DNA of 64,000 nt from the NCBI GenBank assembly GCA_001800975.1, contig MGWK01000035.1, positions 1 through 64,000 of the forward strand, read 5' to 3'. This DNA is from Flavobacteria bacterium RIFCSPLOWO2_12_FULL_35_11 (lineage in GTDB: Bacteria > Bacteroidota > Bacteroidia > Flavobacteriales > Flavobacteriaceae). The position numbers and the translations under genes are program-made. The notes beneath the pieces are model-generated. The model did no database searches. It was not told the DNA's origin and was given only the letters and a program-made list of their open reading frames with translations. Each line of letters begins with the position of its first letter. Position 1 is the stretch's first letter. Of this stretch, positions 1-64,000 are shown piece by piece.

Positions 1-1062
1 TTGTTCGGTTACTGTTACTGTTGATGTGTCTGATTCTGTACAAGGTGAAGTCGCTGTTACTGTATAAGTATAAACCAAACCTACATTAGACCAAGTTCCG
101 CCTGCATCAGGTGAACCTGTCAACTGTGCAAATAATTCAGATTCTGTTGGTGTTGTTCCTGAACATACTGTTAAAGTTCCATCAATCCCTGCATTTGGTT
201 GCGCTTGTACAAAAACAATGAAAGAACAAGTTTCTACAATTGGAGAACCAGATAAGGGAGTATAAGTTGCAGTATAGGTAACAGTTGTCGGACCTACAGG
301 AAAATAATCGCCAGGATTATGAGTTGAAGATATAACAAAGTTTATTCCACCTGAACAAGCATTTCCAACATTTATAGCATCATAATAAATCCTATCAACC
401 TCAATTTTGTCACTATTTGCAATGTCAAGACTTGAAAAAATAAATTTCAATTTATATACTCCGTTAGTAAACGAACTAGCAGGAATAGTAATAGTTTTTA
501 TTCCGTCAGTTGTAATTCCACTCTTTATTTGAGAATAAACTACATTATTTAATGAATCCAAAACTTGTAAAGTCCAATCAACAGTAGCTGTAACATCTTT
601 TAAAGCCATATTAATAGGAATTGCTAGAGTGTTATTAAAATACTGATAAGGAGCAATAAAATACACTTCAGAGCCTGTTCCTGTTGATTGAAAAAGTCTA
701 AGATTATCTGATCCAACACGTTGAACATGGTTAAACTGCCAACACGTCCATAAACTTTCTGGTAAATCAAACTCCATAATAAAAGAACTTCCTTCTCCAG
801 GTACTTCACAATCTAATTCAAATTCAGGCGGAGTCCAAGATACAATATTACCTAAACCTGTTCCATCGACACAAACTGGAGCCAAATCGGGGGGGCAGTT
901 CGTTTTTATAATAGAACAATCATCAGCAGCAGCAGCAACATCATAATCACCTCCACCTCTCTGCGAATATGATTTTTCCGCCGATATCTGCGTATAACCA
1001 ACCGTTGTTGAAAACAACAAAACTAAAAAGGTCGCTAAACTAAAAAAAGTAATTTTTTTCAT
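1..1062 (-). CDS. Large secreted adhesin-like protein, N-terminal 354 residues (runs off left edge)
   Basis: The frame is open from ATG at 1062 to the window edge, so only the N-terminus is visible. It starts with a Sec signal peptide (MKKITFFSLATFLVLLFST, then VGYTQ) and an Ala/Asp-rich stretch (DVAAAADD). A Cys-containing domain with PPDLAPVCVDG follows, then a beta-rich jelly-roll-like region, an HYR-like repeat (NPGDYFPVGPTTVTYTATY ending CSFIVFV) and the start of a second repeat type (TGSPDAGGTWSNVG, VTATSPCTESDTSTVTV). Repeats of this kind are common in very long Bacteroidota surface proteins that carry a C-terminal type IX secretion signal. That signal would lie outside the window, so T9SS export is an inference. 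Substrate or binding partner unknown. Confidence 0.8.
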   Translation of the reverse strand, partial: MKKITFFSLATFLVLLFSTTVGYTQISAEKSYSQRGGGDYDVAAAADDCSIIKTNCPPDLAPVCVDGTGLGNIVSWTPPEFELDCEVPGEGSSFIMEFDLPESLWTCWQFNHVQRVGSDNLRLFQSTGTGSEVYFIAPYQYFNNTLAIPINMALKDVTATVDWTLQVLDSLNNVVYSQIKSGITTDGIKTITIPASSFTNGVYKLKFIFSSLDIANSDKIEVDRIYYDAINVGNACSGGINFVISSTHNPGDYFPVGPTTVTYTATYTPLSGSPIVETCSFIVFVQAQPNAGIDGTLTVCSGTTPTESELFAQLTGSPDAGGTWSNVGLVYTYTVTATSPCTESDTSTVTVTEQ

Positions 1063-1365
1063 AATCTTTTTATTTAAATAAATCAAGCAATGAATTCCTT
1101 AAAATATGGGGTCGCAAAAACGTATACCGTTAAGCAATTAAATCATTATTTTGGGTAATGTTTTATAGACAATGCTCCTTAGCATTACTATATGTGGGGC
1201 AAAAATTTTATGAATTTTGTGGGGCACAACTTTCATTTGACATAACAAATATAATGCATAAATTTTGAAATGCAATATACGTAAATCGTTATTTTTTAGC
1301 AACTTAACAAACGGTTGATATTTATCTACAAATGGTAAAAAAAAGCCCATAAATTACAATTGCCT

Positions 1366-1387
1366 AAAAGTGACATTTGTCACATAC
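1366..1387. promoter_or_regulatory. CRP/FNR-like inverted repeat, solitary
   Basis: GTGA (1370-1373), N6, TCAC (1380-1383), with core sequence GTGACATTTGTCAC. It is almost identical to the site upstream of the sulfide:quinone oxidoreductase at 30463. Unlike the four sulfur-island sites, no TAnnTTTG box lies 32-33 bp from its centre on either strand, so its target is unclear. Confidence 0.4.
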
Positions 1388-1520
1388 TTACTTGTTTTGT
1401 CATTTTTAATATTTAAATGTCTAATTTTCAGTTATTTAATAAAATAAAATTGAACCATTAAATACTCTTCACAAAATAATAAGTTTAACAAGTTGTATAT
1501 AAATAGACAAATAAAAATTC

Positions 1521-1528
1521 TATTTTTG
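1521..1528 (+). promoter_or_regulatory. Putative -7 promoter box for lpdA
   Basis: TATTTTTG matches the Bacteroidota -7 consensus TAnnTTTG and lies 23 bp before the lpdA ATG. A TTG at 1493-1495 is 25 bp upstream, slightly farther than the usual -33 spacing. Confidence 0.45.
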
Positions 1529-1551
1529 CAACTCAACAAGATTTAAAGATT

Positions 1552-2952
1552 ATGAATAAATATGATGTTGCCATTATTGGTTCCGGACCTGGAGGATATG
1601 TTGCCGCTATACGCTGTGCACAATTGGGATTAAAAACTGCCATTATTGAAAAATACAATACGTTGGGCGGCACTTGTTTAAATGTGGGCTGTATTCCCTC
1701 AAAAGCATTGTTGGATTCTTCACACCATTATTATGATGCCACCAAACATTTTGCCACGCACGGAATTGAAGTATCTGGATTAAAAATAAATTTTGAACAA
1801 ATGATTTCCCGCAAAAAGGAAGTTGTGGACCAAACTTCTGGAGGGATTAATTTTTTAATGAATAAAAATAAGGTCACCGTTTTTCAAGGTGTTGGAAGTT
1901 TTGCTGATGCAACCCATATAACTATTACAAAAACTGATGGAACTTCAGAAAAAATTGAAGCCTCAAAAATAATTATTGCCACAGGTTCAAAACCTGCAAT
2001 GTTGCCGTTCATTAAAATGGACAAAAAAAGAATTATCACCTCAACAGAAGCGTTGAGCCTGACTGAAATTCCAAAACATTTAATCGTTATTGGCGGTGGC
2101 GTTATCGGTTTGGAGTTGGGTTCTGTTTATAGCAGATTGGGTTCTGAAGTTTCTGTGATTGAATTTATGCCAACCATTACACCTGGCATGGATGCCATGC
2201 TTTCCAAAGAATTGCAAAAATCGCTGAAAAAGCAAGGGCTGAAATTTTATACGGGCCACAAAGTGACTTCTGCAGTAAACAAAGGAAAAGAAGTTGTGGT
2301 GATTGCTGAAGACAAAAAAGGAAATTCGGTTGAATTTAAAGGAGATTACACGTTGATTTCTGTGGGAAGAAAACCTTATACTGATGGATTGAGCTTGGAA
2401 ACCGTAGGCATCAAAGTGAATGAAAAAGGACAAATTGAAACCAACGAACAATTGCAAACCAATGTCGCTAACATTTATGCCATTGGCGATGTGGTAAAAG
2501 GCGCCATGTTGGCCCACAAAGCCGAAGAAGAAGGCACTTTGGTTGCAGAATTGATTGCCGGACAAAAACCGCATATCGATTATAATTTAATACCGAATGT
2601 TGTTTATACCTGGCCTGAAGTTGCCGCCGTAGGTAAAACGGAAGAACAATTAAAAGAAGCCGGCGTGAACTACAAATCGGGAACTTTTGCCATGCGCGCT
2701 TTGGGAAGAGCGCGGGCAAGTATGGATACCGACGGAATGATAAAAGTGTTGGCTGATGCTGTAACTGATGAGATTTTTGGCGTTCATATGATTGGCGCCA
2801 GAGCAGCCGATATGATTGCCGAAGCGGTTATTGCCATGGAATTTAGAGCCTCATCAGAAGATATTGCACGTTCATCACACGCGCATCCAACCTATACTGA
2901 GGCATTTAAAGAAGCTTGTTTGGCGGTGAATGATCGCTCGATACATTCATAA
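1552..2952 (+). CDS. lpdA: Dihydrolipoyl dehydrogenase (E3)
   Basis: FAD flavoprotein that reoxidises the dihydrolipoyl arm of 2-oxoacid dehydrogenase complexes (pyruvate, 2-oxoglutarate, branched-chain) and the glycine cleavage system, passing electrons to NAD+. The 466 residues match the family length. Visible features are the FAD loop GSGPGG (10-15), the redox disulfide GGTCLNVGCIPSK (C42/C47), the NAD-binding GGGVIGLELGSV, and the C-terminal dimer domain with catalytic HPTYTE (H445, E450). It is a single-gene unit: a -7 box precedes it and a strong hairpin terminator follows. No E1 or E2 gene is adjacent, so the complex it serves cannot be read from context. Confidence 0.97.
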   Translation: MNKYDVAIIGSGPGGYVAAIRCAQLGLKTAIIEKYNTLGGTCLNVGCIPSKALLDSSHHYYDATKHFATHGIEVSGLKINFEQMISRKKEVVDQTSGGINFLMNKNKVTVFQGVGSFADATHITITKTDGTSEKIEASKIIIATGSKPAMLPFIKMDKKRIITSTEALSLTEIPKHLIVIGGGVIGLELGSVYSRLGSEVSVIEFMPTITPGMDAMLSKELQKSLKKQGLKFYTGHKVTSAVNKGKEVVVIAEDKKGNSVEFKGDYTLISVGRKPYTDGLSLETVGIKVNEKGQIETNEQLQTNVANIYAIGDVVKGAMLAHKAEEEGTLVAELIAGQKPHIDYNLIPNVVYTWPEVAAVGKTEEQLKEAGVNYKSGTFAMRALGRARASMDTDGMIKVLADAVTDEIFGVHMIGARAADMIAEAVIAMEFRASSEDIARSSHAHPTYTEAFKEACLAVNDRSIHS

Positions 2953-3010
2953 ACATCAAAACTTGACTTACTGAACCCTCCTAATAATAATGAGATCCTG
3001 AAATAAATTC

Positions 3011-3039
3011 AAAAGTCCTTTCAATTTGAAGGGACTTTT
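3011..3039 (+). terminator. Intrinsic terminator of lpdA
   Basis: A 12-bp stem (3011-3022 with 3028-3039, one G-T pair) and a 5-base loop, followed by a T-rich tract that runs into the -7 box of pabB. Confidence 0.85.
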
Positions 3040-3040
3040 C

Positions 3041-3048
3041 TATTTTTG
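3041..3048 (+). promoter_or_regulatory. Putative -7 box for pabB, merged with the lpdA terminator T-tract
   Basis: TATTTTTG matches TAnnTTTG and ends 5 bp before the ATG at 3054, so transcription would begin at or next to the start codon and the message would be almost leaderless. No clear -33 TTG is visible; that region is the terminator stem. Confidence 0.4.
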
Positions 3049-3053
3049 CTCCG

Positions 3054-4358
3054 ATGCAACGAACAAGTTATAATTTTCAGGTAAAGGATATTTCCGAATT
3101 CAAAAAGCAACTTTTGCTTTGGGCGCAACAGTTTGAAATTGCGGTTTGGCTGGACAGCAATAATTACGACCAAAAATATTCAAACTTTGATGCGGTTTTG
3201 GCTGTTGATGCGATTTCAAAAATTGAAACTTCCTGTAAAAATGCGTTCTCGCAATTAAAAAAATACCAATCAGAAGTTAACGACTTTATTTTTGGCTATC
3301 TCAGTTACGATTTAAAAAATGATACGGAAAACTTAACTTCTTCTAATTTCGACGGATTGCATTTTCCCGATTTGTTCTTTTTTCAGCCTAAAAAATTATT
3401 TTTTATCAAAGGAAATACCGTTGAAATAAAATATATTTCAGCATTTGAACATGAAATTGAAACCGATTTAGAAAAAATAAGGAAGTCAAAAGCCAAAAGC
3501 CAAAAGTTAAAAGTTAAAAATCAATTAAAAATAAAACTGCGAATCCATAAAGACGATTATTACAAAAAATTAAACACGCTTTTAAACCATATTCATAGAG
3601 GCGATATTTATGAAGCCAATTTTTGCCAAGAGTTTTACAGTGAAAATTCAGCGATTGATCCGGTGGAAGTTTACCAAAATCTAAATGAAATTTCCAAACC
3701 TCCTTTTGCGACATTTTTGAAGTTAAATAACAACTATTTGCTTTCGGCTTCGCCCGAGCGTTATCTAAAAAAAGATGGCGAACACTTAATTTCCCAGCCC
3801 ATAAAAGGAACTGAGAAAAGAGCATCGAACAAATCGGCGGACGAAAAATTGATTTCGGCTTTAGAGCAAAATGCAAAAGAACGCGCAGAAAATATCATGA
3901 TTGTGGATTTGGTACGGAACGATTTTTCCCGATTTGCCGTAAAAGGATCGGTAAAAGTGGATGAACTTTGCAAAGTGTACACTTTTAAACAAGTGCATCA
4001 TCTTATTTCCACCGTTTCTTGTTCGGTAAAAAATGATATTCACCCTGTTGATATTCTAAAAAACACATTTCCGATGGGAAGCATGACAGGTGCGCCAAAA
4101 ATTTCGGCCATGAAAATAATTGAGGAATTGGAAGAAACCAAACGCGGTCTATATTCAGGCGCGGTGGGTTATTTTATGCCAAATGGAGATTTCGATTTCA
4201 ATGTGATTATTAGAAGCATTTTATACAATGCAACAAAAAAATATGTTTCCTATTCGGTTGGCGGCGCCATTACGGCACAATCAATCCCGGAAAATGAATA
4301 TGAAGAATGTTTGTTGAAAGCAAAAGCTATGAAACACGTTTTATTAAACGCTAAATAA
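3054..4358 (+). CDS. pabB: Aminodeoxychorismate synthase component I / chorismate-binding enzyme
   Basis: Chorismate-utilising enzyme of the anthranilate synthase I / PabB family; in folate synthesis it makes 4-amino-4-deoxychorismate from chorismate and ammonia. The C-terminal chorismate-binding domain is intact: PIKGTEKR, ENIMIVDLVRND, FPMGSMTGAPKISAMKI, the Gly-rich YSVGGAITA and the EYEECLLKAKA end. The 434 residues fit a stand-alone PabB. A Lys-rich linker (about residues 143-162) between the N- and C-terminal domains is encoded by a degenerate AAAAGTT-type repeat. No glutaminase (PabA/TrpG) or lyase (PabC) is adjacent; tilS follows 15 bp later. An anthranilate or isochorismate synthase is less likely but not excluded by motifs alone. 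Confidence 0.85.
   Translation: MQRTSYNFQVKDISEFKKQLLLWAQQFEIAVWLDSNNYDQKYSNFDAVLAVDAISKIETSCKNAFSQLKKYQSEVNDFIFGYLSYDLKNDTENLTSSNFDGLHFPDLFFFQPKKLFFIKGNTVEIKYISAFEHEIETDLEKIRKSKAKSQKLKVKNQLKIKLRIHKDDYYKKLNTLLNHIHRGDIYEANFCQEFYSENSAIDPVEVYQNLNEISKPPFATFLKLNNNYLLSASPERYLKKDGEHLISQPIKGTEKRASNKSADEKLISALEQNAKERAENIMIVDLVRNDFSRFAVKGSVKVDELCKVYTFKQVHHLISTVSCSVKNDIHPVDILKNTFPMGSMTGAPKISAMKIIEELEETKRGLYSGAVGYFMPNGDFDFNVIIRSILYNATKKYVSYSVGGAITAQSIPENEYEECLLKAKAMKHVLLNAK
3483..3540 (+). repeat. Degenerate AAAAGTT/AAAAGCC repeat inside pabB
   Basis: Imperfect tandem units (AAAAGCC twice, then AAAAGTT twice, then similar) encode a Lys/Gln/Ser linker in PabB. The composition resembles the intergenic repeats at 5711 and 58313 (the latter in reverse complement). 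Confidence 0.5.
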
Positions 4359-4373
4359 TTATATTTACAAAAT

Positions 4374-5732
4374 ATGAAAGCCGAATTAACAGCACATATC
4401 AACGCTAAATTTTCATTTTTACATGATAAAAACCTGCTCATTGCCATTTCTGGCGGCATTGACAGCGTGGTTCTAACACATTTATTTCACAAGTTAAATT
4501 TTAAAATTTCATTGGCGCATTGTAATTTTTCGTTGAGGGGAAAGGAAAGCAATGAGGATGAAGAATTTGTGATCGCTTTAGGCGAAAAATTACAGATCCC
4601 AACCTATTCCATTAAATTTGAAACTGAAGAATACGCCAAAGAAAAAGGAATTTCAACCCAAATGGCGGCGCGTGATTTGCGTTACGACTGGTTTCAAAAA
4701 ATTGCCAAAGAAAAAAATATCGATTACATAATAACGGCGCATCAAAAAGACGATGTTCTAGAAACTTTTCTGATCAATTTAACGCGAGGAACGGGATTGG
4801 ACGGATTAACCGGAATCCCCGAAATTCAGGGAAATATTGTGCGCCCCTTTATGATTTTCACAAGAAATGAAATTTTGGTTTATGCCGCCAAAAGAAAGAT
4901 AGAATGGCGAGAAGACCGAACCAATTCTTCCATCAGGTATGTAAGAAATAAAATTCGGCATAAAGTTGTTCCAGTTTTAAAAGAGTTGAATCCGAATTTA
5001 TTGGACACATTTTACAGCACTTTGGAAAATTTAAAAGGAAGTCAGCAAATTGTGAAAGATCGCATTCAGAATGTGAAAGAAAAAACGACCAAGATTCACA
5101 AAAAAGAATTGCATTTCAGCATTTCGGAATTAAAAAAACTGAGCAATCCTAAAATCTATTTATTTGAAATTTTAAAAGAATACGGTTTTACCGAATGGAA
5201 CGATGTTGCCGATTTGATCGACTGCCAAAGCGGAAAACAAGTTTTTAGCAAAACGCATCGTTTGCTGAAAGATCGGGAAATTTTGATTTTGTCAGAAATT
5301 CTTCAGCAGAAAGAAATCGACAGCTTTGAGATTTTCGAAAATATGACTGAAATTAAAACGCCGATTGCGTTAAAACTGGAAACGGTCACCATTCCTTTTG
5401 ACACTAAAAACCATCAGAATAAAGTTTTGGAGGAACTTGTTTTTGACGATAAAAACACCATTTCCATAGATTTCGACAAAATTGATTTCCCTTTAATCAT
5501 AAGAAAATGGCAGAAAGGAGATTACTTTTTTCCTATTGGCCTCAATGGAAAAAAGAAAGTGAGCAAGTTTTTTAAAGACGAAAAATTATCACTAATCGAC
5601 AAAGAAAATAGTTGGCTGTTGTGCTCCAAAAATGAGATTGTTTGGGTCATTGGAAAACGATTGGACGACCGGTTTAAAGTTACAAAAACCACTTCAAAAA
5701 TTCTTAAAATAAGTCCGAAGTCTGAAATCTGA
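4374..5732 (+). CDS. tilS: tRNA(Ile)-lysidine synthetase
   Basis: ATP-dependent ligase that adds lysine to C34 of the CAU-anticodon tRNA(Ile), turning it into an AUA-reading tRNA; normally essential. The N-terminal PP-loop ATPase shows ISGGIDSVVLTHL, the RDLRYDWF helix, TAHQKDDVLETFLINLTRG and the RNKIRH element. The C-terminal TilS domain is present (RKWQKGDYFFPIG, KKVSKFFKDEKL, WVIGKRLDDRFK). The 452 residues are the expected length. It lies 15 bp after pabB and is probably co-transcribed. The last codons sit in a low-complexity repeat (AAGTCTGA-type) that continues downstream, so the extreme C-terminus may vary between relatives. Confidence 0.95.
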   Translation: MKAELTAHINAKFSFLHDKNLLIAISGGIDSVVLTHLFHKLNFKISLAHCNFSLRGKESNEDEEFVIALGEKLQIPTYSIKFETEEYAKEKGISTQMAARDLRYDWFQKIAKEKNIDYIITAHQKDDVLETFLINLTRGTGLDGLTGIPEIQGNIVRPFMIFTRNEILVYAAKRKIEWREDRTNSSIRYVRNKIRHKVVPVLKELNPNLLDTFYSTLENLKGSQQIVKDRIQNVKEKTTKIHKKELHFSISELKKLSNPKIYLFEILKEYGFTEWNDVADLIDCQSGKQVFSKTHRLLKDREILILSEILQQKEIDSFEIFENMTEIKTPIALKLETVTIPFDTKNHQNKVLEELVFDDKNTISIDFDKIDFPLIIRKWQKGDYFFPIGLNGKKKVSKFFKDEKLSLIDKENSWLLCSKNEIVWVIGKRLDDRFKVTKTTSKILKISPKSEI

Positions 5733-5790
5733 AGACGCAAGTTTGAAGTGCAAAAGTTTCAAGTTTTAAGTTTCAAATTTTAAGTTTTTT
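5711..5790 (+). repeat. Low-complexity AAGTCTGA / AAGTTTCA repeat
   Basis: Degenerate 7- to 10-base units (AAGTCCGAAGTCTGAAATC, then CAAGTTTTAAGTTTCAAA) cover the last TilS codons and the first part of the 218-bp gap before ppc. The remainder of the gap shows nothing recognisable. Confidence 0.55.
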
Positions 5791-5950
5791 CGTTGAACCA
5801 TAACTATTGCACAATAGTTTCACAAAGAAAATAATTTACAGATTTATAGTGATAAATTACTGCACAAAAATAACGATTTCGTTAAATTAACATTTTAAAG
5901 ACAGCCAATTAACCAAGCTTTTGTAATTTTCACGTTTGAATTATTAAACT

Positions 5951-8539
5951 ATGCACAAACAACCGAAACTCACCAGATTCAACGAAAACGTATTGGCAAA
6001 ATACCGTATTTACAACAGTATTTTTATGACGCTTCCGTTTGATGCCATTACAAAAACTGGTGTCATGCTACCACTTTTTCATGAAGTTTGCGAAAATGGA
6101 TTTTCAAACAAAAAAAATCCGACCGAAATTGTTGATGCTTTTTTTAAAGCTTATCACACAAATCCTTCAGAAAAAGAAAAAATAAATTTACTTTTTCGCT
6201 TTATTCAATATATTGAGCGCCAAGTGGTGTTGTTTGATGCCATTGAAGATGCCGCTTTCCCTATTGTAAATAATATGGACGGCGTTGGAACTTTGAGAAA
6301 CAGCAAAGAAACCGCTGCTTTGGAGAATAAAAAAGAAGCGCTGAAAAAGCATTTGGAAAATTTTAAGGTGCGGGTGGTATTAACGGCACATCCAACGCAG
6401 TTTTATCCTGGAGCCGTTTTGGGAATTATTACCGATTTAACTGAAGCCATTCAAGAAAATGACTTGTTAAAAATAAATCAGCTTTTGGCCCAATTGGGTA
6501 AAACGCCTTTTTTCAAACACGTAAAACCTACGCCGTTTGATGAGGCTGTTAGCTTAATTTGGTATTTGGAAAACGTATTTTACCATTCCATTTCAAGCGT
6601 ATACAATTACATTCAAAGCAATATTTTCGACAATCAGCCAATTGAAAATGAGATTATTAACCTTGGGTTTTGGCCGGGAGGCGACAGGGATGGAAATCCT
6701 TTTGTGACCACGGAAATCACTTTGGATGTTGCCAAACGTTTAAAACAAACCATTTTAAAAAATTATTATAAAGACATTCGCTTGTTGAAAAGACGCCTGA
6801 CTTTTGCCGGCGTTGAAGAATCTATTGCCGAATTGGAGAATGTTTTATTTCTAAATAGCGTCAATACGGAGATTAATACGATGCTTCCGCTAAAGGAATT
6901 TCTTGATAAATTGACTGGAATTAGAGACATACTCATCACCAGACATCAATCATTGTATTTAAATGAAATAGATGATTTAATCAGCAAAATTCGTTTGTTT
7001 GGTTACCATTTTGCGACATTGGACATCCGTCAGGACAGTCGTGTGCATCACGATGTTTTTGTTCAAATTGTAAAAACTTTGTCGGAAAAAGGAATCGCAG
7101 GTTTCCCCGAAAATTATTTGGAACTTCCTGAGAACAAACAGCTGGAAATTCTTTCAAAAGTATCCGGCAATTTAGATTTATCGATTTTTGAAGATGAGAT
7201 GGTCGTAAAAACTTTGGGATCCATACAAGCCATAAAAACCATTCAACAAAATAATGGCGAACGTGGCGCAAACCGCTACATCATCAGCAACAACCAATCT
7301 GCTATAAATGTGATGGAAACTTTTGCCATGTTCAATTTATGCGGTTTTAACCATAAATTAAACGTTGACATTATCCCACTTTTTGAAACGATTGATGATT
7401 TAACAAATTCAACAAGCGTTTTGGAAAAATTATATGCGAACAGCACCTATAAAAACCACCTTAAAAATAGGGAAAACAAACAAACCATTATGCTTGGTTT
7501 TTCAGACGGAACCAAAGATGGCGGCTATTTAATGGCAAATTGGGCCATTTATCAAGCCAAAGAAAAGCTGACGGAAATCTCCAGAAAAAACGGCATAAAA
7601 GTCATATTTTTTGACGGTCGTGGCGGACCGCCGGCACGTGGCGGCGGAAAAACGCACCAGTTTTATGCCTCATTGGGACCAACTATTGAAGATGAAGAAA
7701 TACAATTAACGGTACAAGGACAAACCATCAGCTCAAATTTTGGCACGTTGGATTCTTCCCAATTTAATATTGAACAGTTGTTGAGTGCGGGCATTTCAAA
7801 CGAATTGTTTAGCAATGCCAACAATATTATGACAAAAAGCGATGCGGAAATTATGAATGATTTGGCATTGACAAGCTATCAGGCTTATGTCGATTTTAAA
7901 AATCATCCGAAGTTTATGCCGTATTTGGAACGCATGAGCACGTTAAAATATTATGCAAAAACCAATATTGGAAGTCGGCCTTCCAAACGTTCAGCTTCAA
8001 AAGAATTAAACTTTGCCGATTTGCGCGCCATTCCTTTTGTGGGTTCCTGGAGCCAGTTAAAACAAAATGTTCCCGGATTTTATGGCGTTGGCACCGCTTT
8101 AAAAAAATATGAGGACAATGGTGAATTTGAAAAACTGAAACAGTTCTATAAAAATTCGGATTTCTTTAAAACGTTAATCGGAAACAGTATGATGTCACTT
8201 ACAAAATCATTTTTTGAACTGACGGAGTATATGGCAAAAGATGAAGAATTTGGCGAATTTTGGAAAATTATTTTCAATGAGTATCAAACTTCAAAACGAC
8301 TCATCTTAAAACTTTCAGATTATACGGAATTGATGCAAAGCAATCAAGTTGGAAAAGCATCTATTGTTATTCGTGAAAATATTGTTTTACCTTTGCTCAC
8401 CATTCAGCAATATGCATTGCTTAAAATTCAGGAACTTCAAAATGAAGAAAATCCAGATCTTGAATTAATTAAGATTTATGAAAAAATGGTAACACGATCA
8501 TTGTTCGGAAACATTAACGCAAGCAGAAATTCAGCATAA
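5951..8539 (+). CDS. ppc: Phosphoenolpyruvate carboxylase
   Basis: Carboxylates phosphoenolpyruvate to oxaloacetate, refilling the TCA cycle. The 862 residues cover the whole fold. Signatures include VLTAHPTQF (catalytic His), FWPGGDRDGNPFVTTE, the FATLDIRQDSR segment, MLGFSDGTKDGGYLMAN and the Gly-rich loop GRGGPPARGGGKTHQF. The C-terminus reads NINASRNSA, where many PEPCs end in RNTG, so the conserved final Gly is missing; this resembles the divergent Bacteroidota branch and need not mean loss of function. The DinB-like gene follows after 2 bp, so the two are probably co-transcribed. No TAnnTTTG box is perfect; TAATTTTC near 5921 is the closest. Confidence 0.95.
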   Translation: MHKQPKLTRFNENVLAKYRIYNSIFMTLPFDAITKTGVMLPLFHEVCENGFSNKKNPTEIVDAFFKAYHTNPSEKEKINLLFRFIQYIERQVVLFDAIEDAAFPIVNNMDGVGTLRNSKETAALENKKEALKKHLENFKVRVVLTAHPTQFYPGAVLGIITDLTEAIQENDLLKINQLLAQLGKTPFFKHVKPTPFDEAVSLIWYLENVFYHSISSVYNYIQSNIFDNQPIENEIINLGFWPGGDRDGNPFVTTEITLDVAKRLKQTILKNYYKDIRLLKRRLTFAGVEESIAELENVLFLNSVNTEINTMLPLKEFLDKLTGIRDILITRHQSLYLNEIDDLISKIRLFGYHFATLDIRQDSRVHHDVFVQIVKTLSEKGIAGFPENYLELPENKQLEILSKVSGNLDLSIFEDEMVVKTLGSIQAIKTIQQNNGERGANRYIISNNQSAINVMETFAMFNLCGFNHKLNVDIIPLFETIDDLTNSTSVLEKLYANSTYKNHLKNRENKQTIMLGFSDGTKDGGYLMANWAIYQAKEKLTEISRKNGIKVIFFDGRGGPPARGGGKTHQFYASLGPTIEDEEIQLTVQGQTISSNFGTLDSSQFNIEQLLSAGISNELFSNANNIMTKSDAEIMNDLALTSYQAYVDFKNHPKFMPYLERMSTLKYYAKTNIGSRPSKRSASKELNFADLRAIPFVGSWSQLKQNVPGFYGVGTALKKYEDNGEFEKLKQFYKNSDFFKTLIGNSMMSLTKSFFELTEYMAKDEEFGEFWKIIFNEYQTSKRLILKLSDYTELMQSNQVGKASIVIRENIVLPLLTIQQYALLKIQELQNEENPDLELIKIYEKMVTRSLFGNINASRNSA

Positions 8540-8541
8540 TT

Positions 8542-9057
8542 ATGAACTTATCCCTATTAAACGAAAACGAATACAACCCGCATTACAAAAGCTATATTTC
8601 AGCATTGGGAAATGTAGATTTATTTGAAATTTTAAATATTTCTTCTGAAAAATTATTGGAATTAATTAAAGATTTATCCGAAGAAAAATTGGTATTTCGC
8701 TATGAGGAAGGAAAATGGTCAATAAAAGAACTTTTACAGCATTTAATTGATACAGAACGTATTATGAGTTACAGAGCCTTGCGTTTTTCAAGAAACGACG
8801 CCACGGAATTGCAAGGATTTGACGAAAATTGGTATGTTGAAAATTCAAACGGCAACGACAGAAATGCTAATGATTTGGTGGAAGAATTTACGTGCACACG
8901 CCGCGCAAGCATCTCCTTATTTAAAAGTTTTACTGATGAAATGATGTTATTGTCGGGCACAGCAAATGGAAGTGATATGACCGTAAGAGCATTGGGATTT
9001 ATCATTGCCGGCCATCAAATGCATCATTTAAAAATCATTAAAGAGCGGTATCTTTAA
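8542..9057 (+). CDS. DinB-family / YfiT-like putative metal-dependent protein
   Basis: A 171-residue protein of the DinB_2 four-helix-bundle superfamily. The motifs GKWSIKELLQHLIDTERI and AGHQMHHLKIIKERYL supply the three spaced histidines that bind a metal ion in this fold. Family members include damage-inducible proteins and thiol-dependent transferases; none of these specific roles can be assigned here. It starts 2 bp after the ppc stop, so it shares that transcript, an arrangement with no obvious functional logic. Confidence 0.85.
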   Translation: MNLSLLNENEYNPHYKSYISALGNVDLFEILNISSEKLLELIKDLSEEKLVFRYEEGKWSIKELLQHLIDTERIMSYRALRFSRNDATELQGFDENWYVENSNGNDRNANDLVEEFTCTRRASISLFKSFTDEMMLLSGTANGSDMTVRALGFIIAGHQMHHLKIIKERYL

Positions 9058-9181
9058 TCGTTTTTATCCAAAAAGAAGATTTCGTTAACGGGTTTTTGAA
9101 AACCATAGTGTAAACCTTTTGACAACTCAACTTCAAATTAATTGAAAATAGCGGATTCAAATTTTATACGATATAAAATAT

Positions 9182-9189
9182 TATATTTG
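9182..9189 (+). promoter_or_regulatory. Putative -7 box for the acylase-lacI pair
   Basis: TATATTTG matches TAnnTTTG and lies 25 bp before the acylase ATG at 9215. No -33 TTG at the expected distance. Confidence 0.4.
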
Positions 9190-9214
9190 AAAAATCCTAA
9201 ACTATTTTTCGATA

Positions 9215-11602
9215 ATGCGCATTTTAAAAAAAATCTTACTCATTATTGGCGTTCTAATCGCCCTAATTTTGATTGGCGGCTGGATGTATTTCAACAGCCT
9301 AAAACCCGATTATTCAGGTGAAATCTCTTTGTCAAGCATAGAAAATGAAACTTCTGTCTATTTTGATGATTATGGGATTCCGCATATTTACGCCCAAAAC
9401 CAATATGACGCCACAACTGCTTTAGGCTACGTTCATGCCCAGGACCGACTTTGGCAAATGGAATTAATGCGAAGGATAGCTCCGGGAAGATTGTCGGAAA
9501 TTTTCGGAAAAGACATGCTCAAAAACGACCAATTTTTTGTGAGTTTGGGTATTGAAGAAGCTTCCAGAAAATCCATGGAAAAATTGGACAAAAATGGGGA
9601 AGTCTATAAATTGGCCATTGCCTATTTAAACGGTGTAAATCAATTTATTGAAAATGGCCCAACACCCATTGAATTCACTTTAATAGGAATCGAAAAAGAA
9701 CCTTACCAACTTAACGACATCTACAATATTTTGGGCTATATGTCTTTCAGTTTTGCGATGGCCCAAAAAACTGATCCGTTGTTAAGTATCCTCAAAGAAA
9801 AATTGGGTGATGATTATTTGAAGGAACTGAATATAGAAATCGGCCCAAATACCACGTTTATAAAAAATTCAAAGGAAAATCTTGAAAGTTACTCTGCGAT
9901 GGTTGCAAGCGTAAATGAGGTAATGGAAAAGTCGCCAATTTCACCGTTTATAGGCAGCAACAGTTGGGTGGTTTCCCCAAAAAAAACCGCCACAGGAAAA
10001 GTGCTTTTTGCAAACGATCCACATATTGGCTATTCGCAGCCCGCAGTTTGGTATGAAGCCCATATTGTGACGCCAGATTACGAAATGTACGGTTACCATT
10101 TGGCCGGTGTTCCTTTTCCTTTATTGGGACATAACAGAAATTATGCTTACGGATTGACTATGTTTGAAAATGACGATGTCGATTTTTATAAAGAAGAAAA
10201 TGATATAGCAGACAGCACCAAATACAAAACACCTACCGGATTTGAAACTTACAAAACGGTATCCAAAACCATAAAAGTTAAGGATGCTGATGATGTAACC
10301 ATTACGGTAAGAAGTTCGCGTCACGGAACAATTATGAACGATGTTCTTGATGCAATTATACAAACCGAGCCGGTTGCAATGTCTTGGATTTACACCAAAT
10401 TTGACGTAGAAATTTTAGAAGCGCTTTATACCATTTCAAGAGCAACCGACATAAAAGACGTTAAAAAAGGAGCTTCCATGATTCATGCGCCCGGATTGAA
10501 TATCATGTATGGCGACGCAAAAGGAAATGTAGCCTGGTGGGCCGCCGGTCAATTATACAAATTGAAGCCTGGTGTAAACAGAAATTTTATTTTGAACGGT
10601 TCTTCAGGCGAAGATGACCCGATTGAATATTTGGATTTCAGCAACAATCCGATGGCCGAAAATCCATCTTGGAATTATGTGTATTCCGCCAACAATCAAC
10701 CAGACACAATTGCAAACATATTGTATCCAGGATATTATGTTCCTGAAGACAGGGCCAAGCGCATTGTACAATTGTTAGAACCAAAAAATAATTGGAACAA
10801 ACAATCTATGTCCGCTATGATTAATGATGTAACCTCATCTGTGGCAACAGGCATTGTCAAAGAATTTGCTGAAAATATGGATTACAATTCCTTCACCAAA
10901 AGCGAACAAAAAGCCATTGATGTGCTTCAACTTTGGGACGGCTCAAATACAACAGACCAAGTGGCGCCAACCATTTACAATAAATGGATTTACCTATATT
11001 TAAAAAATACTTTTGAAGATGAAATGGGAACGAAATTGTTTACCCAGTTCTTGGCTACACATTTGTCAAAAAGAGTGATTGCCGAGCAAATTGAAAAGGA
11101 AAGTTCCATTTGGTGGGACAATATAACCACCAAAAATAAAACAGAGACAAAAAAAGAAATATTGTCAAAATCTTTGGCTGAAGCCGTCGCCTCTTTAGAA
11201 AAACAACTTGGAAGCGACATAAAAGCTTGGAATTGGGGAAAAGTTCATACCTTAGAGCACCCGCATCCGCTTGGTAAAGTAGCTGCATTAAAAAACTATT
11301 TTAATGTTGGTCCGTTTCCCATAAAAGGTGCAAGAGAAGTTATTGACAATAGAGGTTACGACTATACCGATTCGGGATTATACAACGTAAACGCAGGGCC
11401 TTCTACCAGAAGAATCATTGATTTTTCTGATATTGAAAACAGCATCAGCATTTTACCGACAGGGCAATCGGGCAACCCTTTCAGCAAATATTATAAAGAT
11501 CAAGCTGAAATGTACAACAAAGGCGAATTCAGAAAAATGAAATTGAATGAAGAAGAAATTAAAAAAGTTTCAACAAAATTAACTATTTCACCAAAAAAAT
11601 GA
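9215..11602 (+). CDS. Penicillin acylase-family (Ntn-hydrolase) amidase
   Basis: N-terminal nucleophile hydrolase of the penicillin / acyl-homoserine-lactone acylase family. It cleaves amide-linked acyl groups after autoproteolysis into two chains. One N-terminal hydrophobic segment (about residues 5-25) acts as a signal or membrane anchor, placing the enzyme in the periplasm. The cleavage site lies in IGSNSWVVSPKK, with Ser248 as the new N-terminal nucleophile; further acylase features are ANDPHIGYSQPAVWYE, the FPLLGHNRNYAYGLT segment and a C-terminal ERVIDxRG-like GAREVIDNRGYDYTDSG. The 795 residues are full length. The substrate cannot be told from sequence. It overlaps the following LacI gene by 4 bp (ATGA). 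Confidence 0.9.
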   Translation: MRILKKILLIIGVLIALILIGGWMYFNSLKPDYSGEISLSSIENETSVYFDDYGIPHIYAQNQYDATTALGYVHAQDRLWQMELMRRIAPGRLSEIFGKDMLKNDQFFVSLGIEEASRKSMEKLDKNGEVYKLAIAYLNGVNQFIENGPTPIEFTLIGIEKEPYQLNDIYNILGYMSFSFAMAQKTDPLLSILKEKLGDDYLKELNIEIGPNTTFIKNSKENLESYSAMVASVNEVMEKSPISPFIGSNSWVVSPKKTATGKVLFANDPHIGYSQPAVWYEAHIVTPDYEMYGYHLAGVPFPLLGHNRNYAYGLTMFENDDVDFYKEENDIADSTKYKTPTGFETYKTVSKTIKVKDADDVTITVRSSRHGTIMNDVLDAIIQTEPVAMSWIYTKFDVEILEALYTISRATDIKDVKKGASMIHAPGLNIMYGDAKGNVAWWAAGQLYKLKPGVNRNFILNGSSGEDDPIEYLDFSNNPMAENPSWNYVYSANNQPDTIANILYPGYYVPEDRAKRIVQLLEPKNNWNKQSMSAMINDVTSSVATGIVKEFAENMDYNSFTKSEQKAIDVLQLWDGSNTTDQVAPTIYNKWIYLYLKNTFEDEMGTKLFTQFLATHLSKRVIAEQIEKESSIWWDNITTKNKTETKKEILSKSLAEAVASLEKQLGSDIKAWNWGKVHTLEHPHPLGKVAALKNYFNVGPFPIKGAREVIDNRGYDYTDSGLYNVNAGPSTRRIIDFSDIENSISILPTGQSGNPFSKYYKDQAEMYNKGEFRKMKLNEEEIKKVSTKLTISPKK

Positions 11603-12633
11603 GTAAAAGAATAACCATAAAGCAAATTGCACTGGCATTGCAGGTTTCCATTTCAACGGTTTCAAAAGCGTTAAACGACAGCTATGAAATTAGTGACGAC
11701 ACAAAAAAAAGAATTCAGGAATACGCAAAATTACACAAATACAAGCCCAATACACTGGCATTGAGCCTGCAAAATAAAAAAACGAGAACCATTGGGATCA
11801 TTATCCCAAATATTTTAAATTATTATTTTGCCCGAGTGCTTCGCGGCATAGAAAAAGTTGCTGCGGAAAAAGGATACAATATCATCACCTGCATCACCAA
11901 TGAATCCTACAAAAAAGAAGTGGATACCATGGAAATGCTTTCAAATGGAACCATCGACGGATTTATTGCCTGTATTTCAGAAGAAACTTTAAAAATTGGT
12001 GATTTTGAACACTTTAACCGCATTTTGGAAGAAGGAACGCCAATTGTGTTGTATGACCGCGTGCATATTGATATTCACTGCGACAAAGTGGTGACCGACA
12101 ATGTTAAAAGCGGCTACAAAGCCACTCGTTTTTTGATGAAATCAGGCTGCGAAAATATTGCGCTTATTTCAACTGCTGAAGAAATAAATATTGGTCAGTT
12201 CAGCGTTAACGGCTATTTAAAAGCGCTTACTAAATATGATATTGCGCCAAATGAAAATCTTATTATAAGACTTGAAGATGAGACACATTTAAAAGAGCGT
12301 ATCAATCATATGTTAGACAATAACAAAGTGGACGGCATGTTTATTATTGATGAAGTTTCGGGCGCTGTTGCCACACAAGTACTGAATGCCAGAGGCATAA
12401 AAGTTCCTGATGACATTTCCATAGTAAGTTTTACCAACGGAATTTTATCACGATATACCATTCCGCCTTTAACCGCCGTAAATCGTTTTGCCCACACAAC
12501 CGGTGAAATTGCGGCAACACGATTAATCGATAAAATTGAAGAAAAAATTGAATTTGATGACATTAAAACTGAAATAGTTAAAACCAAACTGGTTGAACGT
12601 GAGTCTACAAAAAAACTTTTTATAAAGTTTTAA
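11599..12633 (+). CDS. LacI-family transcriptional regulator
   Basis: DNA-binding regulator with an N-terminal LacI helix-turn-helix (ITIKQIALALQVSISTVSKA, residues 5-24) and hinge (KYKPNTLALSLQNKKTRTIG), followed by a periplasmic-binding-protein-like sensor domain (residues about 60-344: IGIIIPNILNYYFARVLRG, DGFIACIS, ERGIKVPDD-like ARGIKVPDDISIVSFTNG). Family members normally sense a sugar or sugar derivative. Here the gene is translationally coupled to the acylase (stop and start overlap), so it may control that operon. Ligand unknown; no carbohydrate gene is adjacent. Confidence 0.93.
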   Translation: MSKRITIKQIALALQVSISTVSKALNDSYEISDDTKKRIQEYAKLHKYKPNTLALSLQNKKTRTIGIIIPNILNYYFARVLRGIEKVAAEKGYNIITCITNESYKKEVDTMEMLSNGTIDGFIACISEETLKIGDFEHFNRILEEGTPIVLYDRVHIDIHCDKVVTDNVKSGYKATRFLMKSGCENIALISTAEEINIGQFSVNGYLKALTKYDIAPNENLIIRLEDETHLKERINHMLDNNKVDGMFIIDEVSGAVATQVLNARGIKVPDDISIVSFTNGILSRYTIPPLTAVNRFAHTTGEIAATRLIDKIEEKIEFDDIKTEIVKTKLVERESTKKLFIKF

Positions 12634-12680
12634 ATTAACTCATTGCGCCACGTTTTCAATGTATAACAATTCATAAAATT

Positions 12681-12905
12681 TCAAAAAGCAGCCTGTTCAT
12701 TTACCAATCCGAAAAAATTGGCCACCCAATAAGTAGTGTGAAAGTTTTTATCAACAGCAAATTTAGCAACATTTCCTCCTTGCTGTTTTTCCAGGCCTGG
12801 ATTAGCCGCCATAGCGTGACCTAGGTTGTTTATTTCATATTTTACAATATTTTTTGAATTATTCACTTATTTTCTTCAAGATATTTTCAGAATGGATAAA
12901 AAAAC
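12681..12905 (-). pseudogene. Decayed C-terminus of a PHB-depolymerase-family esterase
   Basis: A 61-codon minus-strand frame (12681-12866) reads like the end of an alpha/beta-hydrolase PHB depolymerase: KYEINNLGHAMAANPG (with the catalytic-His GHA), QGGNVAKFAVDKNFH and TTYWVANFFGL. The frame is closed by a stop just upstream and would need a GTG start with no N-terminal enzyme. In another frame the preceding bases read SENILKKISE, as if a frameshift separated the two parts. The nucleophile and oxyanion regions are absent. I read it as a gene remnant in the 339-bp gap between lacI and comM. The family match is by motif memory. Confidence 0.6.
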
Positions 12906-12972
12906 GTAACAAACATTGCTTCATTAATTTATTGCATTAAATTTTTAGCTATTTTTATGAAAATTAAAAAAT

Positions 12973-14508
12973 ATGCTAGAAAAAGTTTATGGCAGCGCCG
13001 TGTTTGGCGTTGAAGCCACCAATATTACCGTTGAGGTAAATATTGACAAAGGAATTGGCTATCATTTGGTTGGCTTACCCGACAATGCCATTAAAGAAAG
13101 CAGTTTCAGGATTTCTGCTGCCTTAAAAAACAACAAATATCATTTTCCCGGCAAAAAAATCACTATCAATATGGCGCCGGCCGATATGCGCAAAGAAGGC
13201 TCGGCCTACGACCTTACGTTGGCCATTGGCATACTCGCAGCTTCAAACCAAATTAATACCGATAAAATTGGGGATTACATTATTATGGGTGAACTTTCAT
13301 TAGACGGAAGCCTGCAACCGATTAAAGGCGCTTTGCCCATTGCCATTAAAGCGCTTGAAGAAAATTTTAAAGGATTTATTTTACCGAAACAAAATGCTAA
13401 AGAAGCAGCGATAGTCAGCGATTTAAAAGTTTATGGCGTTGAAAATATTACAGAAGTCATTGATTTTTTTGATGGAAAAACTGAACTGGAACAAACCATT
13501 ATTGATGTCGAATTTGAATTCAACAAAAATTTGGACCACCCCGAGTTTGATTTTGCCGATGTAAAAGGCCAGGAATCCGTAAAACGTTCTATGGAAATTG
13601 CAGCGGCAGGCGGACATAATATTATCCTTATCGGGCCTCCGGGAAGCGGAAAAACCATGCTGAGCAAAAGACTGGCTTCCATTTTACCGCCTATGACCAT
13701 GCAAGAAGCGCTGGAAACCACAAAAATACATTCCGTTGTTGGGAAAATAAAAGAAAGTGGCTTGATGTGCCAGCGACCGTTTCGCTCGCCGCACCATACC
13801 ATTTCAGATATCGCTTTGGTTGGCGGCGGACAATATCCGCAACCGGGAGAAATCTCGATGGCGCACAATGGCGTCTTGTTTTTAGATGAATTGCCCGAGT
13901 TTAAACGGACAGTTTTAGAAGTGATGCGCCAACCTTTGGAAGACAGGGAAATAACCATTTCAAGGGCGAAATTTTCAGTAACTTATCCGAGCAGTTTTAT
14001 GTTGGTGGCAAGTATGAATCCGTCTCCGAGCGGCTATTTTAACGATCCCGACTCACCTAAAACCTCCTCTCCTTTTGAAATGCAACGTTATCTCAGCAAA
14101 ATTTCTGGCCCTTTATTGGATAGAATTGATATTCATATTGAAGTGAATCCCGTTCCATTTGAAAAACTTTCCGAAGAGCAATTGAGTGAACCAAGCACTG
14201 AAATCAGAAAACGCGTCACCAAAGCAAGGGAAATTCAAACCCAGCGTTTTACGGAATATGTGAATGTGCATCACAACGCACAAATGAATGTAAAGCAAAT
14301 CAGAAAATATTGCAAGTTATTGCCTGAATGCAGCATATTGTTAAAAAACGCAATGGAACGCTTAAGTTTATCGGCCAGAGCTTACGACCGGATTTTAAAA
14401 GTTGCCAGAACCATTGCCGATTTAGAAGGTGTTCCGGAGATTTCCACAGCGCACATTTCTGAAGCCATACAATATCGAAGTTTAGACCGGGAAGGTTGGT
14501 TGGGGTAA
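12973..14508 (+). CDS. comM: ComM/YifB-family Mg-chelatase-like AAA+ ATPase
   Basis: The 511-residue protein has an N-terminal Lon-protease-like ChlI domain (about 20-140, GYHLVGLPDNAIKESSFRI), a AAA+ module with Walker A GPPGSGKTML, Walker B GVLFLDELPEF and sensor motifs, and a C-terminal Mg_chelatase helical domain (LSARAYDRILKVARTIADLE). The central RPFRSPHHTISDIALVGGG is diagnostic. In Vibrio, ComM is a hexameric helicase that promotes branch migration during natural transformation; the role in flavobacteria is not established. Single gene; a TATTTTTA hexamer-like sequence about 20 bp upstream is a weak -7 candidate. Confidence 0.93.
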   Translation: MLEKVYGSAVFGVEATNITVEVNIDKGIGYHLVGLPDNAIKESSFRISAALKNNKYHFPGKKITINMAPADMRKEGSAYDLTLAIGILAASNQINTDKIGDYIIMGELSLDGSLQPIKGALPIAIKALEENFKGFILPKQNAKEAAIVSDLKVYGVENITEVIDFFDGKTELEQTIIDVEFEFNKNLDHPEFDFADVKGQESVKRSMEIAAAGGHNIILIGPPGSGKTMLSKRLASILPPMTMQEALETTKIHSVVGKIKESGLMCQRPFRSPHHTISDIALVGGGQYPQPGEISMAHNGVLFLDELPEFKRTVLEVMRQPLEDREITISRAKFSVTYPSSFMLVASMNPSPSGYFNDPDSPKTSSPFEMQRYLSKISGPLLDRIDIHIEVNPVPFEKLSEEQLSEPSTEIRKRVTKAREIQTQRFTEYVNVHHNAQMNVKQIRKYCKLLPECSILLKNAMERLSLSARAYDRILKVARTIADLEGVPEISTAHISEAIQYRSLDREGWLG

Positions 14509-14741
14509 TAAAACAACTTATAAATTAAATAATTATCGTTTTACCTTCAATCGCGAATCCAATCTATTCTAAAAATGGAATCATTCCATCTATTATTGTT
14601 TGCGTATAACTACTTGAAATATTCGAATTTATAATAAATATCAACTATATTTAAAATTTCCTAAAAAATGCATAAGCAAATAACGCCACCAAAAAATATA
14701 TAAAAAAATGGAACAAAATAAACTAATTCATATTTATAAAG

Positions 14742-14749
14742 TATATTTG
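14742..14749 (+). promoter_or_regulatory. Putative -7 box of the 14768-21342 operon
   Basis: TATATTTG matches TAnnTTTG 18 bp before the ATG at 14768. The 259-bp gap upstream is otherwise very AT-rich, with one small GGAAT/ATTCC hairpin near 14576. Confidence 0.45.
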
Positions 14750-14767
14750 AATTAATAAAAGAAATGC

Positions 14768-15544
14768 ATGATTTATTTAAAAAATTCAAATCAGAAGAAA
14801 ATTACAATTAACTTTTTTTTTGCAATCTTCTTCATCATTAATACGGTTTCTATTCATAGTCAAACTAACACAAATAACCAAAATTCTTATAATTGGTTCG
14901 ACAACATAATTGGATATGAAAATACTGGGATTTACAATGGTATTATTTATAAAGAAAAATTTAGGACTATAGATAATAATCATAAATTTTTCTTGACTTC
15001 AGAATTTAGTAAAGGAAATATTATTTACTATGGGCAGCCATACTATAATATTGATATGAAATATGACATTTATGAAGACTTGTTAATAGTTAAACTTCCT
15101 AATAATTCCGAATATTTTATCATTCAATTAATAAACGATAAAATAGATGAATTTTCCATTAACAGTAATAAATTCCTTAAAATTTCAGGAAAATATGAAG
15201 CATTTTTTAATGAAGCCATTTCTGGTTTTTACGAAATCTCTTATCAAAGCAAACATTTAAATCTCCTTAAAAAACATAAAAAAAGCAGAAAAGAGCGAAT
15301 CGTTGGAAATTTTGTATATAGTAAATTTAAAGACGAAAGTGAACATATCATTAGTTTTAATGATAAATATTATAAAATAAATTCTAAAAAATATTTGATA
15401 AAGTTGTTTCCAGAACTGAAAAAAAACATTGACAATTTTTATAATTCTAATAAACAGTTACTTAAAAAGGATAAAGATAGATTCATGATTCAAATAATGG
15501 AACACCTAAGTAGTTTAATAAATAATAAAGCAACTTCGCATTAA
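14768..15544 (+). CDS. Unknown secreted protein, first gene of the TonB/DUF4249 operon
   Basis: I do not recognise this 258-residue family. A hydrophobic N-terminal segment (about 11-31, ending SIHSQ) looks like a Sec signal peptide. The mature part is rich in Asn, Ile, Tyr and Lys, with a predicted beta-rich middle (GIYNGIIYKEKFRT, YYGQPYYNIDMKYDIYEDLL) and a Lys-rich helical end. No Cys lipobox. Its TAA overlaps the ATG of the TonB receptor (TAATG), so the two are translationally coupled and probably act together at the cell surface. Base composition is even lower in GC than the flanking genes, as in the rest of this operon. Confidence 0.75.
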   Translation: MIYLKNSNQKKITINFFFAIFFIINTVSIHSQTNTNNQNSYNWFDNIIGYENTGIYNGIIYKEKFRTIDNNHKFFLTSEFSKGNIIYYGQPYYNIDMKYDIYEDLLIVKLPNNSEYFIIQLINDKIDEFSINSNKFLKISGKYEAFFNEAISGFYEISYQSKHLNLLKKHKKSRKERIVGNFVYSKFKDESEHIISFNDKYYKINSKKYLIKLFPELKKNIDNFYNSNKQLLKKDKDRFMIQIMEHLSSLINNKATSH

Positions 15545-18300
15545 TGAAAAATTCACTACTGATTCTATTGTTTTTTTGTGTTCAATTTATTTATGCCCAA
15601 GATGAAAATAAACAAAATATTTCCATCAATTTTGAAAATTCCAGTACCGTTAATGTTATCAAAAAAGTTGAAGAACTTACCGACTATCGATTTTATTTTG
15701 TCGATGATTGGTTAGGTAATGAACTCATCACAGGCCAATATAAAGATGTTACAATACAAACTTTACTTGATGGTATTTTTAAAAAAACTATTATTAACTA
15801 TTACATTTCTCCTGATAATAAAATCATTTTAACACGCAGTGTATTGATTTACAGCTCACTGCCTGATGGATTTTTTAACGAATCAGAAAAAAAAATTTCT
15901 CAAAATGAAGATGCTGTACCAGAGAAATTTACTGAAGAAACATCATCAGTAAAATTTAATATTGAGACTGTTAGGATTGGCAAAGAAAGCAGCAAATCAA
16001 AGTTAAAAAAATATACACTTACAGGTATTGCTAAAAATAGCAGCAACAATAACCCGATTCCTAATTTAGCAATAATCGTTCAAAATAAAAATATTAATGC
16101 GGTTACGGATAATAATGGATATTATTCTATTGAACTCCCTGTTGGTAATAATATTATTGAAACAAAATCAATAGGAATTCAAGACACAAAGAAAAAAGTA
16201 ATCATTTATGCCAATGGAACTTTAAATTTTTATTTACAAGAAAGTGCAGAACAATTACAAGAAGTAGTTATTGAAGCCAATAAAGATAGAAATGTAAAAG
16301 AAGCAGTAACGGGAATTACACAAATAAAAATTGAAACTATTAAAAACATTCCTCTGGTATTAGGTGAACGAGATATCTTAAAAGTTGCCACTACATTACC
16401 CGGCATAACTACTGCTGGAGAAGGATCCGCAGGCTTTAACGTTAGAGGAGGTAAAGAAGACCAAAACTTGATACTTTTAGACAATGGCGTGCTTTATAAT
16501 CCATCGCATTTTTTCGGCATTTTTTCAGCTTTAAATCCCTTCACCATTAAAGATGTTAATATCTATAAAGGAACTATTCCTGCAGAATACGGTGGCCGAC
16601 TATCTTCTGTTTTTGATATCAACACAAAAAATAGTAACTACGAAAAATTAAGTGGAGAAGCATCATTTGGCCCTGTTACCAGTAACATTGCCTTGGAAAT
16701 TCCAATAATTAAAGATAAATCAGGATTATTAGTTGGTGGTAGAGGAACCTATTCTGATTGGATTTTAAAATCTTTAGATGAAAAATCATTAAAAAATTCT
16801 ACAGCATCATTTTATGATGGTGTTGTCAAATATAGCCATAAAATAAATGACAATAACAACCTAGAGGCCACGGGTTATTATAGCAATGATGCTTTTAGTA
16901 TTAGTTCAGATTCTTTATACATTTATAATAACAGATTAATGTCTTTAAAATGGAATCATAAATTTAACAATAAAAATTATGGAGATTTAATCCTTGTAAA
17001 TAGTAAATATAAATTTAATATTGAATTTGATGGCAATTCTAATAATGATTTCGATTTAGGCTATAATGTTAATGAAACGGAGTTAAAACTAAAAATGAGA
17101 TACCTGCTCAATGAAAATCATAGTTTTAATTATGGTATTTCAAGTAAATCATATGTTGTTTACCCTGGTAATAAAGAACCAAAAGGTTCAGAATCGATTA
17201 TTGAAACCTTAAAAATCCCAAAAGAAAAAGCATTAGAATCTGCAGTTTTCATTTCTGACGACTTTAAAGTAAATAAAAACCTCTTGTTAAATTTAGGTTT
17301 TCGCTATTCGTTTTACGCCTCCCTTGGGGAAGCATCACAAAAAAAATATGCTGACGGATTACCAAGAAATGAGGGAACCGTCACTGATACTTTAAACTTT
17401 GGCAAAAATGAAATAATTAAAACCTATGGCGGCCCCGAAATACGTGCTTCAGCAAGATATTTTTTACTTTCTGATTTTTCGGTAAAGGCAAGTTATAACA
17501 GTACCTATCAATACATTCATACCTTATCAAATAATACAACAGCATCTTCAACCGATACCTGGAAACTTTCAGACTTAAATATTAAACCGCAACAAGCAAA
17601 TCAATATACTTTAGGATTTTATAAAAATATAGACGGCAATACTTATGAGCTAAGTCTTGAGGGCTATTATAAAAAATCAAAAAATATACTTGACTATAAA
17701 GTTGGGGCGGATTTGTTGCTGAACAAATCTATTGAAGCTGAAGTTTTACAGGGAGATGGAAAAGCTTATGGTATTGAGTTTCTGATAAAGAAAACCGTTG
17801 GGAAATTTAACGGTTGGATAGGGTATAGCTATTCACGCTCTTTTATTAAATTCGATAGTGAGTTTAGTGAAGAACGCGTAAATAACGGTGAATTTTTTCC
17901 TTCCAATTTTGACAAGCCACATGATTTTAGTTTAGTTGCAAATTATAAGATAACAAAACGATTCAGTTTTTCGGGAAATTTAGCCTATCAAACTGGCAGG
18001 CCTGTAACCTATCCCGTTGGAAATTACATTTTTAATGGTGCTAGCTATGTGCTTTATAGCGATCGTAATAAGTTTAGGATTCCCGATTATTATCGTCTTG
18101 ATCTTGGTTTTAATATAGAAGGAAATCATAAGATTAAAAAGTTTGTTCATAGTTTTTGGAACATTTCAATTTATAATGCCCTTGGCAGAAACAATCCTTA
18201 TTCTGTATTTTTTGTTACAGAAAATGGCAAGATAAAAGCATATCAAAGTTCCATATTTTCTATTCCAATACCTACAATAACTTATAATTTCAAATTTTAA
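15544..18300 (+). CDS. TonB-dependent outer-membrane receptor with STN and CarboxypepD_reg N-terminus
   Basis: A 918-residue receptor. After a signal peptide (ends IYAQ) comes an STN/secretin-like domain (about 25-100: SINFENSSTVNVIKKVEELT), a spacer, a carboxypeptidase-regulatory beta-sandwich (about 160-230: LTGIAKNSSNNNPIPNLAI), the TonB plug (LGERDILKVATTLPG, FNVRGGKEDQNLILLDNGV, GTIPAEYGGRLSSVFDI) and a beta-barrel ending in aromatic ITYNFKF. STN domains often link receptors to FecR-type anti-sigma factors, but no sigma/anti-sigma pair is in view. With DUF4249 and MG2-like partners downstream this is a recurring Bacteroidota surface module of unknown substrate. It is not SusC-like in length. 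Confidence 0.92.
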   Translation: MKNSLLILLFFCVQFIYAQDENKQNISINFENSSTVNVIKKVEELTDYRFYFVDDWLGNELITGQYKDVTIQTLLDGIFKKTIINYYISPDNKIILTRSVLIYSSLPDGFFNESEKKISQNEDAVPEKFTEETSSVKFNIETVRIGKESSKSKLKKYTLTGIAKNSSNNNPIPNLAIIVQNKNINAVTDNNGYYSIELPVGNNIIETKSIGIQDTKKKVIIYANGTLNFYLQESAEQLQEVVIEANKDRNVKEAVTGITQIKIETIKNIPLVLGERDILKVATTLPGITTAGEGSAGFNVRGGKEDQNLILLDNGVLYNPSHFFGIFSALNPFTIKDVNIYKGTIPAEYGGRLSSVFDINTKNSNYEKLSGEASFGPVTSNIALEIPIIKDKSGLLVGGRGTYSDWILKSLDEKSLKNSTASFYDGVVKYSHKINDNNNLEATGYYSNDAFSISSDSLYIYNNRLMSLKWNHKFNNKNYGDLILVNSKYKFNIEFDGNSNNDFDLGYNVNETELKLKMRYLLNENHSFNYGISSKSYVVYPGNKEPKGSESIIETLKIPKEKALESAVFISDDFKVNKNLLLNLGFRYSFYASLGEASQKKYADGLPRNEGTVTDTLNFGKNEIIKTYGGPEIRASARYFLLSDFSVKASYNSTYQYIHTLSNNTTASSTDTWKLSDLNIKPQQANQYTLGFYKNIDGNTYELSLEGYYKKSKNILDYKVGADLLLNKSIEAEVLQGDGKAYGIEFLIKKTVGKFNGWIGYSYSRSFIKFDSEFSEERVNNGEFFPSNFDKPHDFSLVANYKITKRFSFSGNLAYQTGRPVTYPVGNYIFNGASYVLYSDRNKFRIPDYYRLDLGFNIEGNHKIKKFVHSFWNISIYNALGRNNPYSVFFVTENGKIKAYQSSIFSIPIPTITYNFKF

Positions 18301-18333
18301 TATGATTTGGGATAGAATAAATAAATAAAGTTT

Positions 18334-19551
18334 ATGAAAAAAGTCAAAATAAATCATATAATCTACCTTATAATTATTGTATTAATTGCCAATAGTTGTA
18401 TTGAACCATTTGACATTAAAACAACAACAACAACAACATTTGAAAGTGCTTTGGTAATTGAGGCTACAATCACCGATGAATTTAAATATCAGGAAATTAA
18501 TTTAAGTAAAACATTTCAACTTGAAGATAATGGCCCTTTGGCCGAAAGTGGCGCCAACGTTAAAATTGTTGATGACGGGCAAAATACCTATGATTTCAGA
18601 GAAATTAGCCCTGGAAAATATGTTTCTTATAGTGAATTTAAGGCGCTGCCAAATAAAAATTATCAACTCCAAATAATCACTAGTGATGGGAAATACTATA
18701 GCACTACACCAACTCCGTTAACAAATAGTACTCAAATTGATAATATATACGCATCAAAAGAGATCGATGATTTAGGCTTTGAGAAAATATCAATATTGGT
18801 AGATAGTTTTGACCCAACAGGTAATTCTAAATATTATCGTTATGAATATGAAGAAACTTATAAAATTATTGCTCCAAAATGGAGTGCGTATGATCTAGTG
18901 GTAACTTCAAATGTACCGCCATTTAGTATTGAAAAAGTTTTTAAAACAAGAGAAGAGCGCGTTTGTTATAAAACAGAATACTCTAATTCAATTATACAAA
19001 ATGAAACTATTGGATTTTCAGAAGATAGGGTTTTTAGGTTTCCTGTTAGAGTTTTATTAAAAGACAATGCCATTATTTCACATAGGTATAGTATTTTAGT
19101 TAAACAATATGTACAGTCACTAGATGCGTTTACTTTTTACAAAACACTTAATAAACTATCGGGATCAGAAAGTTTGTTTTCTCAAAATCAACCTGGTTTT
19201 TTCAATGGCAATGTGTTTTCAGTAAATGATCCTAATGAAAAAGTTATAGGTTTTTTTGAAGTTTCATCGGTTTCATCGAAAAGAATGTTTTTTAATTTTC
19301 TAGATCTTTTTCCTGGAGAACCACTTCCTCCTTATTTTACAGAATGTGAGCCTTTTGCACCTTCTAATACGTTCTATGCAAATGATCCTTCAGATTTATT
19401 TAATCTAATTAATAGCGGATCAGTAAAATATTATGGTGAAAACGATAAAGTTGACTTTACAAACCCCGGACCTTTCTTAGTGGTTTCACCAGAATGCGGA
19501 GACTGCACAAAACTTGGAACTAATATAAAGCCTGATTTTTGGGTAGAATAA
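18334..19551 (+). CDS. DUF4249-family lipoprotein
   Basis: The 405-residue protein has a lipoprotein signal (IVLIANSC, Cys about residue 22) and the features of DUF4249: an early FESALVIEATITDEFKYQEI strand pair, a beta-sandwich segment with GANVKIVDDG, and a Cys-containing C-terminal part (PPYFTECEPFAP, VSPECGDCTKLG). DUF4249 lipoproteins are usually encoded next to TonB receptors in Bacteroidota, as here (33 bp after the receptor gene), and are thought to be surface or outer-membrane partners. Substrate unknown. The closing CGDC may form a disulfide or bind metal. Confidence 0.82.
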   Translation: MKKVKINHIIYLIIIVLIANSCIEPFDIKTTTTTTFESALVIEATITDEFKYQEINLSKTFQLEDNGPLAESGANVKIVDDGQNTYDFREISPGKYVSYSEFKALPNKNYQLQIITSDGKYYSTTPTPLTNSTQIDNIYASKEIDDLGFEKISILVDSFDPTGNSKYYRYEYEETYKIIAPKWSAYDLVVTSNVPPFSIEKVFKTREERVCYKTEYSNSIIQNETIGFSEDRVFRFPVRVLLKDNAIISHRYSILVKQYVQSLDAFTFYKTLNKLSGSESLFSQNQPGFFNGNVFSVNDPNEKVIGFFEVSSVSSKRMFFNFLDLFPGEPLPPYFTECEPFAPSNTFYANDPSDLFNLINSGSVKYYGENDKVDFTNPGPFLVVSPECGDCTKLGTNIKPDFWVE

Positions 19552-19566
19552 ACAATTAATAATAAG

Positions 19567-21342
19567 ATGAAAAAAATAGTATTCTTTACAATTATATTTC
19601 TTTTAATAAAAAGTTATTCATCATATAGTCAGATTATTTTAAAAAATGATGATATAACTGCTTATAAAAATATCCCGCAAGAAAAAATATTTGTTCATCA
19701 TAACACTACGTTTTTACTTACTGGAGAGTATTTATATTATAAAGTTTATTGTATGAATGCCAATACTAATAACTTAAGTGATTTAAGCAAAATAGCTTAT
19801 GTTGAATTGGTTGGAACTGATAAAATTTCTGTTTTTAAGCATAAACTAAAATTGAATAATGGCTTAGGACAAGGAGATTTTTTGATTCCGATCAAAATTC
19901 CTTCCGGAAACTACAAGCTTGTTGCCTATACGCAATGGATGAAAAACTCAGAACACAATCAGTTTTTTCAAAGTGATATAAGTATTATTAACCCATTCCA
20001 AGAAAATCAATCTTCAATTCTGGAAAAAAATCAACCGGTTACAATCCAAAATCTTAATCATAATATAGAAAATACTACAAACAACAACATCTTATCAGAT
20101 TCTGAAGGAAATGATTATCTTGATATAAATCTAAATGAAAATTCATTTAAAAATAGAGAAAAAGTTGTTCTGACAATTAAAAGTTTAAAAAACAATATAT
20201 CATATGGCAATTATTCTATTTCTGTTAGGAAAATTGATACCTTACAAATTTCCAAGAGACCTACAGCAAACAATTTTATGTCTTTGTATCCTCAAATATC
20301 TTCAAATTCTAAATCGAATACATCAATTTATTTACCCGAGCTTAGAGGTGAATTAATCACAGGAAAATTATTTTACAAAGACGCTAAATTAGCGGCTTCA
20401 AATAAAAAAGTTGCACTTTCTATTCAGGGCAAACAATCCATTTTTAAAATTGCAACTACAAATGATTTAGGTGTTTTCTATTTTAATGTCCAAGAAGAAT
20501 ACGATAACCCTTATGCAATTATTCAAGTAGTCAATAACGAAAAAAATAATTTCAATATTAGAGTTGATGGGCATTCATCAATTAACTATGAAAATCTTGA
20601 TTTTTATAGTTTTAAAATAACACCCGAAACCAAAGATTATATATTAAAACGCAGTGTTTACAATCAAATTGATAATGTCTATTCAATTATAAAGCCGAAT
20701 ATAATTAAAAGTATAGATTCTGTAAGTCCTTTTTACAATTCAACGGCAAAAGTATATTATCTTGACGATTATACTAGATTCCCAACAATTAAAGAAACTG
20801 TTGTTGAAATTATCAAGGAGGTGTTTATCAAACAAAAGAAAGAAAAAAGCACTTTCCATGTAAGGCTCTACGATCAACTTTCTAAATCTGATTTATCAAC
20901 CTTAGTACTGGTTGATGGTATTCTAATACAAAACCATAATGAGTTACTTAATTTGAATGCAAGGAATGTTGAAAAAATAAGTGTTCTAAGTGATGAATAT
21001 ATGTTTGATTCAATGGTCTTTGATGGTATTATTTCTATTCAAACCTTTATTGGAGATTATCAGGCCGATCCTTTGGGTATCTATATTGAAAAATTGCCAT
21101 TGTTCACCCCTTTAGTTATAAAAAATTACTATAATCAAATTTATGACAATAGTAAAAAATCAGATCGTATTCCTGACTATAGAAGTCAACTATTATGGGT
21201 GCCTAATTTTAACTTAAATAAAAATGAAGATTCCCTTTTCTTTTATACTTCCGATAATAATGGAGATTATGAAATAAGTTTAGAAGGATTCACTAAAGAT
21301 GGCATGCCAATTTCATTGAGAAAAATGATAAGTGTAAAATAA
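19567..21342 (+). CDS. MG2-like surface protein with TonB-plug-like C-terminal domain
   Basis: A 591-residue secreted protein, signal peptide ending YSSYSQ. The N-terminal segment (about 35-125: KIFVHHNTTFLLTGEYLYYK, IPSGNYKLVAYTQWM) looks like an alpha-2-macroglobulin MG2 beta-sandwich, followed by a second sandwich (YFNVQEEYDNPYAIIQV). Near the C-terminus (about 430-500) LSTLVLVDGILIQN, NARNVEKISVLSDEYMFD and FDGIISIQTFIG read like the plug of a TonB receptor without any barrel. Similar MG2-plus-plug proteins occur beside TonB receptors in flavobacteria, function unknown. It is the last gene of the operon, 15 bp after the DUF4249 gene. Confidence 0.72.
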   Translation: MKKIVFFTIIFLLIKSYSSYSQIILKNDDITAYKNIPQEKIFVHHNTTFLLTGEYLYYKVYCMNANTNNLSDLSKIAYVELVGTDKISVFKHKLKLNNGLGQGDFLIPIKIPSGNYKLVAYTQWMKNSEHNQFFQSDISIINPFQENQSSILEKNQPVTIQNLNHNIENTTNNNILSDSEGNDYLDINLNENSFKNREKVVLTIKSLKNNISYGNYSISVRKIDTLQISKRPTANNFMSLYPQISSNSKSNTSIYLPELRGELITGKLFYKDAKLAASNKKVALSIQGKQSIFKIATTNDLGVFYFNVQEEYDNPYAIIQVVNNEKNNFNIRVDGHSSINYENLDFYSFKITPETKDYILKRSVYNQIDNVYSIIKPNIIKSIDSVSPFYNSTAKVYYLDDYTRFPTIKETVVEIIKEVFIKQKKEKSTFHVRLYDQLSKSDLSTLVLVDGILIQNHNELLNLNARNVEKISVLSDEYMFDSMVFDGIISIQTFIGDYQADPLGIYIEKLPLFTPLVIKNYYNQIYDNSKKSDRIPDYRSQLLWVPNFNLNKNEDSLFFYTSDNNGDYEISLEGFTKDGMPISLRKMISVK

Positions 21343-21486
21343 TTTTATAAATTAATTTTTTAGTTTTTCATTTTGTTTTATTATGTAATTCAACAAATTG
21401 TTAAAATAAAATATATTTCTTTAAGCATATTATATTAACATAAATCTTAAAACCCTATTTGTCTTATTTCAGATAACTTTTTAAGG

Positions 21487-21514
21487 ATTAGTGCTTCTAA
21501 TTATAAGCACTAAT
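21487..21514. terminator. Hairpin downstream of the TonB/DUF4249 operon
   Basis: Perfect 10-bp stem ATTAGTGCTT / AAGCACTAAT with an 8-base loop. It is followed by TTTCACTT rather than a long T-run, so it may be a weak terminator or an mRNA-stabilising hairpin. Confidence 0.5.
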
Positions 21515-21604
21515 TTCACTTAATAAAATATCCAGAATTCCTGAAAAATAAAACTGTTATGTATGTAAATTGGATATTTTTTCTTCATCAGCCCAGAAAC
21601 TAAT

Positions 21605-21715
21605 TTAATACTGATATTTCTTCTTACTTCATTTATAAAAATAAGCCAATTAAAAACCAAAGGAAAGGATTCCCAATTAAAAGCTGCCGTTGATGAACTA
21701 CTAAAACAGCTATAA
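21605..21715 (+). pseudogene. Possible 3' relic of an unidentified gene
   Basis: A 36-codon frame without start codon reads a hydrophobic stretch then KISQLKTKGKDSQ and LKAAVDELLKQL before a TAA, and is followed at once by a strong terminator. The amphipathic, protein-like tail plus terminator suggests the end of a degraded gene. Family not recognised; chance is possible. Confidence 0.3.
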
Positions 21716-21720
21716 AATAA

Positions 21721-21747
21721 AAAAGGGGAAATATCCCCTTTTTTTTT
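21721..21747 (+). terminator. Intrinsic terminator
   Basis: GGGGA / TCCCC stem flanked by complementary A- and T-runs, loop AATA, followed by nine T. A second imperfect GGG/CCC fold lies just downstream. Confidence 0.75.
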
Positions 21748-21843
21748 CAGGGTTATTCCCCTTATTTTTTAACAACGCTTATCTTAATTTTGATGCGAGA
21801 AAAAGAAAAACAGAATGTTTTTTGTTAGTTATGGGAAATTGCA

Positions 21844-21870
21844 AAAGCCTCTTAAATTGAGAGGCTTTTT
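21844..21870 (-). terminator. Terminator of ahcY
   Basis: AAAAGCCTCTT / GAGAGGCTTTT stem directly after the ahcY stop codon on the minus strand, with T-runs on both sides. Confidence 0.8.
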
Positions 21871-21872
21871 TA

Positions 21873-23189
21873 TTAATATCTGTAATAATCAGGTTTATAA
21901 GGCCCTTCTACTGCTACGCCAATATATTTCGCCTGGTCTTCACGTAAAGTTTCCAATTCCACACCAATTTTAGCCAAGTGCAAACGCGCCACTTTTTCAT
22001 CTAAATGTTTAGGCAACATATATACTTGGTTTTCATAAGCTTCTTTATTGTTCCACAATTCCAATTGTGCCAAAGTTTGGTTTGTGAATGAATTGCTCAT
22101 TACAAAACTTGGATGTCCGGTTGCACAACCTAAATTCACCAAACGGCCTTCTGCCAATATCAAAATCTCGTTTTTACCAATCGTATATTTATCAACTTGA
22201 GGTTTGATTTCAACTTTGGTATGTCCATAATTTTTATTCAACCAAGCCATATCCAGTTCGTTATCGAAATGACCAATATTACAAACGATGGTTTTATCTT
22301 TCATTTTTTCAAAATGGCGGGCAATTACAATGTCTTTATTGCCTGTTGTGGTGATAATGATATCGGCATTAGCTATAACAGTATCTAATTTTTTTACTTC
22401 AAATCCGTCCATTGCAGCTTGCAACGCACAAATTGGATCAATTTCGGTAACGGTTACAATTGAGCCAGCTCCTTTAAATGAAGCGGCTGTTCCTTTACCA
22501 ACATCTCCATAACCGCAAACAACCACACGCCTTCCAGCCAACATCACATCGGTTGCTCTTCTGATGGCGTCCACAGCACTTTCCCTGCATCCGTATTTGT
22601 TGTCAAACTTAGATTTTGTTACGGAATCGTTTACATTTATTGCCGGCATTGGCAATGTTCCTTCTTTCACTCTTTCATATAAACGATGAACGCCAGTCGT
22701 AGTTTCTTCGCTTAAACCATTGATTCCAGCAGCCAATTCGGGATATCTGTCCAACACCATATTGGTTAAATCACCACCATCATCTAAAATTAAGTTCAAA
22801 GGTTTTTTGTCTTCCCCAAAAAATAATGTTTGCTCAATACACCAATCAAATTCTTCTTCATTCATACCCTTCCACGCATAAACAGAAACTCCAGCAGCAG
22901 CAATTGCGGCAGCAGCTTGATCTTGTGTTGAAAATATGTTGCAAGAACTCCAAGTCACCTCAGCGCCCAATTCAACCAATGTTTCAATTAAAACCGCAGT
23001 TTGGATAGTCATGTGCAAACAGCCTGCAATTCTCGCTCCTTTTAAAGGATTTTTGCCTTTAAATTCTTCTCTCAGGCTCATTAAACCAGGCATTTCTGCT
23101 TCAGCCAACTGAATTTCCTTACGACCCCATTCAGCAAGATTGATGTCTTTAACTTTATATTTAACGTAAGTTGATGTTGTTGTACTCAT
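21873..23189 (-). CDS. ahcY: Adenosylhomocysteinase
   Basis: NAD-dependent enzyme that splits S-adenosyl-homocysteine into adenosine and homocysteine, removing the product inhibitor of methyltransferases. Landmarks: [50 protein letters not shown], the NAD loop [44 protein letters not shown] and C-terminal YKPDYYRY with the conserved Lys-Tyr. I chose ATG at 23189 (438 residues); a longer frame begins at a TTG ten codons upstream but the predicted -7 box and usual family start (MSTTT...YVKYKV) favour the ATG. Single-gene unit. Confidence 0.97.
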
Positions 23190-23244
23190 ATTTATTAAAT
23201 TTGTTTTTATTTTAAACAACTAAAACAAGTTGTTTAGGAATGTG

Positions 23245-23252
23245 CAAAAGTA
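23245..23252 (-). promoter_or_regulatory. Putative -7 box for ahcY
   Basis: TACTTTTG on the minus strand matches TAnnTTTG, 56 bp before the ahcY ATG. It lies only 5 bp from the plus-strand -7 box of the PPTase gene. Confidence 0.55.
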
Positions 23253-23257
23253 CAAAA

Positions 23258-23265
23258 TACCTTTG
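23258..23265 (+). promoter_or_regulatory. Putative -7 box for the PPTase operon
   Basis: TACCTTTG matches TAnnTTTG and ends 9 bp before the ATG at 23275, giving a very short or absent leader. TTG at 23230 is 25 bp upstream, a slightly long -33 spacing. Confidence 0.5.
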
Positions 23266-23274
23266 AAATTATAA

Positions 23275-23913
23275 ATGCCTTTATTCAAAACTATAAAACC
23301 AAATAATCATACCACCATTTACGTGTGGAAAATTGAAGAATCGCTGAGCGATTTGTCTGAAAATATGCCATTGACGGTAAGAAGTGAAGAAAGGCTTATT
23401 GCGATGAAATCCGATCTTCACCAATGCGGATTTTTGAGTGTGCGCCATTTATTGAAAGCCGCAGGATATACAGACTTCGAATTGTTTTACAATGATAACG
23501 GCAAACCACATTTAACTGATGGCAAACAGATCTCCATCACACATTCCTATACTTATTCTGCCATCGCAATTAGCGATGCTGCAATTGGAATAGACATTGA
23601 AAAAAACAGGGAAAAAATAAAAATCATCCAACATCGATTTGTCAATTTTGAAAAAGGATTCATTCATAAAGATGATGATTATATTGAGCAACTAACGGTA
23701 ATTTGGGGCGCCAAAGAAGCCTTGTATAAAATTTATCCTTTCGGCGGATTGACCTTCAAAAATGATATTGACATCAATTCTTTTCAAATTGCGGACAAAA
23801 AAACCACCGGTTATATAAAAGTTGAAGGCTGGGACAAAAATTACGACATCCGTTTTGAACAATTAGATGGTTTTACCTTGGTGTATGCTTTAGAAACTTC
23901 AGAATATGCGTAA
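23275..23913 (+). CDS. 4'-phosphopantetheinyl transferase superfamily protein
   Basis: Transfers the phosphopantetheine arm of CoA to acyl or peptidyl carrier proteins. The 212-residue length is that of Sfp-like (group II) enzymes. Magnesium- and CoA-binding motifs are visible: SITHSYTYSAIAIS (His of the first motif), GIDIEKNREKIK and WGAKEALYKIYPFGGLTFK (the WxxKEALxK signature). Whether it serves fatty-acid ACP or a secondary pathway cannot be told; no carrier-protein gene is near. It overlaps the GGGP synthase gene by 8 bp, the first link of a five-gene run ending with arfB. Confidence 0.9.
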   Translation: MPLFKTIKPNNHTTIYVWKIEESLSDLSENMPLTVRSEERLIAMKSDLHQCGFLSVRHLLKAAGYTDFELFYNDNGKPHLTDGKQISITHSYTYSAIAISDAAIGIDIEKNREKIKIIQHRFVNFEKGFIHKDDDYIEQLTVIWGAKEALYKIYPFGGLTFKNDIDINSFQIADKKTTGYIKVEGWDKNYDIRFEQLDGFTLVYALETSEYA

Positions 23914-24622
23914 ATCCATTCTAGAATTCATCCAAAAAGCCGCCGTAAAAAAGGAAAAATTGTTGGCTATTTTATTGGATCCCGATAAAACTTCTTTGGA
24001 TAAATTGCCTGAAATAACTTCAAGAATTGAAAACCTTAAGGCGAATTTTATTTTTGTGGGCGGAAGTTTTGTTGAAAATGGCATCACCGATTTGTTTGTA
24101 AAAACACTTAAAAAGCATACGAAATTGCCTGTGGTACTTTTTCCCGGAGATTTTTCGCAACTCACCAATCATGCCGATGCTTTGTTGTTTTTATCATTGC
24201 TATCAGGAAGAAATCCGGAATATTTAATTGAACAGCAAATAAAATCCGTTCCTTTTTTAAAAAATTCAAGTTTGGAAATTATTCCTACTGGCTATATTTT
24301 AATCGATGGAGGAACCAATTCCTCGGTATTAAAAATGAGCAACACCAAACCAATTTTACAAGAAAACAGCTCATTGGCGGTAGATACTGCCGTTGCAGGA
24401 ATGTACAAAGGCAAACAATTGATTTACTTGGAAGCAGGAAGCGGTGCAAAAAACCCTGTAAATTCCGAACTAATTTCAGCAGTTAAAAAACATATTTCCA
24501 TTCCGCTTATTGTTGGCGGAGGCATAAAAACCAAAGAACAATTAAACAGTGCTTATGCAAATGGCGCCGATTTGGTGGTTGTTGGCACCGCTTTTGAGAA
24601 TAACGCTTCATTCAATTTTTAG
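23906..24622 (+). CDS. Geranylgeranylglyceryl / heptaprenylglyceryl phosphate synthase family
   Basis: TIM-barrel prenyltransferase that joins a polyprenyl diphosphate to sn-glycerol-1-phosphate through an ether bond. Archaea use it for membrane lipids, Bacillus (PcrB) for heptaprenylglyceryl phosphate. The 238 residues carry LLDPDKTS, FVGGSFVENG, LFPGDFSQL, IPTGYILIDGG, YLEAGSGA, LIVGGGIKTKEQL and GADLVVVGTAFE, which form the phosphate- and substrate-binding loops. Many Bacteroidota have such a gene, but its product in these bacteria is not settled. Overlaps the PPTase by 8 bp and precedes pnuC by 3 bp; no G1P dehydrogenase is adjacent. Confidence 0.9.
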   Translation: MRKSILEFIQKAAVKKEKLLAILLDPDKTSLDKLPEITSRIENLKANFIFVGGSFVENGITDLFVKTLKKHTKLPVVLFPGDFSQLTNHADALLFLSLLSGRNPEYLIEQQIKSVPFLKNSSLEIIPTGYILIDGGTNSSVLKMSNTKPILQENSSLAVDTAVAGMYKGKQLIYLEAGSGAKNPVNSELISAVKKHISIPLIVGGGIKTKEQLNSAYANGADLVVVGTAFENNASFNF

Positions 24623-24625
24623 CTT

Positions 24626-25327
24626 ATGAATGACCTCTTTAATTTTTTTGTTGAACCATACCAAACGGCAAGCACGCTGCATATTTCGCTCGAATTAATT
24701 GCTGCCTTCTTTGGCGTGTTAAGTGTGTTTTATGCCAAAAAAGAGAATATTTTAGTATTTCCTACGGGCATCATAAGCACCGCATTGTACGTGTATTTGT
24801 TGGTTCAATGGGATTTATATGGCGATTTAATTATCAATATTTATTATACGCTTATGAGCGTTTATGGCTGGTATATGTGGAGCAGGATTGTAGATGACAA
24901 ACAGCATCATTTGCCCATTTCAACAACAAATACCAGCGAAAAATTAAAGGCTTTTGGTATTTTCTTATTCACTTCCATTTTTGTGATTGCCGTTTACAGG
25001 CATTACAATGTGATGCCAAATCACCTGAATTTTATCGAAAGCGTTGATTATGCTTTCACTAACTTAACTGCAGGAAATTTGGATGATTTCAGAAAAATTA
25101 CGCCATTTTTAGATACATTTACCACTGGCATCTTTTTTGCCGGAATGTGGTTAATGGCCAATAAAAAAATTGAAAACTGGCTGTTTTGGATTGCAGGCAA
25201 CGTGGTTTCCATTCCGCTATATTTTGTAAAAGGATACGGTTTTACGGGTATTCAATACGCCATATTTTTATTTTTAGCTTTTCAAGGATACAATGCATGG
25301 AGGAAAAACTTAAACAAATCAACATAA
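24626..25327 (+). CDS. pnuC: PnuC-family vitamin transporter
   Basis: Integral membrane protein of 233 residues with about seven hydrophobic segments and the PnuC features LELIAAFFGVLSVFYAKKEN, ISTALYVYLLVQWDLYGD, YGWYMWSR and the closing WLFWIAGNVVSIPLYFVKGY. PnuC carriers take up nicotinamide riboside by facilitated diffusion, trapped by an intracellular kinase; related PnuT carries thiamine. The kinase gene overlaps its 3' end by 31 bp, favouring nicotinamide riboside. A TPP riboswitch and TonB receptor lie 1.2 kb downstream, leaving thiamine as an alternative. Confidence 0.88.
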   Translation: MNDLFNFFVEPYQTASTLHISLELIAAFFGVLSVFYAKKENILVFPTGIISTALYVYLLVQWDLYGDLIINIYYTLMSVYGWYMWSRIVDDKQHHLPISTTNTSEKLKAFGIFLFTSIFVIAVYRHYNVMPNHLNFIESVDYAFTNLTAGNLDDFRKITPFLDTFTTGIFFAGMWLMANKKIENWLFWIAGNVVSIPLYFVKGYGFTGIQYAIFLFLAFQGYNAWRKNLNKST

Positions 25328-25890
25328 ATATTGTAAAAGTGGTGCTTTTCGGACCTGAAAGCTCAGGAAAAACAACGCTTTCAAAATTGCTGGCCCGCCA
25401 TTATAACACGGTTTGGGTTCCTGAATATGCGCGGGATTATTTACAAAACAAATGGAATAACGAGCGAAAAACATGTGAAAATTCGGATATGTTGCCAATT
25501 GCTGAAGGGCAAATGAAACTTGAAAACGAATTAGCCATAAAAGCAGATAAGATTTTAATTTGCGACACCGATTTGCTGGAAACAAAGGTTTATTCTGAAG
25601 AATTTTATGGCGGTTTTGTGCATCCTGATTTGGAAAAAGCGGCATTACAAAATACCTATGATTTATACTTCCTGACTTATATTGATACACCTTGGAAAAA
25701 AGATGATTTAAGAGATCGGCCTGAACAACGGCAGGAAATGTTCAACGCTTTTGAAAATGCTTTAAAAAAGCACAATCGGCGGTATGTTTTATTGAAAGGC
25801 GACAAAAAAGAACGGCTTGAAACAGCCATTCATGAAATTGATAAACTTTTAAAATTAAAGCCGAATTTGCACCGATTTTTAGGAAAATAA
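25297..25890 (+). CDS. NadR-like nucleoside (ribosylnicotinamide) kinase, AAA_28 ATPase
   Basis: P-loop protein of 197 residues resembling the C-terminal kinase domain of NadR. It shows Walker A FGPESSGKTTLSKLLA, VPEYARDYL, ICDTDLLETKVYSEEFYG and a DTPWKKDDLRDRP lid segment. It would phosphorylate the nucleoside imported by the PnuC carrier, pulling uptake forward. I chose ATG at 25297 because the protein then begins with MEEKLKQIN a few residues before the first strand; a longer frame starts upstream inside pnuC but that part is a shadow of pnuC. The two genes overlap by 31 bp. Confidence 0.85.
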   Translation: MEEKLKQININIVKVVLFGPESSGKTTLSKLLARHYNTVWVPEYARDYLQNKWNNERKTCENSDMLPIAEGQMKLENELAIKADKILICDTDLLETKVYSEEFYGGFVHPDLEKAALQNTYDLYFLTYIDTPWKKDDLRDRPEQRQEMFNAFENALKKHNRRYVLLKGDKKERLETAIHEIDKLLKLKPNLHRFLGK

Positions 25891-25904
25891 AATAACCAAA
25901 GCGA

Positions 25905-26309
25905 ATGAATACCGAATTGATGATAAAGGAATTGAAATTTAAAGCAGTGCGCAGCAGTGGTGCCGGCGGCCAGCATGTGAATAAAGTTTCTTCAAAAATA
26001 GAACTGACATTCGATTTGGAAAATTCAGAAAGTTTAACTGAGGAAGAAAAAGCATTGTTGGTTCAAAAACTGAAAAGCAAACTCACCAAAGACAATGTAT
26101 TGCTGCTTCAGTGCGATGAAAGTCGAAGTCAGCACAAAAACAAAGAAATTGCCATTGACCGATTTTTAAACATTATATCGGGCGGATTAACCGTTCAAAA
26201 ACCAAGAAAAGAAACCAAACCAAGCAAATCGAGCATTCTGAAACGCTTGGAAAAAAAGAAAAAAACTGCCTTCAAAAAAGTATTACGCAATAAAACGAAT
26301 TTTGAATAA
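25905..26309 (+). CDS. arfB: ArfB-like peptidyl-tRNA hydrolase (ribosome rescue)
   Basis: A 134-residue release-factor-like protein. The catalytic GGQ loop is present (RSSGAGGQHVNKVSSKIEL, about residues 16-34), followed by the single RF-1 domain and a basic Lys-rich tail (KRLEKKKKTAFKKVLRNKT) which in ArfB/YaeJ enters the empty mRNA channel of stalled ribosomes. No stop-codon-recognition domain. It hydrolyses peptidyl-tRNA on non-stop ribosomes. It lies 14 bp after the kinase gene and closes the operon that begins at 23275. Confidence 0.92.
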   Translation: MNTELMIKELKFKAVRSSGAGGQHVNKVSSKIELTFDLENSESLTEEEKALLVQKLKSKLTKDNVLLLQCDESRSQHKNKEIAIDRFLNIISGGLTVQKPRKETKPSKSSILKRLEKKKKTAFKKVLRNKTNFE

Positions 26310-26320
26310 AATATTTTAAA

Positions 26321-26432
26321 CCGCGTTAAGGATTGAAGTGGAAATACTTTTTTGAGGTTTTTTTCCGATAAAAAGATTGGAACGGAAAGCCTGACCTGAA
26401 AGGGAACGCCCACCAAAAAGTCGGGCAGGCCC
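26321..26432 (+). ncRNA. Candidate structured non-coding RNA or 3' element between arfB and the TPP riboswitch
   Basis: The stretch is clearly richer in GC than the flanks and encodes no plausible protein. Complementary segments: GCGTT (26323-26327) with AACGC (26405-26409); TTTCCG (26362-26367) with CGGAAA (26383-26388); GCCTGAC (26389-26395) with GTCGGGC (26420-26426, one G-U). The first and third pairings cross, so they form a pseudoknot or are alternatives. From memory, similar intergenic stretches (GATTGAAG..GG, GGAACGGAAAGCC, GGGAACGCCC) recur in flavobacterial genomes; the Rfam family Flavo-1 is one to test. Identity not established. Confidence 0.4.
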
Positions 26433-26499
26433 AAAATATTTTTTGCATCAGATTTTTGAAATTTATTGAATTTAAATCCGATATTTAAATTCTTATTCC

Positions 26500-26507
26500 T
26501 AATTTTG
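26500..26507 (+). promoter_or_regulatory. Putative -7 box for the riboswitch-TonB receptor transcript
   Basis: TAATTTTG matches TAnnTTTG and ends immediately before the riboswitch aptamer, placing the start at about 26514. Confidence 0.55.
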
Positions 26508-26513
26508 TCCCAT

Positions 26514-26600
26514 CTCAAAAGGGGTGCCTAAAACGGCTGAGATCAAACCCATTGAACCTGAACAGGTAATGCTGTTAAGGGAAATTAAGCGATAACAATC
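26514..26600 (+). promoter_or_regulatory. TPP (thi-box) riboswitch
   Basis: Conserved thi-box elements are all readable: AGGGGTGCC (26520-26528), the pyrimidine-sensing GGCTGAGATCAAACCC (26535-26550), GAACCTGAACAGGTAATGC (26554-26572) and TAAGGGAAAT (26576-26585). It binds thiamine diphosphate and represses the downstream gene, here the TonB receptor at 26673. With 87 bp between aptamer and ATG the mode (termination or translation) is not obvious. Confidence 0.95.
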
Positions 26601-26672
26601 GCATGGACAACAAATTAATTATTCATAACATCGATTAATTACCTCTTTTTAAATCGTTTTATTTTAAAAAAA

Positions 26673-29057
26673 ATGAAACAAAATTTAAAAATGAAACTGA
26701 AAAAAGTAACCATATTGGCAGCTTTTTTAATCACTGCATTTTCTTTTAATGTGAATTCACAAGAACTTTTTACGCTTTCTGGCAAAGTCACCGATGGGCG
26801 CAACCCATTTCCCGACGTAAACATTGTTGTGAAAGAAACCAACAAAGGAACAACCACCAATGTTGACGGTACGTTTTCCCTGTCCTTGAAAAAGGGAACT
26901 TACACGTTATTGGTAAGCGCACTCAGCAATCCGAAGGAAGTAAAGGTTATTTTAACAAAAGATGCTTTTATTTCAATTGACTTGTCCGACCGGTTTATGA
27001 ATTTGGAAGAAGTCCTAGTTTCGGCGGTTCGCGTTAAAGCAACGTCGCCCGTAACGCACAGCAACATCACCAAAAAAGATTTGGAAAAGCGCAATTTGGG
27101 ACAAGATATTCCAATCATGCTAAATTACTTGCCTTCCGTAGTAACAACATCCGATGCCGGCGCAGGTGTAGGATATACAGGAATTAGAGTTCGCGGGAGC
27201 GATGCCACGCGCGTAAACGTAACCATTAACGGAATTCCTTATAACGATGCTGAAAGCCAAGGCACATTTTGGGTAAACATGCCTGATTTCACTTCCTCAA
27301 CCGAAAGCATGCAATTGCAACGCGGCGTTGGGACTTCAACCAATGGATCTGGCGCTTTTGGTGCCAGTTTAAACGTGTTGACCGATGCCGTATCTGAACA
27401 AGGTTATGGAGAAATCAGCAGTTCATTTGGTTCTTACAACACCAAAAAAAATACAGTGAAATTCAGTACCGGCAAAATAAATGACCATATTGAATTTGCG
27501 GGAAGATTTTCTAAAATTGATTCTGATGGCTATATTGACCGCGCTTGGTCGGATTTAAAATCGTACTTTTTACAGGCTTCTTATGTTGATGACAATACCT
27601 TAATCAAAGCGCTGACTTTTGGCGGCCACGAAAAAACATATCAGGCTTGGTTTGGCGTCACCAAAGAGGAAATGGAAACTTTGGGAAGAACTTACAATCC
27701 GTATTCCTACGAAAATGAAATTGACAATTACCAACAAAACCATTTTCAACTGCACTGGAACGAAAAATTAACAGAAAACTGGTCTACCAATGTTGGTTTA
27801 AACTACACCAAAGGCAGCGGTTATTTTGAGCAATTTAAAGCCGGTGAAAATTTTTCGGATTATTTATTGACACCGATTGTTATTGGCGGCGAAATAATTG
27901 ATGAAACAGATTTAATCAGAAGACGCTGGCTGGACAACGATTTTTATGTGTTGAATGCGAATGCCACATACAAAAGTGAGACGGTAGAATTTATCTTCGG
28001 AACTTCTTTCAGCAATTATAAAGGAAAACATTTTGGTGAAATTATTTGGACTGAATTTGCAAGCAATTCTGAAATAAGAGATCATTATTACGATGCCAAT
28101 ACCGAAAAAAATGATGCCAATATTTTTGGAAAATTAACCTATAATTTGAATGATTCCTGGACGTTATTTACAGATTTGCAGGGCAGATTTGTAAAATTTG
28201 ACACAAGAGGATTGACTTCAGACAGAACACCAATTAATGTTGATGAAAACTATTCATTTTTTAATCCGAAAGCCGGATTGACTTTTGAAGCAAATTCCAG
28301 GAACAGTTTCTATTTATCTTATGCAAAAGCAAATAGAGAACCAAATCGCAACGATTTTGAAAACGGCATTTTTACTTCAGAAAAATTAAATGATTTTGAA
28401 TTGGGATGGCGTTTTAAAAATGAAACCGTTAAAATAAACAGCAATGTTTATTATATGTTTTATAAGGATCAGTTGGTTTTAACGGGAGCCATTGACGATA
28501 CAGGATCGCCAATAAGAGCAACCAGCGGAAAAAGTTACCGACTTGGATTGGAAATAGATGCGCAGATTAAATTGACCGATAAATTTTATGTGCAACCAAA
28601 TATAGCCATCAGCAGCAATAAAAATGTTGATTTTTTAACCACTTGGAATGGCGAATTGGTTGATTTAGGAAATACAGATATCGCATTTTCTCCGAATTTA
28701 ATCATTGGAAATGCGTTGGTATTTCAGCCAAATACAAAGATGCAATTATCTTTATTGTCTAAATATGTCGATGAACAATATATGGGGAATATTGACAATG
28801 CAAACTCAAAACTGGATAGCTATTTTGTGAACGATTTAAATATTTCTTATGAAATTAATCCGAAAAAAGTAGTCAAGTCAATAGTGCTAAGTGCCTTGGT
28901 GAACAATATTTTTAATGTTGAATATATTTCAAACGGTTATTATTACACCTATGATGATACCTGGTCTGTTCCAAATCAAACAACTACTTTGGATGGCGCC
29001 GGATATTATCCGCAAGCCACAAGAAACTTTTTGATTGGAGTTACCTTAAAATTTTAA
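26673..29057 (+). CDS. TonB-dependent receptor under TPP riboswitch control (probable thiamine transporter)
   Basis: A 794-residue outer-membrane receptor: signal peptide ending FNVNSQ, a carboxypeptidase-regulatory sandwich (LSGKVTDGRNPFPDVNIVVK, about 33-110), the TonB plug (VRGSDATRVNVTINGIPYND, GVGTSTNGSGAFGASLNV) and a beta-barrel closing with FLIGVTLKF. Control by a TPP riboswitch is strong functional evidence that the imported substrate is thiamine, a phosphate ester or a precursor; riboswitch-controlled TonB receptors with that predicted role are known in Bacteroidota. The start at 26673 or an ATG six codons later (MKLKK) are both possible. A bidirectional terminator follows. Confidence 0.93.
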   Translation: MKQNLKMKLKKVTILAAFLITAFSFNVNSQELFTLSGKVTDGRNPFPDVNIVVKETNKGTTTNVDGTFSLSLKKGTYTLLVSALSNPKEVKVILTKDAFISIDLSDRFMNLEEVLVSAVRVKATSPVTHSNITKKDLEKRNLGQDIPIMLNYLPSVVTTSDAGAGVGYTGIRVRGSDATRVNVTINGIPYNDAESQGTFWVNMPDFTSSTESMQLQRGVGTSTNGSGAFGASLNVLTDAVSEQGYGEISSSFGSYNTKKNTVKFSTGKINDHIEFAGRFSKIDSDGYIDRAWSDLKSYFLQASYVDDNTLIKALTFGGHEKTYQAWFGVTKEEMETLGRTYNPYSYENEIDNYQQNHFQLHWNEKLTENWSTNVGLNYTKGSGYFEQFKAGENFSDYLLTPIVIGGEIIDETDLIRRRWLDNDFYVLNANATYKSETVEFIFGTSFSNYKGKHFGEIIWTEFASNSEIRDHYYDANTEKNDANIFGKLTYNLNDSWTLFTDLQGRFVKFDTRGLTSDRTPINVDENYSFFNPKAGLTFEANSRNSFYLSYAKANREPNRNDFENGIFTSEKLNDFELGWRFKNETVKINSNVYYMFYKDQLVLTGAIDDTGSPIRATSGKSYRLGLEIDAQIKLTDKFYVQPNIAISSNKNVDFLTTWNGELVDLGNTDIAFSPNLIIGNALVFQPNTKMQLSLLSKYVDEQYMGNIDNANSKLDSYFVNDLNISYEINPKKVVKSIVLSALVNNIFNVEYISNGYYYTYDDTWSVPNQTTTLDGAGYYPQATRNFLIGVTLKF

Positions 29058-29061
29058 CAAA

Positions 29062-29089
29062 AAAAACCGAGGTTTTATCCTCGGTTTTT
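29062..29089. terminator. Bidirectional terminator between the TonB receptor and SQR
   Basis: AAAAACCGAGG / CCTCGGTTTTT stem with loop TTTTAT. It serves the convergent TonB receptor (+) and the SQR gene (-), whose stop is 3 bp away. Confidence 0.85.
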
Positions 29090-29091
29090 TA

Positions 29092-30405
29092 TTAAACTTC
29101 TATGCCTTTCATCATTTTATTCCAATACAAATATGGCAACATGTATTTCTTAAGAATCCATAATCTCCAATGTTGTTTTGAAGAATCACCAATCAATAAT
29201 GGAAATTGCTTCAATTTAGGATCTGGCTCAAAATTTTGATTATAATCAAATTCAGCCAACACCATTTTGCCATAACCGGTAACTAAGGGACAAGATGTGT
29301 ATCCATTGTATTCTTTAGAACTAATTGTATTTGTAGCAATCAATTTTAAAATATTTTCAACAACAATTGGGGCTTGTTTTCTAATGGCAGCACCTGTTTT
29401 AGAAGTAGGTAAATTAGATGCGTCGCCCAAACCGAATATATTGGCATATTTTGCATGCTGCATAGTTTTACTGTTTACATCAACCCAACCTGTTTCTGAT
29501 ACCAACACAGAATTTCTAATAAAATCGGGTGCACTTTGAGGTGGAGCCAAATGCATCATGTCAAAATGAATCCCATATAAATCTCCATCTCTTGTTACTT
29601 TCACATCTTTATAATTGTATTGAATTTCTTTATCCAATGTTTTTATGTCGCCATCGGCAATAGTAACACAACCACCTCCGGATAAATCCTTTACAATTTC
29701 ATACCAGGCAATTTTTTTATCAGCATCAACTTTTACCAGTTTATGAAAAAATCGAACATTAATGTCTTTTTCGTCAACCACTTTCATTAAAGTATCAGCT
29801 ATTATTTTAACGCCAAAAATAGAGCCGCTCGGCAAAGCAAACAAAATATTGGTCTTATCCCTTACCCCTATTTTTCTGAAATATTCGTCGGCCAGATACA
29901 TGATTTTTTGGGGAGCGCCACCACATTTAATTGGAGTAGCAGGTTGCGTAAAAAGTGCCGTCCCTCCTTTAAAATTTTTAAGTGTTTCCAAAGTATGCTT
30001 TGGGTTAGTGTAGTTGCTGCAAACCAAGCCTTTATCCATTGCTTCTTGCAAACCCTCCACTAATTCAGGAGCCATTCTCAGTCCCGGTGCAACCACCAAG
30101 TAATCATAGGTATATTCGTTATCATTTTTATCAAAAACTTTATTGTGTTCTGGTTCAAATTTATCTGCAAATTCTTTAATCCAGACTACTCCTTTCGGAA
30201 TTAATGAAGCCATTGGTCTGGCAGTTTTTTCAAAACTATAAGCGTTAGCGCCAACCAATGTCCATGCGGGCTGATAATAATGTGTTTCAGCCGGTTCAAT
30301 TAATCCGATTTGTAAAGAAGAATTTTTTCTTTTTAACATAGAAGAAACCATAATTCCTGCAGTTCCTCCTCCAATTACAAGTACTTGAAAATGTTTTGAA
30401 TTCAT
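29092..30405 (-). CDS. sqr: Sulfide:quinone oxidoreductase, type II-like
   Basis: FAD enzyme that oxidises sulfide to a persulfide and reduces the quinone pool. The 437 residues begin with a Rossmann FAD motif (VIGGGTAGIMVSSML) and the SQR signature ETHYYQPAWTLVGA. Candidate redox cysteines are C161 in IKCGGAPQKIMYL and C372 in YTSCPLVTGYGKMVLAEF, the positions that hold the active pair in human-like type II enzymes, which pass sulfane sulfur to an acceptor rather than making long polysulfides. A C-terminal amphipathic stretch (WRLWILKKYMLPYLYW) would attach it to the membrane. It has its own promoter with a CRP/FNR site. Confidence 0.9.
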   Translation of the reverse strand: MNSKHFQVLVIGGGTAGIMVSSMLKRKNSSLQIGLIEPAETHYYQPAWTLVGANAYSFEKTARPMASLIPKGVVWIKEFADKFEPEHNKVFDKNDNEYTYDYLVVAPGLRMAPELVEGLQEAMDKGLVCSNYTNPKHTLETLKNFKGGTALFTQPATPIKCGGAPQKIMYLADEYFRKIGVRDKTNILFALPSGSIFGVKIIADTLMKVVDEKDINVRFFHKLVKVDADKKIAWYEIVKDLSGGGCVTIADGDIKTLDKEIQYNYKDVKVTRDGDLYGIHFDMMHLAPPQSAPDFIRNSVLVSETGWVDVNSKTMQHAKYANIFGLGDASNLPTSKTGAAIRKQAPIVVENILKLIATNTISSKEYNGYTSCPLVTGYGKMVLAEFDYNQNFEPDPKLKQFPLLIGDSSKQHWRLWILKKYMLPYLYWNKMMKGIEV

Positions 30406-30433
30406 TAATTTTTGATTAATAGGTTTAATCTGA

Positions 30434-30441
30434 GAAATCTA
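30434..30441 (-). promoter_or_regulatory. Putative -7 box for sqr
   Basis: TAGATTTC on the minus strand matches seven of eight positions of TAnnTTTG. Its centre (30437.5) is 32 bp from the centre of the CRP/FNR-like site. Confidence 0.5.
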
Positions 30442-30458
30442 TTAATAAAAAAAGTATT

Positions 30459-30480
30459 GAACGTGACATTAGTCACATTC
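30459..30480 (-). promoter_or_regulatory. CRP/FNR-type operator upstream of sqr
   Basis: GTGA (30463-30466), N6, TCAC (30473-30476), with flanks extending the symmetry to seven of eight positions per arm. Centre 30469.5, about -40 relative to the predicted start, the class II activator position. Confidence 0.75.
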
Positions 30481-30511
30481 AATATTTAATCTTACTTTTT
30501 TAATATTATTT

Positions 30512-30787
30512 TTACTTTTCTTCTGAAGTCATTCTGCCAGTAGCGCAACTCACAAAAGACTTTGCTTTGTGCAATACGGTGTTTGAATCTCCAACCTCAG
30601 GATATCCCAAGCTGGATAATTTTTCTTTAACTTGTTGAATTACCAACTCATCCGTAGCATCTATGCTCACTTCCGAAGTATTTAAATTAATCAAAATTTC
30701 ATTTACTCCTTCAATAGTGACAATTCCTTTTTTTATGGTATTGGCACATCCACCGCATTTTATATTTAATACTTTAATTACTGTCAT
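30512..30787 (-). CDS. HMA-domain (heavy-metal-associated) protein with C-terminal Cys extension
   Basis: A 91-residue protein. Residues 1-68 form a ferredoxin-like HMA fold with the metal-binding loop KCGGCANTIKKG (C11, C14), as in copper chaperones and P-type ATPase N-termini. A short extension carries KAKSFVSCATGRM with a single Cys81, not part of a standard HMA protein. Located at the end of the rhodanese-cytochrome-SQR operon, 41 bp after the 54-residue gene. It may bind Cu(I) or carry sulfane sulfur; the neighbourhood favours a sulfur-linked role, which is inference. Confidence 0.82.
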   Translation of the reverse strand: MTVIKVLNIKCGGCANTIKKGIVTIEGVNEILINLNTSEVSIDATDELVIQQVKEKLSSLGYPEVGDSNTVLHKAKSFVSCATGRMTSEEK

Positions 30788-30828
30788 TTTTCTCTTTTTA
30801 GTTTTTGTAAAATTACATCGATAAAATA

Positions 30829-30993
30829 TTAAGAATGCCCTCCTACTACAATTTTCATCACTTTTAAATTTAATTTAAAAAAATTAAAAAGTTGAATAAT
30901 AAAACAAACCCTCATAAACCTCACTAATTTTGTTGGTTCTGTGGCAAAAGACATATTGCTATACGGCACGGTTTTTTCTTCGCTATTTTCCAT
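30829..30993 (-). CDS. Small 54-residue membrane-associated protein of unknown function
   Basis: Start ATG at 30993, stop TAA at 30829. The protein begins MENSEEKTVPYSNMSF, then a hydrophobic and basic segment (LVRFMRVCFIIQLFNFFKLN, then LKVMKIVVGGHS) of about 30 residues which could lie in or on the inner membrane; the C-terminus is GGHS. It sits 19 bp after the second SQR-type gene and 41 bp before the HMA gene, in line with co-transcription. Codon use is ordinary for the region. I do not recognise a named family; I recall similar tiny proteins ending VVGGHS beside flavobacterial flavoprotein genes. Confidence 0.65.
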   Translation of the reverse strand: MENSEEKTVPYSNMSFATEPTKLVRFMRVCFIIQLFNFFKLNLKVMKIVVGGHS

Positions 30994-31012
30994 GGTTTTA
31001 TTTTTTAATTAA

Positions 31013-32470
31013 CTATTCAGGTATCAGCCACCAAAATGGTTTTGCCTTTGCTTTGTATAAAAACATATAATGCATAAATAATTTCATCCAATGTCCGGCC
31101 AAGCCAACAACACCAACGGTATCTTTAATATTTCTTCCCCATTTTGGATATTTCTCCCAATCGGGAACGATTGGGTTTACAGTCATAACAGCGGCTTGGC
31201 CTTTAAATACGCCATATCCTGCCGAAACTATGCAGGCAGCGCCCATTTTTGCCATAGATGCTTTGTGCGGGTGTTCAATTTTACCAACTTTTATGGAATG
31301 GATGATATTTTCTGCCACTATTTTGCCAATAACTCCTGAAGGCATTCCAGTTCTTGGCGGTGTTGGAAATATTTTTGTTCCGTTTGGACTTTCCATGGGT
31401 TTAGACATCGCGTGTGGCGGCGCAAAAGCAATTCCTGCTGCGTACACATTTTCATATTTTACGCTTTGATAAGTTGATGGCCAATCTTCCGCTCTCCAGT
31501 CCTCATATTTTTTTGGGGCATAATCCGCGTCAACTTTCATCATGCCGTTTGCTACAAATACTTCTGCACTAATATCTTCATTGTTTTTATTGTAAGCTTT
31601 CATTCCGGCGCCTGCAAAACCCGGAATTAACATGGCAAAATCAAATTCTTTGGTATGATATTCGCCGCCTAAATCTTCATAAAAAACTTTGCCTTTTTCA
31701 ACTTTAGTGATTCCGGCTCTTTTTATCCAATTTACGCCGTATTCTTTTAAAATAGATTCCGTAAATATTTTAGTCGGCGTTATGTAGCCATTTCTTTTGA
31801 TATAAGCGCCGCCCATACCAAAATCGCCCAATTCATATTCATTGGTAATCCACCATAATTCAGCCAAATGCATCAATTTTCTTCTTCTAATTTCGAAGGC
31901 AACGTTTAAAATATATTCAAATGCCGCTCCTTGACAAGTAGCCATTGGATGACCCGTTCCAATCAAAAAAGTTTGTTTCTCGCCATTTTCCATCTTCTTA
32001 AAAGACTCTTGAAGTTTTGCCCAAGAATGCGAAGCATGGTCGTAGGTGCAAACTGATTCGGTAAATTTATGCGGACCTAAACCTTCGGTGGCTTCAAAAT
32101 TAAGTTTTGGGCCGGTTGCGTTTATGAGATAATCATAAGTGACTTTTTCTTCATTTCCTTTCTCGTTTTCAGACACATATTTTATGGTGACAAATCCTTT
32201 TTCGTGTTCGGCATCTCCTTCTGGATTTATAGAAACTGCCAATGCTTGTTTATAGATTATACCCAATTTTTTATAAACCGGCGCCAATTCAAACTTGACT
32301 TGTTCTGGTGTCATCAATCCAACGCCAACCCAAATATTTGAAGGAATCCATTGAAAATTACTGTTAGGCGAAACCATAACAACTTCATGTTTGCCTCGAA
32401 GAGATCTGCTTAAATAAGAAACTGCTGTATGTCCAGAAATTCCCGCTCCTAAAACAACAACTTTTGCCAT
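31013..32470 (-). CDS. SQR-family FAD flavoprotein (second sulfide:quinone oxidoreductase-like)
   Basis: A 485-residue pyridine-nucleotide-disulfide oxidoreductase-fold protein. The FAD loop VVLGAGISGHTAVSYL, the SQR-like FQWIPSNIWVGVG, the second Rossmann-like segment and the FAD-tail GIAFAPPHAMSKP are visible. Cys occurs in ESVCTYDHA, MATCQGAAFEYIL and GAACIVSAGYG. The hydrophobic C-terminus (HWMKLFMHYMFLYKAKAKPF) would bind the membrane. It differs strongly from the sqr at 29092 and resembles the other SQR / flavocytochrome c sulfide dehydrogenase branches; the exact type is not settled. It lies 5 bp after the haem lipoprotein gene, which could accept or donate electrons. Confidence 0.82.
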   Translation of the reverse strand: MAKVVVLGAGISGHTAVSYLSRSLRGKHEVVMVSPNSNFQWIPSNIWVGVGLMTPEQVKFELAPVYKKLGIIYKQALAVSINPEGDAEHEKGFVTIKYVSENEKGNEEKVTYDYLINATGPKLNFEATEGLGPHKFTESVCTYDHASHSWAKLQESFKKMENGEKQTFLIGTGHPMATCQGAAFEYILNVAFEIRRRKLMHLAELWWITNEYELGDFGMGGAYIKRNGYITPTKIFTESILKEYGVNWIKRAGITKVEKGKVFYEDLGGEYHTKEFDFAMLIPGFAGAGMKAYNKNNEDISAEVFVANGMMKVDADYAPKKYEDWRAEDWPSTYQSVKYENVYAAGIAFAPPHAMSKPMESPNGTKIFPTPPRTGMPSGVIGKIVAENIIHSIKVGKIEHPHKASMAKMGAACIVSAGYGVFKGQAAVMTVNPIVPDWEKYPKWGRNIKDTVGVVGLAGHWMKLFMHYMFLYKAKAKPFWWLIPE

Positions 32471-32475
32471 ATTGA

Positions 32476-33039
32476 TTATTTTTTAAATTCTATACTCCAA
32501 ATGCCTCTTAAATCACCTTCATTATATCCAATTGCCTTGTCATTGGGATAAAGCGATTTGATAATTGAATCGGTTTTTATTGATACAAATTCATCAACTT
32601 CTCCGTGGCAAGCCAAACAATTTGCTTTTACTGTAATTGGCGCATAATAATGTTTGTTATTATTGCTGTCCACTTCTACAATTGGTGTGATTTCCTTTTT
32701 TCCCGAAATTAATTTATGAAAATTGTTGATAATTTCAAGTTCCCTTTCAGAAGGTTTATTTTCCTGATTTCTTAATTTATCAGAAGTTCTTTTTATGGTT
32801 ACCTTGTATTCTTCAGATAATTGCTGGGTAAGCGGAATGGCTTCAACATTGCAAAACGGTATTGCCTTGGCCGGGCCTCCCAATTTCATTTGCTCCGTTA
32901 ATTTTTCACTTAAGGCTTTAAAAGATGCTTGGGAAATTTCATTTCCTTTGTTGGCATATTCTTGCTTTTCTTTTTCCGAAAGTGAATTGTCACAAGCTGC
33001 CATCGCCAGAAATACCAACAAAATCAACAAATTTTTCAT
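32476..33039 (-). CDS. DUF3365 (Tll0287-like) c-type haem lipoprotein
   Basis: A 187-residue protein with lipoprotein signal (FLAMAAC, Cys about 16) and a single c-haem site CLACHGE near residue 142. The rest matches the Tll0287-like / DUF3365 sensor-type fold (IPFCNVEAIPLTQQLSEEY, LRNQENKPSERE, YYAPITVKANCLACHG, GDLRGIWSIEF). It is probably anchored in a periplasm-facing membrane. Placed 5 bp from both neighbours, between a rhodanese and an SQR-type flavoprotein, it is a candidate electron carrier or redox sensor for sulfide oxidation. Confidence 0.85.
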   Translation of the reverse strand: MKNLLILLVFLAMAACDNSLSEKEKQEYANKGNEISQASFKALSEKLTEQMKLGGPAKAIPFCNVEAIPLTQQLSEEYKVTIKRTSDKLRNQENKPSERELEIINNFHKLISGKKEITPIVEVDSNNNKHYYAPITVKANCLACHGEVDEFVSIKTDSIIKSLYPNDKAIGYNEGDLRGIWSIEFKK

Positions 33040-33044
33040 GAGTG

Positions 33045-33443
33045 CTATTTTACAATATCATTGTTGTTTTTTATCCAATATAAAATTCCGCCCTCCAAAT
33101 CATAAATCTCTTTAAATCCAAAATCTACTGCTTTTTTTGAAGCAGATTCCGTTCTGTTTCCCGATCTGCAATAGATAAAAATCGGCTGATTTTTATCGTA
33201 TTTTGCAATTTGATCTAAAAAATTATCGTCGAAATAATTGATATTTATGGCGCCTTCAATATGTCCCTCACTAAATTCCTGAGGTGTTCTGATATCAATT
33301 ATCGTTTGATTTACCGATTTTTCTTTAAATTCAGTTGGCGTAAGAACCTTAATTGCATCAGATTGTGATTGTGATTTGGTATTACAGCTCATGCTTAAAA
33401 TAGTCACAAGCACCAAAATTGATAGTTTTAATGTAGTTTTCAT
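33045..33443 (-). CDS. Secreted single-domain rhodanese lipoprotein
   Basis: A 132-residue protein with lipoprotein signal (VTILSMSC, Cys about 20) followed by one rhodanese domain: TIIDIRTPQEFSEGHI, GAININYF and the active-site loop IYCRSGNRTES with the catalytic Cys, ending YDLEGGILYW. It can pass sulfane sulfur to thiols or cyanide outside the cytoplasm. First gene of an operon running to the HMA gene (5-bp gaps to the haem lipoprotein and from that to the SQR-type gene), with its own CRP/FNR-type promoter. Confidence 0.9.
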   Translation of the reverse strand: MKTTLKLSILVLVTILSMSCNTKSQSQSDAIKVLTPTEFKEKSVNQTIIDIRTPQEFSEGHIEGAININYFDDNFLDQIAKYDKNQPIFIYCRSGNRTESASKKAVDFGFKEIYDLEGGILYWIKNNNDIVK

Positions 33444-33462
33444 TTGTTTTTCGATTTTTTTA

Positions 33463-33470
33463 TAAAAGTA
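33463..33470 (-). promoter_or_regulatory. Putative -7 box of the rhodanese operon
   Basis: TACTTTTA on the minus strand matches seven of eight positions of TAnnTTTG. Its centre is 33 bp from the centre of the upstream palindrome. Confidence 0.5.
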
Positions 33471-33488
33471 AAGTTACAAATAAATTTT

Positions 33489-33510
33489 AGCAGTAACCAA
33501 TGTTACCGCC
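33489..33510 (-). promoter_or_regulatory. CRP/FNR-type operator upstream of the rhodanese operon
   Basis: GTAA (33493-33496), N6, TTAC (33503-33506), core GTAACCAATGTTAC. Same geometry as the GTGA-N6-TCAC sites, with both inner G/C pairs changed symmetrically to A/T. Centre 33499.5, about -40. Confidence 0.6.
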
Positions 33511-33517
33511 AGATAAT

Positions 33518-33549
33518 AAAGAAGGGGAAGTAAAAACTTCCCCTTCTTT
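33518..33549 (-). terminator. Terminator of the persulfide dioxygenase gene
   Basis: Perfect 14-bp stem AAAGAAGGGGAAGT / ACTTCCCCTTCTTT with loop AAAA, 19 bp after the stop codon at 33568. Confidence 0.85.
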
Positions 33550-33567
33550 TTAAATTAAAAAGAACAT

Positions 33568-34980
33568 TTATAGCAATGTTGTTGGACAAACATAATCGGT
33601 TAGTTTAACCCCAGTATCTTTAATATCTTTAAAACCGCCTCTGACATCTGTAACTTTTTTTACGCCATTTGCCATAAAAATTGAGGCTGCGATTAGGGAG
33701 CGATAGCCGCTGGCGCAATGCAAAACATATTCTTTGTTAGGTTTTATTTCAGCAAAATTTGAATGAATAAAATCTAACGGAAAATTTTCAACACCAACTA
33801 CATGTTCTGAAAGATATTCAGATTCTTTTCGAACATCGAGTGCCACAATATTTCCTTCCTTCAATTTATTGGCAAATTGGGTTGCAGATATGGAGCCAAT
33901 TTTATCAACTTCAAAACCTGCTGCCAACCAAGCGTGAATTCCGCCTCTTAAAAAGCCCAGGGTATTGTCGTAACCCACACGAGAAAAACGTGTAACCACT
34001 TCATGTTCCCTGCCGCCTTCAGCAATAAAAATAATTTTTTGGTTGATGTTAGTAATTAATGAGCCCACCCAAGGTGCAAAGTTACCGTCGACACCAATAT
34101 ACCAGGCACCGGGTACTGTTCCTTCTTCAGCAAATTCTTCTTTTGAACGCGTATCAATCACCAAAATATCCTCACGTTCGCTCATTTCTTTAAATGTAGC
34201 GGCATCGATAGGTGTTGTGCCTCTGTGTAAAATTTCATCAATACTCTTGTTAATTCCCTTATTCATTCTCACGTTATTAGGGAAATATTGTGGTGGTGGT
34301 TTTAAACCTGTAGTCACTTCCTTAATAAACTCTTCCTTGGTCATATCAGCTCTCAAAGCGTAGTTTGTTTTCTTCTGATTTCCCAAAGTATCAAAGGTTT
34401 CGGAGCTCATATTTTTTCCGCAGGCAGAACCAGCTCCATGATTTGGATATACAATAATATCATCGGGCAAAGTCATGATTTTGTTTCGAAGAGAATCAAA
34501 CAAATGACCTGCCAAATCTGCTTCAGTCATATCCGATTTTACAGCCAAATCTGGCCGTCCAACATCACCAATAAATAAACAGTCTCCAGTAAAAGCATAA
34601 GGTTTGTTGCCTTTTTCATCTATTAAAACATAGGATGAAGATTCCATAGTATGGCCAGGCGTATGCAATAATTTAAGGGCAATTTTTCCTATTTTAAATT
34701 CTTCCCCGTCAATTCCTTTATGAATGTCATAATTAGGATTTGCATTTGGGCCAAAAACAATGGTTGCTCCCGTTTTTTTTGCCAAATCAACTTGTCCAGA
34801 GACAAAATCGGCATGAAAATGCGTTAAAAAAACATATTTAATTTTAGCGCCGTCGGCTTTCGCCATTTCAATATACGGCTCAGTTTCTCTTAAAGGATCA
34901 ATTATGGCAGCTTCTCCATTTGACTCAATATAATAAGCCATTTCCGCCAAACAGCTCGTAAATAATTGCTCTACTTTCAT
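33568..34980 (-). CDS. CstB-like persulfide dioxygenase with two rhodanese domains
   Basis: A 470-residue fusion. The N-terminal metallo-beta-lactamase domain (1-245) has the ETHE1/CstB iron site THFHADFVSG (H54, H56, D58), HTPGHTMESS and TGDCLFIGDVGRPDL. The first rhodanese domain (about 255-360) has FIAEGGREHE where the active Cys should be and is therefore a pseudo-rhodanese. The second (about 370-470) has LHCASGYRSLIAAS with the Cys. This order is that of staphylococcal CstB, which oxidises persulfides to sulfite or thiosulfate with O2. It has a private promoter and terminator. It should handle the persulfide made by the two SQR-type enzymes. Confidence 0.92.
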   Translation of the reverse strand: MKVEQLFTSCLAEMAYYIESNGEAAIIDPLRETEPYIEMAKADGAKIKYVFLTHFHADFVSGQVDLAKKTGATIVFGPNANPNYDIHKGIDGEEFKIGKIALKLLHTPGHTMESSSYVLIDEKGNKPYAFTGDCLFIGDVGRPDLAVKSDMTEADLAGHLFDSLRNKIMTLPDDIIVYPNHGAGSACGKNMSSETFDTLGNQKKTNYALRADMTKEEFIKEVTTGLKPPPQYFPNNVRMNKGINKSIDEILHRGTTPIDAATFKEMSEREDILVIDTRSKEEFAEEGTVPGAWYIGVDGNFAPWVGSLITNINQKIIFIAEGGREHEVVTRFSRVGYDNTLGFLRGGIHAWLAAGFEVDKIGSISATQFANKLKEGNIVALDVRKESEYLSEHVVGVENFPLDFIHSNFAEIKPNKEYVLHCASGYRSLIAASIFMANGVKKVTDVRGGFKDIKDTGVKLTDYVCPTTLL

Positions 34981-35022
34981 AATTAACTGATTTATATTTA
35001 ATTAAAATTAATTCTTGTTTCT

Positions 35023-35030
35023 CAAAATTA
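35023..35030 (-). promoter_or_regulatory. Putative -7 box for the persulfide dioxygenase
   Basis: TAATTTTG on the minus strand is a full TAnnTTTG match, 43 bp before the ATG and 33 bp centre-to-centre from the palindrome. Confidence 0.6.
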
Positions 35031-35048
35031 CAAGATGAATATTCTTTC

Positions 35049-35070
35049 ATTTGTAATCTCAATCACATAA
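35049..35070 (-). promoter_or_regulatory. CRP/FNR-type operator upstream of the persulfide dioxygenase
   Basis: GTAA (35053-35056), N6, TCAC (35063-35066): a half-sites-intact but less symmetric member of the same set. Centre 35059.5, about -40. Confidence 0.55.
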
Positions 35071-35090
35071 TAGAAAATATTTTGAAAATA

Positions 35091-36827
35091 TTAACTATTT
35101 GTCTGTTTTATGTAATCAGAAAATTTGATTCCTGTTTCCTTATTTTTTTTCCCTTCTTCAAAAGCATCCACCGCTTCCTGAATACTCAAAAAGCAATTTT
35201 GATAACCTATTTTCTTTATGATGCCGCTTTTTTCCAACACATCTCTCACAGGGCCTTTCATTCCGGTAAAGGCAATATCAATATTCTTGCTTCGATACTT
35301 GGTAATCACATCATTCAACATATATACCCCAGAGCTGTCAATGCTATTGATGCTTTCCCCATCAATAATGATTAATTTCAATTTTTTTCCTTTTCCCGCT
35401 ACGGATGATTCCAATTTATCTTTAAAATATTGAACATTTGCAAAGAATAGCTGTGCATCAAAACGTACAATTAATATTTCTTCTGAAGTAATTAAAAGTC
35501 CTTCAAATCTTTTTATGTTCCTGTAAAAATGGGTGTCTGGAATTCGGCCCAAAATTGCGATATGTGGTTTGGCACTTGTATAAATTAACATTCCCAATGA
35601 CAATATAATTCCTGTAAAAATGCCTTCTTTTATGCCAACCGTGGCCGTTATTAAAAGTGTAATATTTAAAATGACAAGTTCCCTTTTGGAAAATTTCAGC
35701 AACTGTTTTGGAACTGTAAAGTCCAATAGCCCAAAAACGGCAACAATGATTATCGCGGCCAACACAGCCTCGGGCAAATAGTAAAAAACATGAGTAAAAA
35801 ACAATAAAGTCAGCCCAACCACAGACCCGGAAATTATTGTAGCCATAGGCGTTTTAGCGCCCGTTTGATTGTTCACCGCCGTTCTGGAAAAACCTCCTGT
35901 TGCCGGATAAGTTTGAAAAAATGAACCCACTATATTTCCCATTCCCAAAGCAATTAACTCCTGATTTGGAACCACTTTATAATTATTATGTTTTAATTCA
36001 ATGGCTTTTGCAACGGATATTGCCTCTAAAAAAGCAATAAAAGACAATGTTAGCGCAATAGGAAATAAATCTATGAGCGTTTTTTTATCGAATTGAGGAA
36101 CTATAAAATTTGGCAACCCTTTAGGAATATCGCCCACTATTTTAACGCCAATTTGATCCAAATTAAAAATTTGAACGGCAAAGATCCCTAAAACAACAAC
36201 TACCAAAGCAGCCGGAATTTTTACTGAAAATCGCTTAAAAAAAATTAAAATCAATATTGAAATTATGCCAATTGCCAAGGTGATTAAATTGGTGTCTTTT
36301 AAATGCTGAAGTGCGTCAAAAACCAAGCTATGTATTTTATTATTTCGCTGCAAATCAACCCCCAACAAATGTTTTAATTGGCTTAAAGCAATAATTAAAG
36401 CCGCTGCTGAAGTAAATCCGCTAATCACGGGCCTAGATAAAAAATTAACCAAAAACCCCAACTTAAAAATCCCGAACAATACCTGCAAAACACCCATCAT
36501 AAAGGCCAGAAGAATTGCAAATTCAATAAAATGTTCTGTGCCAATTTCCGCCAAAGTTGCAACGCCTGAAGCCACAATAAGTGAATCCATGGCTACAGGT
36601 CCAACCGACAATTGGCGTGAAGTTCCGAAAATAGCATAAATAATTTGTGGAATCATTGCGGTATACAATCCATAAATTGGTGGCAATCCCGCAATCATTG
36701 CGTAAGCAATTCCTTGAGGTATCAGCATAATTCCAACAGCTAATCCGGCACCTAGGTCATTTTTAAAAAATTCCTTTTTATAGTTTGGCAACCAATCTAA
36801 AATTGGAAAAATCTTCTTATAATTCAT
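35091..36827 (-). CDS. SulP-family anion transporter with STAS domain (second of a pair)
   Basis: Membrane transporter of 578 residues: sulfate-transporter core with about 10-14 helices (LAVGIMLIPQGIAYAMIAGL, PPIYGLYTAMIPQIIYAIFG, GSFFQTYPATGGFSRTAVN) and a C-terminal cytoplasmic STAS domain (about 430-560, with IIIDGESINSIDSSGVYML). SulP proteins move sulfate, bicarbonate or related anions, either by H+ or Na+ symport or by exchange. The start overlaps the end of the upstream SulP gene by 11 bp. In a sulfide-oxidation island, sulfate, sulfite or thiosulfate export is the most natural guess. Confidence 0.92.
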   Translation of the reverse strand: MNYKKIFPILDWLPNYKKEFFKNDLGAGLAVGIMLIPQGIAYAMIAGLPPIYGLYTAMIPQIIYAIFGTSRQLSVGPVAMDSLIVASGVATLAEIGTEHFIEFAILLAFMMGVLQVLFGIFKLGFLVNFLSRPVISGFTSAAALIIALSQLKHLLGVDLQRNNKIHSLVFDALQHLKDTNLITLAIGIISILILIFFKRFSVKIPAALVVVVLGIFAVQIFNLDQIGVKIVGDIPKGLPNFIVPQFDKKTLIDLFPIALTLSFIAFLEAISVAKAIELKHNNYKVVPNQELIALGMGNIVGSFFQTYPATGGFSRTAVNNQTGAKTPMATIISGSVVGLTLLFFTHVFYYLPEAVLAAIIIVAVFGLLDFTVPKQLLKFSKRELVILNITLLITATVGIKEGIFTGIILSLGMLIYTSAKPHIAILGRIPDTHFYRNIKRFEGLLITSEEILIVRFDAQLFFANVQYFKDKLESSVAGKGKKLKLIIIDGESINSIDSSGVYMLNDVITKYRSKNIDIAFTGMKGPVRDVLEKSGIIKKIGYQNCFLSIQEAVDAFEEGKKNKETGIKFSDYIKQTNS

Positions 36828-38565
36828 TTTGACTGCTTTGTTTACACTCTTGAAATAATTTTATGTCACAATTTTCGCAATCATCTTTATCTAACTTCGT
36901 ATAAATTGTTGAAATGGCTGTGTGTTTATCTTTAAAAAAATTATCTGCCCCTATAATATCAACAAATCCACCTTTTATTAAAATTTCTTGGCTCACTAAT
37001 TTTAAACCTACAAAATAAATGCCTCCTCCTCTTTCCTGCCATTTTACTACTTCATTAGTCAACCATTCGGCACCAGCCAAATCAATAGAATTAATTCCAT
37101 TGGCAATAATTAGCACATGTTTTTTTTCTTGCTTCGCATACAATTCAGCGAAATAATTAGATAGCGCTTCAATGGCACCAAAATAAATTGAATCATCTAT
37201 CCTTATTATTTTAATTTGAGGACATTCTCTGGCAGTTTCGTCTCTAATTATATTTATAAACTTACCTTCTTTATTGATGCCAACTTCAGCAATATTTGGC
37301 TTTGATGTTTTTTCCAAATAGAAAAATAACGAAATTAATATTCCTGAAAATAAAGCAGTTTCCAACTCTAAAAATAAAGTCCCAAATAAGGTTACGCTAA
37401 ATACAATTAATTCTCGTTTGCTGCTTTTTACAATTTTTTTGATATGATCAAAGTCTATTAAATTATATCCTACCAATAAAATAATGCCACCCATTGCAGG
37501 TTTTGGCAAGAATGAGGCAAACCTTGCAAAAAATAATACAACCAACATTAATCCGACTGCAGAAATTATTGCAGACAAAGGTGTTTTTGCACCTGACTGA
37601 TAATTTAAACCAGAACGCGTAAATGAACCCGAGCTGGCATAAGATGAGAAAAAACTGGAAACAATGTTTGACAAACCTTGACCTATAAACTCTTGATTAT
37701 TGTCTAATTTTTGATGAGAATGTAAGGCCACTGCTCTCGCAATTGAAACTGCTTCAACGAGACCCAATAATGCCAAAGTAAATGCACCGGAAGTCAACAA
37801 ACGCATATTCTCATAATTAAAATCTGGAATGCTAAAAGGCGGCAAATGAGACGGCACATTACCCACCGTTTCTATTCCGTGCATATTGCCTCCAAGTAAC
37901 ATCGCCAAAACACTCCCAACAACCATCGCAATTAACATATAGAGCCTGGCTATCTTTTTTATAAATTTTTTAATTGAAAAAGCGATAAGCAGCGTGCCCA
38001 AAGCAACACCAAATGCATAAAAATTAGTCTGAGTGATGTGATAAATAAGATAGTTTACTATTTCATAAAATGTACTTCCCATAGGCACTTCAATACCAAA
38101 AACATATTTCAATTGTTTAAAACCAATTAAAATTCCGGCTCCTGCTGCAAAACCTATAACCACGGAATTTGAGACAAAATTAACCAGCTTTCCCATTTTA
38201 GCTAAACCCATTACCAATTTTATAACTCCCGCCATAAATGATAATAGGATTGCCAATGAAATAAACGCCTCCATTTCTGTTTCCGGATTTACAAATTTAC
38301 TTATAGCTGCAAAAACAACAATTGAACTAGTTGTAGTGGGACCCGAAATTAAATGATAAGAAGAACCAAATAAGGCGGCAATTATTGGTGTTATCATTGC
38401 GGTATAAAACCCATAAATTGGCGGTAAACCGGCAATCATGGCAAAAGCGACGGCTTGTGGGATCACAATAACTGTTCCCGTAATTCCGGCAATTAAATCA
38501 TCTTTCCAAGTGCTTTTTGCTAAAGGCAACCAAATTAAAAAAGGAAATATTTTTTGCAAACTCAT
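36817..38565 (-). CDS. SulP-family anion transporter with STAS domain and C-terminal Cys cluster
   Basis: The 582-residue first gene of the SulP pair. It has the SulP core (IAGITGTVIVIPQAVAFAMI, PPIYGFYTAMITPIIAALFG, SSYASSGSFTRSGLNYQSGA) and a STAS domain (IIANGINSIDLAGAEWLT). Unlike its partner it ends with a short Cys-rich tail, DDCENCDIKLFQEC, which could bind a metal or respond to reactive sulfur. The two proteins are clearly paralogous but not near-identical; a heteromeric transporter is possible. Its promoter carries the best CRP/FNR palindrome of the window. Confidence 0.92.
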   Translation of the reverse strand: MSLQKIFPFLIWLPLAKSTWKDDLIAGITGTVIVIPQAVAFAMIAGLPPIYGFYTAMITPIIAALFGSSYHLISGPTTTSSIVVFAAISKFVNPETEMEAFISLAILLSFMAGVIKLVMGLAKMGKLVNFVSNSVVIGFAAGAGILIGFKQLKYVFGIEVPMGSTFYEIVNYLIYHITQTNFYAFGVALGTLLIAFSIKKFIKKIARLYMLIAMVVGSVLAMLLGGNMHGIETVGNVPSHLPPFSIPDFNYENMRLLTSGAFTLALLGLVEAVSIARAVALHSHQKLDNNQEFIGQGLSNIVSSFFSSYASSGSFTRSGLNYQSGAKTPLSAIISAVGLMLVVLFFARFASFLPKPAMGGIILLVGYNLIDFDHIKKIVKSSKRELIVFSVTLFGTLFLELETALFSGILISLFFYLEKTSKPNIAEVGINKEGKFINIIRDETARECPQIKIIRIDDSIYFGAIEALSNYFAELYAKQEKKHVLIIANGINSIDLAGAEWLTNEVVKWQERGGGIYFVGLKLVSQEILIKGGFVDIIGADNFFKDKHTAISTIYTKLDKDDCENCDIKLFQECKQSSQNEL

Positions 38566-38596
38566 AGCCCAATAAGTTTCTAATTTTTTACTTCAT

Positions 38597-38604
38597 CAAA
38601 AGTA
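38597..38604 (-). promoter_or_regulatory. Putative -7 box of the SulP pair
   Basis: TACTTTTG on the minus strand is a full TAnnTTTG match, 32 bp centre-to-centre from the operator and 32 bp before the ATG. Confidence 0.65.
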
Positions 38605-38621
38605 CAATGAACAATTTTTAG

Positions 38622-38643
38622 TTTTGTGATTCATGTCACAAAA
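38622..38643 (-). promoter_or_regulatory. CRP/FNR-type operator upstream of the SulP pair
   Basis: Perfect inverted repeat, eight bases per arm (TTTTGTGA ... TCACAAAA) with a 6-bp spacer; core TTGTGA-N6-TCACAA is the textbook CRP/FNR-family geometry. Centre 38632.5, about -40. Confidence 0.85.
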
Positions 38644-38647
38644 ATTA

Positions 38648-39670
38648 TTAAAATAAACCTCCCTGTATGTTTCCTTTAATTCTTCCTAAATGTTTGTAGG
38701 CGAGTTCCGTTACTTCCCTTCCACGCGGCGTACGCATAATAAAACCTTCCTGTATCAAAAATGGTTCGTAAACTTCTTCTATGGTTTCTGTATTTTCCCC
38801 AACTGCGGTTGCAATGGTGCTAATGCCAACAGGTCCTCCTTTAAACTTATCAATTATTGTCATAAGAATTTTATTGTCCATTTCATCTAAGCCATGGGCA
38901 TCAACATTTAATGCGTTTAGCGCATATCTGGCAATTTCAATACTTATTTTACCATTTCCTTTAATTTGGGCAAAATCACGGACTCTTCGTAGCAGTGCAT
39001 TTGCAATTCGCGGTGTGCCCCTGCTTCTTCCGGCAATTTCTATAGCCGATTCCATAGAAATAGGAACTTTTAAAATAGTTGCGCTTCGTTGCACAATGGT
39101 TGTCAACAATTCGGTATTGTAATATTGCAATCGGCTGCTAATTCCAAAACGCGCTCTCATTGGCGCCGTTAACAAACCTGAACGTGTGGTTGCACCAATT
39201 AAGGTAAAAGGTTCTAAATCTATTTGAACCGTGCGGGCATTAGGGCCAGATTCAATCATAATGTCAATCCGATAATCTTCCATGGCCGAATATAAATATT
39301 CTTCCACAACCGGACTTAATCGATGTATTTCATCAATAAACAACACATCGCGTTCGCTTAAATTGGTAAGCAATCCGGCTAAATCTCCGGGTTTGTCCAA
39401 TACCGGACCTGAAGTAATTTTAAGTCCGACATTCAATTCATTTGCTAAAATATGCGCCAAGGTAGTTTTTCCAAGTCCGGGAGGCCCATGAAATAATGTA
39501 TGGTCCAAAGCCTCATTTCGTAAATTGGCAGCGCGCACAAAAACTTTAAGATTGTCTATCACTTGTTCCTGCCCCGTAAAATCATCAAATGATAAGGGAC
39601 GTAATTTTTTTTCTACGTCCGAGTCTTCAGGCGAAGAAAGATTTTTATCAGGATTCAAGTTTTCGTTCAT
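38648..39670 (-). CDS. ruvB: Holliday junction branch-migration ATPase RuvB
   Basis: Hexameric AAA+ motor that, with RuvA, drives branch migration of Holliday junctions before RuvC cleavage. The 340 residues show [20 protein letters not shown], Walker [20 protein letters not shown], Walker [19 protein letters not shown], sensor 1 [20 protein letters not shown] and the C-terminal winged helix ([20 protein letters not shown]). ruvA and ruvC are not adjacent. A -7 box 6 bp before the ATG suggests a leaderless message. The sulfur-island operator lies downstream of its stop. Confidence 0.97.
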
Positions 39671-39675
39671 AAAAA

Positions 39676-39683
39676 CAAAGATA
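39676..39683 (-). promoter_or_regulatory. Putative -7 box for ruvB (leaderless candidate)
   Basis: TATCTTTG on the minus strand is a full TAnnTTTG match 5 bp before the ruvB ATG, so transcription would start at about the A of ATG. Confidence 0.5.
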
Positions 39684-39694
39684 ACGAAGTAGCA

Positions 39695-39730
39695 TTATTA
39701 ATTATTAAAAATTAATAATTAATAATTGAA
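39695..39730. repeat. AT-only repeat downstream of coxA
   Basis: Overlapping ATTAATTATT / AATTAATAAT units with internal dyad symmetry in the 150-bp gap between ruvB and coxA. Could fold into a weak hairpin; no G or C, so terminator function is doubtful. Confidence 0.4.
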
Positions 39731-39820
39731 AAGGTGAAAGCCAACTATTGAAAATTTCAGGTTTTAAAAAAAATTCTCAAATAAAATATTTTATGCTCCT
39801 TAAGAACTTATAATTGAAAA

Positions 39821-41572
39821 TTAAGATTCCTCTTCACCTTCATATAAAGGCGTAATTTGAGAAACATAATCCTCTTCATGTCCGGGTTTGCTATAATCAT
39901 AAGGCCAACGATGAACCGCAGGTATTTCTCCTGGCCAGTTTCCATGAACATGTTCAATTGGCGTTGTCCATTCCAAAGTATTTGCTTTCCAAGGATTTTG
40001 GGTTGCTTTTTTACCTTTGTAAATGCTGATAAAGAAGTTTGTCAAGAAAATTATTTGCGCAGCACCTCCTAATATGGCGAATAATGTGATTACAATATTT
40101 ACATCGGCCACATCATCAAATAATGGAAAAGCGGTGTTGGCATAATATCGGCGCGGCAATCCTGCCAATCCAACAAAATGCATCGGGAAAAATACGCCAT
40201 AGGCTGCCACTACTGTAATCCAGAAATGCCAATAACCCAAAACTTTATTCATCATTCTGCCATACATTTTAGGGAACCAATGATAAACGCCTGCAAACAT
40301 TCCGTAAATAGCAGATACGCCCATCACCAAGTGAAAGTGAGCTACCACAAAGTACGTGTCGTGAACATTAATATCCAATGCGCTGTCTCCAAGCACCAAT
40401 CCTGTTAAGCCTCCCGAAATAAATGTAGAAACAAAACCAATAGAAAAAAGCATTGCCGGATTCATTTGGAGATTTCCTTTCCACATAGTTGTTATCCAGT
40501 TAAAAGCTTTTACTGCGGAAGGAATTGCAATTAATAAAGTGGTAAACGTAAATACGGAACCTAAAAACGGATTCATCCCAGAAACAAACATATGATGGCC
40601 CCAAACAACAGTCGATAAAAATGCAATGGCAAGTATAGAACCTATCATTGCGCGATAACCAAAAATAGGTTTGCGAGAATTACAAGCAATGACTTCAGAA
40701 ACAATACCCATTGCAGGTAATATTACAATGTAAACTTCGGGATGTCCCAAGAACCAAAATAAATGTTCAAACAATACCGGAGAGCCTCCCTGATAATGTA
40801 AAACTTCCCCTTGGATAAATATATCTGATAAATAAAATGACGTACCAAAACTTCTGTCGAAAATTAACAACAAGGCTGCTGAAAGCAATACCGGAAATGA
40901 AACCACCCCAATAATTGCTGTCACAAAAAACGCCCAAATTGTCAATGGCAATCTGGTCATTTTCATCCCTATAGTTCTTAAATTAAGCACCGTAACAATG
41001 TAGTTTAATGCGCCCAATAAAGAAGAAGCAATAAATATCGCCATAGAAATTAACCAAAGTGTCATTCCAAGTCCAGAACCCGGAATGGCTTGCGGCAAAG
41101 CACTTAACGGCGGATAGATTGTCCAGCCTGCAGATGCAGGTCCTGCTTCAACAAAAAGCGAAGAAACCATAATCACACTCGATAAGAAGAACAGCCAATA
41201 CGAAACCATATTTAAAAATCCGGAGGCCATATCACGTGCTCCAATTTGCAAAGGAATCAATAAGTTGCTAAATGTTCCGCTTAAACCAGCTGTTAACACG
41301 AAGAATACCATAATGGTACCGTGAATGGTTACAATTGCCAAGTAAATATCGGGAGACATCACGCCTCCATCCTGATGGCGTCCCAAAAATGCTTCAACAA
41401 GACTAAAAGAAGTATCGGGCCAAGCAATTTGTAACCTGAACAACATTGACATAAATACCCCAATAACGCCCATAAAAATACCAGTAATTAAATACTGTTT
41501 TGAAATCATTTTATGGTCAGTACTAAAAACGTATTTTGTAATAAATGTTTCTTTGTGATGATGATCTGACAT
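39821..41572 (-). CDS. coxA: Cytochrome c oxidase subunit I (aa3 type)
   Basis: Catalytic subunit of the haem-copper terminal oxidase, reducing O2 to water and pumping protons. The 583 residues hold 12 or more helices, the low-spin and high-spin haem histidines (IHGTIMVFFVLT, VHDTYFVVAHFHLVMG), the CuB/Tyr motif GHPEVYIVILPAMGIVSEVI, and WGHHMFVSGMNPFLG. YVSTIEHV-like detail is absent as expected. Cotranscribed after coxB (25 bp gap). Together with the act genes it should form the ACIII-aa3 supercomplex known from Flavobacterium johnsoniae. Confidence 0.97.
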   Translation of the reverse strand: MSDHHHKETFITKYVFSTDHKMISKQYLITGIFMGVIGVFMSMLFRLQIAWPDTSFSLVEAFLGRHQDGGVMSPDIYLAIVTIHGTIMVFFVLTAGLSGTFSNLLIPLQIGARDMASGFLNMVSYWLFFLSSVIMVSSLFVEAGPASAGWTIYPPLSALPQAIPGSGLGMTLWLISMAIFIASSLLGALNYIVTVLNLRTIGMKMTRLPLTIWAFFVTAIIGVVSFPVLLSAALLLIFDRSFGTSFYLSDIFIQGEVLHYQGGSPVLFEHLFWFLGHPEVYIVILPAMGIVSEVIACNSRKPIFGYRAMIGSILAIAFLSTVVWGHHMFVSGMNPFLGSVFTFTTLLIAIPSAVKAFNWITTMWKGNLQMNPAMLFSIGFVSTFISGGLTGLVLGDSALDINVHDTYFVVAHFHLVMGVSAIYGMFAGVYHWFPKMYGRMMNKVLGYWHFWITVVAAYGVFFPMHFVGLAGLPRRYYANTAFPLFDDVADVNIVITLFAILGGAAQIIFLTNFFISIYKGKKATQNPWKANTLEWTTPIEHVHGNWPGEIPAVHRWPYDYSKPGHEEDYVSQITPLYEGEEES

Positions 41573-41597
41573 ATTATATTTTTTAGTAGTCTAGTAA

Positions 41598-42614
41598 TTA
41601 ATTTTCTTCCTGTACAACCTGTGCAATTGATTTTTGGGTGCTTAACCAACTGTTAAATGCCGCTTCTTCCTCCACAATAATCTTCATTTGCATATTGTAA
41701 TGTGATGCGCCGCAAATTTTGTTGCAAAGCAATAAATAATCGAATTCGTAAGGATCCTCTCCTTTTTCAACCCTAATTTTATTGATTCCCGCAACTTTTG
41801 CCATCGTTTTTTCGTTGGCTCTCATTTCCGTAGTTGTCATACTTGGCGTGAAGGAAAATTGAGTCACCATTCCTGGAACACAGTTCATTTGCGCTCTAAA
41901 ATGAGGCATATATGCTGAATGTAAAACATCTTGAGAACGGAATTTAAAAATCACTTGTCGTCCTTTTGGCAAATGCAATTCTCTTGTTGGAATATCATCG
42001 ATTGAATTTTTATCGGTCATATCCACGCCCATAGTATTGATTCCTTTTATATTTCGCACATTGGCTCTTCCCAATTCATTATCACTTCCTGCATAGCGTG
42101 CTTCCCATTGAAATTGTTTGGCATATACTTCAACAATTAAAGGATTTTCAGCATCAGAAGCGTCCATAACATCATTCCAAACTGAAAGTCCGTAAAGCAC
42201 CAATCCGGCAAGAACTACCGCTGGAACAATTGTCCAGATCATTTCCAGTTTATGGCTATCAGCATAAAATAAAGCTTTTCTTCCTTTAATTCCACGGTAT
42301 TTAAAAGCAAAATAGAATAGTAAAAATTGGGTTACTGCTTGTACAAATAAAATAATGCCCATGGTGACGATGTACAAATTTTCAATGCGAGCACCTTCAA
42401 GAGAAGCAGATTCCGGCAATAGAATTACGGAATATTTCCAAAATGAAAATATCATCAATCCGTAAAAGAAAATTCCAAAAAATGCAAATAAAATTCCTTG
42501 GGTATTGTTGTCCTTTTCAGTGGCAATTACCCCTTTCAAATTAAAAATACTTATAATTTGCCATATTGCAATACCAATTACAATTGCGAGTAAAATATAA
42601 AGTAATGCTGTCAT
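41598..42614 (-). CDS. coxB: Cytochrome c oxidase subunit II
   Basis: Accepts electrons from cytochrome c at a dinuclear CuA centre and passes them to subunit I. The 338 residues have three hydrophobic segments before the periplasmic cupredoxin domain. CuA ligands are present: His in DVLHSAYMPHF, and CNKICGASHYNM with both Cys, His and Met. The common CSEICG reads CNKICG, so the backbone-ligand Glu is Lys. An N-terminal extension of extra helices compared with classical CoxB is typical of Bacteroidota. A private -7 box precedes it. Confidence 0.96.
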   Translation of the reverse strand: MTALLYILLAIVIGIAIWQIISIFNLKGVIATEKDNNTQGILFAFFGIFFYGLMIFSFWKYSVILLPESASLEGARIENLYIVTMGIILFVQAVTQFLLFYFAFKYRGIKGRKALFYADSHKLEMIWTIVPAVVLAGLVLYGLSVWNDVMDASDAENPLIVEVYAKQFQWEARYAGSDNELGRANVRNIKGINTMGVDMTDKNSIDDIPTRELHLPKGRQVIFKFRSQDVLHSAYMPHFRAQMNCVPGMVTQFSFTPSMTTTEMRANEKTMAKVAGINKIRVEKGEDPYEFDYLLLCNKICGASHYNMQMKIIVEEEAAFNSWLSTQKSIAQVVQEEN

Positions 42615-42643
42615 ATTTTTTTAGATAGTTGTTATAGTGGTGC

Positions 42644-42651
42644 CAAATATA
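42644..42651 (-). promoter_or_regulatory. Putative -7 box for coxBA
   Basis: TATATTTG on the minus strand, a full TAnnTTTG match, 30 bp before the coxB ATG. It abuts the T-tract of the actF terminator. Confidence 0.5.
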
Positions 42652-42683
42652 AAAAAAATCCTGAATATTTAAACTTCAGGATT
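42652..42683 (-). terminator. Intrinsic terminator between actF and coxB
   Basis: Nine-bp stem AATCCTGAA / TTCAGGATT, followed on the minus strand by an unbroken run of eight T. It would end most act transcripts before the cox genes. Confidence 0.8.
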
Positions 42684-42707
42684 CTTTTCTCTGTGTCTTT
42701 TTATGTT

Positions 42708-44021
42708 TTAATAGTGAAAATGTTCACTTTCTTTTATGAACGGACTTCCTTTTGCCAATAAAGGCGCTTTTGTCATTGCGTTAAAAACAACATATATGAA
42801 AATGCCTAAAACAAGCAATATTGAACTTATTTCAGAAATACCAATAAACCATTGGTCGCCAACTGTTGCCGGCATAATCATCACAAAAATATCGATATAA
42901 TGACCTATTAAAACAATAATACCCGCAGTTACAATAAACCAAGGTACGCGTTTAAAGTCGCTATTCATTAAAATTAATAAGGGGAAAACAAAGTTTAAAA
43001 CGACCATTCCTAAAAACGGAACTTTATAATCGTTGAACCTGGTTACAAAATAAGTTACCTCTTCAGGGATATTTGCATACCAAATAAGCATAAATTGTGA
43101 AAACCATAAATAAGCCCAAAAAATACTGAATCCGAACATAAACTTGGCCAAATCGTGTAAATGACTGTTGTTTACAAATTCCAAGTATCCTTTTCCTTTT
43201 AAATATATTGAAACCAATGCGATGGTTGTAATTGCAGAAACTATTAAGCTTGAGAATACGTACCAACCAAATAATGTGCTATACCAATGCGGATCTAAAG
43301 ACATAATCCAATCCCAAGACATCATAGATTCCGTTACCAGGAAAAATACCAAAAAAGCCGCTGAACTTTTAAACAATTTTCTGTAATTGCTTAAGTCGGT
43401 TAAAGCATCTTGCGCAATAGTCATTTTTCGTGCATAATTGCGATACAAAACCCATACTATAATATAAATGGCTGCTCTTATTAAAAAGAATGGCACGTTT
43501 AAATAGCCACTTTTATTTTGAATTAACGCATCATTCGCAACCACTTCAGGATCCATCCAAACAAACAGATGATTCATATGTGTAGCTGAAAGCACAAAAA
43601 ACACAAATAACAATACACCACCAACCGGCAAATATGCCGTGATTGCTTCCATTACGCGAAACAAAACAATAGACCAACCTGCTTGTGATACATGTTGAAT
43701 GGCATAAAATGCCAATGTTCCCAATGAAATCATAAAAAAGAAAAACAAGGCAACATACAATGCTGACCAAGGTTTGTTTTTTAACAAATGAAATATGTGT
43801 TCTGCATGAGCGTCTTCAGCTTGAACGGCAACACCGCTTTCTGCAGCAGCATGACCAGCAGGTGTGGCGACTTCCCCATGCGTATTATGACTTTCTTGTA
43901 ATAGCACTTTAACTTCATCTACTGATGCAGGTGCAGATAAAAATCCATAACCAACTCCTAAAAGTCCAATAATCATTAATGCTAATGATAATGTTTTTAA
44001 TTTACTTGAAAAGGTATACAT
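42708..44021 (-). CDS. actF: Alternative complex III subunit ActF
   Basis: Quinol:cytochrome c oxidoreductase membrane subunit of 437 residues with about ten hydrophobic helices (LKTLSLALMIIGLLGVGYGF, ALYVALFFFFMISLGTLAFY, MSWDWIMSLDPHWYSTLFGW, FMLIWYANIPEEVTYFVTR). It is the paralogue of ActC and lines the second half of the membrane domain. An Ala- and Glu-rich periplasmic loop (about 40-70) with several His separates the first two helices. Last gene of the act operon, 28 bp after actE. Confidence 0.93.
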   Translation of the reverse strand: MYTFSSKLKTLSLALMIIGLLGVGYGFLSAPASVDEVKVLLQESHNTHGEVATPAGHAAAESGVAVQAEDAHAEHIFHLLKNKPWSALYVALFFFFMISLGTLAFYAIQHVSQAGWSIVLFRVMEAITAYLPVGGVLLFVFFVLSATHMNHLFVWMDPEVVANDALIQNKSGYLNVPFFLIRAAIYIIVWVLYRNYARKMTIAQDALTDLSNYRKLFKSSAAFLVFFLVTESMMSWDWIMSLDPHWYSTLFGWYVFSSLIVSAITTIALVSIYLKGKGYLEFVNNSHLHDLAKFMFGFSIFWAYLWFSQFMLIWYANIPEEVTYFVTRFNDYKVPFLGMVVLNFVFPLLILMNSDFKRVPWFIVTAGIIVLIGHYIDIFVMIMPATVGDQWFIGISEISSILLVLGIFIYVVFNAMTKAPLLAKGSPFIKESEHFHY

Positions 44022-44049
44022 ATTTTTAAATTCTATCTTAGTAAAAGTG

Positions 44050-44604
44050 TTATTTTAATAGTTCGTTTCTAAGCTGTTGCACATACATAACCACTTGCCA
44101 ACGCTCTTTATCCGTTAATTGAGAAGCATGAGATCCCATTAAGTTTCTGCCGTACATGATTACATGGTAAATGCTGCCTTCAGTTATTGGCCTGTCTTTA
44201 TAATTAGGAACTCCTAAAAATTTGTCTCTTTTTACCAATTCGCCATCACCTACACCAGCAGCACCGTGACAAGAAATACAATAGATGGTGAACATTGCTT
44301 TACCATTGGCCAAATTTTCCTCATTTACTTCCAATGGATTCTTCAGATTTACTAGTGCAGAATCATAACCTTCAGTTGTGTCTGCATAATCATAAGGCAC
44401 TTTTCCGCGGGCAATAGTTCCTTCAACAGGTTGCTGAGAAGTCCTTCCATCGCTAAAATTTGGATTTACCGAATAGGTTTCATAGCCAACAGGCTTATAC
44501 ATATCGGGCATATATTGGTAATTCGGCTTGGTTTTATCCAACCAACAAGATGATAGTGTGAATAAAAAAGCCAATGCTATTGAAATTTTTAAAATGTTCT
44601 TCAT
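44050..44604 (-). CDS. actE: Alternative complex III mono-haem cytochrome c subunit ActE
   Basis: A 184-residue lipoprotein (FTLSSC, Cys about 20) with one c-haem site CISCHGAAGVGDG and axial Met in GRNLMGSHASQL. ActE takes electrons from the ActA hemes and hands them to the oxidase or to a soluble carrier. The N-terminal part (DKTKPNYQYMPDMYKPVGYE) is the extended segment that wraps around other subunits. Adjacent to actD with a 5-bp gap. Confidence 0.94.
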   Translation of the reverse strand: MKNILKISIALAFLFTLSSCWLDKTKPNYQYMPDMYKPVGYETYSVNPNFSDGRTSQQPVEGTIARGKVPYDYADTTEGYDSALVNLKNPLEVNEENLANGKAMFTIYCISCHGAAGVGDGELVKRDKFLGVPNYKDRPITEGSIYHVIMYGRNLMGSHASQLTDKERWQVVMYVQQLRNELLK

Positions 44605-44609
44605 TTTAA

Positions 44610-45134
44610 TTAATGCTTTTCAGTTACTTTAATTTCTACAGTTCCTGTTTTTTCCAGAAATGCGATTAGTTCATCTTCATTTCCGTCAACAATCACTTCC
44701 ATCACAAACATATCATCGGTTGTTCTTGGATCAGGATTTTCGGCTTCCTTAAATGGCCATAATCTGCTTCTCATATAAAAGGTGATTACCATTAAATGCG
44801 CCGCAAAAAATACGGTCATCTCAAACATAATTGGAACAAATGCAGGCATATTTTGAATAAAGGCAAAACTTGGTTTTCCGCCAATATCTTGCGGCCATTG
44901 CTCTATCATCATATAATTCATCATCCAAACTGAAAATACCAAACCAACACATCCGTACATAAATGCCGTAATTGCAATTCGTGTACCTTTTAATCCCATG
45001 GCTTTGTCTAACCCATGAACCGGAAATGGCGTATAAACTTCTTCGATATGATAATTTGCCGCACGTACTTCTTTTACGGCATCCATAAGGATATCATCAT
45101 CATTATACATTGCTTGAACTACTTTATTACTCAT
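44610..45134 (-). CDS. actD: Alternative complex III subunit ActD (DUF3341)
   Basis: A 174-residue protein with two transmembrane helices (AITAFMYGCVGLVFSVWMMN, FVPIMFEMTVFFAAHLMVIT) and N- and C-terminal cytoplasmic parts, the DUF3341 pattern. It starts with the AMYNDDDILMDAVKEVR regulatory-like fold. Structural subunit without cofactors. Overlaps the end of actC by 8 bp. Confidence 0.93.
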   Translation of the reverse strand: MSNKVVQAMYNDDDILMDAVKEVRAANYHIEEVYTPFPVHGLDKAMGLKGTRIAITAFMYGCVGLVFSVWMMNYMMIEQWPQDIGGKPSFAFIQNMPAFVPIMFEMTVFFAAHLMVITFYMRSRLWPFKEAENPDPRTTDDMFVMEVIVDGNEDELIAFLEKTGTVEIKVTEKH

Positions 45135-46518
45135 GATTTCCGTCTCTTAATTTTTTATATTTTTCACCTGATGCCTTCAAAATAGATTTAACCTCTGCTT
45201 GCGCTATCACAGGGAATGTTCTTGCATATAATAGGAACAGCACAAAAAAGAAACCAATGGTGCCAATGAAAATTCCTATGTCAACAAATGTTGGAGAAAA
45301 CATGGTCCATGATGACGGTAAATAATCTCTATGCAATGAAGTCACAATAATTACAAATCTTTCAAACCACATTCCGATGTTTACTACAATAGAAATGATG
45401 AAAGAGAAGGTAATGCTTGTTCTTAATCTTTTAAACCACATAAATTGCGGTGAAAATACGTTACAGCTCATCATAAATAAATATGCCCACCAGTAAGGAC
45501 CCGTAGCTCTATTTAAAAATGCATATTGTTCATATTCCACACCTGAATACCAAGCTATAAATAACTCGGTGATGTAAGCACAACCCACGATTGAACCTGT
45601 AATCATAATTACAATGTTCATTAATTCGATATGTTGTTTGGTGATATATGCTTCAAGATTTGACACTTTTCTCATAATGATCAACAAAGTGTTTACCATC
45701 GCAAATCCTGAAAAAACCGCCCCAGCCACAAAATAAGGCGGGAAAATAGTGGTATGCCATCCCGGAATCACAGAAGTTGCAAAGTCAAATGATACAATGG
45801 TGTGTACCGAAAGTACCAAAGGTGTTGCCAAACCGGCCAATACCAAAGAAACTTCTTCAAAACGTTGCCAGTCTTTAGCCCTGCCAGTCCAGCCGAAACT
45901 CAATAAACCGTATATTTTCTTCTGAAAAGGTCTGATTGCCCTGTCGCGTAACATCGCAAAATCGGGTAATAAACCTGTCCACCAAAATACCAATGAAACT
46001 GATAAATAAGTAGAGATTGCAAATACGTCCCATAACAAAGGAGAGTTAAAGTTGGTCCAAAGTGTTCCAAATTGATTTGGCAATGGCAATACAAAATGCG
46101 CATTCCAAACACGACCCATATGAATAACAGGAAACAAACCCGCCTGAATAACAGAAAAAATAGTCATTGCTTCCGCAGAACGGTTAATACCCATTCTCCA
46201 TTTTTGGCGAAACAATAACAACACTGCAGAAATAAGCGTACCGGCGTGGCCAATACCTACCCACCATACAAAGTTTGTAATATCCCAAGCCCAACCAACA
46301 GTTTTATTTAATCCCCAAACGCCAATTCCTGTTCCGATGGTGTAAACTATACAGCCTATACCCCAAAGGAATGCCGTAAGTGCTATTGAAAAAGCTATCC
46401 ACCATAATTTATTTGCTTTACCTTCAACAGGAGCCGCTACATCAACAGAAATGTCATGGTAGTTTTTATCTCCAATAATTAAAGGTCTTCTAATAGGTGC
46501 TTCGTAATGAGACGACAT
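45127..46518 (-). CDS. actC: Alternative complex III quinol-binding subunit ActC (NrfD-like)
   Basis: Polysulfide-reductase / NrfD-family integral membrane protein of 463 residues, about ten helices. Conserved segments include WWVGIGHAGTLISAVLLLFR, MGRVWNAHFVLPLPNQFGTL, HTIVSFDFATSVIPGWHTTI and MWFERFVIIVTSLHRDY. It holds the menaquinol-binding site facing the periplasm and, with ActB, passes electrons to the iron-sulfur chain. It lies 35 bp after actB. Confidence 0.95.
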   Translation of the reverse strand: MSSHYEAPIRRPLIIGDKNYHDISVDVAAPVEGKANKLWWIAFSIALTAFLWGIGCIVYTIGTGIGVWGLNKTVGWAWDITNFVWWVGIGHAGTLISAVLLLFRQKWRMGINRSAEAMTIFSVIQAGLFPVIHMGRVWNAHFVLPLPNQFGTLWTNFNSPLLWDVFAISTYLSVSLVFWWTGLLPDFAMLRDRAIRPFQKKIYGLLSFGWTGRAKDWQRFEEVSLVLAGLATPLVLSVHTIVSFDFATSVIPGWHTTIFPPYFVAGAVFSGFAMVNTLLIIMRKVSNLEAYITKQHIELMNIVIMITGSIVGCAYITELFIAWYSGVEYEQYAFLNRATGPYWWAYLFMMSCNVFSPQFMWFKRLRTSITFSFIISIVVNIGMWFERFVIIVTSLHRDYLPSSWTMFSPTFVDIGIFIGTIGFFFVLFLLYARTFPVIAQAEVKSILKASGEKYKKLRDGNHE

Positions 46519-46553
46519 AATTCTTATTTAATTATTATCTATTAATATTCTTT

Positions 46554-49500
46554 TTATGCTTCTTGAGTATTTCTGACTTTTACATGATAAACCACATTTG
46601 GTTTTGTTCCAACGTGCTCAAGTAAGTGATATGCTCTTTTATCTTCGGCCAAACCTTTAACCGTGTCTTCCTGTTTGTTGACATCCCCAAATACCATGGC
46701 TCCTGCAGTACAAGCATTAGAACAAGCAGTTTCAAACTCATTTGTATTGATAGGTCTTCCTTCTTTTTTCGCTTTTAGGATGGTGGCTTGAGTCATTTGA
46801 ATACACATAGAGCATTTTTCCATAACTCCTCGAGAACGAACCACTACATCTGGATTTAGCACCATTTTGCCTAAATCATCATTCATATAGTAATCGAACT
46901 TACTATTGTTAGGATATTCGAACCAGTTAAATCGACGCACTTTATAAGGGCAGTTATTTGCACAGTAACGCGTACCTACACAACGGTTATAAGCCATTTG
47001 ATTTTGACCCTGACGACCATGGGAAGTTGCCGCTACCGGACAAACAGTTTCACATGGTGCGTGATTACAATGCTGACACATTACAGGCTGAAAAGCAACT
47101 GACGGATTTTCGGAAGGATCTTCCAAGGCATCCATCGCTTTTTTGAATCCCATCGCGCCTTTTCCGTTTTCTTTTACTTCATTGTCACCGGCAAAATTTT
47201 CTTCGTGAGAATAATAACGGTCAATACGCAACCAATGCATATCTCTTGATCGTCTTATTTCTGCTTTTCCAACAACTGGAACATTGTTTTCGGCATGACA
47301 AGCAATAACGCAAGCGCCACAACCTGTGCAAGTATTTAAATCTATGGAAAGATTGAAATGATGACCTATTGATCTGTCAAATGAATCCCACAAATCTACC
47401 GTTGTTGCTTCAACTTCTTTATGATCTAAAGACACCATTGGTGATTTATTCCATGTGTGTTTTGGATCTATTGAATTGTCATTGTAAGTTTCTAATGTTG
47501 TTTCTTTAATAATGTCACCTCTGCCCATTAAGGTATTTTGCAGCTGAACACAAGCAAACTCATGTTCGCCTTCAACCACTTTTAAAGTAACGTTAGGCTG
47601 AAAATTATTAAAGTTTTTATAAAACTTGTAGGCATTTTTACCCGTTTGCATTTCTGCTTTTAATCCTTGCTTTCTTCCGTATCCAAGCGCCAAACCTAAA
47701 GAGCCTTTTGCTTGTCCGGGCTGGATTAAAACCGGTAAAATTTCAGAAACACCATTCACGGTTAATTCAACCAAGCTTCCGTTTAATGCGCCGTTTGCCT
47801 CATTTTTATTGATGGCGCCCAAAGCATCAGCATCGGCTTTTGACATAGTTAAGTAGTTATCCCAAGAAGTTCTTGTAATTGGATCGGGAAATTCCTGTAA
47901 CCAAGGATTGTTTGCCATTTGGCCGTCACCCAAACCAATTTTCACATAAAGTTCCAATTCTAAATCGCTGCCTTTAACTTTTGCCAATTCTGAAGCTGCA
48001 GTTTCCAGATCAACTTCCAATGTAATGACCTCACTTTGAACTGCATCTGCAGTAAAAACCCCATCATGCAATGCTTGATTCCAAGATTTGCCACCTAATA
48101 TTTCGGTGTTCCAGGTTTCTTTTAAGAAATCATAATAGGTTGTGGTACTGCCCGTCCAAGCCAATAAACTGTCTTGAAACTGACGCGTATTAAACAATGT
48201 TTTAATGGTAGGCTGAACTAAACTGTATTGTCCTTTTTTAATTTCAACATCTCCCCATGATTCCAAATAATGTGGCGTGGCCAATGTATATTGAACTGCA
48301 TTTGCAGTTTCATTGTCTTGCATCGAAAATGCAACTGATAATTTCACTTTTTTCAATCCTTCAACAAATGCCGCAGCATTTGGCAAAGTATAAACCGGAT
48401 TTGAATTGTAGATTATGACCGCTCCAATTTTACCGTCGTTCATATCGGTAATTAATTGTGCAACATCCGCATCATTTCCTTTTCTTATATTTTTGGTTGC
48501 GCTAACTTCTAAAATTTCGCTGTTAAGTGCTTTATTGATTTCCAAAGCAAGCAATTGCGCATTTTTATCTTGAATACCTGTTAAAACTACCGCTTTGCTT
48601 CCTGCCTTTTTAAGTTGTTCGGTTGCCTTTTGAATGGCAACATTTAAAGGGGTTGCTTCCGTAGAAACAATTCCTTTTACAACTGCCTGGTATAATTTTA
48701 AAAGGGTTTGGCTTTGCTCAGATGGTTTTACCATGATACGTTTATCGGCATTTGCGCCTGATAAGGACATATTTGATTCAAACTGAATATGGCGAGACAT
48801 TTTTCCGTTGGTAGGAATTCTTCCTTTTGAGTATCGGGCTTCAAATCCGCCACCTTGCCAATTTCCTAAGAAATCTGCGCCAATAGAAACAATTACTTCT
48901 GCTTTTTCTAAATGATAATCTGGCAATGCCCTTGTGCCGTACATTTCTGCAAAAGCATCCAATGTTGCAGATTCTGAAACTGCATCATATTCAACATGAG
49001 CTACATTTTCAAAAGTTTCATTTAATTTTTCAATCAATTTTTTGGTTGAAGGACTTGCACAAGTTCCAGTTAAAACTGCTATTGGCAAATTTGCCGCTTT
49101 AACCTCATTTAATTTTGCAATGATTTGTTGGTCTGCTTCATTCCAAGAAATTTCAGCGCCTTTGGCTTTAGGGCCTTTTAATCGAAGACTGTCATACAAG
49201 GAAAGTACGGATGCCTGCACACGTGCATTTGTGGTTCCGTTTGCTTCTTTGTTAGGTTCAATTTTAATAGGACGTCCTTCTCTAACTTTTACTAAAATAT
49301 TTGCAAAGTCAAAACCATCAGCTATTGTTGTTGCATAATATTCCGCAACCCCAGGAATAATGTCATTAGGTTTAATGATATAAGGAATTGATTTTACAAC
49401 CGGGCCTTCGCAAGATGCTAAAGTAACCGCAGCGGTTGTGAATCCTACATACTTTAAAAAGTCTCTACGTGTTGTTGATGAAGCTTCCAAGGTTTTTTTA

Positions 49501-49622
49501 TCACCTAAAAATAGATCCGTTGGAATTTCTTCAATAAACTCGTTCTGTTTTAACGTATCAACAATAGAGCTGTTTTCGTTTAGCTCTTCAACACTTTTCC
49601 AGTATTTTTTGTTTGATGCCAT
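46554..49622 (-). CDS. actB: Alternative complex III iron-sulfur subunit ActB
   Basis: A 1022-residue fusion of a molybdopterin-oxidoreductase-like domain without molybdenum site (about 80-720) and a four-cluster ferredoxin-like domain (about 740-1000). Fe-S ligands: CTGCGACVIACHAEN, CQHCNHAPCETVCP, CVGTRYCANNCPYK and CSMCIQMTQ with CSNACTAGA. The N-terminus carries a Tat-like STTRRDFLKYVGFTT followed by a lipobox ASC at about residue 70, consistent with the lipidated ActB of F. johnsoniae. It lies 32 bp after actA. Confidence 0.95.
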   Translation of the reverse strand: MASNKKYWKSVEELNENSSIVDTLKQNEFIEEIPTDLFLGDKKTLEASSTTRRDFLKYVGFTTAAVTLASCEGPVVKSIPYIIKPNDIIPGVAEYYATTIADGFDFANILVKVREGRPIKIEPNKEANGTTNARVQASVLSLYDSLRLKGPKAKGAEISWNEADQQIIAKLNEVKAANLPIAVLTGTCASPSTKKLIEKLNETFENVAHVEYDAVSESATLDAFAEMYGTRALPDYHLEKAEVIVSIGADFLGNWQGGGFEARYSKGRIPTNGKMSRHIQFESNMSLSGANADKRIMVKPSEQSQTLLKLYQAVVKGIVSTEATPLNVAIQKATEQLKKAGSKAVVLTGIQDKNAQLLALEINKALNSEILEVSATKNIRKGNDADVAQLITDMNDGKIGAVIIYNSNPVYTLPNAAAFVEGLKKVKLSVAFSMQDNETANAVQYTLATPHYLESWGDVEIKKGQYSLVQPTIKTLFNTRQFQDSLLAWTGSTTTYYDFLKETWNTEILGGKSWNQALHDGVFTADAVQSEVITLEVDLETAASELAKVKGSDLELELYVKIGLGDGQMANNPWLQEFPDPITRTSWDNYLTMSKADADALGAINKNEANGALNGSLVELTVNGVSEILPVLIQPGQAKGSLGLALGYGRKQGLKAEMQTGKNAYKFYKNFNNFQPNVTLKVVEGEHEFACVQLQNTLMGRGDIIKETTLETYNDNSIDPKHTWNKSPMVSLDHKEVEATTVDLWDSFDRSIGHHFNLSIDLNTCTGCGACVIACHAENNVPVVGKAEIRRSRDMHWLRIDRYYSHEENFAGDNEVKENGKGAMGFKKAMDALEDPSENPSVAFQPVMCQHCNHAPCETVCPVAATSHGRQGQNQMAYNRCVGTRYCANNCPYKVRRFNWFEYPNNSKFDYYMNDDLGKMVLNPDVVVRSRGVMEKCSMCIQMTQATILKAKKEGRPINTNEFETACSNACTAGAMVFGDVNKQEDTVKGLAEDKRAYHLLEHVGTKPNVVYHVKVRNTQEA

Positions 49623-49654
49623 TTTATATTTGGTTATTTACTTCGTAATTAATA

Positions 49655-51214
49655 TTAATAGTGACATTTAGCACATTCTAAACCTCCCATTTCAGCTACA
49701 GTCACTTTTTCTACACCATATTTTTTAGACAACTGGTCATGAATATTTTTATAATAGCCATTTTTAGTTAAATCTACTGCTGTTGTTCTGTGACAATCGA
49801 TGCACCATCCCATAGTAAGCGGCGAAAATTGTTTCATGTCGTGCATTTCCTGAACAGGACCGTGACAAGTTTGACATTGTACTCCGGCAACTGTTACGTG
49901 TTGGGCGTGGTTGTAGTAAGCAAAATCGGCCAAATTATGAATTCGAACCCACTCAATAGGTTTTTGCTCATAACCTTCAATATATTTTACATTTGTCTTA
50001 TCCCAACCAACCGCATCGTATAGTTTTTGAATTTCTTTATCAAGATCTTCTTTCGTGTTGTTTCCAAACAATTCCCCTTTATATTCTGAAATTGATTTGT
50101 GACAGTTCATACAAACATTGGCTGATGGAATTCCTGAAGTTTTGCTATTTTTTGCTGAAGAGTGACAATATTGACAGTCTATTTTATTGTCTCCGGAATG
50201 AACCGCATGTGAAAATACAATTGGCTGAATTGGCTGATAGCCTACATTCACGTCAATTTGCATTAAATATCCAAAAGCAAACCAAGCACCTAACAATAAG
50301 AAAAATATAACAGCCAAGAACCGTACGAACGGATTAAAAATCAATGTTTTTAAAACACTTACACCTGATTCTTCATCTTCTTCACCAACTTTTCTATTTG
50401 TTGTAGCCGCAACGATTAACGACAATAATAATAAGACACCAATTGTTATTGCAAGTGTTGGTATAATGCCAATACCGGGTTTATTGAAAATTTCTTGATC
50501 TGCTGATGTTGCAGCCACCACTGGAGCAACATCACCAACTGCCATATATTTTAATAAATCATCTATATCCTGATCTGTAAGCTGAGGAAAAGGCGTCATT
50601 GCAATCGGAGAATATTCAGAAGCTGTTTTCGCTAATGGATCGCCTGATGCAATTAACGCTGCATTGTCCTTAATCCATAATTTTAACCATGCCGCATCAT
50701 ACTTTTTTTCAATATGTAAAAGTGGCGGACCAATTAATTTTCCATCCAATTTATGACATGCCGCACAATTTGTCTTAAAAACTTGTTTGCCGCGTTCCAC
50801 TCCAGGGTCAACCTCAGTTGTTCCTGCAGCAACTGCTGCAACCGGCGCACCTTTGGTATATTCTAAAATATCAATAATATCTTGATCAGACAATTGTGGA
50901 TTGGCAATCATTGGCAATTTGTTGTTCTCTTCAAAAACTTGAATTGCTAATTTATCTCCCGACTTAATCATTCCTGGACTGTCTTTAATCCAAGCAATGA
51001 GCCAGGCTTGATCTCTTCTCTCTGTAACTCCCTTTAATGCAGGACCCACTAGTTTTGCGTCTAATTTATGACAGGCTGCGCATATAGATTTAAAGAGTTT
51101 CTCCCCATTTGCTGGATCGCCTTGTGCCGATAAATTAAGCGAGAAAAAGAATAGGAAAGCAAGACTACTAATAACTAATCTTGATAATGGACTGTGTTGT
51201 TTCACACTTTTCAT
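49655..51214 (-). CDS. actA: Alternative complex III multihaem subunit ActA with two extra mono-haem domains
   Basis: Seven CxxCH sites are visible: CAACH twice in duplicated N-terminal cytochrome c domains, then CQYCH, CMNCH, CQTCH, CIDCH and CAKCH in the C-terminal pentahaem domain. One membrane helix (FVRFLAVIFFLLLGAWFAFG) joins the parts. The two N-terminal domains each contain the KLDxKLxGPxL and PQLxDQDIxDxLxY elements, so they arose by tandem duplication. I chose ATG at 51214, which gives a good signal peptide (MKSVKQHSPLSRL, end LSAQG); longer frames reach upstream to 51310, but that start lies before the predicted transcription start. The first of eight act/cox genes. Confidence 0.93.
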   Translation of the reverse strand: MKSVKQHSPLSRLVISSLAFLFFFSLNLSAQGDPANGEKLFKSICAACHKLDAKLVGPALKGVTERRDQAWLIAWIKDSPGMIKSGDKLAIQVFEENNKLPMIANPQLSDQDIIDILEYTKGAPVAAVAAGTTEVDPGVERGKQVFKTNCAACHKLDGKLIGPPLLHIEKKYDAAWLKLWIKDNAALIASGDPLAKTASEYSPIAMTPFPQLTDQDIDDLLKYMAVGDVAPVVAATSADQEIFNKPGIGIIPTLAITIGVLLLLSLIVAATTNRKVGEEDEESGVSVLKTLIFNPFVRFLAVIFFLLLGAWFAFGYLMQIDVNVGYQPIQPIVFSHAVHSGDNKIDCQYCHSSAKNSKTSGIPSANVCMNCHKSISEYKGELFGNNTKEDLDKEIQKLYDAVGWDKTNVKYIEGYEQKPIEWVRIHNLADFAYYNHAQHVTVAGVQCQTCHGPVQEMHDMKQFSPLTMGWCIDCHRTTAVDLTKNGYYKNIHDQLSKKYGVEKVTVAEMGGLECAKCHY

Positions 51215-51298
51215 ATTTAAAAAAGATATTTTCTTTCTAGTTTGGTACAATTTTTTCATATATAAAAATATGACTTTAATCATTTTTGCATGATTGGA

Positions 51299-51306
51299 CA
51301 AAAGTA
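51299..51306 (-). promoter_or_regulatory. Putative -7 box of the act operon
   Basis: TACTTTTG on the minus strand matches TAnnTTTG; start at about 51292 and a leader near 80 nt to the chosen actA ATG. No CRP/FNR-like palindrome at the -40 position. Confidence 0.5.
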
Positions 51307-51405
51307 GCATATAATACTAAAACTTAAAATGTAAAAATTGTGTTAAATGTAATTTATATTCATTCTAAATAACTTGTTTATACGCATACATTTCAAGGAA
51401 AATTA

Positions 51406-51413
51406 TAAATTTG
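51406..51413 (+). promoter_or_regulatory. Putative -7 box for the SPOR protein gene
   Basis: TAAATTTG matches TAnnTTTG, 18 bp before the ATG at 51432. Confidence 0.45.
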
Positions 51414-51431
51414 ACAAAAAAATAATATTTT

Positions 51432-51803
51432 ATGAATAAATTATCTATAAAAATAATAATACCGCTTTTTTTTGCTATTTTTTTAAGCATAACGAACTCA
51501 TATTCACAAAGTGAAAATGAAAAAATCAATACCTTAATTGAACAAAAGAAGGCATTTAATAAAACGAATAAGAATATAATTGTCTTTAAAATTCAAATTT
51601 ATAACGGCAATGAAACGCAGGCTTATGCCATTAAGAGAAATTTTGAATCAGATTTTCCAGAATATCGCACAAAAATTATTTACAAAACTCCTGAGTGGAA
51701 AACACATGCTGGAAACTTCAGAACTAGATTGGAAGCTGACAAGGCTTTAAATACCATAAAATTAAAATATTCCGGAGCCATTGTTTTGGAAGAAAAGATT
51801 TGA
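51432..51803 (+). CDS. Secreted SPOR-domain protein
   Basis: A 123-residue protein: signal peptide ending SNSYSQ-like ITNSYSQ, short helical linker, then a SPOR fold (about 48-118: FKIQIYNGNETQAYAIKRNF, PEYRTKIIYKTPEWKTHAGN, FRTRLEADKALNTIKLKY). SPOR domains bind glycan strands stripped of peptide stems, typically at division sites. It is small and has no catalytic domain, so it may be an accessory envelope factor. It converges with dnaG, 3 bp separating the stop codons. Confidence 0.85.
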   Translation: MNKLSIKIIIPLFFAIFLSITNSYSQSENEKINTLIEQKKAFNKTNKNIIVFKIQIYNGNETQAYAIKRNFESDFPEYRTKIIYKTPEWKTHAGNFRTRLEADKALNTIKLKYSGAIVLEEKI

Positions 51804-51806
51804 GCT

Positions 51807-53798
51807 TTAGACCACCACTCTATTTAATCGTTCAAATAAAAGTTTTCTTAGATTATTATAGTTAATAAGTGATTCAAACTCCTGTTGACGTTTATCTTCA
51901 TTTTCATAAGTAATAAATGACAAAGAATTTATTTTTTCTTGTATCAAAATCCTCCTTAAATTGTAAATAACGTCTTGTACATCTTTCAAAAGAACACTTT
52001 CACTTTCTTTAGTTTTAGGAAAAATGTTTTTACGTTTCCAGTCATAAAGTACATGCTTTTCATCGTCCATTAAAATGGTGGTAACTAAATTGGCAACCTC
52101 GCTATTTTCATGATTTACCAGTTTATCTACAGAAATTATTTCTTCTTGATTTAACTGATGAATTATTTCGTAATAAATATTTTTAAAAACTTTGTTGGTA
52201 AATTCTACCTCATCATCCTGCAAATTCAAGTAGATTTCCTTTGAGACCACATTATTGAATTTTACCTTTTTTATGGGCTGAAAATCGTGGTCATCCGGCT
52301 CTTCTCCAGCCACAAAATCAACAAATTCAACCTCTTTATTTCCATACAGTAATAAGATTCTTAAAATTTCCCTTTCGAAAATTTGAAGCATGTTTATTTG
52401 TTCATATTGCGGCGTTATTTGCAGAACGGGTTCTGAAGGTCTTTCCTGAACTGGCCTGGAAGAGGCTTCTCTTTGTTCCTTTTTATCGATTTGCGCCAAC
52501 TCATTGAACAGCACATTTTCAGAAATATCCATAATTCTGGAACATTCCTGAATATAAACTTCACGCTGAATTCTGTCTGGAATTTTAGAAATACTGACAA
52601 CAATATCACGAATTAATCCGGCTTTTTTAACAGGGTCATGCTGTGCTTCTTCCATCAATAAAGCCACTTTAAAATTGATGAAATCTTTGGAATTTTGTTT
52701 TAAATATTCTTTAAGCTCTTGGCTAGTTATTTTTTTGGAAAAACTGTCAGGATCGTCTCCGTCAGGAAACATCACCACTTTTACATTCAATCCTTGCTCT
52801 AAAATGAGGTCAATTCCTCGAATGGAAGCACGCATTCCGGCAGCATCGCCATCAAAAAGAATCGTGATATTTTTTGTAAGACGGTTTATGAGTCGGATTT
52901 GATTTTCAGAAAGCGCGGTACCTGAAGAGGAAACCACATTTTCAATGCCTGCCTGATTTAATGAAATCACATCGGTATAACCTTCAACCAAAAAGCAATT
53001 GTCATCTTTGGCGATGCTTTGCTTTGCGTAATAAATACCATATAAAACATTGCCTTTATGGTAAATTTCGCTTTCTGGCGAATTTAAATATTTGGCCGCT
53101 TTTTTATCGTTGACCAAAATTCTGCCTCCAAAACCAAGAACACGCCCGCTCATACTGTGAATCGGAAACATTACACGGCCTTTAAAACGGTCGAATTGTT
53201 TTGTTCCTGTTGATGAGAGCAAATCGTCTTTAACAATGGTGAGTCCGGTAGATTCCAGATATTTAAGGTTGTATCCTTTATTTAACGCTTCGGATGAAAA
53301 GGCATCCCACTCGTTCAACGAATAACCCAATTGGAATTTCTGAATCGTTTCATCAGTAAATCCGCGTTCTTTAAAATAACTTAACCCAATTGCTTTTCCC
53401 TGATCGGTTTTCAACAACGTTTCATGAAAATAATCACGCGCATATTCCGAAACAATAAACATGCTTTCGCGCTCATCAGCCTGATGTTTTTGTTCGTTGC
53501 TTTGTTCGGTTTCCTCTATTTCAATATTGTATTTTTTTGCCAAAAAACGAATGGCTTCAGGATAGGAATAATGTTCCTGCTCCATTAAAAAAGTGACCAC
53601 ATTCCCGCCTTTTCCCGAACTGAAATCTTTCCAAATCTGTTTCACGGGAGAAACCATAAACGACGGACTTCTTTCTTCGGAAAACGGACTTAATCCTTTG
53701 TAATTGCTTCCAGATTTTTTCAATTGGACAAACTCACCAATAACCTCCTCAACACGGGCAGTTTCAAAAACTTTATCTATGGTACTTCTGGAAATCAA
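51807..53798 (-). CDS. dnaG: DNA primase with degenerate zinc-finger domain
   Basis: Makes RNA primers at the replication fork. The 663 residues include the N-terminal domain, the TOPRIM catalytic core (LVEGYTDVISLNQAGIENVV, ILFDGDAAGMRASIRG) and a helicase-binding C-terminal domain. The zinc-binding motif is lost: the usual CPFH reads SPFS (S37, S40) and CFGCG reads DFSSG (D58, S61). The surrounding fold (GSNYKGLSPF, SPSFMVSPVKQIWKDF, GGNVVTFLM) is kept. I chose the TTG start at 53798 because MISRSTIDKVFETARVEEVI is the family N-terminus and no ATG fits. It follows clpX after a terminator. Confidence 0.95.
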   Translation of the reverse strand: MISRSTIDKVFETARVEEVIGEFVQLKKSGSNYKGLSPFSEERSPSFMVSPVKQIWKDFSSGKGGNVVTFLMEQEHYSYPEAIRFLAKKYNIEIEETEQSNEQKHQADERESMFIVSEYARDYFHETLLKTDQGKAIGLSYFKERGFTDETIQKFQLGYSLNEWDAFSSEALNKGYNLKYLESTGLTIVKDDLLSSTGTKQFDRFKGRVMFPIHSMSGRVLGFGGRILVNDKKAAKYLNSPESEIYHKGNVLYGIYYAKQSIAKDDNCFLVEGYTDVISLNQAGIENVVSSSGTALSENQIRLINRLTKNITILFDGDAAGMRASIRGIDLILEQGLNVKVVMFPDGDDPDSFSKKITSQELKEYLKQNSKDFINFKVALLMEEAQHDPVKKAGLIRDIVVSISKIPDRIQREVYIQECSRIMDISENVLFNELAQIDKKEQREASSRPVQERPSEPVLQITPQYEQINMLQIFEREILRILLLYGNKEVEFVDFVAGEEPDDHDFQPIKKVKFNNVVSKEIYLNLQDDEVEFTNKVFKNIYYEIIHQLNQEEIISVDKLVNHENSEVANLVTTILMDDEKHVLYDWKRKNIFPKTKESESVLLKDVQDVIYNLRRILIQEKINSLSFITYENEDKRQQEFESLINYNNLRKLLFERLNRVVV

Positions 53799-53852
53799 TG
53801 GTGTTTGTTTTTTGTATTTTAAGTTTTCTAAATTACAATTATTACTGACAAA

Positions 53853-53891
53853 AAAAAACTGTCCAAGGAATTTTAACCTTTGAAACAGTTT
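53853..53891 (-). terminator. Terminator of clpX
   Basis: Interrupted stem AAACTGT..AAGG / CCTT..ACAGTTT, followed on the minus strand by a T-run of eight. Located between the clpX stop and dnaG start. Confidence 0.7.
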
Positions 53892-53916
53892 CTTTTGAAT
53901 TTATTTATTTTTAGCT

Positions 53917-55158
53917 TTATGAAACAGCTTTTAACTTTTTAATGGTCGATCTGTTAATTTTATCTTCGGCGTAATCTTTCGTAATTTTAAGCTCTTTATC
54001 ACTGGTTCCCGGCAACTCAAACATGGCATCGGTTAAAATCGCTTCACACAAAGAACGAAGTCCGCGAGCGCCCAGTTTATATTCAACCGCCTTGTCAACG
54101 ATATACATTAAAGACTTTTCGTCAATGGTAAAATCAATGCCATCCATTTTAAACAATTTTTGGTATTGTTTTATGATGGAGTTTTTAGGTTCGGTTAAAA
54201 TCATCCTCAAAGTTTTTTCATCTAAAGGATCCATATGCGTCAATACCGGCAAACGGCCAATAATCTCTGGAATTAAACCAAAATCCCTTAAATCTTTCGG
54301 AATAATGTATTTTAACATATTTGCTTTGTCAACAACATCACCTTTTATGGAAGCGCCATAACCAACTTCTTGACGGTTGAGTCTTTTTCCAATTACTTTA
54401 TCAATACCGGAAAATGCGCCTCCGGCCATAAATAAAATATTTTTGGTATTCACTTCAATAAATTTTTGGTCGGGATGTTTTCTTCCACCTTTAGGCGGAA
54501 CATTAACTACCGAACCTTCCAATAATTTTAACAATGCCTGTTGAACGCCTTCTCCTGAAACATCTCGGGTAATTGAAGGATTGTCGCCTTTACGGGCAAT
54601 TTTATCAATTTCATCAATAAAAACAATACCGCGCTCTGCCTTGCTTACATCATAATCTGCCGCCTGCAATAAACGCGTTAAAATGGTCTCCACATCTTCA
54701 CCAACATAACCCGCTTCGGTTAAAACTGTGGCATCCACAATACAAAACGGCACATTTAACATTCTTGCGATGGTACGTGCAATTAAGGTTTTGCCGGTTC
54801 CTGTTTCACCAACAATGATAATATTGCTTTTTTCTATTTCAACCTCTTCCTCATCTTTTGAGTCGGGTTGCAGCAAACGCTTGTAGTGATTGTAAACCGC
54901 AACAGCCATCACGCGTTTTGCCTGATCCTGCCCAATCATATACTGATCGATAAACGCTTTAATTTCTTTTGGTTTTTTAACAATCAAATCGTGAGTAAGG
55001 GTAGAGGAATTACTTCCGGCAATTTCTTCCATCACAATTCCGTGAGCCTGTTCAATACATTTGTCGCAAATATGTGCGTCTAAACCTGCGATAAGCAAAT
55101 CTGTTTCCGGCTTTTTACGGCCGCAAAACGAACATTCCAACACTTCATCTTTCGCCAT
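53917..55158 (-). CDS. clpX: ATP-dependent unfoldase ClpX
   Basis: Hexameric AAA+ unfoldase that feeds proteins to ClpP. The 413 residues start with the zinc-binding domain ([13 protein letters not shown] ... [10 protein letters not shown], four Cys intact), then Walker [15 protein letters not shown], pore loop GYVGEDVE, Walker [15 protein letters not shown], the RKH loop region and sensor 2 [14 protein letters not shown]. The IGF-type ClpP-binding loop region is conserved in place (RLPVLTHMD nearby). It lies 60 bp after clpP with a small GCAGTT/AACTGC hairpin between. Confidence 0.97.
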
Positions 55159-55218
55159 CCTTTTATTTCTTAGTTAATAGTTTTTCGCAGTTTTACAACT
55201 GCAGGTATTTTAATAATA

Positions 55219-55878
55219 TTATTTTCTGATCAAAACTTCATCAATCATTCCGTAAGCTTTTGCTTCATCGGCTTTCATCCAATAATCACGATCTGAATCA
55301 TGATGCACTTTTTTCATGGTTTGACCGGAATGTTTCGAAATTATTTGATACAATTCGTCTTTTAATTTCAATATTTCACGTGTTGTAATTTCGATATCAC
55401 TAGCCTGACCTTGAGCACCGCCCAAAGGTTGGTGAATCATCACGCGTGAATGCGGCAATGCCGAACGTTTTCCTTTTGTTCCTGCACACATTAAAACTGC
55501 GCCCATTGATGCGGCTATTCCTGTACAAATTGTAGCAACATCAGGTTTTATGAATTGCATGGTGTCGTAAATTCCCAGACCGGCATAAACGCCTCCGCCC
55601 GGTGAATTGATATAAATGGAAATATCTTTTGAACTGTCTACACTTTCCAAAAACAACAATTGAGCCTGAATGATGTTGGCAACATAATCGTCAATTCCTG
55701 TTCCCAGAAAAATAATTCTATCCATCATTAAACGCGAGAACACGTCCATTTGCGCAACGTTTAACTGACGTTCTTCAATAATATAAGGCGTTAGACTGCT
55801 TACCAATTTATCATAATACATACTATTGATTCCTTGGTGCTTAGTCGCGTATTTTTTAAATTCTTTTCCGTAATCCAT
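55219..55878 (-). CDS. clpP: ATP-dependent Clp protease proteolytic subunit
   Basis: Serine protease of 219 residues forming a double heptameric barrel. The catalytic triad is readable: Ser in TGIAASMGAVLMCAG, His in RVMIHQPLGGAQGQ, Asp in the HHDSDRDYWM segment. YINSPGGGVYAG is the oxyanion-loop signature. N-terminal extension of about 25 residues could be a propeptide. First gene of clpP-clpX; trigger factor, the usual upstream neighbour in many bacteria, is absent (an unknown gene diverges instead). Confidence 0.97.
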   Translation of the reverse strand: MDYGKEFKKYATKHQGINSMYYDKLVSSLTPYIIEERQLNVAQMDVFSRLMMDRIIFLGTGIDDYVANIIQAQLLFLESVDSSKDISIYINSPGGGVYAGLGIYDTMQFIKPDVATICTGIAASMGAVLMCAGTKGKRSALPHSRVMIHQPLGGAQGQASDIEITTREILKLKDELYQIISKHSGQTMKKVHHDSDRDYWMKADEAKAYGMIDEVLIRK

Positions 55879-55906
55879 TTTACAGGGTTTTAAAGTATTA
55901 AGATTA

Positions 55907-55914
55907 CAAAGATA
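55907..55914 (-). promoter_or_regulatory. Putative -7 box for clpPX
   Basis: TATCTTTG on the minus strand is a full TAnnTTTG match, 28 bp before the clpP ATG. Confidence 0.55.
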
Positions 55915-55992
55915 TGAAGTATTTATTTATTTTAACTGAAATTAATATTTGAGTTTATTTATCTAAAATTAATGTAATTTTTTATCTTATTT

Positions 55993-56010
55993 TATTATGC
56001 GTGCATAATA
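55993..56010. promoter_or_regulatory. Perfect 18-bp palindrome, candidate repressor operator
   Basis: TATTATGC-GT-GCATAATA, eight bases per arm with no mismatch. Its centre is 21 bp upstream of the -7 box centre at 56022, covering the -33 region of the promoter. Confidence 0.55.
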
Positions 56011-56016
56011 TTATTA

Positions 56017-56031
56017 GCTATCTTTGATAGC
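56017..56031 (+). promoter_or_regulatory. -7 box inside a perfect inverted repeat
   Basis: TATCTTTG (56019-56026) is a full TAnnTTTG match inside GCTATC-TTT-GATAGC. It drives the gene at 56071 with a leader near 38 nt. A third palindrome, TTTGATATCAAA, lies at 56037-56048. Confidence 0.5.
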
Positions 56032-56070
56032 AAATTTTTGATATCAAACCATTAATAAAAATTACAAACA

Positions 56071-56577
56071 ATGAAATACACTTTATTAACACTCTCCTTA
56101 TTTATTTTTTCAATAAGCAGTTACGCGCAAGAATTTGTAAACGGAACTATTATAACCACTCGTTATGACACCATAACCAATGTGAAAATTGAAACCCTCA
56201 GCAATGCTAAAAGTTTATTGCATTTAACTTATATTGATGCTGAAGGTAAAGAACAAAAACCGGATATTGAATCCATAAAAAGTTATACCAGAGGTGATGA
56301 AAATTTTACGCGCATCTACCATTCTGGCAAAATGATTTTGGTAAAACAAATCACTGCCGGGAAAAAATTAAACTTATATGAAAGAGATTATAACGGCTTA
56401 ACAACTTACTATGTAGAAAAAGTTTTTGATGAAATCCTCAAAGTTCCTGCATCAGGCTCAAAATTCAATAAAGTCTTGGGTGATTTTTTAAGTGACTCTC
56501 CTGAAATTTCCCAAAAAATTAAATCTAAAGAATTACAAGACCTAAAAGAAATTGTAAAACTTTACAATAATGCTTAA
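56071..56577 (+). CDS. Secreted protein of unknown function
   Basis: A 168-residue protein with a clear signal peptide (LLTLSLFIFSISSYAQ). The mature part starts with a small beta-sandwich (EFVNGTIITTRYDTI, LTYIDAEGKEQKP, SGKMILVKQITAGKKLNLYE) and ends in a helical segment rich in Lys and Leu. I do not recognise a named domain; the beta part resembles the N-terminal beta fold often seen in flavobacterial envelope proteins of unknown role. Its promoter is surrounded by three perfect palindromes, so expression is probably tightly controlled. A strong terminator follows, so it is monocistronic. Confidence 0.75.
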   Translation: MKYTLLTLSLFIFSISSYAQEFVNGTIITTRYDTITNVKIETLSNAKSLLHLTYIDAEGKEQKPDIESIKSYTRGDENFTRIYHSGKMILVKQITAGKKLNLYERDYNGLTTYYVEKVFDEILKVPASGSKFNKVLGDFLSDSPEISQKIKSKELQDLKEIVKLYNNA

Positions 56578-56593
56578 TATTATGGTCAAGTAA

Positions 56594-56630
56594 AAAAAAG
56601 TCCGCTGATGCTTCATCAGCGGACTTTTTT
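56594..56630. terminator. Strong intrinsic terminator
   Basis: A 17-bp stem (AAAAAAGTCCGCTGATG with its complement) and loop CTT, followed by seven or more T. Located after the gene at 56071. Confidence 0.9.
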
Positions 56631-56654
56631 TATTTGATTTCTAACCTATTTAGG

Positions 56655-56662
56655 TATATTTG
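56655..56662 (+). promoter_or_regulatory. Promoter of the M1 peptidase gene
   Basis: TATATTTG (-7 box) with TTTG at 56633-56636, spacing 18 bp: the best full match to the Bacteroidota TTTG-N-TAnnTTTG promoter in the window. It places the start at about 56669 and supports the ATG at 56687. Confidence 0.7.
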
Positions 56663-56686
56663 AAATTCATTAACGCTATTCATAAA

Positions 56687-58279
56687 ATGAAAAATATTTT
56701 TACGTTTGTTTTTATATTGCTGGCATTTCAAGTTGTCGTTCACTCGCAAAACTATAAACTGCGCTTTGATGCCTTAGATCTGCAACATTATAATTTAGCG
56801 ATTGAAGTTAACGATTCCACAAACAATATTCAGGCAACCATGAATATTTCTTTAAAATTTAAACAATTGGTGACTGATTTTCAACTGGATTTGGTTCAAA
56901 AAGATTCTACAGGAAAAGGAATGCACATTGAATCTGTTTTTCAGAATAATGACAGCGTGGCGTTTACACATGCTGACAATAAAATTACCATTCAACCAAA
57001 CTTTGTGAACACTGACAGCCTATTTAACTTTGAAATAAAATATAATGGCGTTCCTAAAGACGGACTTATCATTGGCGAGAACCTTCACGGAGACCGAACA
57101 TTTTTTGCCGATAACTGGCCAAACAGGGCTCACAATTGGTTTCCTTGTGTAGACCATCCTTCTGACAAAGCAACGGTTGAATACACCGTTAAAGCGCCCA
57201 ATCATTATCAGGTAATTGCGAATGGCTACTTGTTTGAAGAAACCAATTTATCCAATGATTTAAAGCTTTACCACTATAAAAATGCCGAACCGCTGCCAAC
57301 AAAAGTGATGGTGATTGGCGTTGCACGTTTTGCGGTGCAACACCTTGGTGAAACGCACAATATTCCTGTTTCCACATGGGTGTATCCGCAAACCAAAGAA
57401 CAGGGATTTTACGATTTTGCCAACGCAAAAAACATCCTCAATTTTTTTATTGAAAAATTTGGCGAATACCCTTATCAAAAATTGGCAAACGTACAATCCA
57501 AAACACAATTTGGCGGCATGGAAAATGCCGGAGCTATTTTTTATTTTGAAAAAATAGTGACAGGAGAAAGAAATCATGAAGATACTATCGTCCATGAAAT
57601 TGTGCATCAGTGGTTTGGAAACTCTGCCTCAGAATCAGACTGGCCGCATCTATGGTTAAGTGAAGGTTTTGCAACCTATTTCACCGATTTATATATCGAG
57701 GAAACAGAAGGAGAAGCAGCTTTTAATAAAAGATTAAAAGCAGAGCGGGAAACTGTTTTGGATTTTTACAAAATAAAACAAACTCCAGTTATTGATACAG
57801 AAAATACCAATTTAATGAGTTTATTAAATGCAAACTCCTATGAAAAAGGCGCTTGGGTGTTGCATATGCTCAGGAAAAAATTAGGTGACGAAACTTTTTG
57901 GAAAGGAATTAAAACCTATTATGAAAAATTCAAGTTGAACAATGCTTCAACCAACGATTTTAAAAAGGTTATGGCCGAAGTTTCCGGTGAAAATTTGGAT
58001 GCTTTTTTTTCGCAATGGCTTCAAAAAGCAGGACACCCCATTTTAAAAACATCATGGCTTTATAACAATAATATGCTTCGGCTAATCATTAGCCAAACCC
58101 AGAAAACTTCTTTTCAGTTCCCACTTGATGTTGAATTGGTTTACACCGACGGCACTTCGGAAATAAAAACCATTGAAGTTTCCGATATTGCAATTCCCTT
58201 TGAAATCGCAACAAACGGAGAAGTAAAGGAAATTAAATTTGATCCAAATACTTGGTTGTTATTTGAGTTGGTTGATTAG
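56687..58279 (+). CDS. M1-family zinc metallopeptidase (aminopeptidase)
   Basis: Zinc aminopeptidase of 530 residues with a signal peptide (MKNIFTFVFILLAFQ ... VVHSQ), so it acts in the periplasm or outside. The exopeptidase motif GGMENAGAIFYF and zinc site HEIVHQWFGN with the distal Glu in WLSEGFATYF are intact, as is the later catalytic Tyr region (NSYEKGAWVLHML). It lacks the long C-terminal ARM-like domain of PepN-type enzymes. A longer frame starts at a TTG nine codons upstream, but that lies within the promoter, so I use the ATG. Confidence 0.93.
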   Translation: MKNIFTFVFILLAFQVVVHSQNYKLRFDALDLQHYNLAIEVNDSTNNIQATMNISLKFKQLVTDFQLDLVQKDSTGKGMHIESVFQNNDSVAFTHADNKITIQPNFVNTDSLFNFEIKYNGVPKDGLIIGENLHGDRTFFADNWPNRAHNWFPCVDHPSDKATVEYTVKAPNHYQVIANGYLFEETNLSNDLKLYHYKNAEPLPTKVMVIGVARFAVQHLGETHNIPVSTWVYPQTKEQGFYDFANAKNILNFFIEKFGEYPYQKLANVQSKTQFGGMENAGAIFYFEKIVTGERNHEDTIVHEIVHQWFGNSASESDWPHLWLSEGFATYFTDLYIEETEGEAAFNKRLKAERETVLDFYKIKQTPVIDTENTNLMSLLNANSYEKGAWVLHMLRKKLGDETFWKGIKTYYEKFKLNNASTNDFKKVMAEVSGENLDAFFSQWLQKAGHPILKTSWLYNNNMLRLIISQTQKTSFQFPLDVELVYTDGTSEIKTIEVSDIAIPFEIATNGEVKEIKFDPNTWLLFELVD

Positions 58280-58312
58280 GGAAAAGAAATTAGAAAAAAT
58301 TCAATCTTTCAT

Positions 58313-58386
58313 CAACTTTTAACTTTTTAACATTTAACTTTTCAACTTTCTGGCTTTCCAACTTTGTAACTTATTAACTTATTAAG
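58313..58386 (+). repeat. Degenerate AACTTTTTAAC repeat
   Basis: About seven imperfect units of AACTTTTTAAC type (AACTTTTTAAC, AACTTTTCAAC, AACTTTGTAAC, AACTTATTAAC) fill the gap between the M1 gene and the helicase promoter. The complement (GTTAAAAAGTT) resembles the repeats at 3483 and 5711. Confidence 0.55.
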
Positions 58387-58389
58387 TAT

Positions 58390-58397
58390 TACCTTTG
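58390..58397 (+). promoter_or_regulatory. Putative promoter of the DEAD-box helicase
   Basis: TACCTTTG -7 box with TTTG at 58363-58366, spacing 23 bp; 14 bp before the ATG. Confidence 0.6.
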
Positions 58398-58411
58398 CAA
58401 AAAATAGAAGA

Positions 58412-59743
58412 ATGACCTTTTCCGATTTAAATTTAAACCGATTTTTATTGAACGCTTTAGACGACTTAGGCTTTACCGTTCCTACGCCAATTCAAGAAAG
58501 GGCATTTTCGGTGATTATGAGCAGTAAAGATGTTGTAGGAATTGCCCAAACAGGAACAGGTAAAACATTTGCTTATTTGTTGCCAATATTGAGACAACAC
58601 ACCTACTCTGATCAAAAACATCCAAGGGTCTTAATTATTGTTCCAACCCGGGAATTGGTGGTGCAGGTGGTTAAAGACATTAAAAGTTTGACGCCGTATA
58701 TGAACGTTCGATTTGCCGGAATTTACGGAGGCACCAATATAAATACAGATAAACAGCTTGTTCATGCAGGATTGGACATTTTAGTCGCCACACCGGGAAG
58801 ATTGTTGGATTTGGCTTTAGACGGCATTTTAAAACTGAAATTTATTCAAAAATTTGTGATTGATGAAGTTGATGAAATGATGAACCTTGGTTTTAGGCCG
58901 CAAATAATTACCTTGATGGATTTGTTGCCCAATAAACGCCAGAGTATTTTATTTTCTGCAACTTTAACCAAAGAGGTTGATGACTTGTTGGATACCTTTT
59001 TTAAATCTCCCGTTAAAATTGAAGTTGCAACCAGCGGAAGTCCGTTAGATACCATTCAGCAACAAGCCTATCCGGTTCCTAATTTTTACACGAAAGTCAA
59101 CTTTTTAAAAAATATCCTGCAAGACAAGAATACCTTTAATAAAGTATTGATATTTGTGAAAAACAAAAAACAAGCCACCATTTTATTTGATGAAATGGAT
59201 TTGGCGCTTCCAAAACAAGTGGCCGTCATCCATTCCAATAAAACGCAAAATTATCGTTTGCGTTCTGTTGAAAAATTTGAAAAAGGCAGTATTTCCATTT
59301 TAATCGCCACCGATATTATTGCACGCGGATTGGATTTAACAAATGTGAGTCACGTTATAAATTTTGACATTCCGAAAGAACCTGAAAATTATATTCACCG
59401 AATTGGAAGAACTGGCCGTGCCGAACAATTAGGAACTTCCATTTCTTTATTTACGGAAGCCGAAGCCGATTATTTGGGCGAAATTGAATTGTTGATGAAC
59501 CGGGAAATCGATGTTTTTGATCTTCCGGAATCAGTTGAAATTTCTACCCAATTGATTGATGAGGAAATGCCGAAATCCGAACTCGAAGACACTATAGAAA
59601 AGCGAACTGATATCGTTCCAAGCGGACCTGCTTATCACGAGAAAAAAGAAAAAAATGCACGCGTAAATTTAGGCGGGTCCTACCGCATGAAATTGGCCAA
59701 AAAATACAAAAAACCGCAAACACGCGGACAAAAAAGGAAATAA
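58412..59743 (+). CDS. DEAD-box ATP-dependent RNA helicase
   Basis: RNA helicase of 443 residues, with all motifs in order: Q motif (FTVPTPIQERAF), motif I AQTGTGKT, Ia PTRELVVQV, Ib TPGRL, II DEVD (instead of DEAD), III SAT, IV-V (IATDIIARGLD) and VI HRIGRTGRA. A Lys/Arg-rich tail (RVNLGGSYRMKLAKKYKK, then PQTRGQKRK) probably binds RNA. Roles in ribosome assembly or cold adaptation are typical for such proteins (RhlE/CsdA-like); which one cannot be decided here. The DEVD variant keeps the catalytic Asp-Glu. Confidence 0.95.
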   Translation: MTFSDLNLNRFLLNALDDLGFTVPTPIQERAFSVIMSSKDVVGIAQTGTGKTFAYLLPILRQHTYSDQKHPRVLIIVPTRELVVQVVKDIKSLTPYMNVRFAGIYGGTNINTDKQLVHAGLDILVATPGRLLDLALDGILKLKFIQKFVIDEVDEMMNLGFRPQIITLMDLLPNKRQSILFSATLTKEVDDLLDTFFKSPVKIEVATSGSPLDTIQQQAYPVPNFYTKVNFLKNILQDKNTFNKVLIFVKNKKQATILFDEMDLALPKQVAVIHSNKTQNYRLRSVEKFEKGSISILIATDIIARGLDLTNVSHVINFDIPKEPENYIHRIGRTGRAEQLGTSISLFTEAEADYLGEIELLMNREIDVFDLPESVEISTQLIDEEMPKSELEDTIEKRTDIVPSGPAYHEKKEKNARVNLGGSYRMKLAKKYKKPQTRGQKRK

Positions 59744-59776
59744 TTTTCGTTGCATTTTTAAGCGCAAAAACCGCCT

Positions 59777-59814
59777 AAAAAAACTCCTTAAAGAAATTCT
59801 TTAAGGAGTTTTTT
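59777..59814. terminator. Bidirectional terminator between helicase and OmpA genes
   Basis: Perfect stem with arms 59777-59794 and 59797-59814 (core ACTCCTTAAAGAA / TTCTTTAAGGAGT) and long A/T runs at both ends. Confidence 0.88.
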
Positions 59815-59839
59815 AATTTATGGAATTGTATAATCCTAC

Positions 59840-61360
59840 TTATTGCATCACTTTAATGACTACGCGTCTGTTTTTGGCCCTGCCTTCCACCGTTGAATTA
59901 TCAGCTATGGGCAACGATTGCCCAAAACCTTTTGCTGAAATTCGGTGCCTGTCAATTCCTTGCTTTACCAAATAATCAACAATACTATTTGCGCGGGACT
60001 GACTTAATTTATTGTTAAGCTTCAAACTGCCGGTATTGTCTGTATGGCCTTGTATCTCAAGATTTGTTTCATTATTGTCTTTAAGAAATTGTACCAATTT
60101 ATTCAAATCCGTTGAAAAAGCAGTATTGATTGTTGCTTTGCCAACTTCAAAATAAATATTATTCAGCACAATACTTTGTCCAACTTTTGCTTCTTCAATG
60201 TCTAATTCTAAATTGACAAAAAGCGTTGCACTTCTGTTTAAACCTTTAGTGCTTACTTTAACAATATTAGAGATATAACTGGCTTTTTTTCCAACAAGCG
60301 TAAAATCGCTTTCAGCTTCTAGTTGGGTTTGAAAATTACCATTTTCTGAATGGCTTTGCTCGGAAATCATCGTTTGTTTTGTGTCGTTGGTTATTGTTAT
60401 AACCACATTTTCTTCAGGAATATTTTGGGTTTTATTGATCACAACACCTTTCAAGGTAAACTGAGGATCGTTGTGGGTTAAGCTGATATTAATTTGATTT
60501 TCTTCAGTCTCAAAAGCCGATTTTTCAATATTTTGGGTTGAAGAATTGATACGATTTAACAAACCGGAAACGCCATAATCTGAAGGCGTTATTGAAGAAA
60601 AAATAGCTTTTCCCCCAGCATCGGTGAATGCCTTTTGTTGCTGATTGTCTGATCCGCTCAACGTAACTTCCACATTTAATAATGGCAAACCTGTAGCTTC
60701 GTCATAAACAGAAATTGCAATATTTTTGTTCGATATTACTTTTATTGCCGGTTCAACTATTTCCGCAGGTTTTATTTTATTTTTACCGATGTTCACTGCG
60801 ATACCAATTGTGTAATAAAAATGGTCATTAACAGTGGAAGTAAGCGCATAACGGTACTGAATATTGGTGAAAATAAAAGCTTCATTAAATACATTGAATT
60901 GCAATCCGGCGCCAACAGGAACATAAAAACCCGTTTTGCCCTGATATAACGAAACCCCAACGCCACTTGAAATATAAGGCACAAGCGTATGTTTATCGGT
61001 CAACATTTTAAAATTCAGCGCAGCATTGGCATCCAATAAAAATTGATTGCTTCCATTTGATGTTCCATCTTCATAAAGATAATCAGTCCAACTACCATCG
61101 AGCGTGGCAACAAAATCAATTTTATTGCGAATTCCTTTTAAATAGTTAATTCCAAATCCCGTTTGCATCTCTCCAATTTTACTCCAAAGGTGGTTTTTAA
61201 GCACATTATTTAAAGAGCTTGTTTTGATTTGCTGTGCGGTATTAAAATCGTTATAAAAAACATGAAATGCCAAGGTTGAAGGCTTTCTTTCTTGTGGAAC
61301 TTGGGCAGCCAGTTGTAGCGTTAAAATTCCAAAAACGATGATGCTGATAATTTTTTTCAT
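59840..61360 (-). CDS. OmpA-family outer-membrane protein with beta-sandwich repeats
   Basis: A 506-residue protein: signal peptide (ILTLQLAAQ), an eight-strand-like barrel (about 30-205; GFGINYLKGIRNKIDFVATL, GVGVSLYQGKTGFYVPVG), a middle region with two carboxypeptidase-regulatory-like sandwiches (AISVYDEATGLPLLNVEVTL and LKGVVINKTQNIPEENVVI) and a C-terminal OmpA peptidoglycan-binding domain (LEIQGHTDNTGSLKLNNKLS, QSRANSIVDYLVKQGI, GFGQSLPIADN, RAKNRRVVIKV). It tethers the outer membrane to the cell wall. Third gene of a run with the TANFOR-like and barrel proteins (10-bp gap). Confidence 0.9.
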   Translation of the reverse strand: MKKIISIIVFGILTLQLAAQVPQERKPSTLAFHVFYNDFNTAQQIKTSSLNNVLKNHLWSKIGEMQTGFGINYLKGIRNKIDFVATLDGSWTDYLYEDGTSNGSNQFLLDANAALNFKMLTDKHTLVPYISSGVGVSLYQGKTGFYVPVGAGLQFNVFNEAFIFTNIQYRYALTSTVNDHFYYTIGIAVNIGKNKIKPAEIVEPAIKVISNKNIAISVYDEATGLPLLNVEVTLSGSDNQQQKAFTDAGGKAIFSSITPSDYGVSGLLNRINSSTQNIEKSAFETEENQINISLTHNDPQFTLKGVVINKTQNIPEENVVITITNDTKQTMISEQSHSENGNFQTQLEAESDFTLVGKKASYISNIVKVSTKGLNRSATLFVNLELDIEEAKVGQSIVLNNIYFEVGKATINTAFSTDLNKLVQFLKDNNETNLEIQGHTDNTGSLKLNNKLSQSRANSIVDYLVKQGIDRHRISAKGFGQSLPIADNSTVEGRAKNRRVVIKVMQ

Positions 61361-61370
61361 GGACTTAAAC

Positions 61371-62258
61371 TTAATCTTCGTTCATTTTGTCTTTCTTGCC
61401 AGCGCCCATTTGGTTTATGATGTTGAAAACGGATGGTTCACTTCTTCCCTTAATATTCATATCATTGGTTGGAATTGGGTGCCCTTCCATATCGAGTGTT
61501 TGTACCGTCCATATAAATTTTTGGTTGGCAGTTTCGTCTAACATCGGCAGACTGGTTCGCCAAATATATTGTGTTGTACCACGTAAAGCGGGTTCATCTA
61601 AAATGGGAAAGTTACCGCGAAATGCCTGCATCGGAGTTTGTCCGGGCAAAATTTCAAAAACCTGTACACGATAAGTAGGAAGTTCAGCTGTGTTTGGAAC
61701 CAATCCCGTCCAGCGAAAAATAATCAAACTTTGGGCAACAAGCGCATCCAATTGAGCACCATCTGCAGGAACCATTAACTTAGGCAATTGGTAAGATGTG
61801 ATAAAAAATGGATGTGTTTGACGTGCTAAAACCACATCGCCAGAAACATTCACCACTTCAACTTTTAACTGATATTGACCTGCAGCCAATCGTCCGGTGC
61901 GTTGAAGCGTGGTTAGCGCTTTTCCCGATAAAACCAAATTTTGCAATTGCAAAGCTTCAGCCATTGTAAATAAGTTAACGCCTTCTTTTAAAGTATAAAT
62001 CCGAGAGGCATTTATGTTTGAGGCACCAATAATATTGTCGCCTTCAGCGAATAAAGTTGTTCTTAGTTTAACTTGAGCCTCGCCTTGAACAGGCCCTCGC
62101 ATATAGGTGATAATCATTTGTCCGTTTATCGGATTTTCCCATTGCGACAACCAATGTTGTGGCCTGCTGTTTAAAGCCAGATTTACAGTAATTTGTGCAT
62201 GAACAACCTGAAAAAACAGGGTTAATCCAAGAGCTACTATTAAATTATATTTTTTCAT
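61371..62258 (-). CDS. TANFOR-like beta-sandwich secreted protein
   Basis: A 295-residue protein with a signal peptide (ending VVHAQ). Its elements recall the Bacteroidota TANFOR domain: an opening NSRPQHWLSQWENPINGQ, strand VKLRTTLF, TLKEGVNLFTMAEAL, RTGRLAAGQYQLKVEVVNV, an IIFRWTG strand, and a fibronectin-like end YRVQVFEILPGQTPMQAFRG with YIWRTSLPML and KFIWTVQTLD. TANFOR proteins are usually very long; this one is short and followed by an acidic/basic tail (GAGKKDKMNED). The assignment is by motif memory. Function unknown; surface display or complex formation with its two neighbours is likely. Confidence 0.55.
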   Translation of the reverse strand: MKKYNLIVALGLTLFFQVVHAQITVNLALNSRPQHWLSQWENPINGQMIITYMRGPVQGEAQVKLRTTLFAEGDNIIGASNINASRIYTLKEGVNLFTMAEALQLQNLVLSGKALTTLQRTGRLAAGQYQLKVEVVNVSGDVVLARQTHPFFITSYQLPKLMVPADGAQLDALVAQSLIIFRWTGLVPNTAELPTYRVQVFEILPGQTPMQAFRGNFPILDEPALRGTTQYIWRTSLPMLDETANQKFIWTVQTLDMEGHPIPTNDMNIKGRSEPSVFNIINQMGAGKKDKMNED

Positions 62259-62283
62259 TTCAGTTGAATATTATTTAGCATTT

Positions 62284-64000
62284 CTAAAATTTATAACGCA
62301 ATCCTGTTCGCATAGTCGTCTCAAAATACTGTGGATTACCTGAGTAAACCGGAATTAAAGAGTTTCCTGGCAATTCTGTTCCAAATTTAAAAACATTGGC
62401 CGTCATCGAAAATTGCCAAGACAGTTTTTTATAAATTTCCCATTCATAGCCAGCGGTAGCCAATAAATTTTTATTGGCTGTAAAAGGTTTCATGGTGGTT
62501 TGGTTGTATTGTAACTGGCCTTTCAAATTAAATTTTTGGTTTACCTTCCATTTCAATCCACTGGAAGCTGTAAACAAAGAAAGGTCAATTGAAGGCGCTG
62601 AATTTTTGAACCACATTAAGCTAAAATCCGGACTTATTTTTTTATCGAAAAATGTTGGAACGTAAAGAAGCAATGCCGTTTGTGTATTGTTGTGCGTGGT
62701 GACAAATATGATGGTTTCATCATAGGTGCTCTTGGTGTAAGTGGCACTTATCAAGTGGCTCATTTTAGTGTTGCTCCAAGTATAGGATGGATTTACACTG
62801 AGTTCATTGCTCACGCTTTTATATCCCGATAAATCAGGCGCGTCATAACCAAAATTGTTAAAACTCATATTGAGGCTGAGCCGGTCGCTAAATTGTGTAA
62901 ACACATTCACATTGGCAATAATTTGTTTGGTTTTGTCGGGGCCAGAAGTTAGGCTAAGGTTACCAAAACGCTCGCCAATACTGGCAACCACATTTATTTT
63001 CTTTTTCCAGGCGTTAAAACGCGCATCAATCAGGTAATCAATCAGGTCATTAGTCATAAAAGGATATCCCGCGGTAAAATAGCCAGCGCCAAAATATTTA
63101 AATTTTGTGCCAATTTCCCAATCTTGTCCTTTTTTGGCTATTGCCAATAAAACGGCATTGTCTTTTGAAGATGAAGTATGTGCGTTGATAAAAGGTTTGA
63201 AATCTTCAACCGGAACAGAAGATAATGGCGTGTTTAAATTACGCGTATGAAAACTTTGCCCGAGCTCAATATGATATTTCCATCCGTTTTCTGAATTTGC
63301 CGTGGTTAGAAAAGTAACGACCATATTTTCCTGCGGATCAATAGGAGATAAAGGCGGTAACGTTACAGAATTTTGTTTATCAACAGATTTTACAAAATTG
63401 AAGCTGGTAAAATAACTGCCTTCTTTTTCGAGACCAAGCTGTGCCATCCATTGATTGCGTTGGTAAGCACCAATAACGCCTGCCGGATTTGGAAGTGTTG
63501 GCGCTTCATAATTCACAGCGCTTTGCGATACGCCTTTAAATAATTTAATCCTGAATTTCCCTGGTGATAAATTAACGCCATATCCAAAAACACCTATATC
63601 GCCTGTGCTTAAATCGCTATATTTTAGGGTTTGTGTACCCAACAAAAATTCTGTGGTTCCTATTTTAGGACGCAAACCAAAGTTATTCGCCGGATTTGTT
63701 AAAAATTGCCATACACTTTGTTTTGATCCGGCCGGTGTGATAAAATTGGTTATCATTGGGCTGAAATTAAAGTTCATCGGGATTTCCCATTTACCAACAG
63801 AAAAAGTTGGATTGAAGGAATAGCGCACTAAATTCCATGGTTTGCGTGCAGTGTAAAAATCGGGTACGGCCGGACTTGGATTTTTATCAAGCCCATAACC
63901 TTCGTACCATATTCCCATATCACCTTTTATGGAAAAAGCATATTTCTTTTCTTGGGCATTTGCTTGAAATACAAGCAACAAAATAATAATTACTGCCGTT
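62284..64000 (-). CDS. Outer-membrane beta-barrel protein, start beyond right edge
   Basis: The frame runs from the stop at 62284 to the window edge. The visible N-terminal part, AVIIILLLVFQANAQ, is the hydrophobic core and cleavage site of a signal peptide, so only its first few residues are missing. The mature 555 or so residues have alternating beta-strand patterns throughout and end with TTMRTGLRYKF, a typical barrel terminus. Segments such as GDMGIWYEGYGLDK and FGYGVNLSPGKFRIKLFKGV look like porin-type strands. I do not recognise a named family. Operonic with the TANFOR-like and OmpA genes (25- and 10-bp gaps). Confidence 0.75.
   Translation of the reverse strand, partial: TAVIIILLLVFQANAQEKKYAFSIKGDMGIWYEGYGLDKNPSPAVPDFYTARKPWNLVRYSFNPTFSVGKWEIPMNFNFSPMITNFITPAGSKQSVWQFLTNPANNFGLRPKIGTTEFLLGTQTLKYSDLSTGDIGVFGYGVNLSPGKFRIKLFKGVSQSAVNYEAPTLPNPAGVIGAYQRNQWMAQLGLEKEGSYFTSFNFVKSVDKQNSVTLPPLSPIDPQENMVVTFLTTANSENGWKYHIELGQSFHTRNLNTPLSSVPVEDFKPFINAHTSSSKDNAVLLAIAKKGQDWEIGTKFKYFGAGYFTAGYPFMTNDLIDYLIDARFNAWKKKINVVASIGERFGNLSLTSGPDKTKQIIANVNVFTQFSDRLSLNMSFNNFGYDAPDLSGYKSVSNELSVNPSYTWSNTKMSHLISATYTKSTYDETIIFVTTHNNTQTALLLYVPTFFDKKISPDFSLMWFKNSAPSIDLSLFTASSGLKWKVNQKFNLKGQLQYNQTTMKPFTANKNLLATAGYEWEIYKKLSWQFSMTANVFKFGTELPGNSLIPVYSGNPQYFETTMRTGLRYKF

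Follow-up and report, generated by a model that had tools for sequence, protein, structure and literature searches.

In E. coli, class II activation by CRP and FNR uses an operator at -41.5. Marine Flavobacteriaceae are common at oxygen-sulfide interfaces, and TsuA/YeeE thiosulfate transporters and SoxT reportedly come with sulfur-responsive repressors. The cst operon of Staphylococcus aureus (CstR) and the FisR and BigR regulons of Acinetobacter baumannii have a target set similar to that reported here (SQR, persulfide dioxygenase, TauE, YeeE/YedE), but their regulators belong to other families than CRP/FNR: as far as the available text of the sources goes, CstR lies outside that family (review PMC9774590), BigR is a persulfide-sensing repressor and FisR is a sigma-54 activator (PMC7315123). 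The accessible part of Rodionov 2005 (PMC1274295) ties positions 180 and 181 of the regulator to operator bases, with HcpR2 (E181P) reading GTAACnnnnGTTAC. Literature searched by title and start of abstract, with subscription journals thinly covered, yielded neither a CRP/FNR sulfide regulon of Bacteroidota nor any sulfide regulator described from that phylum; no such regulon is mentioned in the available parts of a CRP/FNR meta-regulon study with a Flavobacteriales MAG (PMC8510549), a P. gingivalis Crp study (PMC12040651) and a Black Sea Lutibacter study (PMC11129491).

Here, we report promoters and candidate regulators of a sulfur gene island in a 64,000-nucleotide stretch of DNA (the whole stretch analysed, hereafter the window), whose source genome is Lutibacter. 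On sequence evidence, the whole is best explained, with a probability of roughly 0.7, by activator-dependent promoters, regulators with Val or Glu at the position of CRP Glu181, and two operator channels. The locus shares with CRP/FNR class II activation the protein family, the palindrome shape and an operator centred some 41 bp before the putative start; it differs in its Bacteroidota -7 box (TAnnTTTG), lack of FNR-type N-terminal cysteines, Val at 181 in the main type, and sulfur targets. From what is available of its description, the HcpR2 regulon has the predicted operator and a departure from Glu at 181 in common with it, but Pro occupies that position in HcpR2, which governs hcp, whereas here there is no hcp and the targets are sulfur genes. 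As with TsuA/YeeE and SoxT, YeeE-type genes fall under one control unit with sulfur enzymes, but here they adjoin CRP/FNR genes.

Sulfur genes and promoters of the window

The genes of the island are as follows.

29092..30405, minus strand: sqr, sulfide:quinone oxidoreductase (Pfam PF07992; resembles mitochondrial SQR structures)
30512..30787, minus strand: heavy-metal-associated (HMA) domain protein, without its own operator (Pfam PF00403)
31013..32470, minus strand: second SQR-type flavoprotein, third gene of a likely operon (solved bacterial SQR relatives, E about 2e-32, residues 2-288)
32476..33039, minus strand: Tll0287-like protein, haem-binding CxxCH, second gene of the likely operon (PF11845, E 8e-23; CLACH motif by eye)
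33045..33443, minus strand: single-domain rhodanese, first gene of the likely operon (Pfam PF00581, E 1e-21)
33568..34980, minus strand: CstB-like protein, metallo-beta-lactamase (MBL) fold of persulfide-dioxygenase type fused to two rhodanese domains (Pfam, solved relatives)
35091..36827, minus strand: SulP-family anion transporter, second of a pair, overlapping the first (Pfam PF00916, PF01740)
36817..38565, minus strand: SulP-family anion transporter, first of the pair (Pfam PF00916, PF01740)

The closest solved relatives of the sqr product are 6mp5, 6mo6 and 6oi5 (E about 5e-109). Those of the CstB-like protein are 3tp9 and 3r2u across most of its length, and also ETHE1 (4chl); as an MBL-rhodanese fusion similar over residues 4-454 of 470 to 3r2u, which we take to be S. 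aureus CstB, it is a predicted member of the CstB type. The view that the genes form a sulfur set, proposed in an earlier sequence-only reading, is borne out. No Rfam family reached gathering scores in positions 29000-40000. The promoter elements are listed below, with operator sequences on the coding strand.

30434-30441, minus strand: sqr -7 box, TAGATTTC, 7/8 match
30463-30476, minus strand: sqr operator, GTGACTAATGTCAC, GTGA/TCAC on both sides, GTGA class
33463-33470, minus strand: rhodanese operon -7 box, TACTTTTA, 7/8 match
33493-33506, minus strand: rhodanese operon operator, GTAACATTGGTTAC, GTAA/TTAC, GTAA class
35023-35030, minus strand: CstB-like gene -7 box, TAATTTTG, perfect
35053-35066, minus strand: CstB-like gene operator, GTGATTGAGATTAC, mixed GTGA/GTAA
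38597-38604, minus strand: SulP pair -7 box, TACTTTTG, perfect
38626-38639, minus strand: SulP pair operator, GTGACATGAATCAC, GTGA/TCAC on both sides, GTGA class

In each promoter, GTRA-N6-TYAC lies upstream of a TAnnTTTG-like box at a gap of 21 or 22 bp. The sequence-only reading had all positions of the four palindromes and boxes right; its centre spacing of 32 or 33 bp was measured as 32, 33, 33 and 32, and its count of two perfect and two seven-of-eight boxes was confirmed. Its description of the operators as the same did not hold: two are GTGA/TCAC (30463, 38626), one is GTAA/TTAC (33493) and one is mixed (35053).

The shared spacing had been called unlikely by chance, and the shuffles agree: GTRA-N6-TYAC plus TAnnTTT at gap 21/22 occurs four times in the window against a mean of 0.06, and 0/300 dinucleotide shuffles reached four. 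Equal frequency in shuffled intergenic DNA, named beforehand as a refuting outcome, was not seen: no match arose when each of the four intergenic regions was shuffled 3000 times. Palindromes of this form number 14 in the window against 3.08 expected (0/100 shuffles reached 14). Among the other gaps from 5 to 44, nine gave 1-2 box matches each and the rest gave none.

Operator-box distance in the genome and its relatives

Eight further sites of the source genome have the window geometry (12 own sites in all); TAnnTTTG follows 10 times at gaps 21/22 and twice at 38 other gaps. Targets outside the window's four comprise a yeeE pair, a rhodanese, an FeS/NrfD-type gene and OsmC. One own site (L152) lies inside an opposite-strand open reading frame (ORF) and may be chance.

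Across 80 loci from relatives, the palindrome is followed by TAnnTTTG at gaps 21/22 in 118 cases; the remaining 38 gaps together account for 13. Conservation of the palindromes in related genomes, on which the sequence-only reading had staked itself, was found when orthologous promoters were compared: 67/79 CstB-like relatives have one upstream, 55 of these 67 with TAnnTTT at gap 21/22, while 12/79 have none in the upstream DNA read and 12/67 relatives with a palindrome have no box at that gap. Operator and box together stand upstream of 55/83 CstB, 18/58 rhodanese, 15/42 first-SulP, 12/59 second-SulP, 10/25 sqr, 5/15 second-SQR and 8/13 yeeE-a ORFs, against 10/540 other, 0/17 ruvB and 0/29 HMA ORFs. 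For the genome-wide search, the operator was searched alone and box spacing then read from locus flanks; the palindrome showed no excess (230 versus 449 for the reversed control), nor did GTRAY-N4-RTYAC (63 versus 94) or GTRAC-N4-GTYAC (13 versus 19). The signal is the fixed operator-box distance, with none in the palindrome by itself.

This lack of genome-wide excess, the common ancestry of the relatives, and AT-rich spacers in which TAnnTTT is common would all suit chance or sequence retained through recent ancestry. We consider such an origin highly improbable: shuffles, gap controls and unrelated genes are all contrary, equal frequency elsewhere was not seen, and operator letters, spacer letters and class vary among species while the geometry stays.

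The available part of an F. psychrophilum start-site map places TAnnTTTG at -12 to -5, and the operator centre would accordingly fall at -40.5/-41.5, in line with the class II distance (close to -40) read earlier from the window. No conserved TTTG is found near -33 at these promoters, which by their putative start sites would be of class II CRP-type geometry. A repressor at -41 could also block RNA polymerase until sulfide relieves the block, as for CstR, SqrR and BigR, and the described sulfide regulators SqrR and BigR are repressors in the available text of the sources (PMC9774590, PMC7315123); a roadblock requires neither the fixed box distance (two adjacent values only) nor the missing TTTG, both of which fit a class II activator, and we hold repression to be improbable.

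Candidate regulators

The regulator had been said to lie outside the window, and an HTH_Crp_2 search agreed, finding five genes, all on contigs other than the window's. Three adjoin sulfur genes.

Contig C88, 52032-52661: CRP003, before a yeeE pair (TSRVVVSR)
Contig C83, 200-820: CRP004, at the contig end, behind a molybdoenzyme-rhodanese-yeeE cluster (TSRVVVSR)
Contig C88, 53801-54430: CRP005, Lutibacter paralog, after the yeeE pair (SREAISR)

CRP003 belongs to the CRP/FNR superfamily by PF00027 and PF13545 matches above cut-off (cNMP-binding-like domain and Crp-type HTH); the predicted structure of a relative (pLDDT 82) has CRP/FNR structures as top matches (TM about 0.5-0.6). CRP003 has no cysteine at all ahead of position 77, unlike FNR, whose N-terminal cysteines hold a [4Fe-4S] cluster. 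The likely regulators are CRP/FNR proteins of this one subfamily encoded beside sulfur genes. Among the 111 family genomes listed for both, the CRP gene lies on the 5' side of the CstB-like gene, no more than 10 kb away, in 82, with both on the same strand in 80. At 15/30 CRP loci, operator and box begin at the CRP stop or up to 75 bp past it; the Val-type crp genes themselves have an operator upstream in 0/16 cases of one set and 2/30 loci of another.

Operator classes and residue 181

One regulon, as the sequence-only reading had it, is not supported as stated: two operator classes track gene identity across Lutibacter, and the candidate regulators are of two kinds. The operators are of GTAA class at the rhodanese operon and, with some mixed sites, at CstB, and of GTGA class at sqr and SulP. 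Lutibacter-like sqr loci have GTGA/GTGA (GG) in 8/9 (none in 1/9), rhodanese loci GTAA/GTAA (AA) in 13/16 (none in 3/16), and SulP loci GG in 14/16 (AA in 1/16, none in 1/16). Outside this group, sqr operators are 9 AA, 4 GG, 1 mixed and 2 none. The SulP operator is GG in 14/14 loci with CRP005 in the genome and AA in the single locus without it, where genomes without CRP005 comprise only two, both MAGs: L033 has AA before the first SulP gene, and L078, labelled Lutibacter with its match absent from the genus list, before the other.

Val stands at the CRP-Glu181 position in 32/33 aligned proteins. Palindromes with or without a box are 41 AA, 7 mixed and 1 GG at Val-type loci, and 6 GG, 1 mixed and 1 AA at Glu-type loci (Fisher 5e-6), a correlation built on 8 palindromes in 7 Glu loci of related species; GC-matched Val loci have 10 AA, 2 mixed and 0 GG. 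Only one of those seven loci pairs a palindrome (GG) with a box spaced 21/22 bp away, which leaves the promoter geometry barely documented for the Glu type. In a second locus set, sites up to 4 kb from the gene are GG in 7 of 14 for Glu and 0 of 14 for Val (p 0.006); five sites near Glu-type genes are AA, three of them CstB sites, and CstB operators are mixed in the two Cyclobacteriaceae loci that have Glu-type genes (L093, L097).

One regulator might instead read both variants, with GTGA and GTAA tuning promoter strength by affinity and CRP005 having another job, which we think rather unlikely. Mixed operators do exist, at 35053 and at 6 GA and 1 AG of the 16 sites in 17 Lutibacter-like CstB loci, as do the single GG and seven mixed palindromes of Val-type loci. 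The yeeE-crp005 promoter is AA in 12/19 Lutibacter loci; the Glu paralog is therefore not always under its own class. Against a single reader, class tracks both the gene (GG at 14 of the 15 SulP loci that have a site, AA at all 13 such rhodanese loci) and the Glu/Val residue nearby, and the genus's sole SulP promoter from a genome without CRP005 is AA. In G498, G508 and G509, three Lutibacter genomes that lack a strong match to CRP005, the stretches read have no operator before the yeeE pair and thus carry no information on a class switch.

A regulator of nitrosative stress like HcpR2, with sulfur genes as targets, would account for the palindrome, which equals the GTAACnnnnGTTAC that the accessible part of PMC1274295 predicts for HcpR2 from Bacteroides, among others. 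The Prismane (hcp) gene was not found in the genome, HcpR2 has Pro where Val prevails here, and sulfur genes predominate among neighbours and targets; we set HcpR2 membership aside despite the common operator consensus and judge the nitrosative reading very unlikely.

Under the preferred reading of two regulator types, the four promoters would be activator-dependent sigma-A promoters of Bacteroidota, at which a dimeric CRP/FNR-family protein would bind the palindrome at -40.5/-41.5, a position otherwise taken by the -33 element, and would recruit RNA polymerase like class II CRP (the geometry is seen, recruitment is expected). The regulators would be CRP003 and CRP004 (Val) and CRP005 (Glu), and the residue at 181 would determine which base stands third in the half-site. 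Val would read GTAA (rhodanese operon, most CstB genes) and Glu GTGA (sqr, SulP, plus yeeE-crp005 in the Lutibacter clade), and so Lutibacter would have two parallel channels of the same promoter geometry. Operator, geometry, candidate regulators and target list are all directly testable, and target separation between duplicated regulators can be examined in the naturally occurring Val/Glu split.

CRP contacts cAMP through Glu72 and Arg82, which appear unconserved here in a loose loop alignment (poor loop model); the region holds Cys77 and C83/C84 in their stead. Judging from cysteine conservation, the Val-type signal is probably reduced sulfur, which as persulfide or polysulfide would act on Cys77 and a nearby cysteine within the part that holds cAMP in CRP. 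CRP005 has no Cys77, and a common signal is therefore doubtful. Tentatively, and with less than even confidence, Bacteroidota may govern their handling of sulfide and persulfide through a CRP/FNR-type sulfane-sulfur sensor of their own, with a dithiol in the old cyclic-nucleotide pocket, of which a Lutibacter duplicate gained Glu, lost the sensing cysteine and took half of the regulon, its operators shifting from GTAA to GTGA with the geometry kept. If true, this would be a natural instance of a regulatory circuit rewired by changing a single residue and, in each half-site, a single base.

Among 199 family genomes, 164 have the CRP gene and 181 the CstB-like gene, and the two associate weakly (CRP in 154/181 with CstB and 10/18 without, by eye). 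CRP003 relatives in 66 plasmid records are all under 60% identity.

Sulfur genes and their operators

A 3.56-Mb genome (G000) contains the window as its contig C35. Its CstB-like protein has 97% identity to the counterpart in a Lutibacter MAG, and the closest named loci by this protein are mostly Lutibacter.

Sulfur genes of the window
sqr: 29092-30405; resembles mitochondrial SQR structures
Rhodanese, Tll0287-like protein and second SQR-type flavoprotein: closely successive genes, likely one operon
CstB-like gene: MBL domain and two rhodanese domains; relatives 3tp9 and 3r2u across most of its length
SulP gene pair: overlapping, with a single upstream operator for both

Adjoining this island, beyond ruvB, genes for a cytochrome oxidase and an alternative-complex-III-like assembly were named by eye (39821-46518).

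The sequence-only reading had placed GTRA-N6-TYAC operators at 30463 (sqr), 33493 (rhodanese), 35053 (CstB-like) and 38626 (SulP), each with a TAnnTTTG-like -7 box, and our positions for operators and boxes agree. Loose palindromes numbered 14 in the window (3.08 expected). Its claim that the repeated spacing was unlikely by chance was borne out, with four palindromes carrying TAnnTTT at a gap (operator to box) of 21 or 22 bp, against a shuffle mean of 0.06 and with none of 300 shuffles reaching four.

Promoter geometry in the genome and in relatives

Genome-wide, GTRAY-N4-RTYAC palindromes showed no excess (63 versus 94 in a reversed control). Box spacing was examined for 85 distinct palindromes (61 located of the 63, plus weaker ones); TAnnTTTG lay 3' at a gap of 21 bp five times and 22 bp five times, and twice at the 38 other gaps (5 to 44 bp) together. 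Eight of these ten sites are new, because the other two are the perfect boxes of the sequence-only reading. The looser TAnnTTT gave 12 sites at these gaps, four of them in the window.

Sites with operator and TAnnTTT elsewhere in the genome (locus: associated gene)
L148: yeeE pair
L149: FeS/NrfD-type gene
L110: rhodanese
L018: OsmC-like gene
L017: ABM-domain gene
L113: 127-aa protein, 5' of a TonB-receptor-like gene (named by eye)
L144: outer-membrane efflux gene
L152: within an ORF on the opposite strand

Upstream regions of CstB-like genes were compared at 79 loci (L090, whose match begins at a contig end, was left out; two loci had <200 bp). A palindrome was present in 67 of 79, with TAnnTTT at gap 21/22 in 55 of these 67. 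Over 80 loci, gap 21 held 54 occurrences of TAnnTTTG and gap 22 held 64; all 38 remaining gaps combined held 13. Of 156 TAnnTTT sites in relatives, 24 were not followed by an assigned sulfur gene (19 by an unassigned ORF, 5 by none). Among other ORFs (≥150 aa), 10 of 540 had operator and box, and to judge from the list of unassigned targets they are seven 538-aa FeS/NrfD-type proteins, two TauE-like proteins and one protein with a CxxCH motif, each named by eye. TauE/SafE-like exporter genes (by eye) with this operator and box lie at L083 2675 and L084 4945, and bring to mind the TauE gene found in described sulfide operons.

The Flavobacterium psychrophilum start-site map puts TAnnTTTG at -12 to -5 (PMC9723704), and the operator centre would therefore lie at -40.5 or -41.5. 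In this presumed numbering the operator occupies -48/-47 to -35/-34 in aligned promoters, which had no conserved TTTG near -33.

Candidate regulators and operator class

An HTH_Crp_2 search of the genome returned five genes. The recognition helix is TSRVVVSR in both CRP003 and CRP004 and SREAISR in CRP005; the remaining two have different helices. CRP003 ends directly 5' of the yeeE operator, and CRP005 lies 3' of the yeeE pair. CRP004 is the last gene of its contig and follows a cluster with a molybdoenzyme that is PhsA-like by its best NCBIfam model (score under the cut-off), one Sulf_transp and one rhodanese protein by Pfam, and more proteins of FeS, NrfD, YeeE and rhodanese type recognised by eye. 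In this cluster, locus L153 (G000:C83:1-11862), CRP004 is accompanied by the PhsA-like molybdoenzyme, two YeeE-type and four rhodanese-type proteins, a porin, and FeS and NrfD-type proteins (partly named by eye).

In the family sample, a CRP003 relative was found in 164 and a CstB-like gene in 181 of 199 genomes. Among matches listed for both, the two genes lay ≤10 kb apart in 82 of 111 genomes, the CRP gene being the 5' one in all 82 and both sharing a strand in 80; in G000 they are on separate contigs. In 15 of 30 CRP loci, operator and box start at the stop codon of the CRP gene or no more than 75 bp beyond it. Across 33 aligned CRP proteins (own CRP003 included twice), Val at the CRP-Glu181 position and Cys77 each occur in 32, Cys83 in 21 and Cys84 in 22. 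An AlphaFold model of the L061 relative has the CRP fold (pLDDT 82), with a poorly modelled 83-88 loop. We infer regulator binding, activation, signal and start sites alike.

Operators were classed by whether A or G stands third in each half-site (AA, GTAA; GG, GTGA). Near Val-type CRP genes (51 loci, box optional) palindromes were 41 AA, 7 mixed and 1 GG; near Glu-type genes (7 loci) they were 6 GG, 1 mixed and 1 AA (Fisher test for GG, 5e-6). Val loci matched for GC gave 10 AA and 2 mixed. With the box required, one of seven Glu loci retains a site (GG), and Val loci retain 37 sites, with 63 half-sites of the A type and 11 of the G type (the own genome enters twice). A weaker test at loci of CstB-like relatives gave GG in 7/14 near Glu-type and 0/14 near Val-type genes (p 0.006). 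Locus counts represent non-independent events because the compared species are related, and the residue-class correlation draws on few Glu-type loci.

In 18 Lutibacter-like loci, operator class follows the gene.

Operator class in 18 Lutibacter-like loci
SulP: 14 GG, 1 AA, 1 none
sqr: 8 GG, 1 none
Rhodanese: 13 AA, 3 none
CstB: 9 AA, 4 mixed, 1 GG, 4 none

CRP005 relatives occurred in 2/199 family genomes at 1e-45, both Lutibacter, and strong matches (E <1e-75) in 31 of 38 genus genomes, one further genome having a fragment. Sixteen of the 18 loci are in CRP005-bearing genomes, where SulP sites are 14/14 GG; the two from genomes lacking it have AA sites, 5' of the first SulP gene (L033) or the other SulP gene (L078). 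The yeeE-crp005 promoter had a site in 19 of 30 Lutibacter loci (6 GG, own genome included; 12 AA; 1 AG). Glu is present in 30 of 31 aligned CRP005 relatives (own twice; one unread by pattern), and no alignment column around the Cys77 position reached 30% cysteine in these 31. Five loci of other Flavobacteriaceae (L058, L069, L070, L071, L077) carry a different Glu-type CRP (SREVISR, Cys77 retained), with GTGAC operators nearby, some 5' of a short DUF2892-like gene (by eye).

Known systems and further palindromes

In Rodionov 2005, the HcpR2 operator is predicted as GTAACnnnnGTTAC and residues 180 and 181 are tied to operator bases (PMC1274295), a logic that agrees with the Val/Glu split here; hcp is absent from G000. 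Reactive-sulfur sensors named in the accessible text of a review are CstR, SqrR, BigR, PigS, FisR, OxyR, LasR and OhrR, with no CRP/FNR sensor among them (PMC9774590). In Acinetobacter baumannii, Crp is listed among the persulfidated proteins, the effect left open in the part of the report available (PMC7315123).

At 1370-1383 of the window lies GTGACATTTGTCAC, which contains the tighter palindrome TGACATTTGTCA (one in the window, 0.07 expected); it is 169 bp 5' of a gene at 1552 recognised by eye as lpdA-like and has no -7 box at gap 21/22. The GTAAC palindromes of L153 at 4285 and 10867 likewise lack a box at these gaps, and close to both are TGACA-N2-TGTCA palindromes like that in GTGACATTTGTCAC, perhaps a second CRP/FNR-type site.
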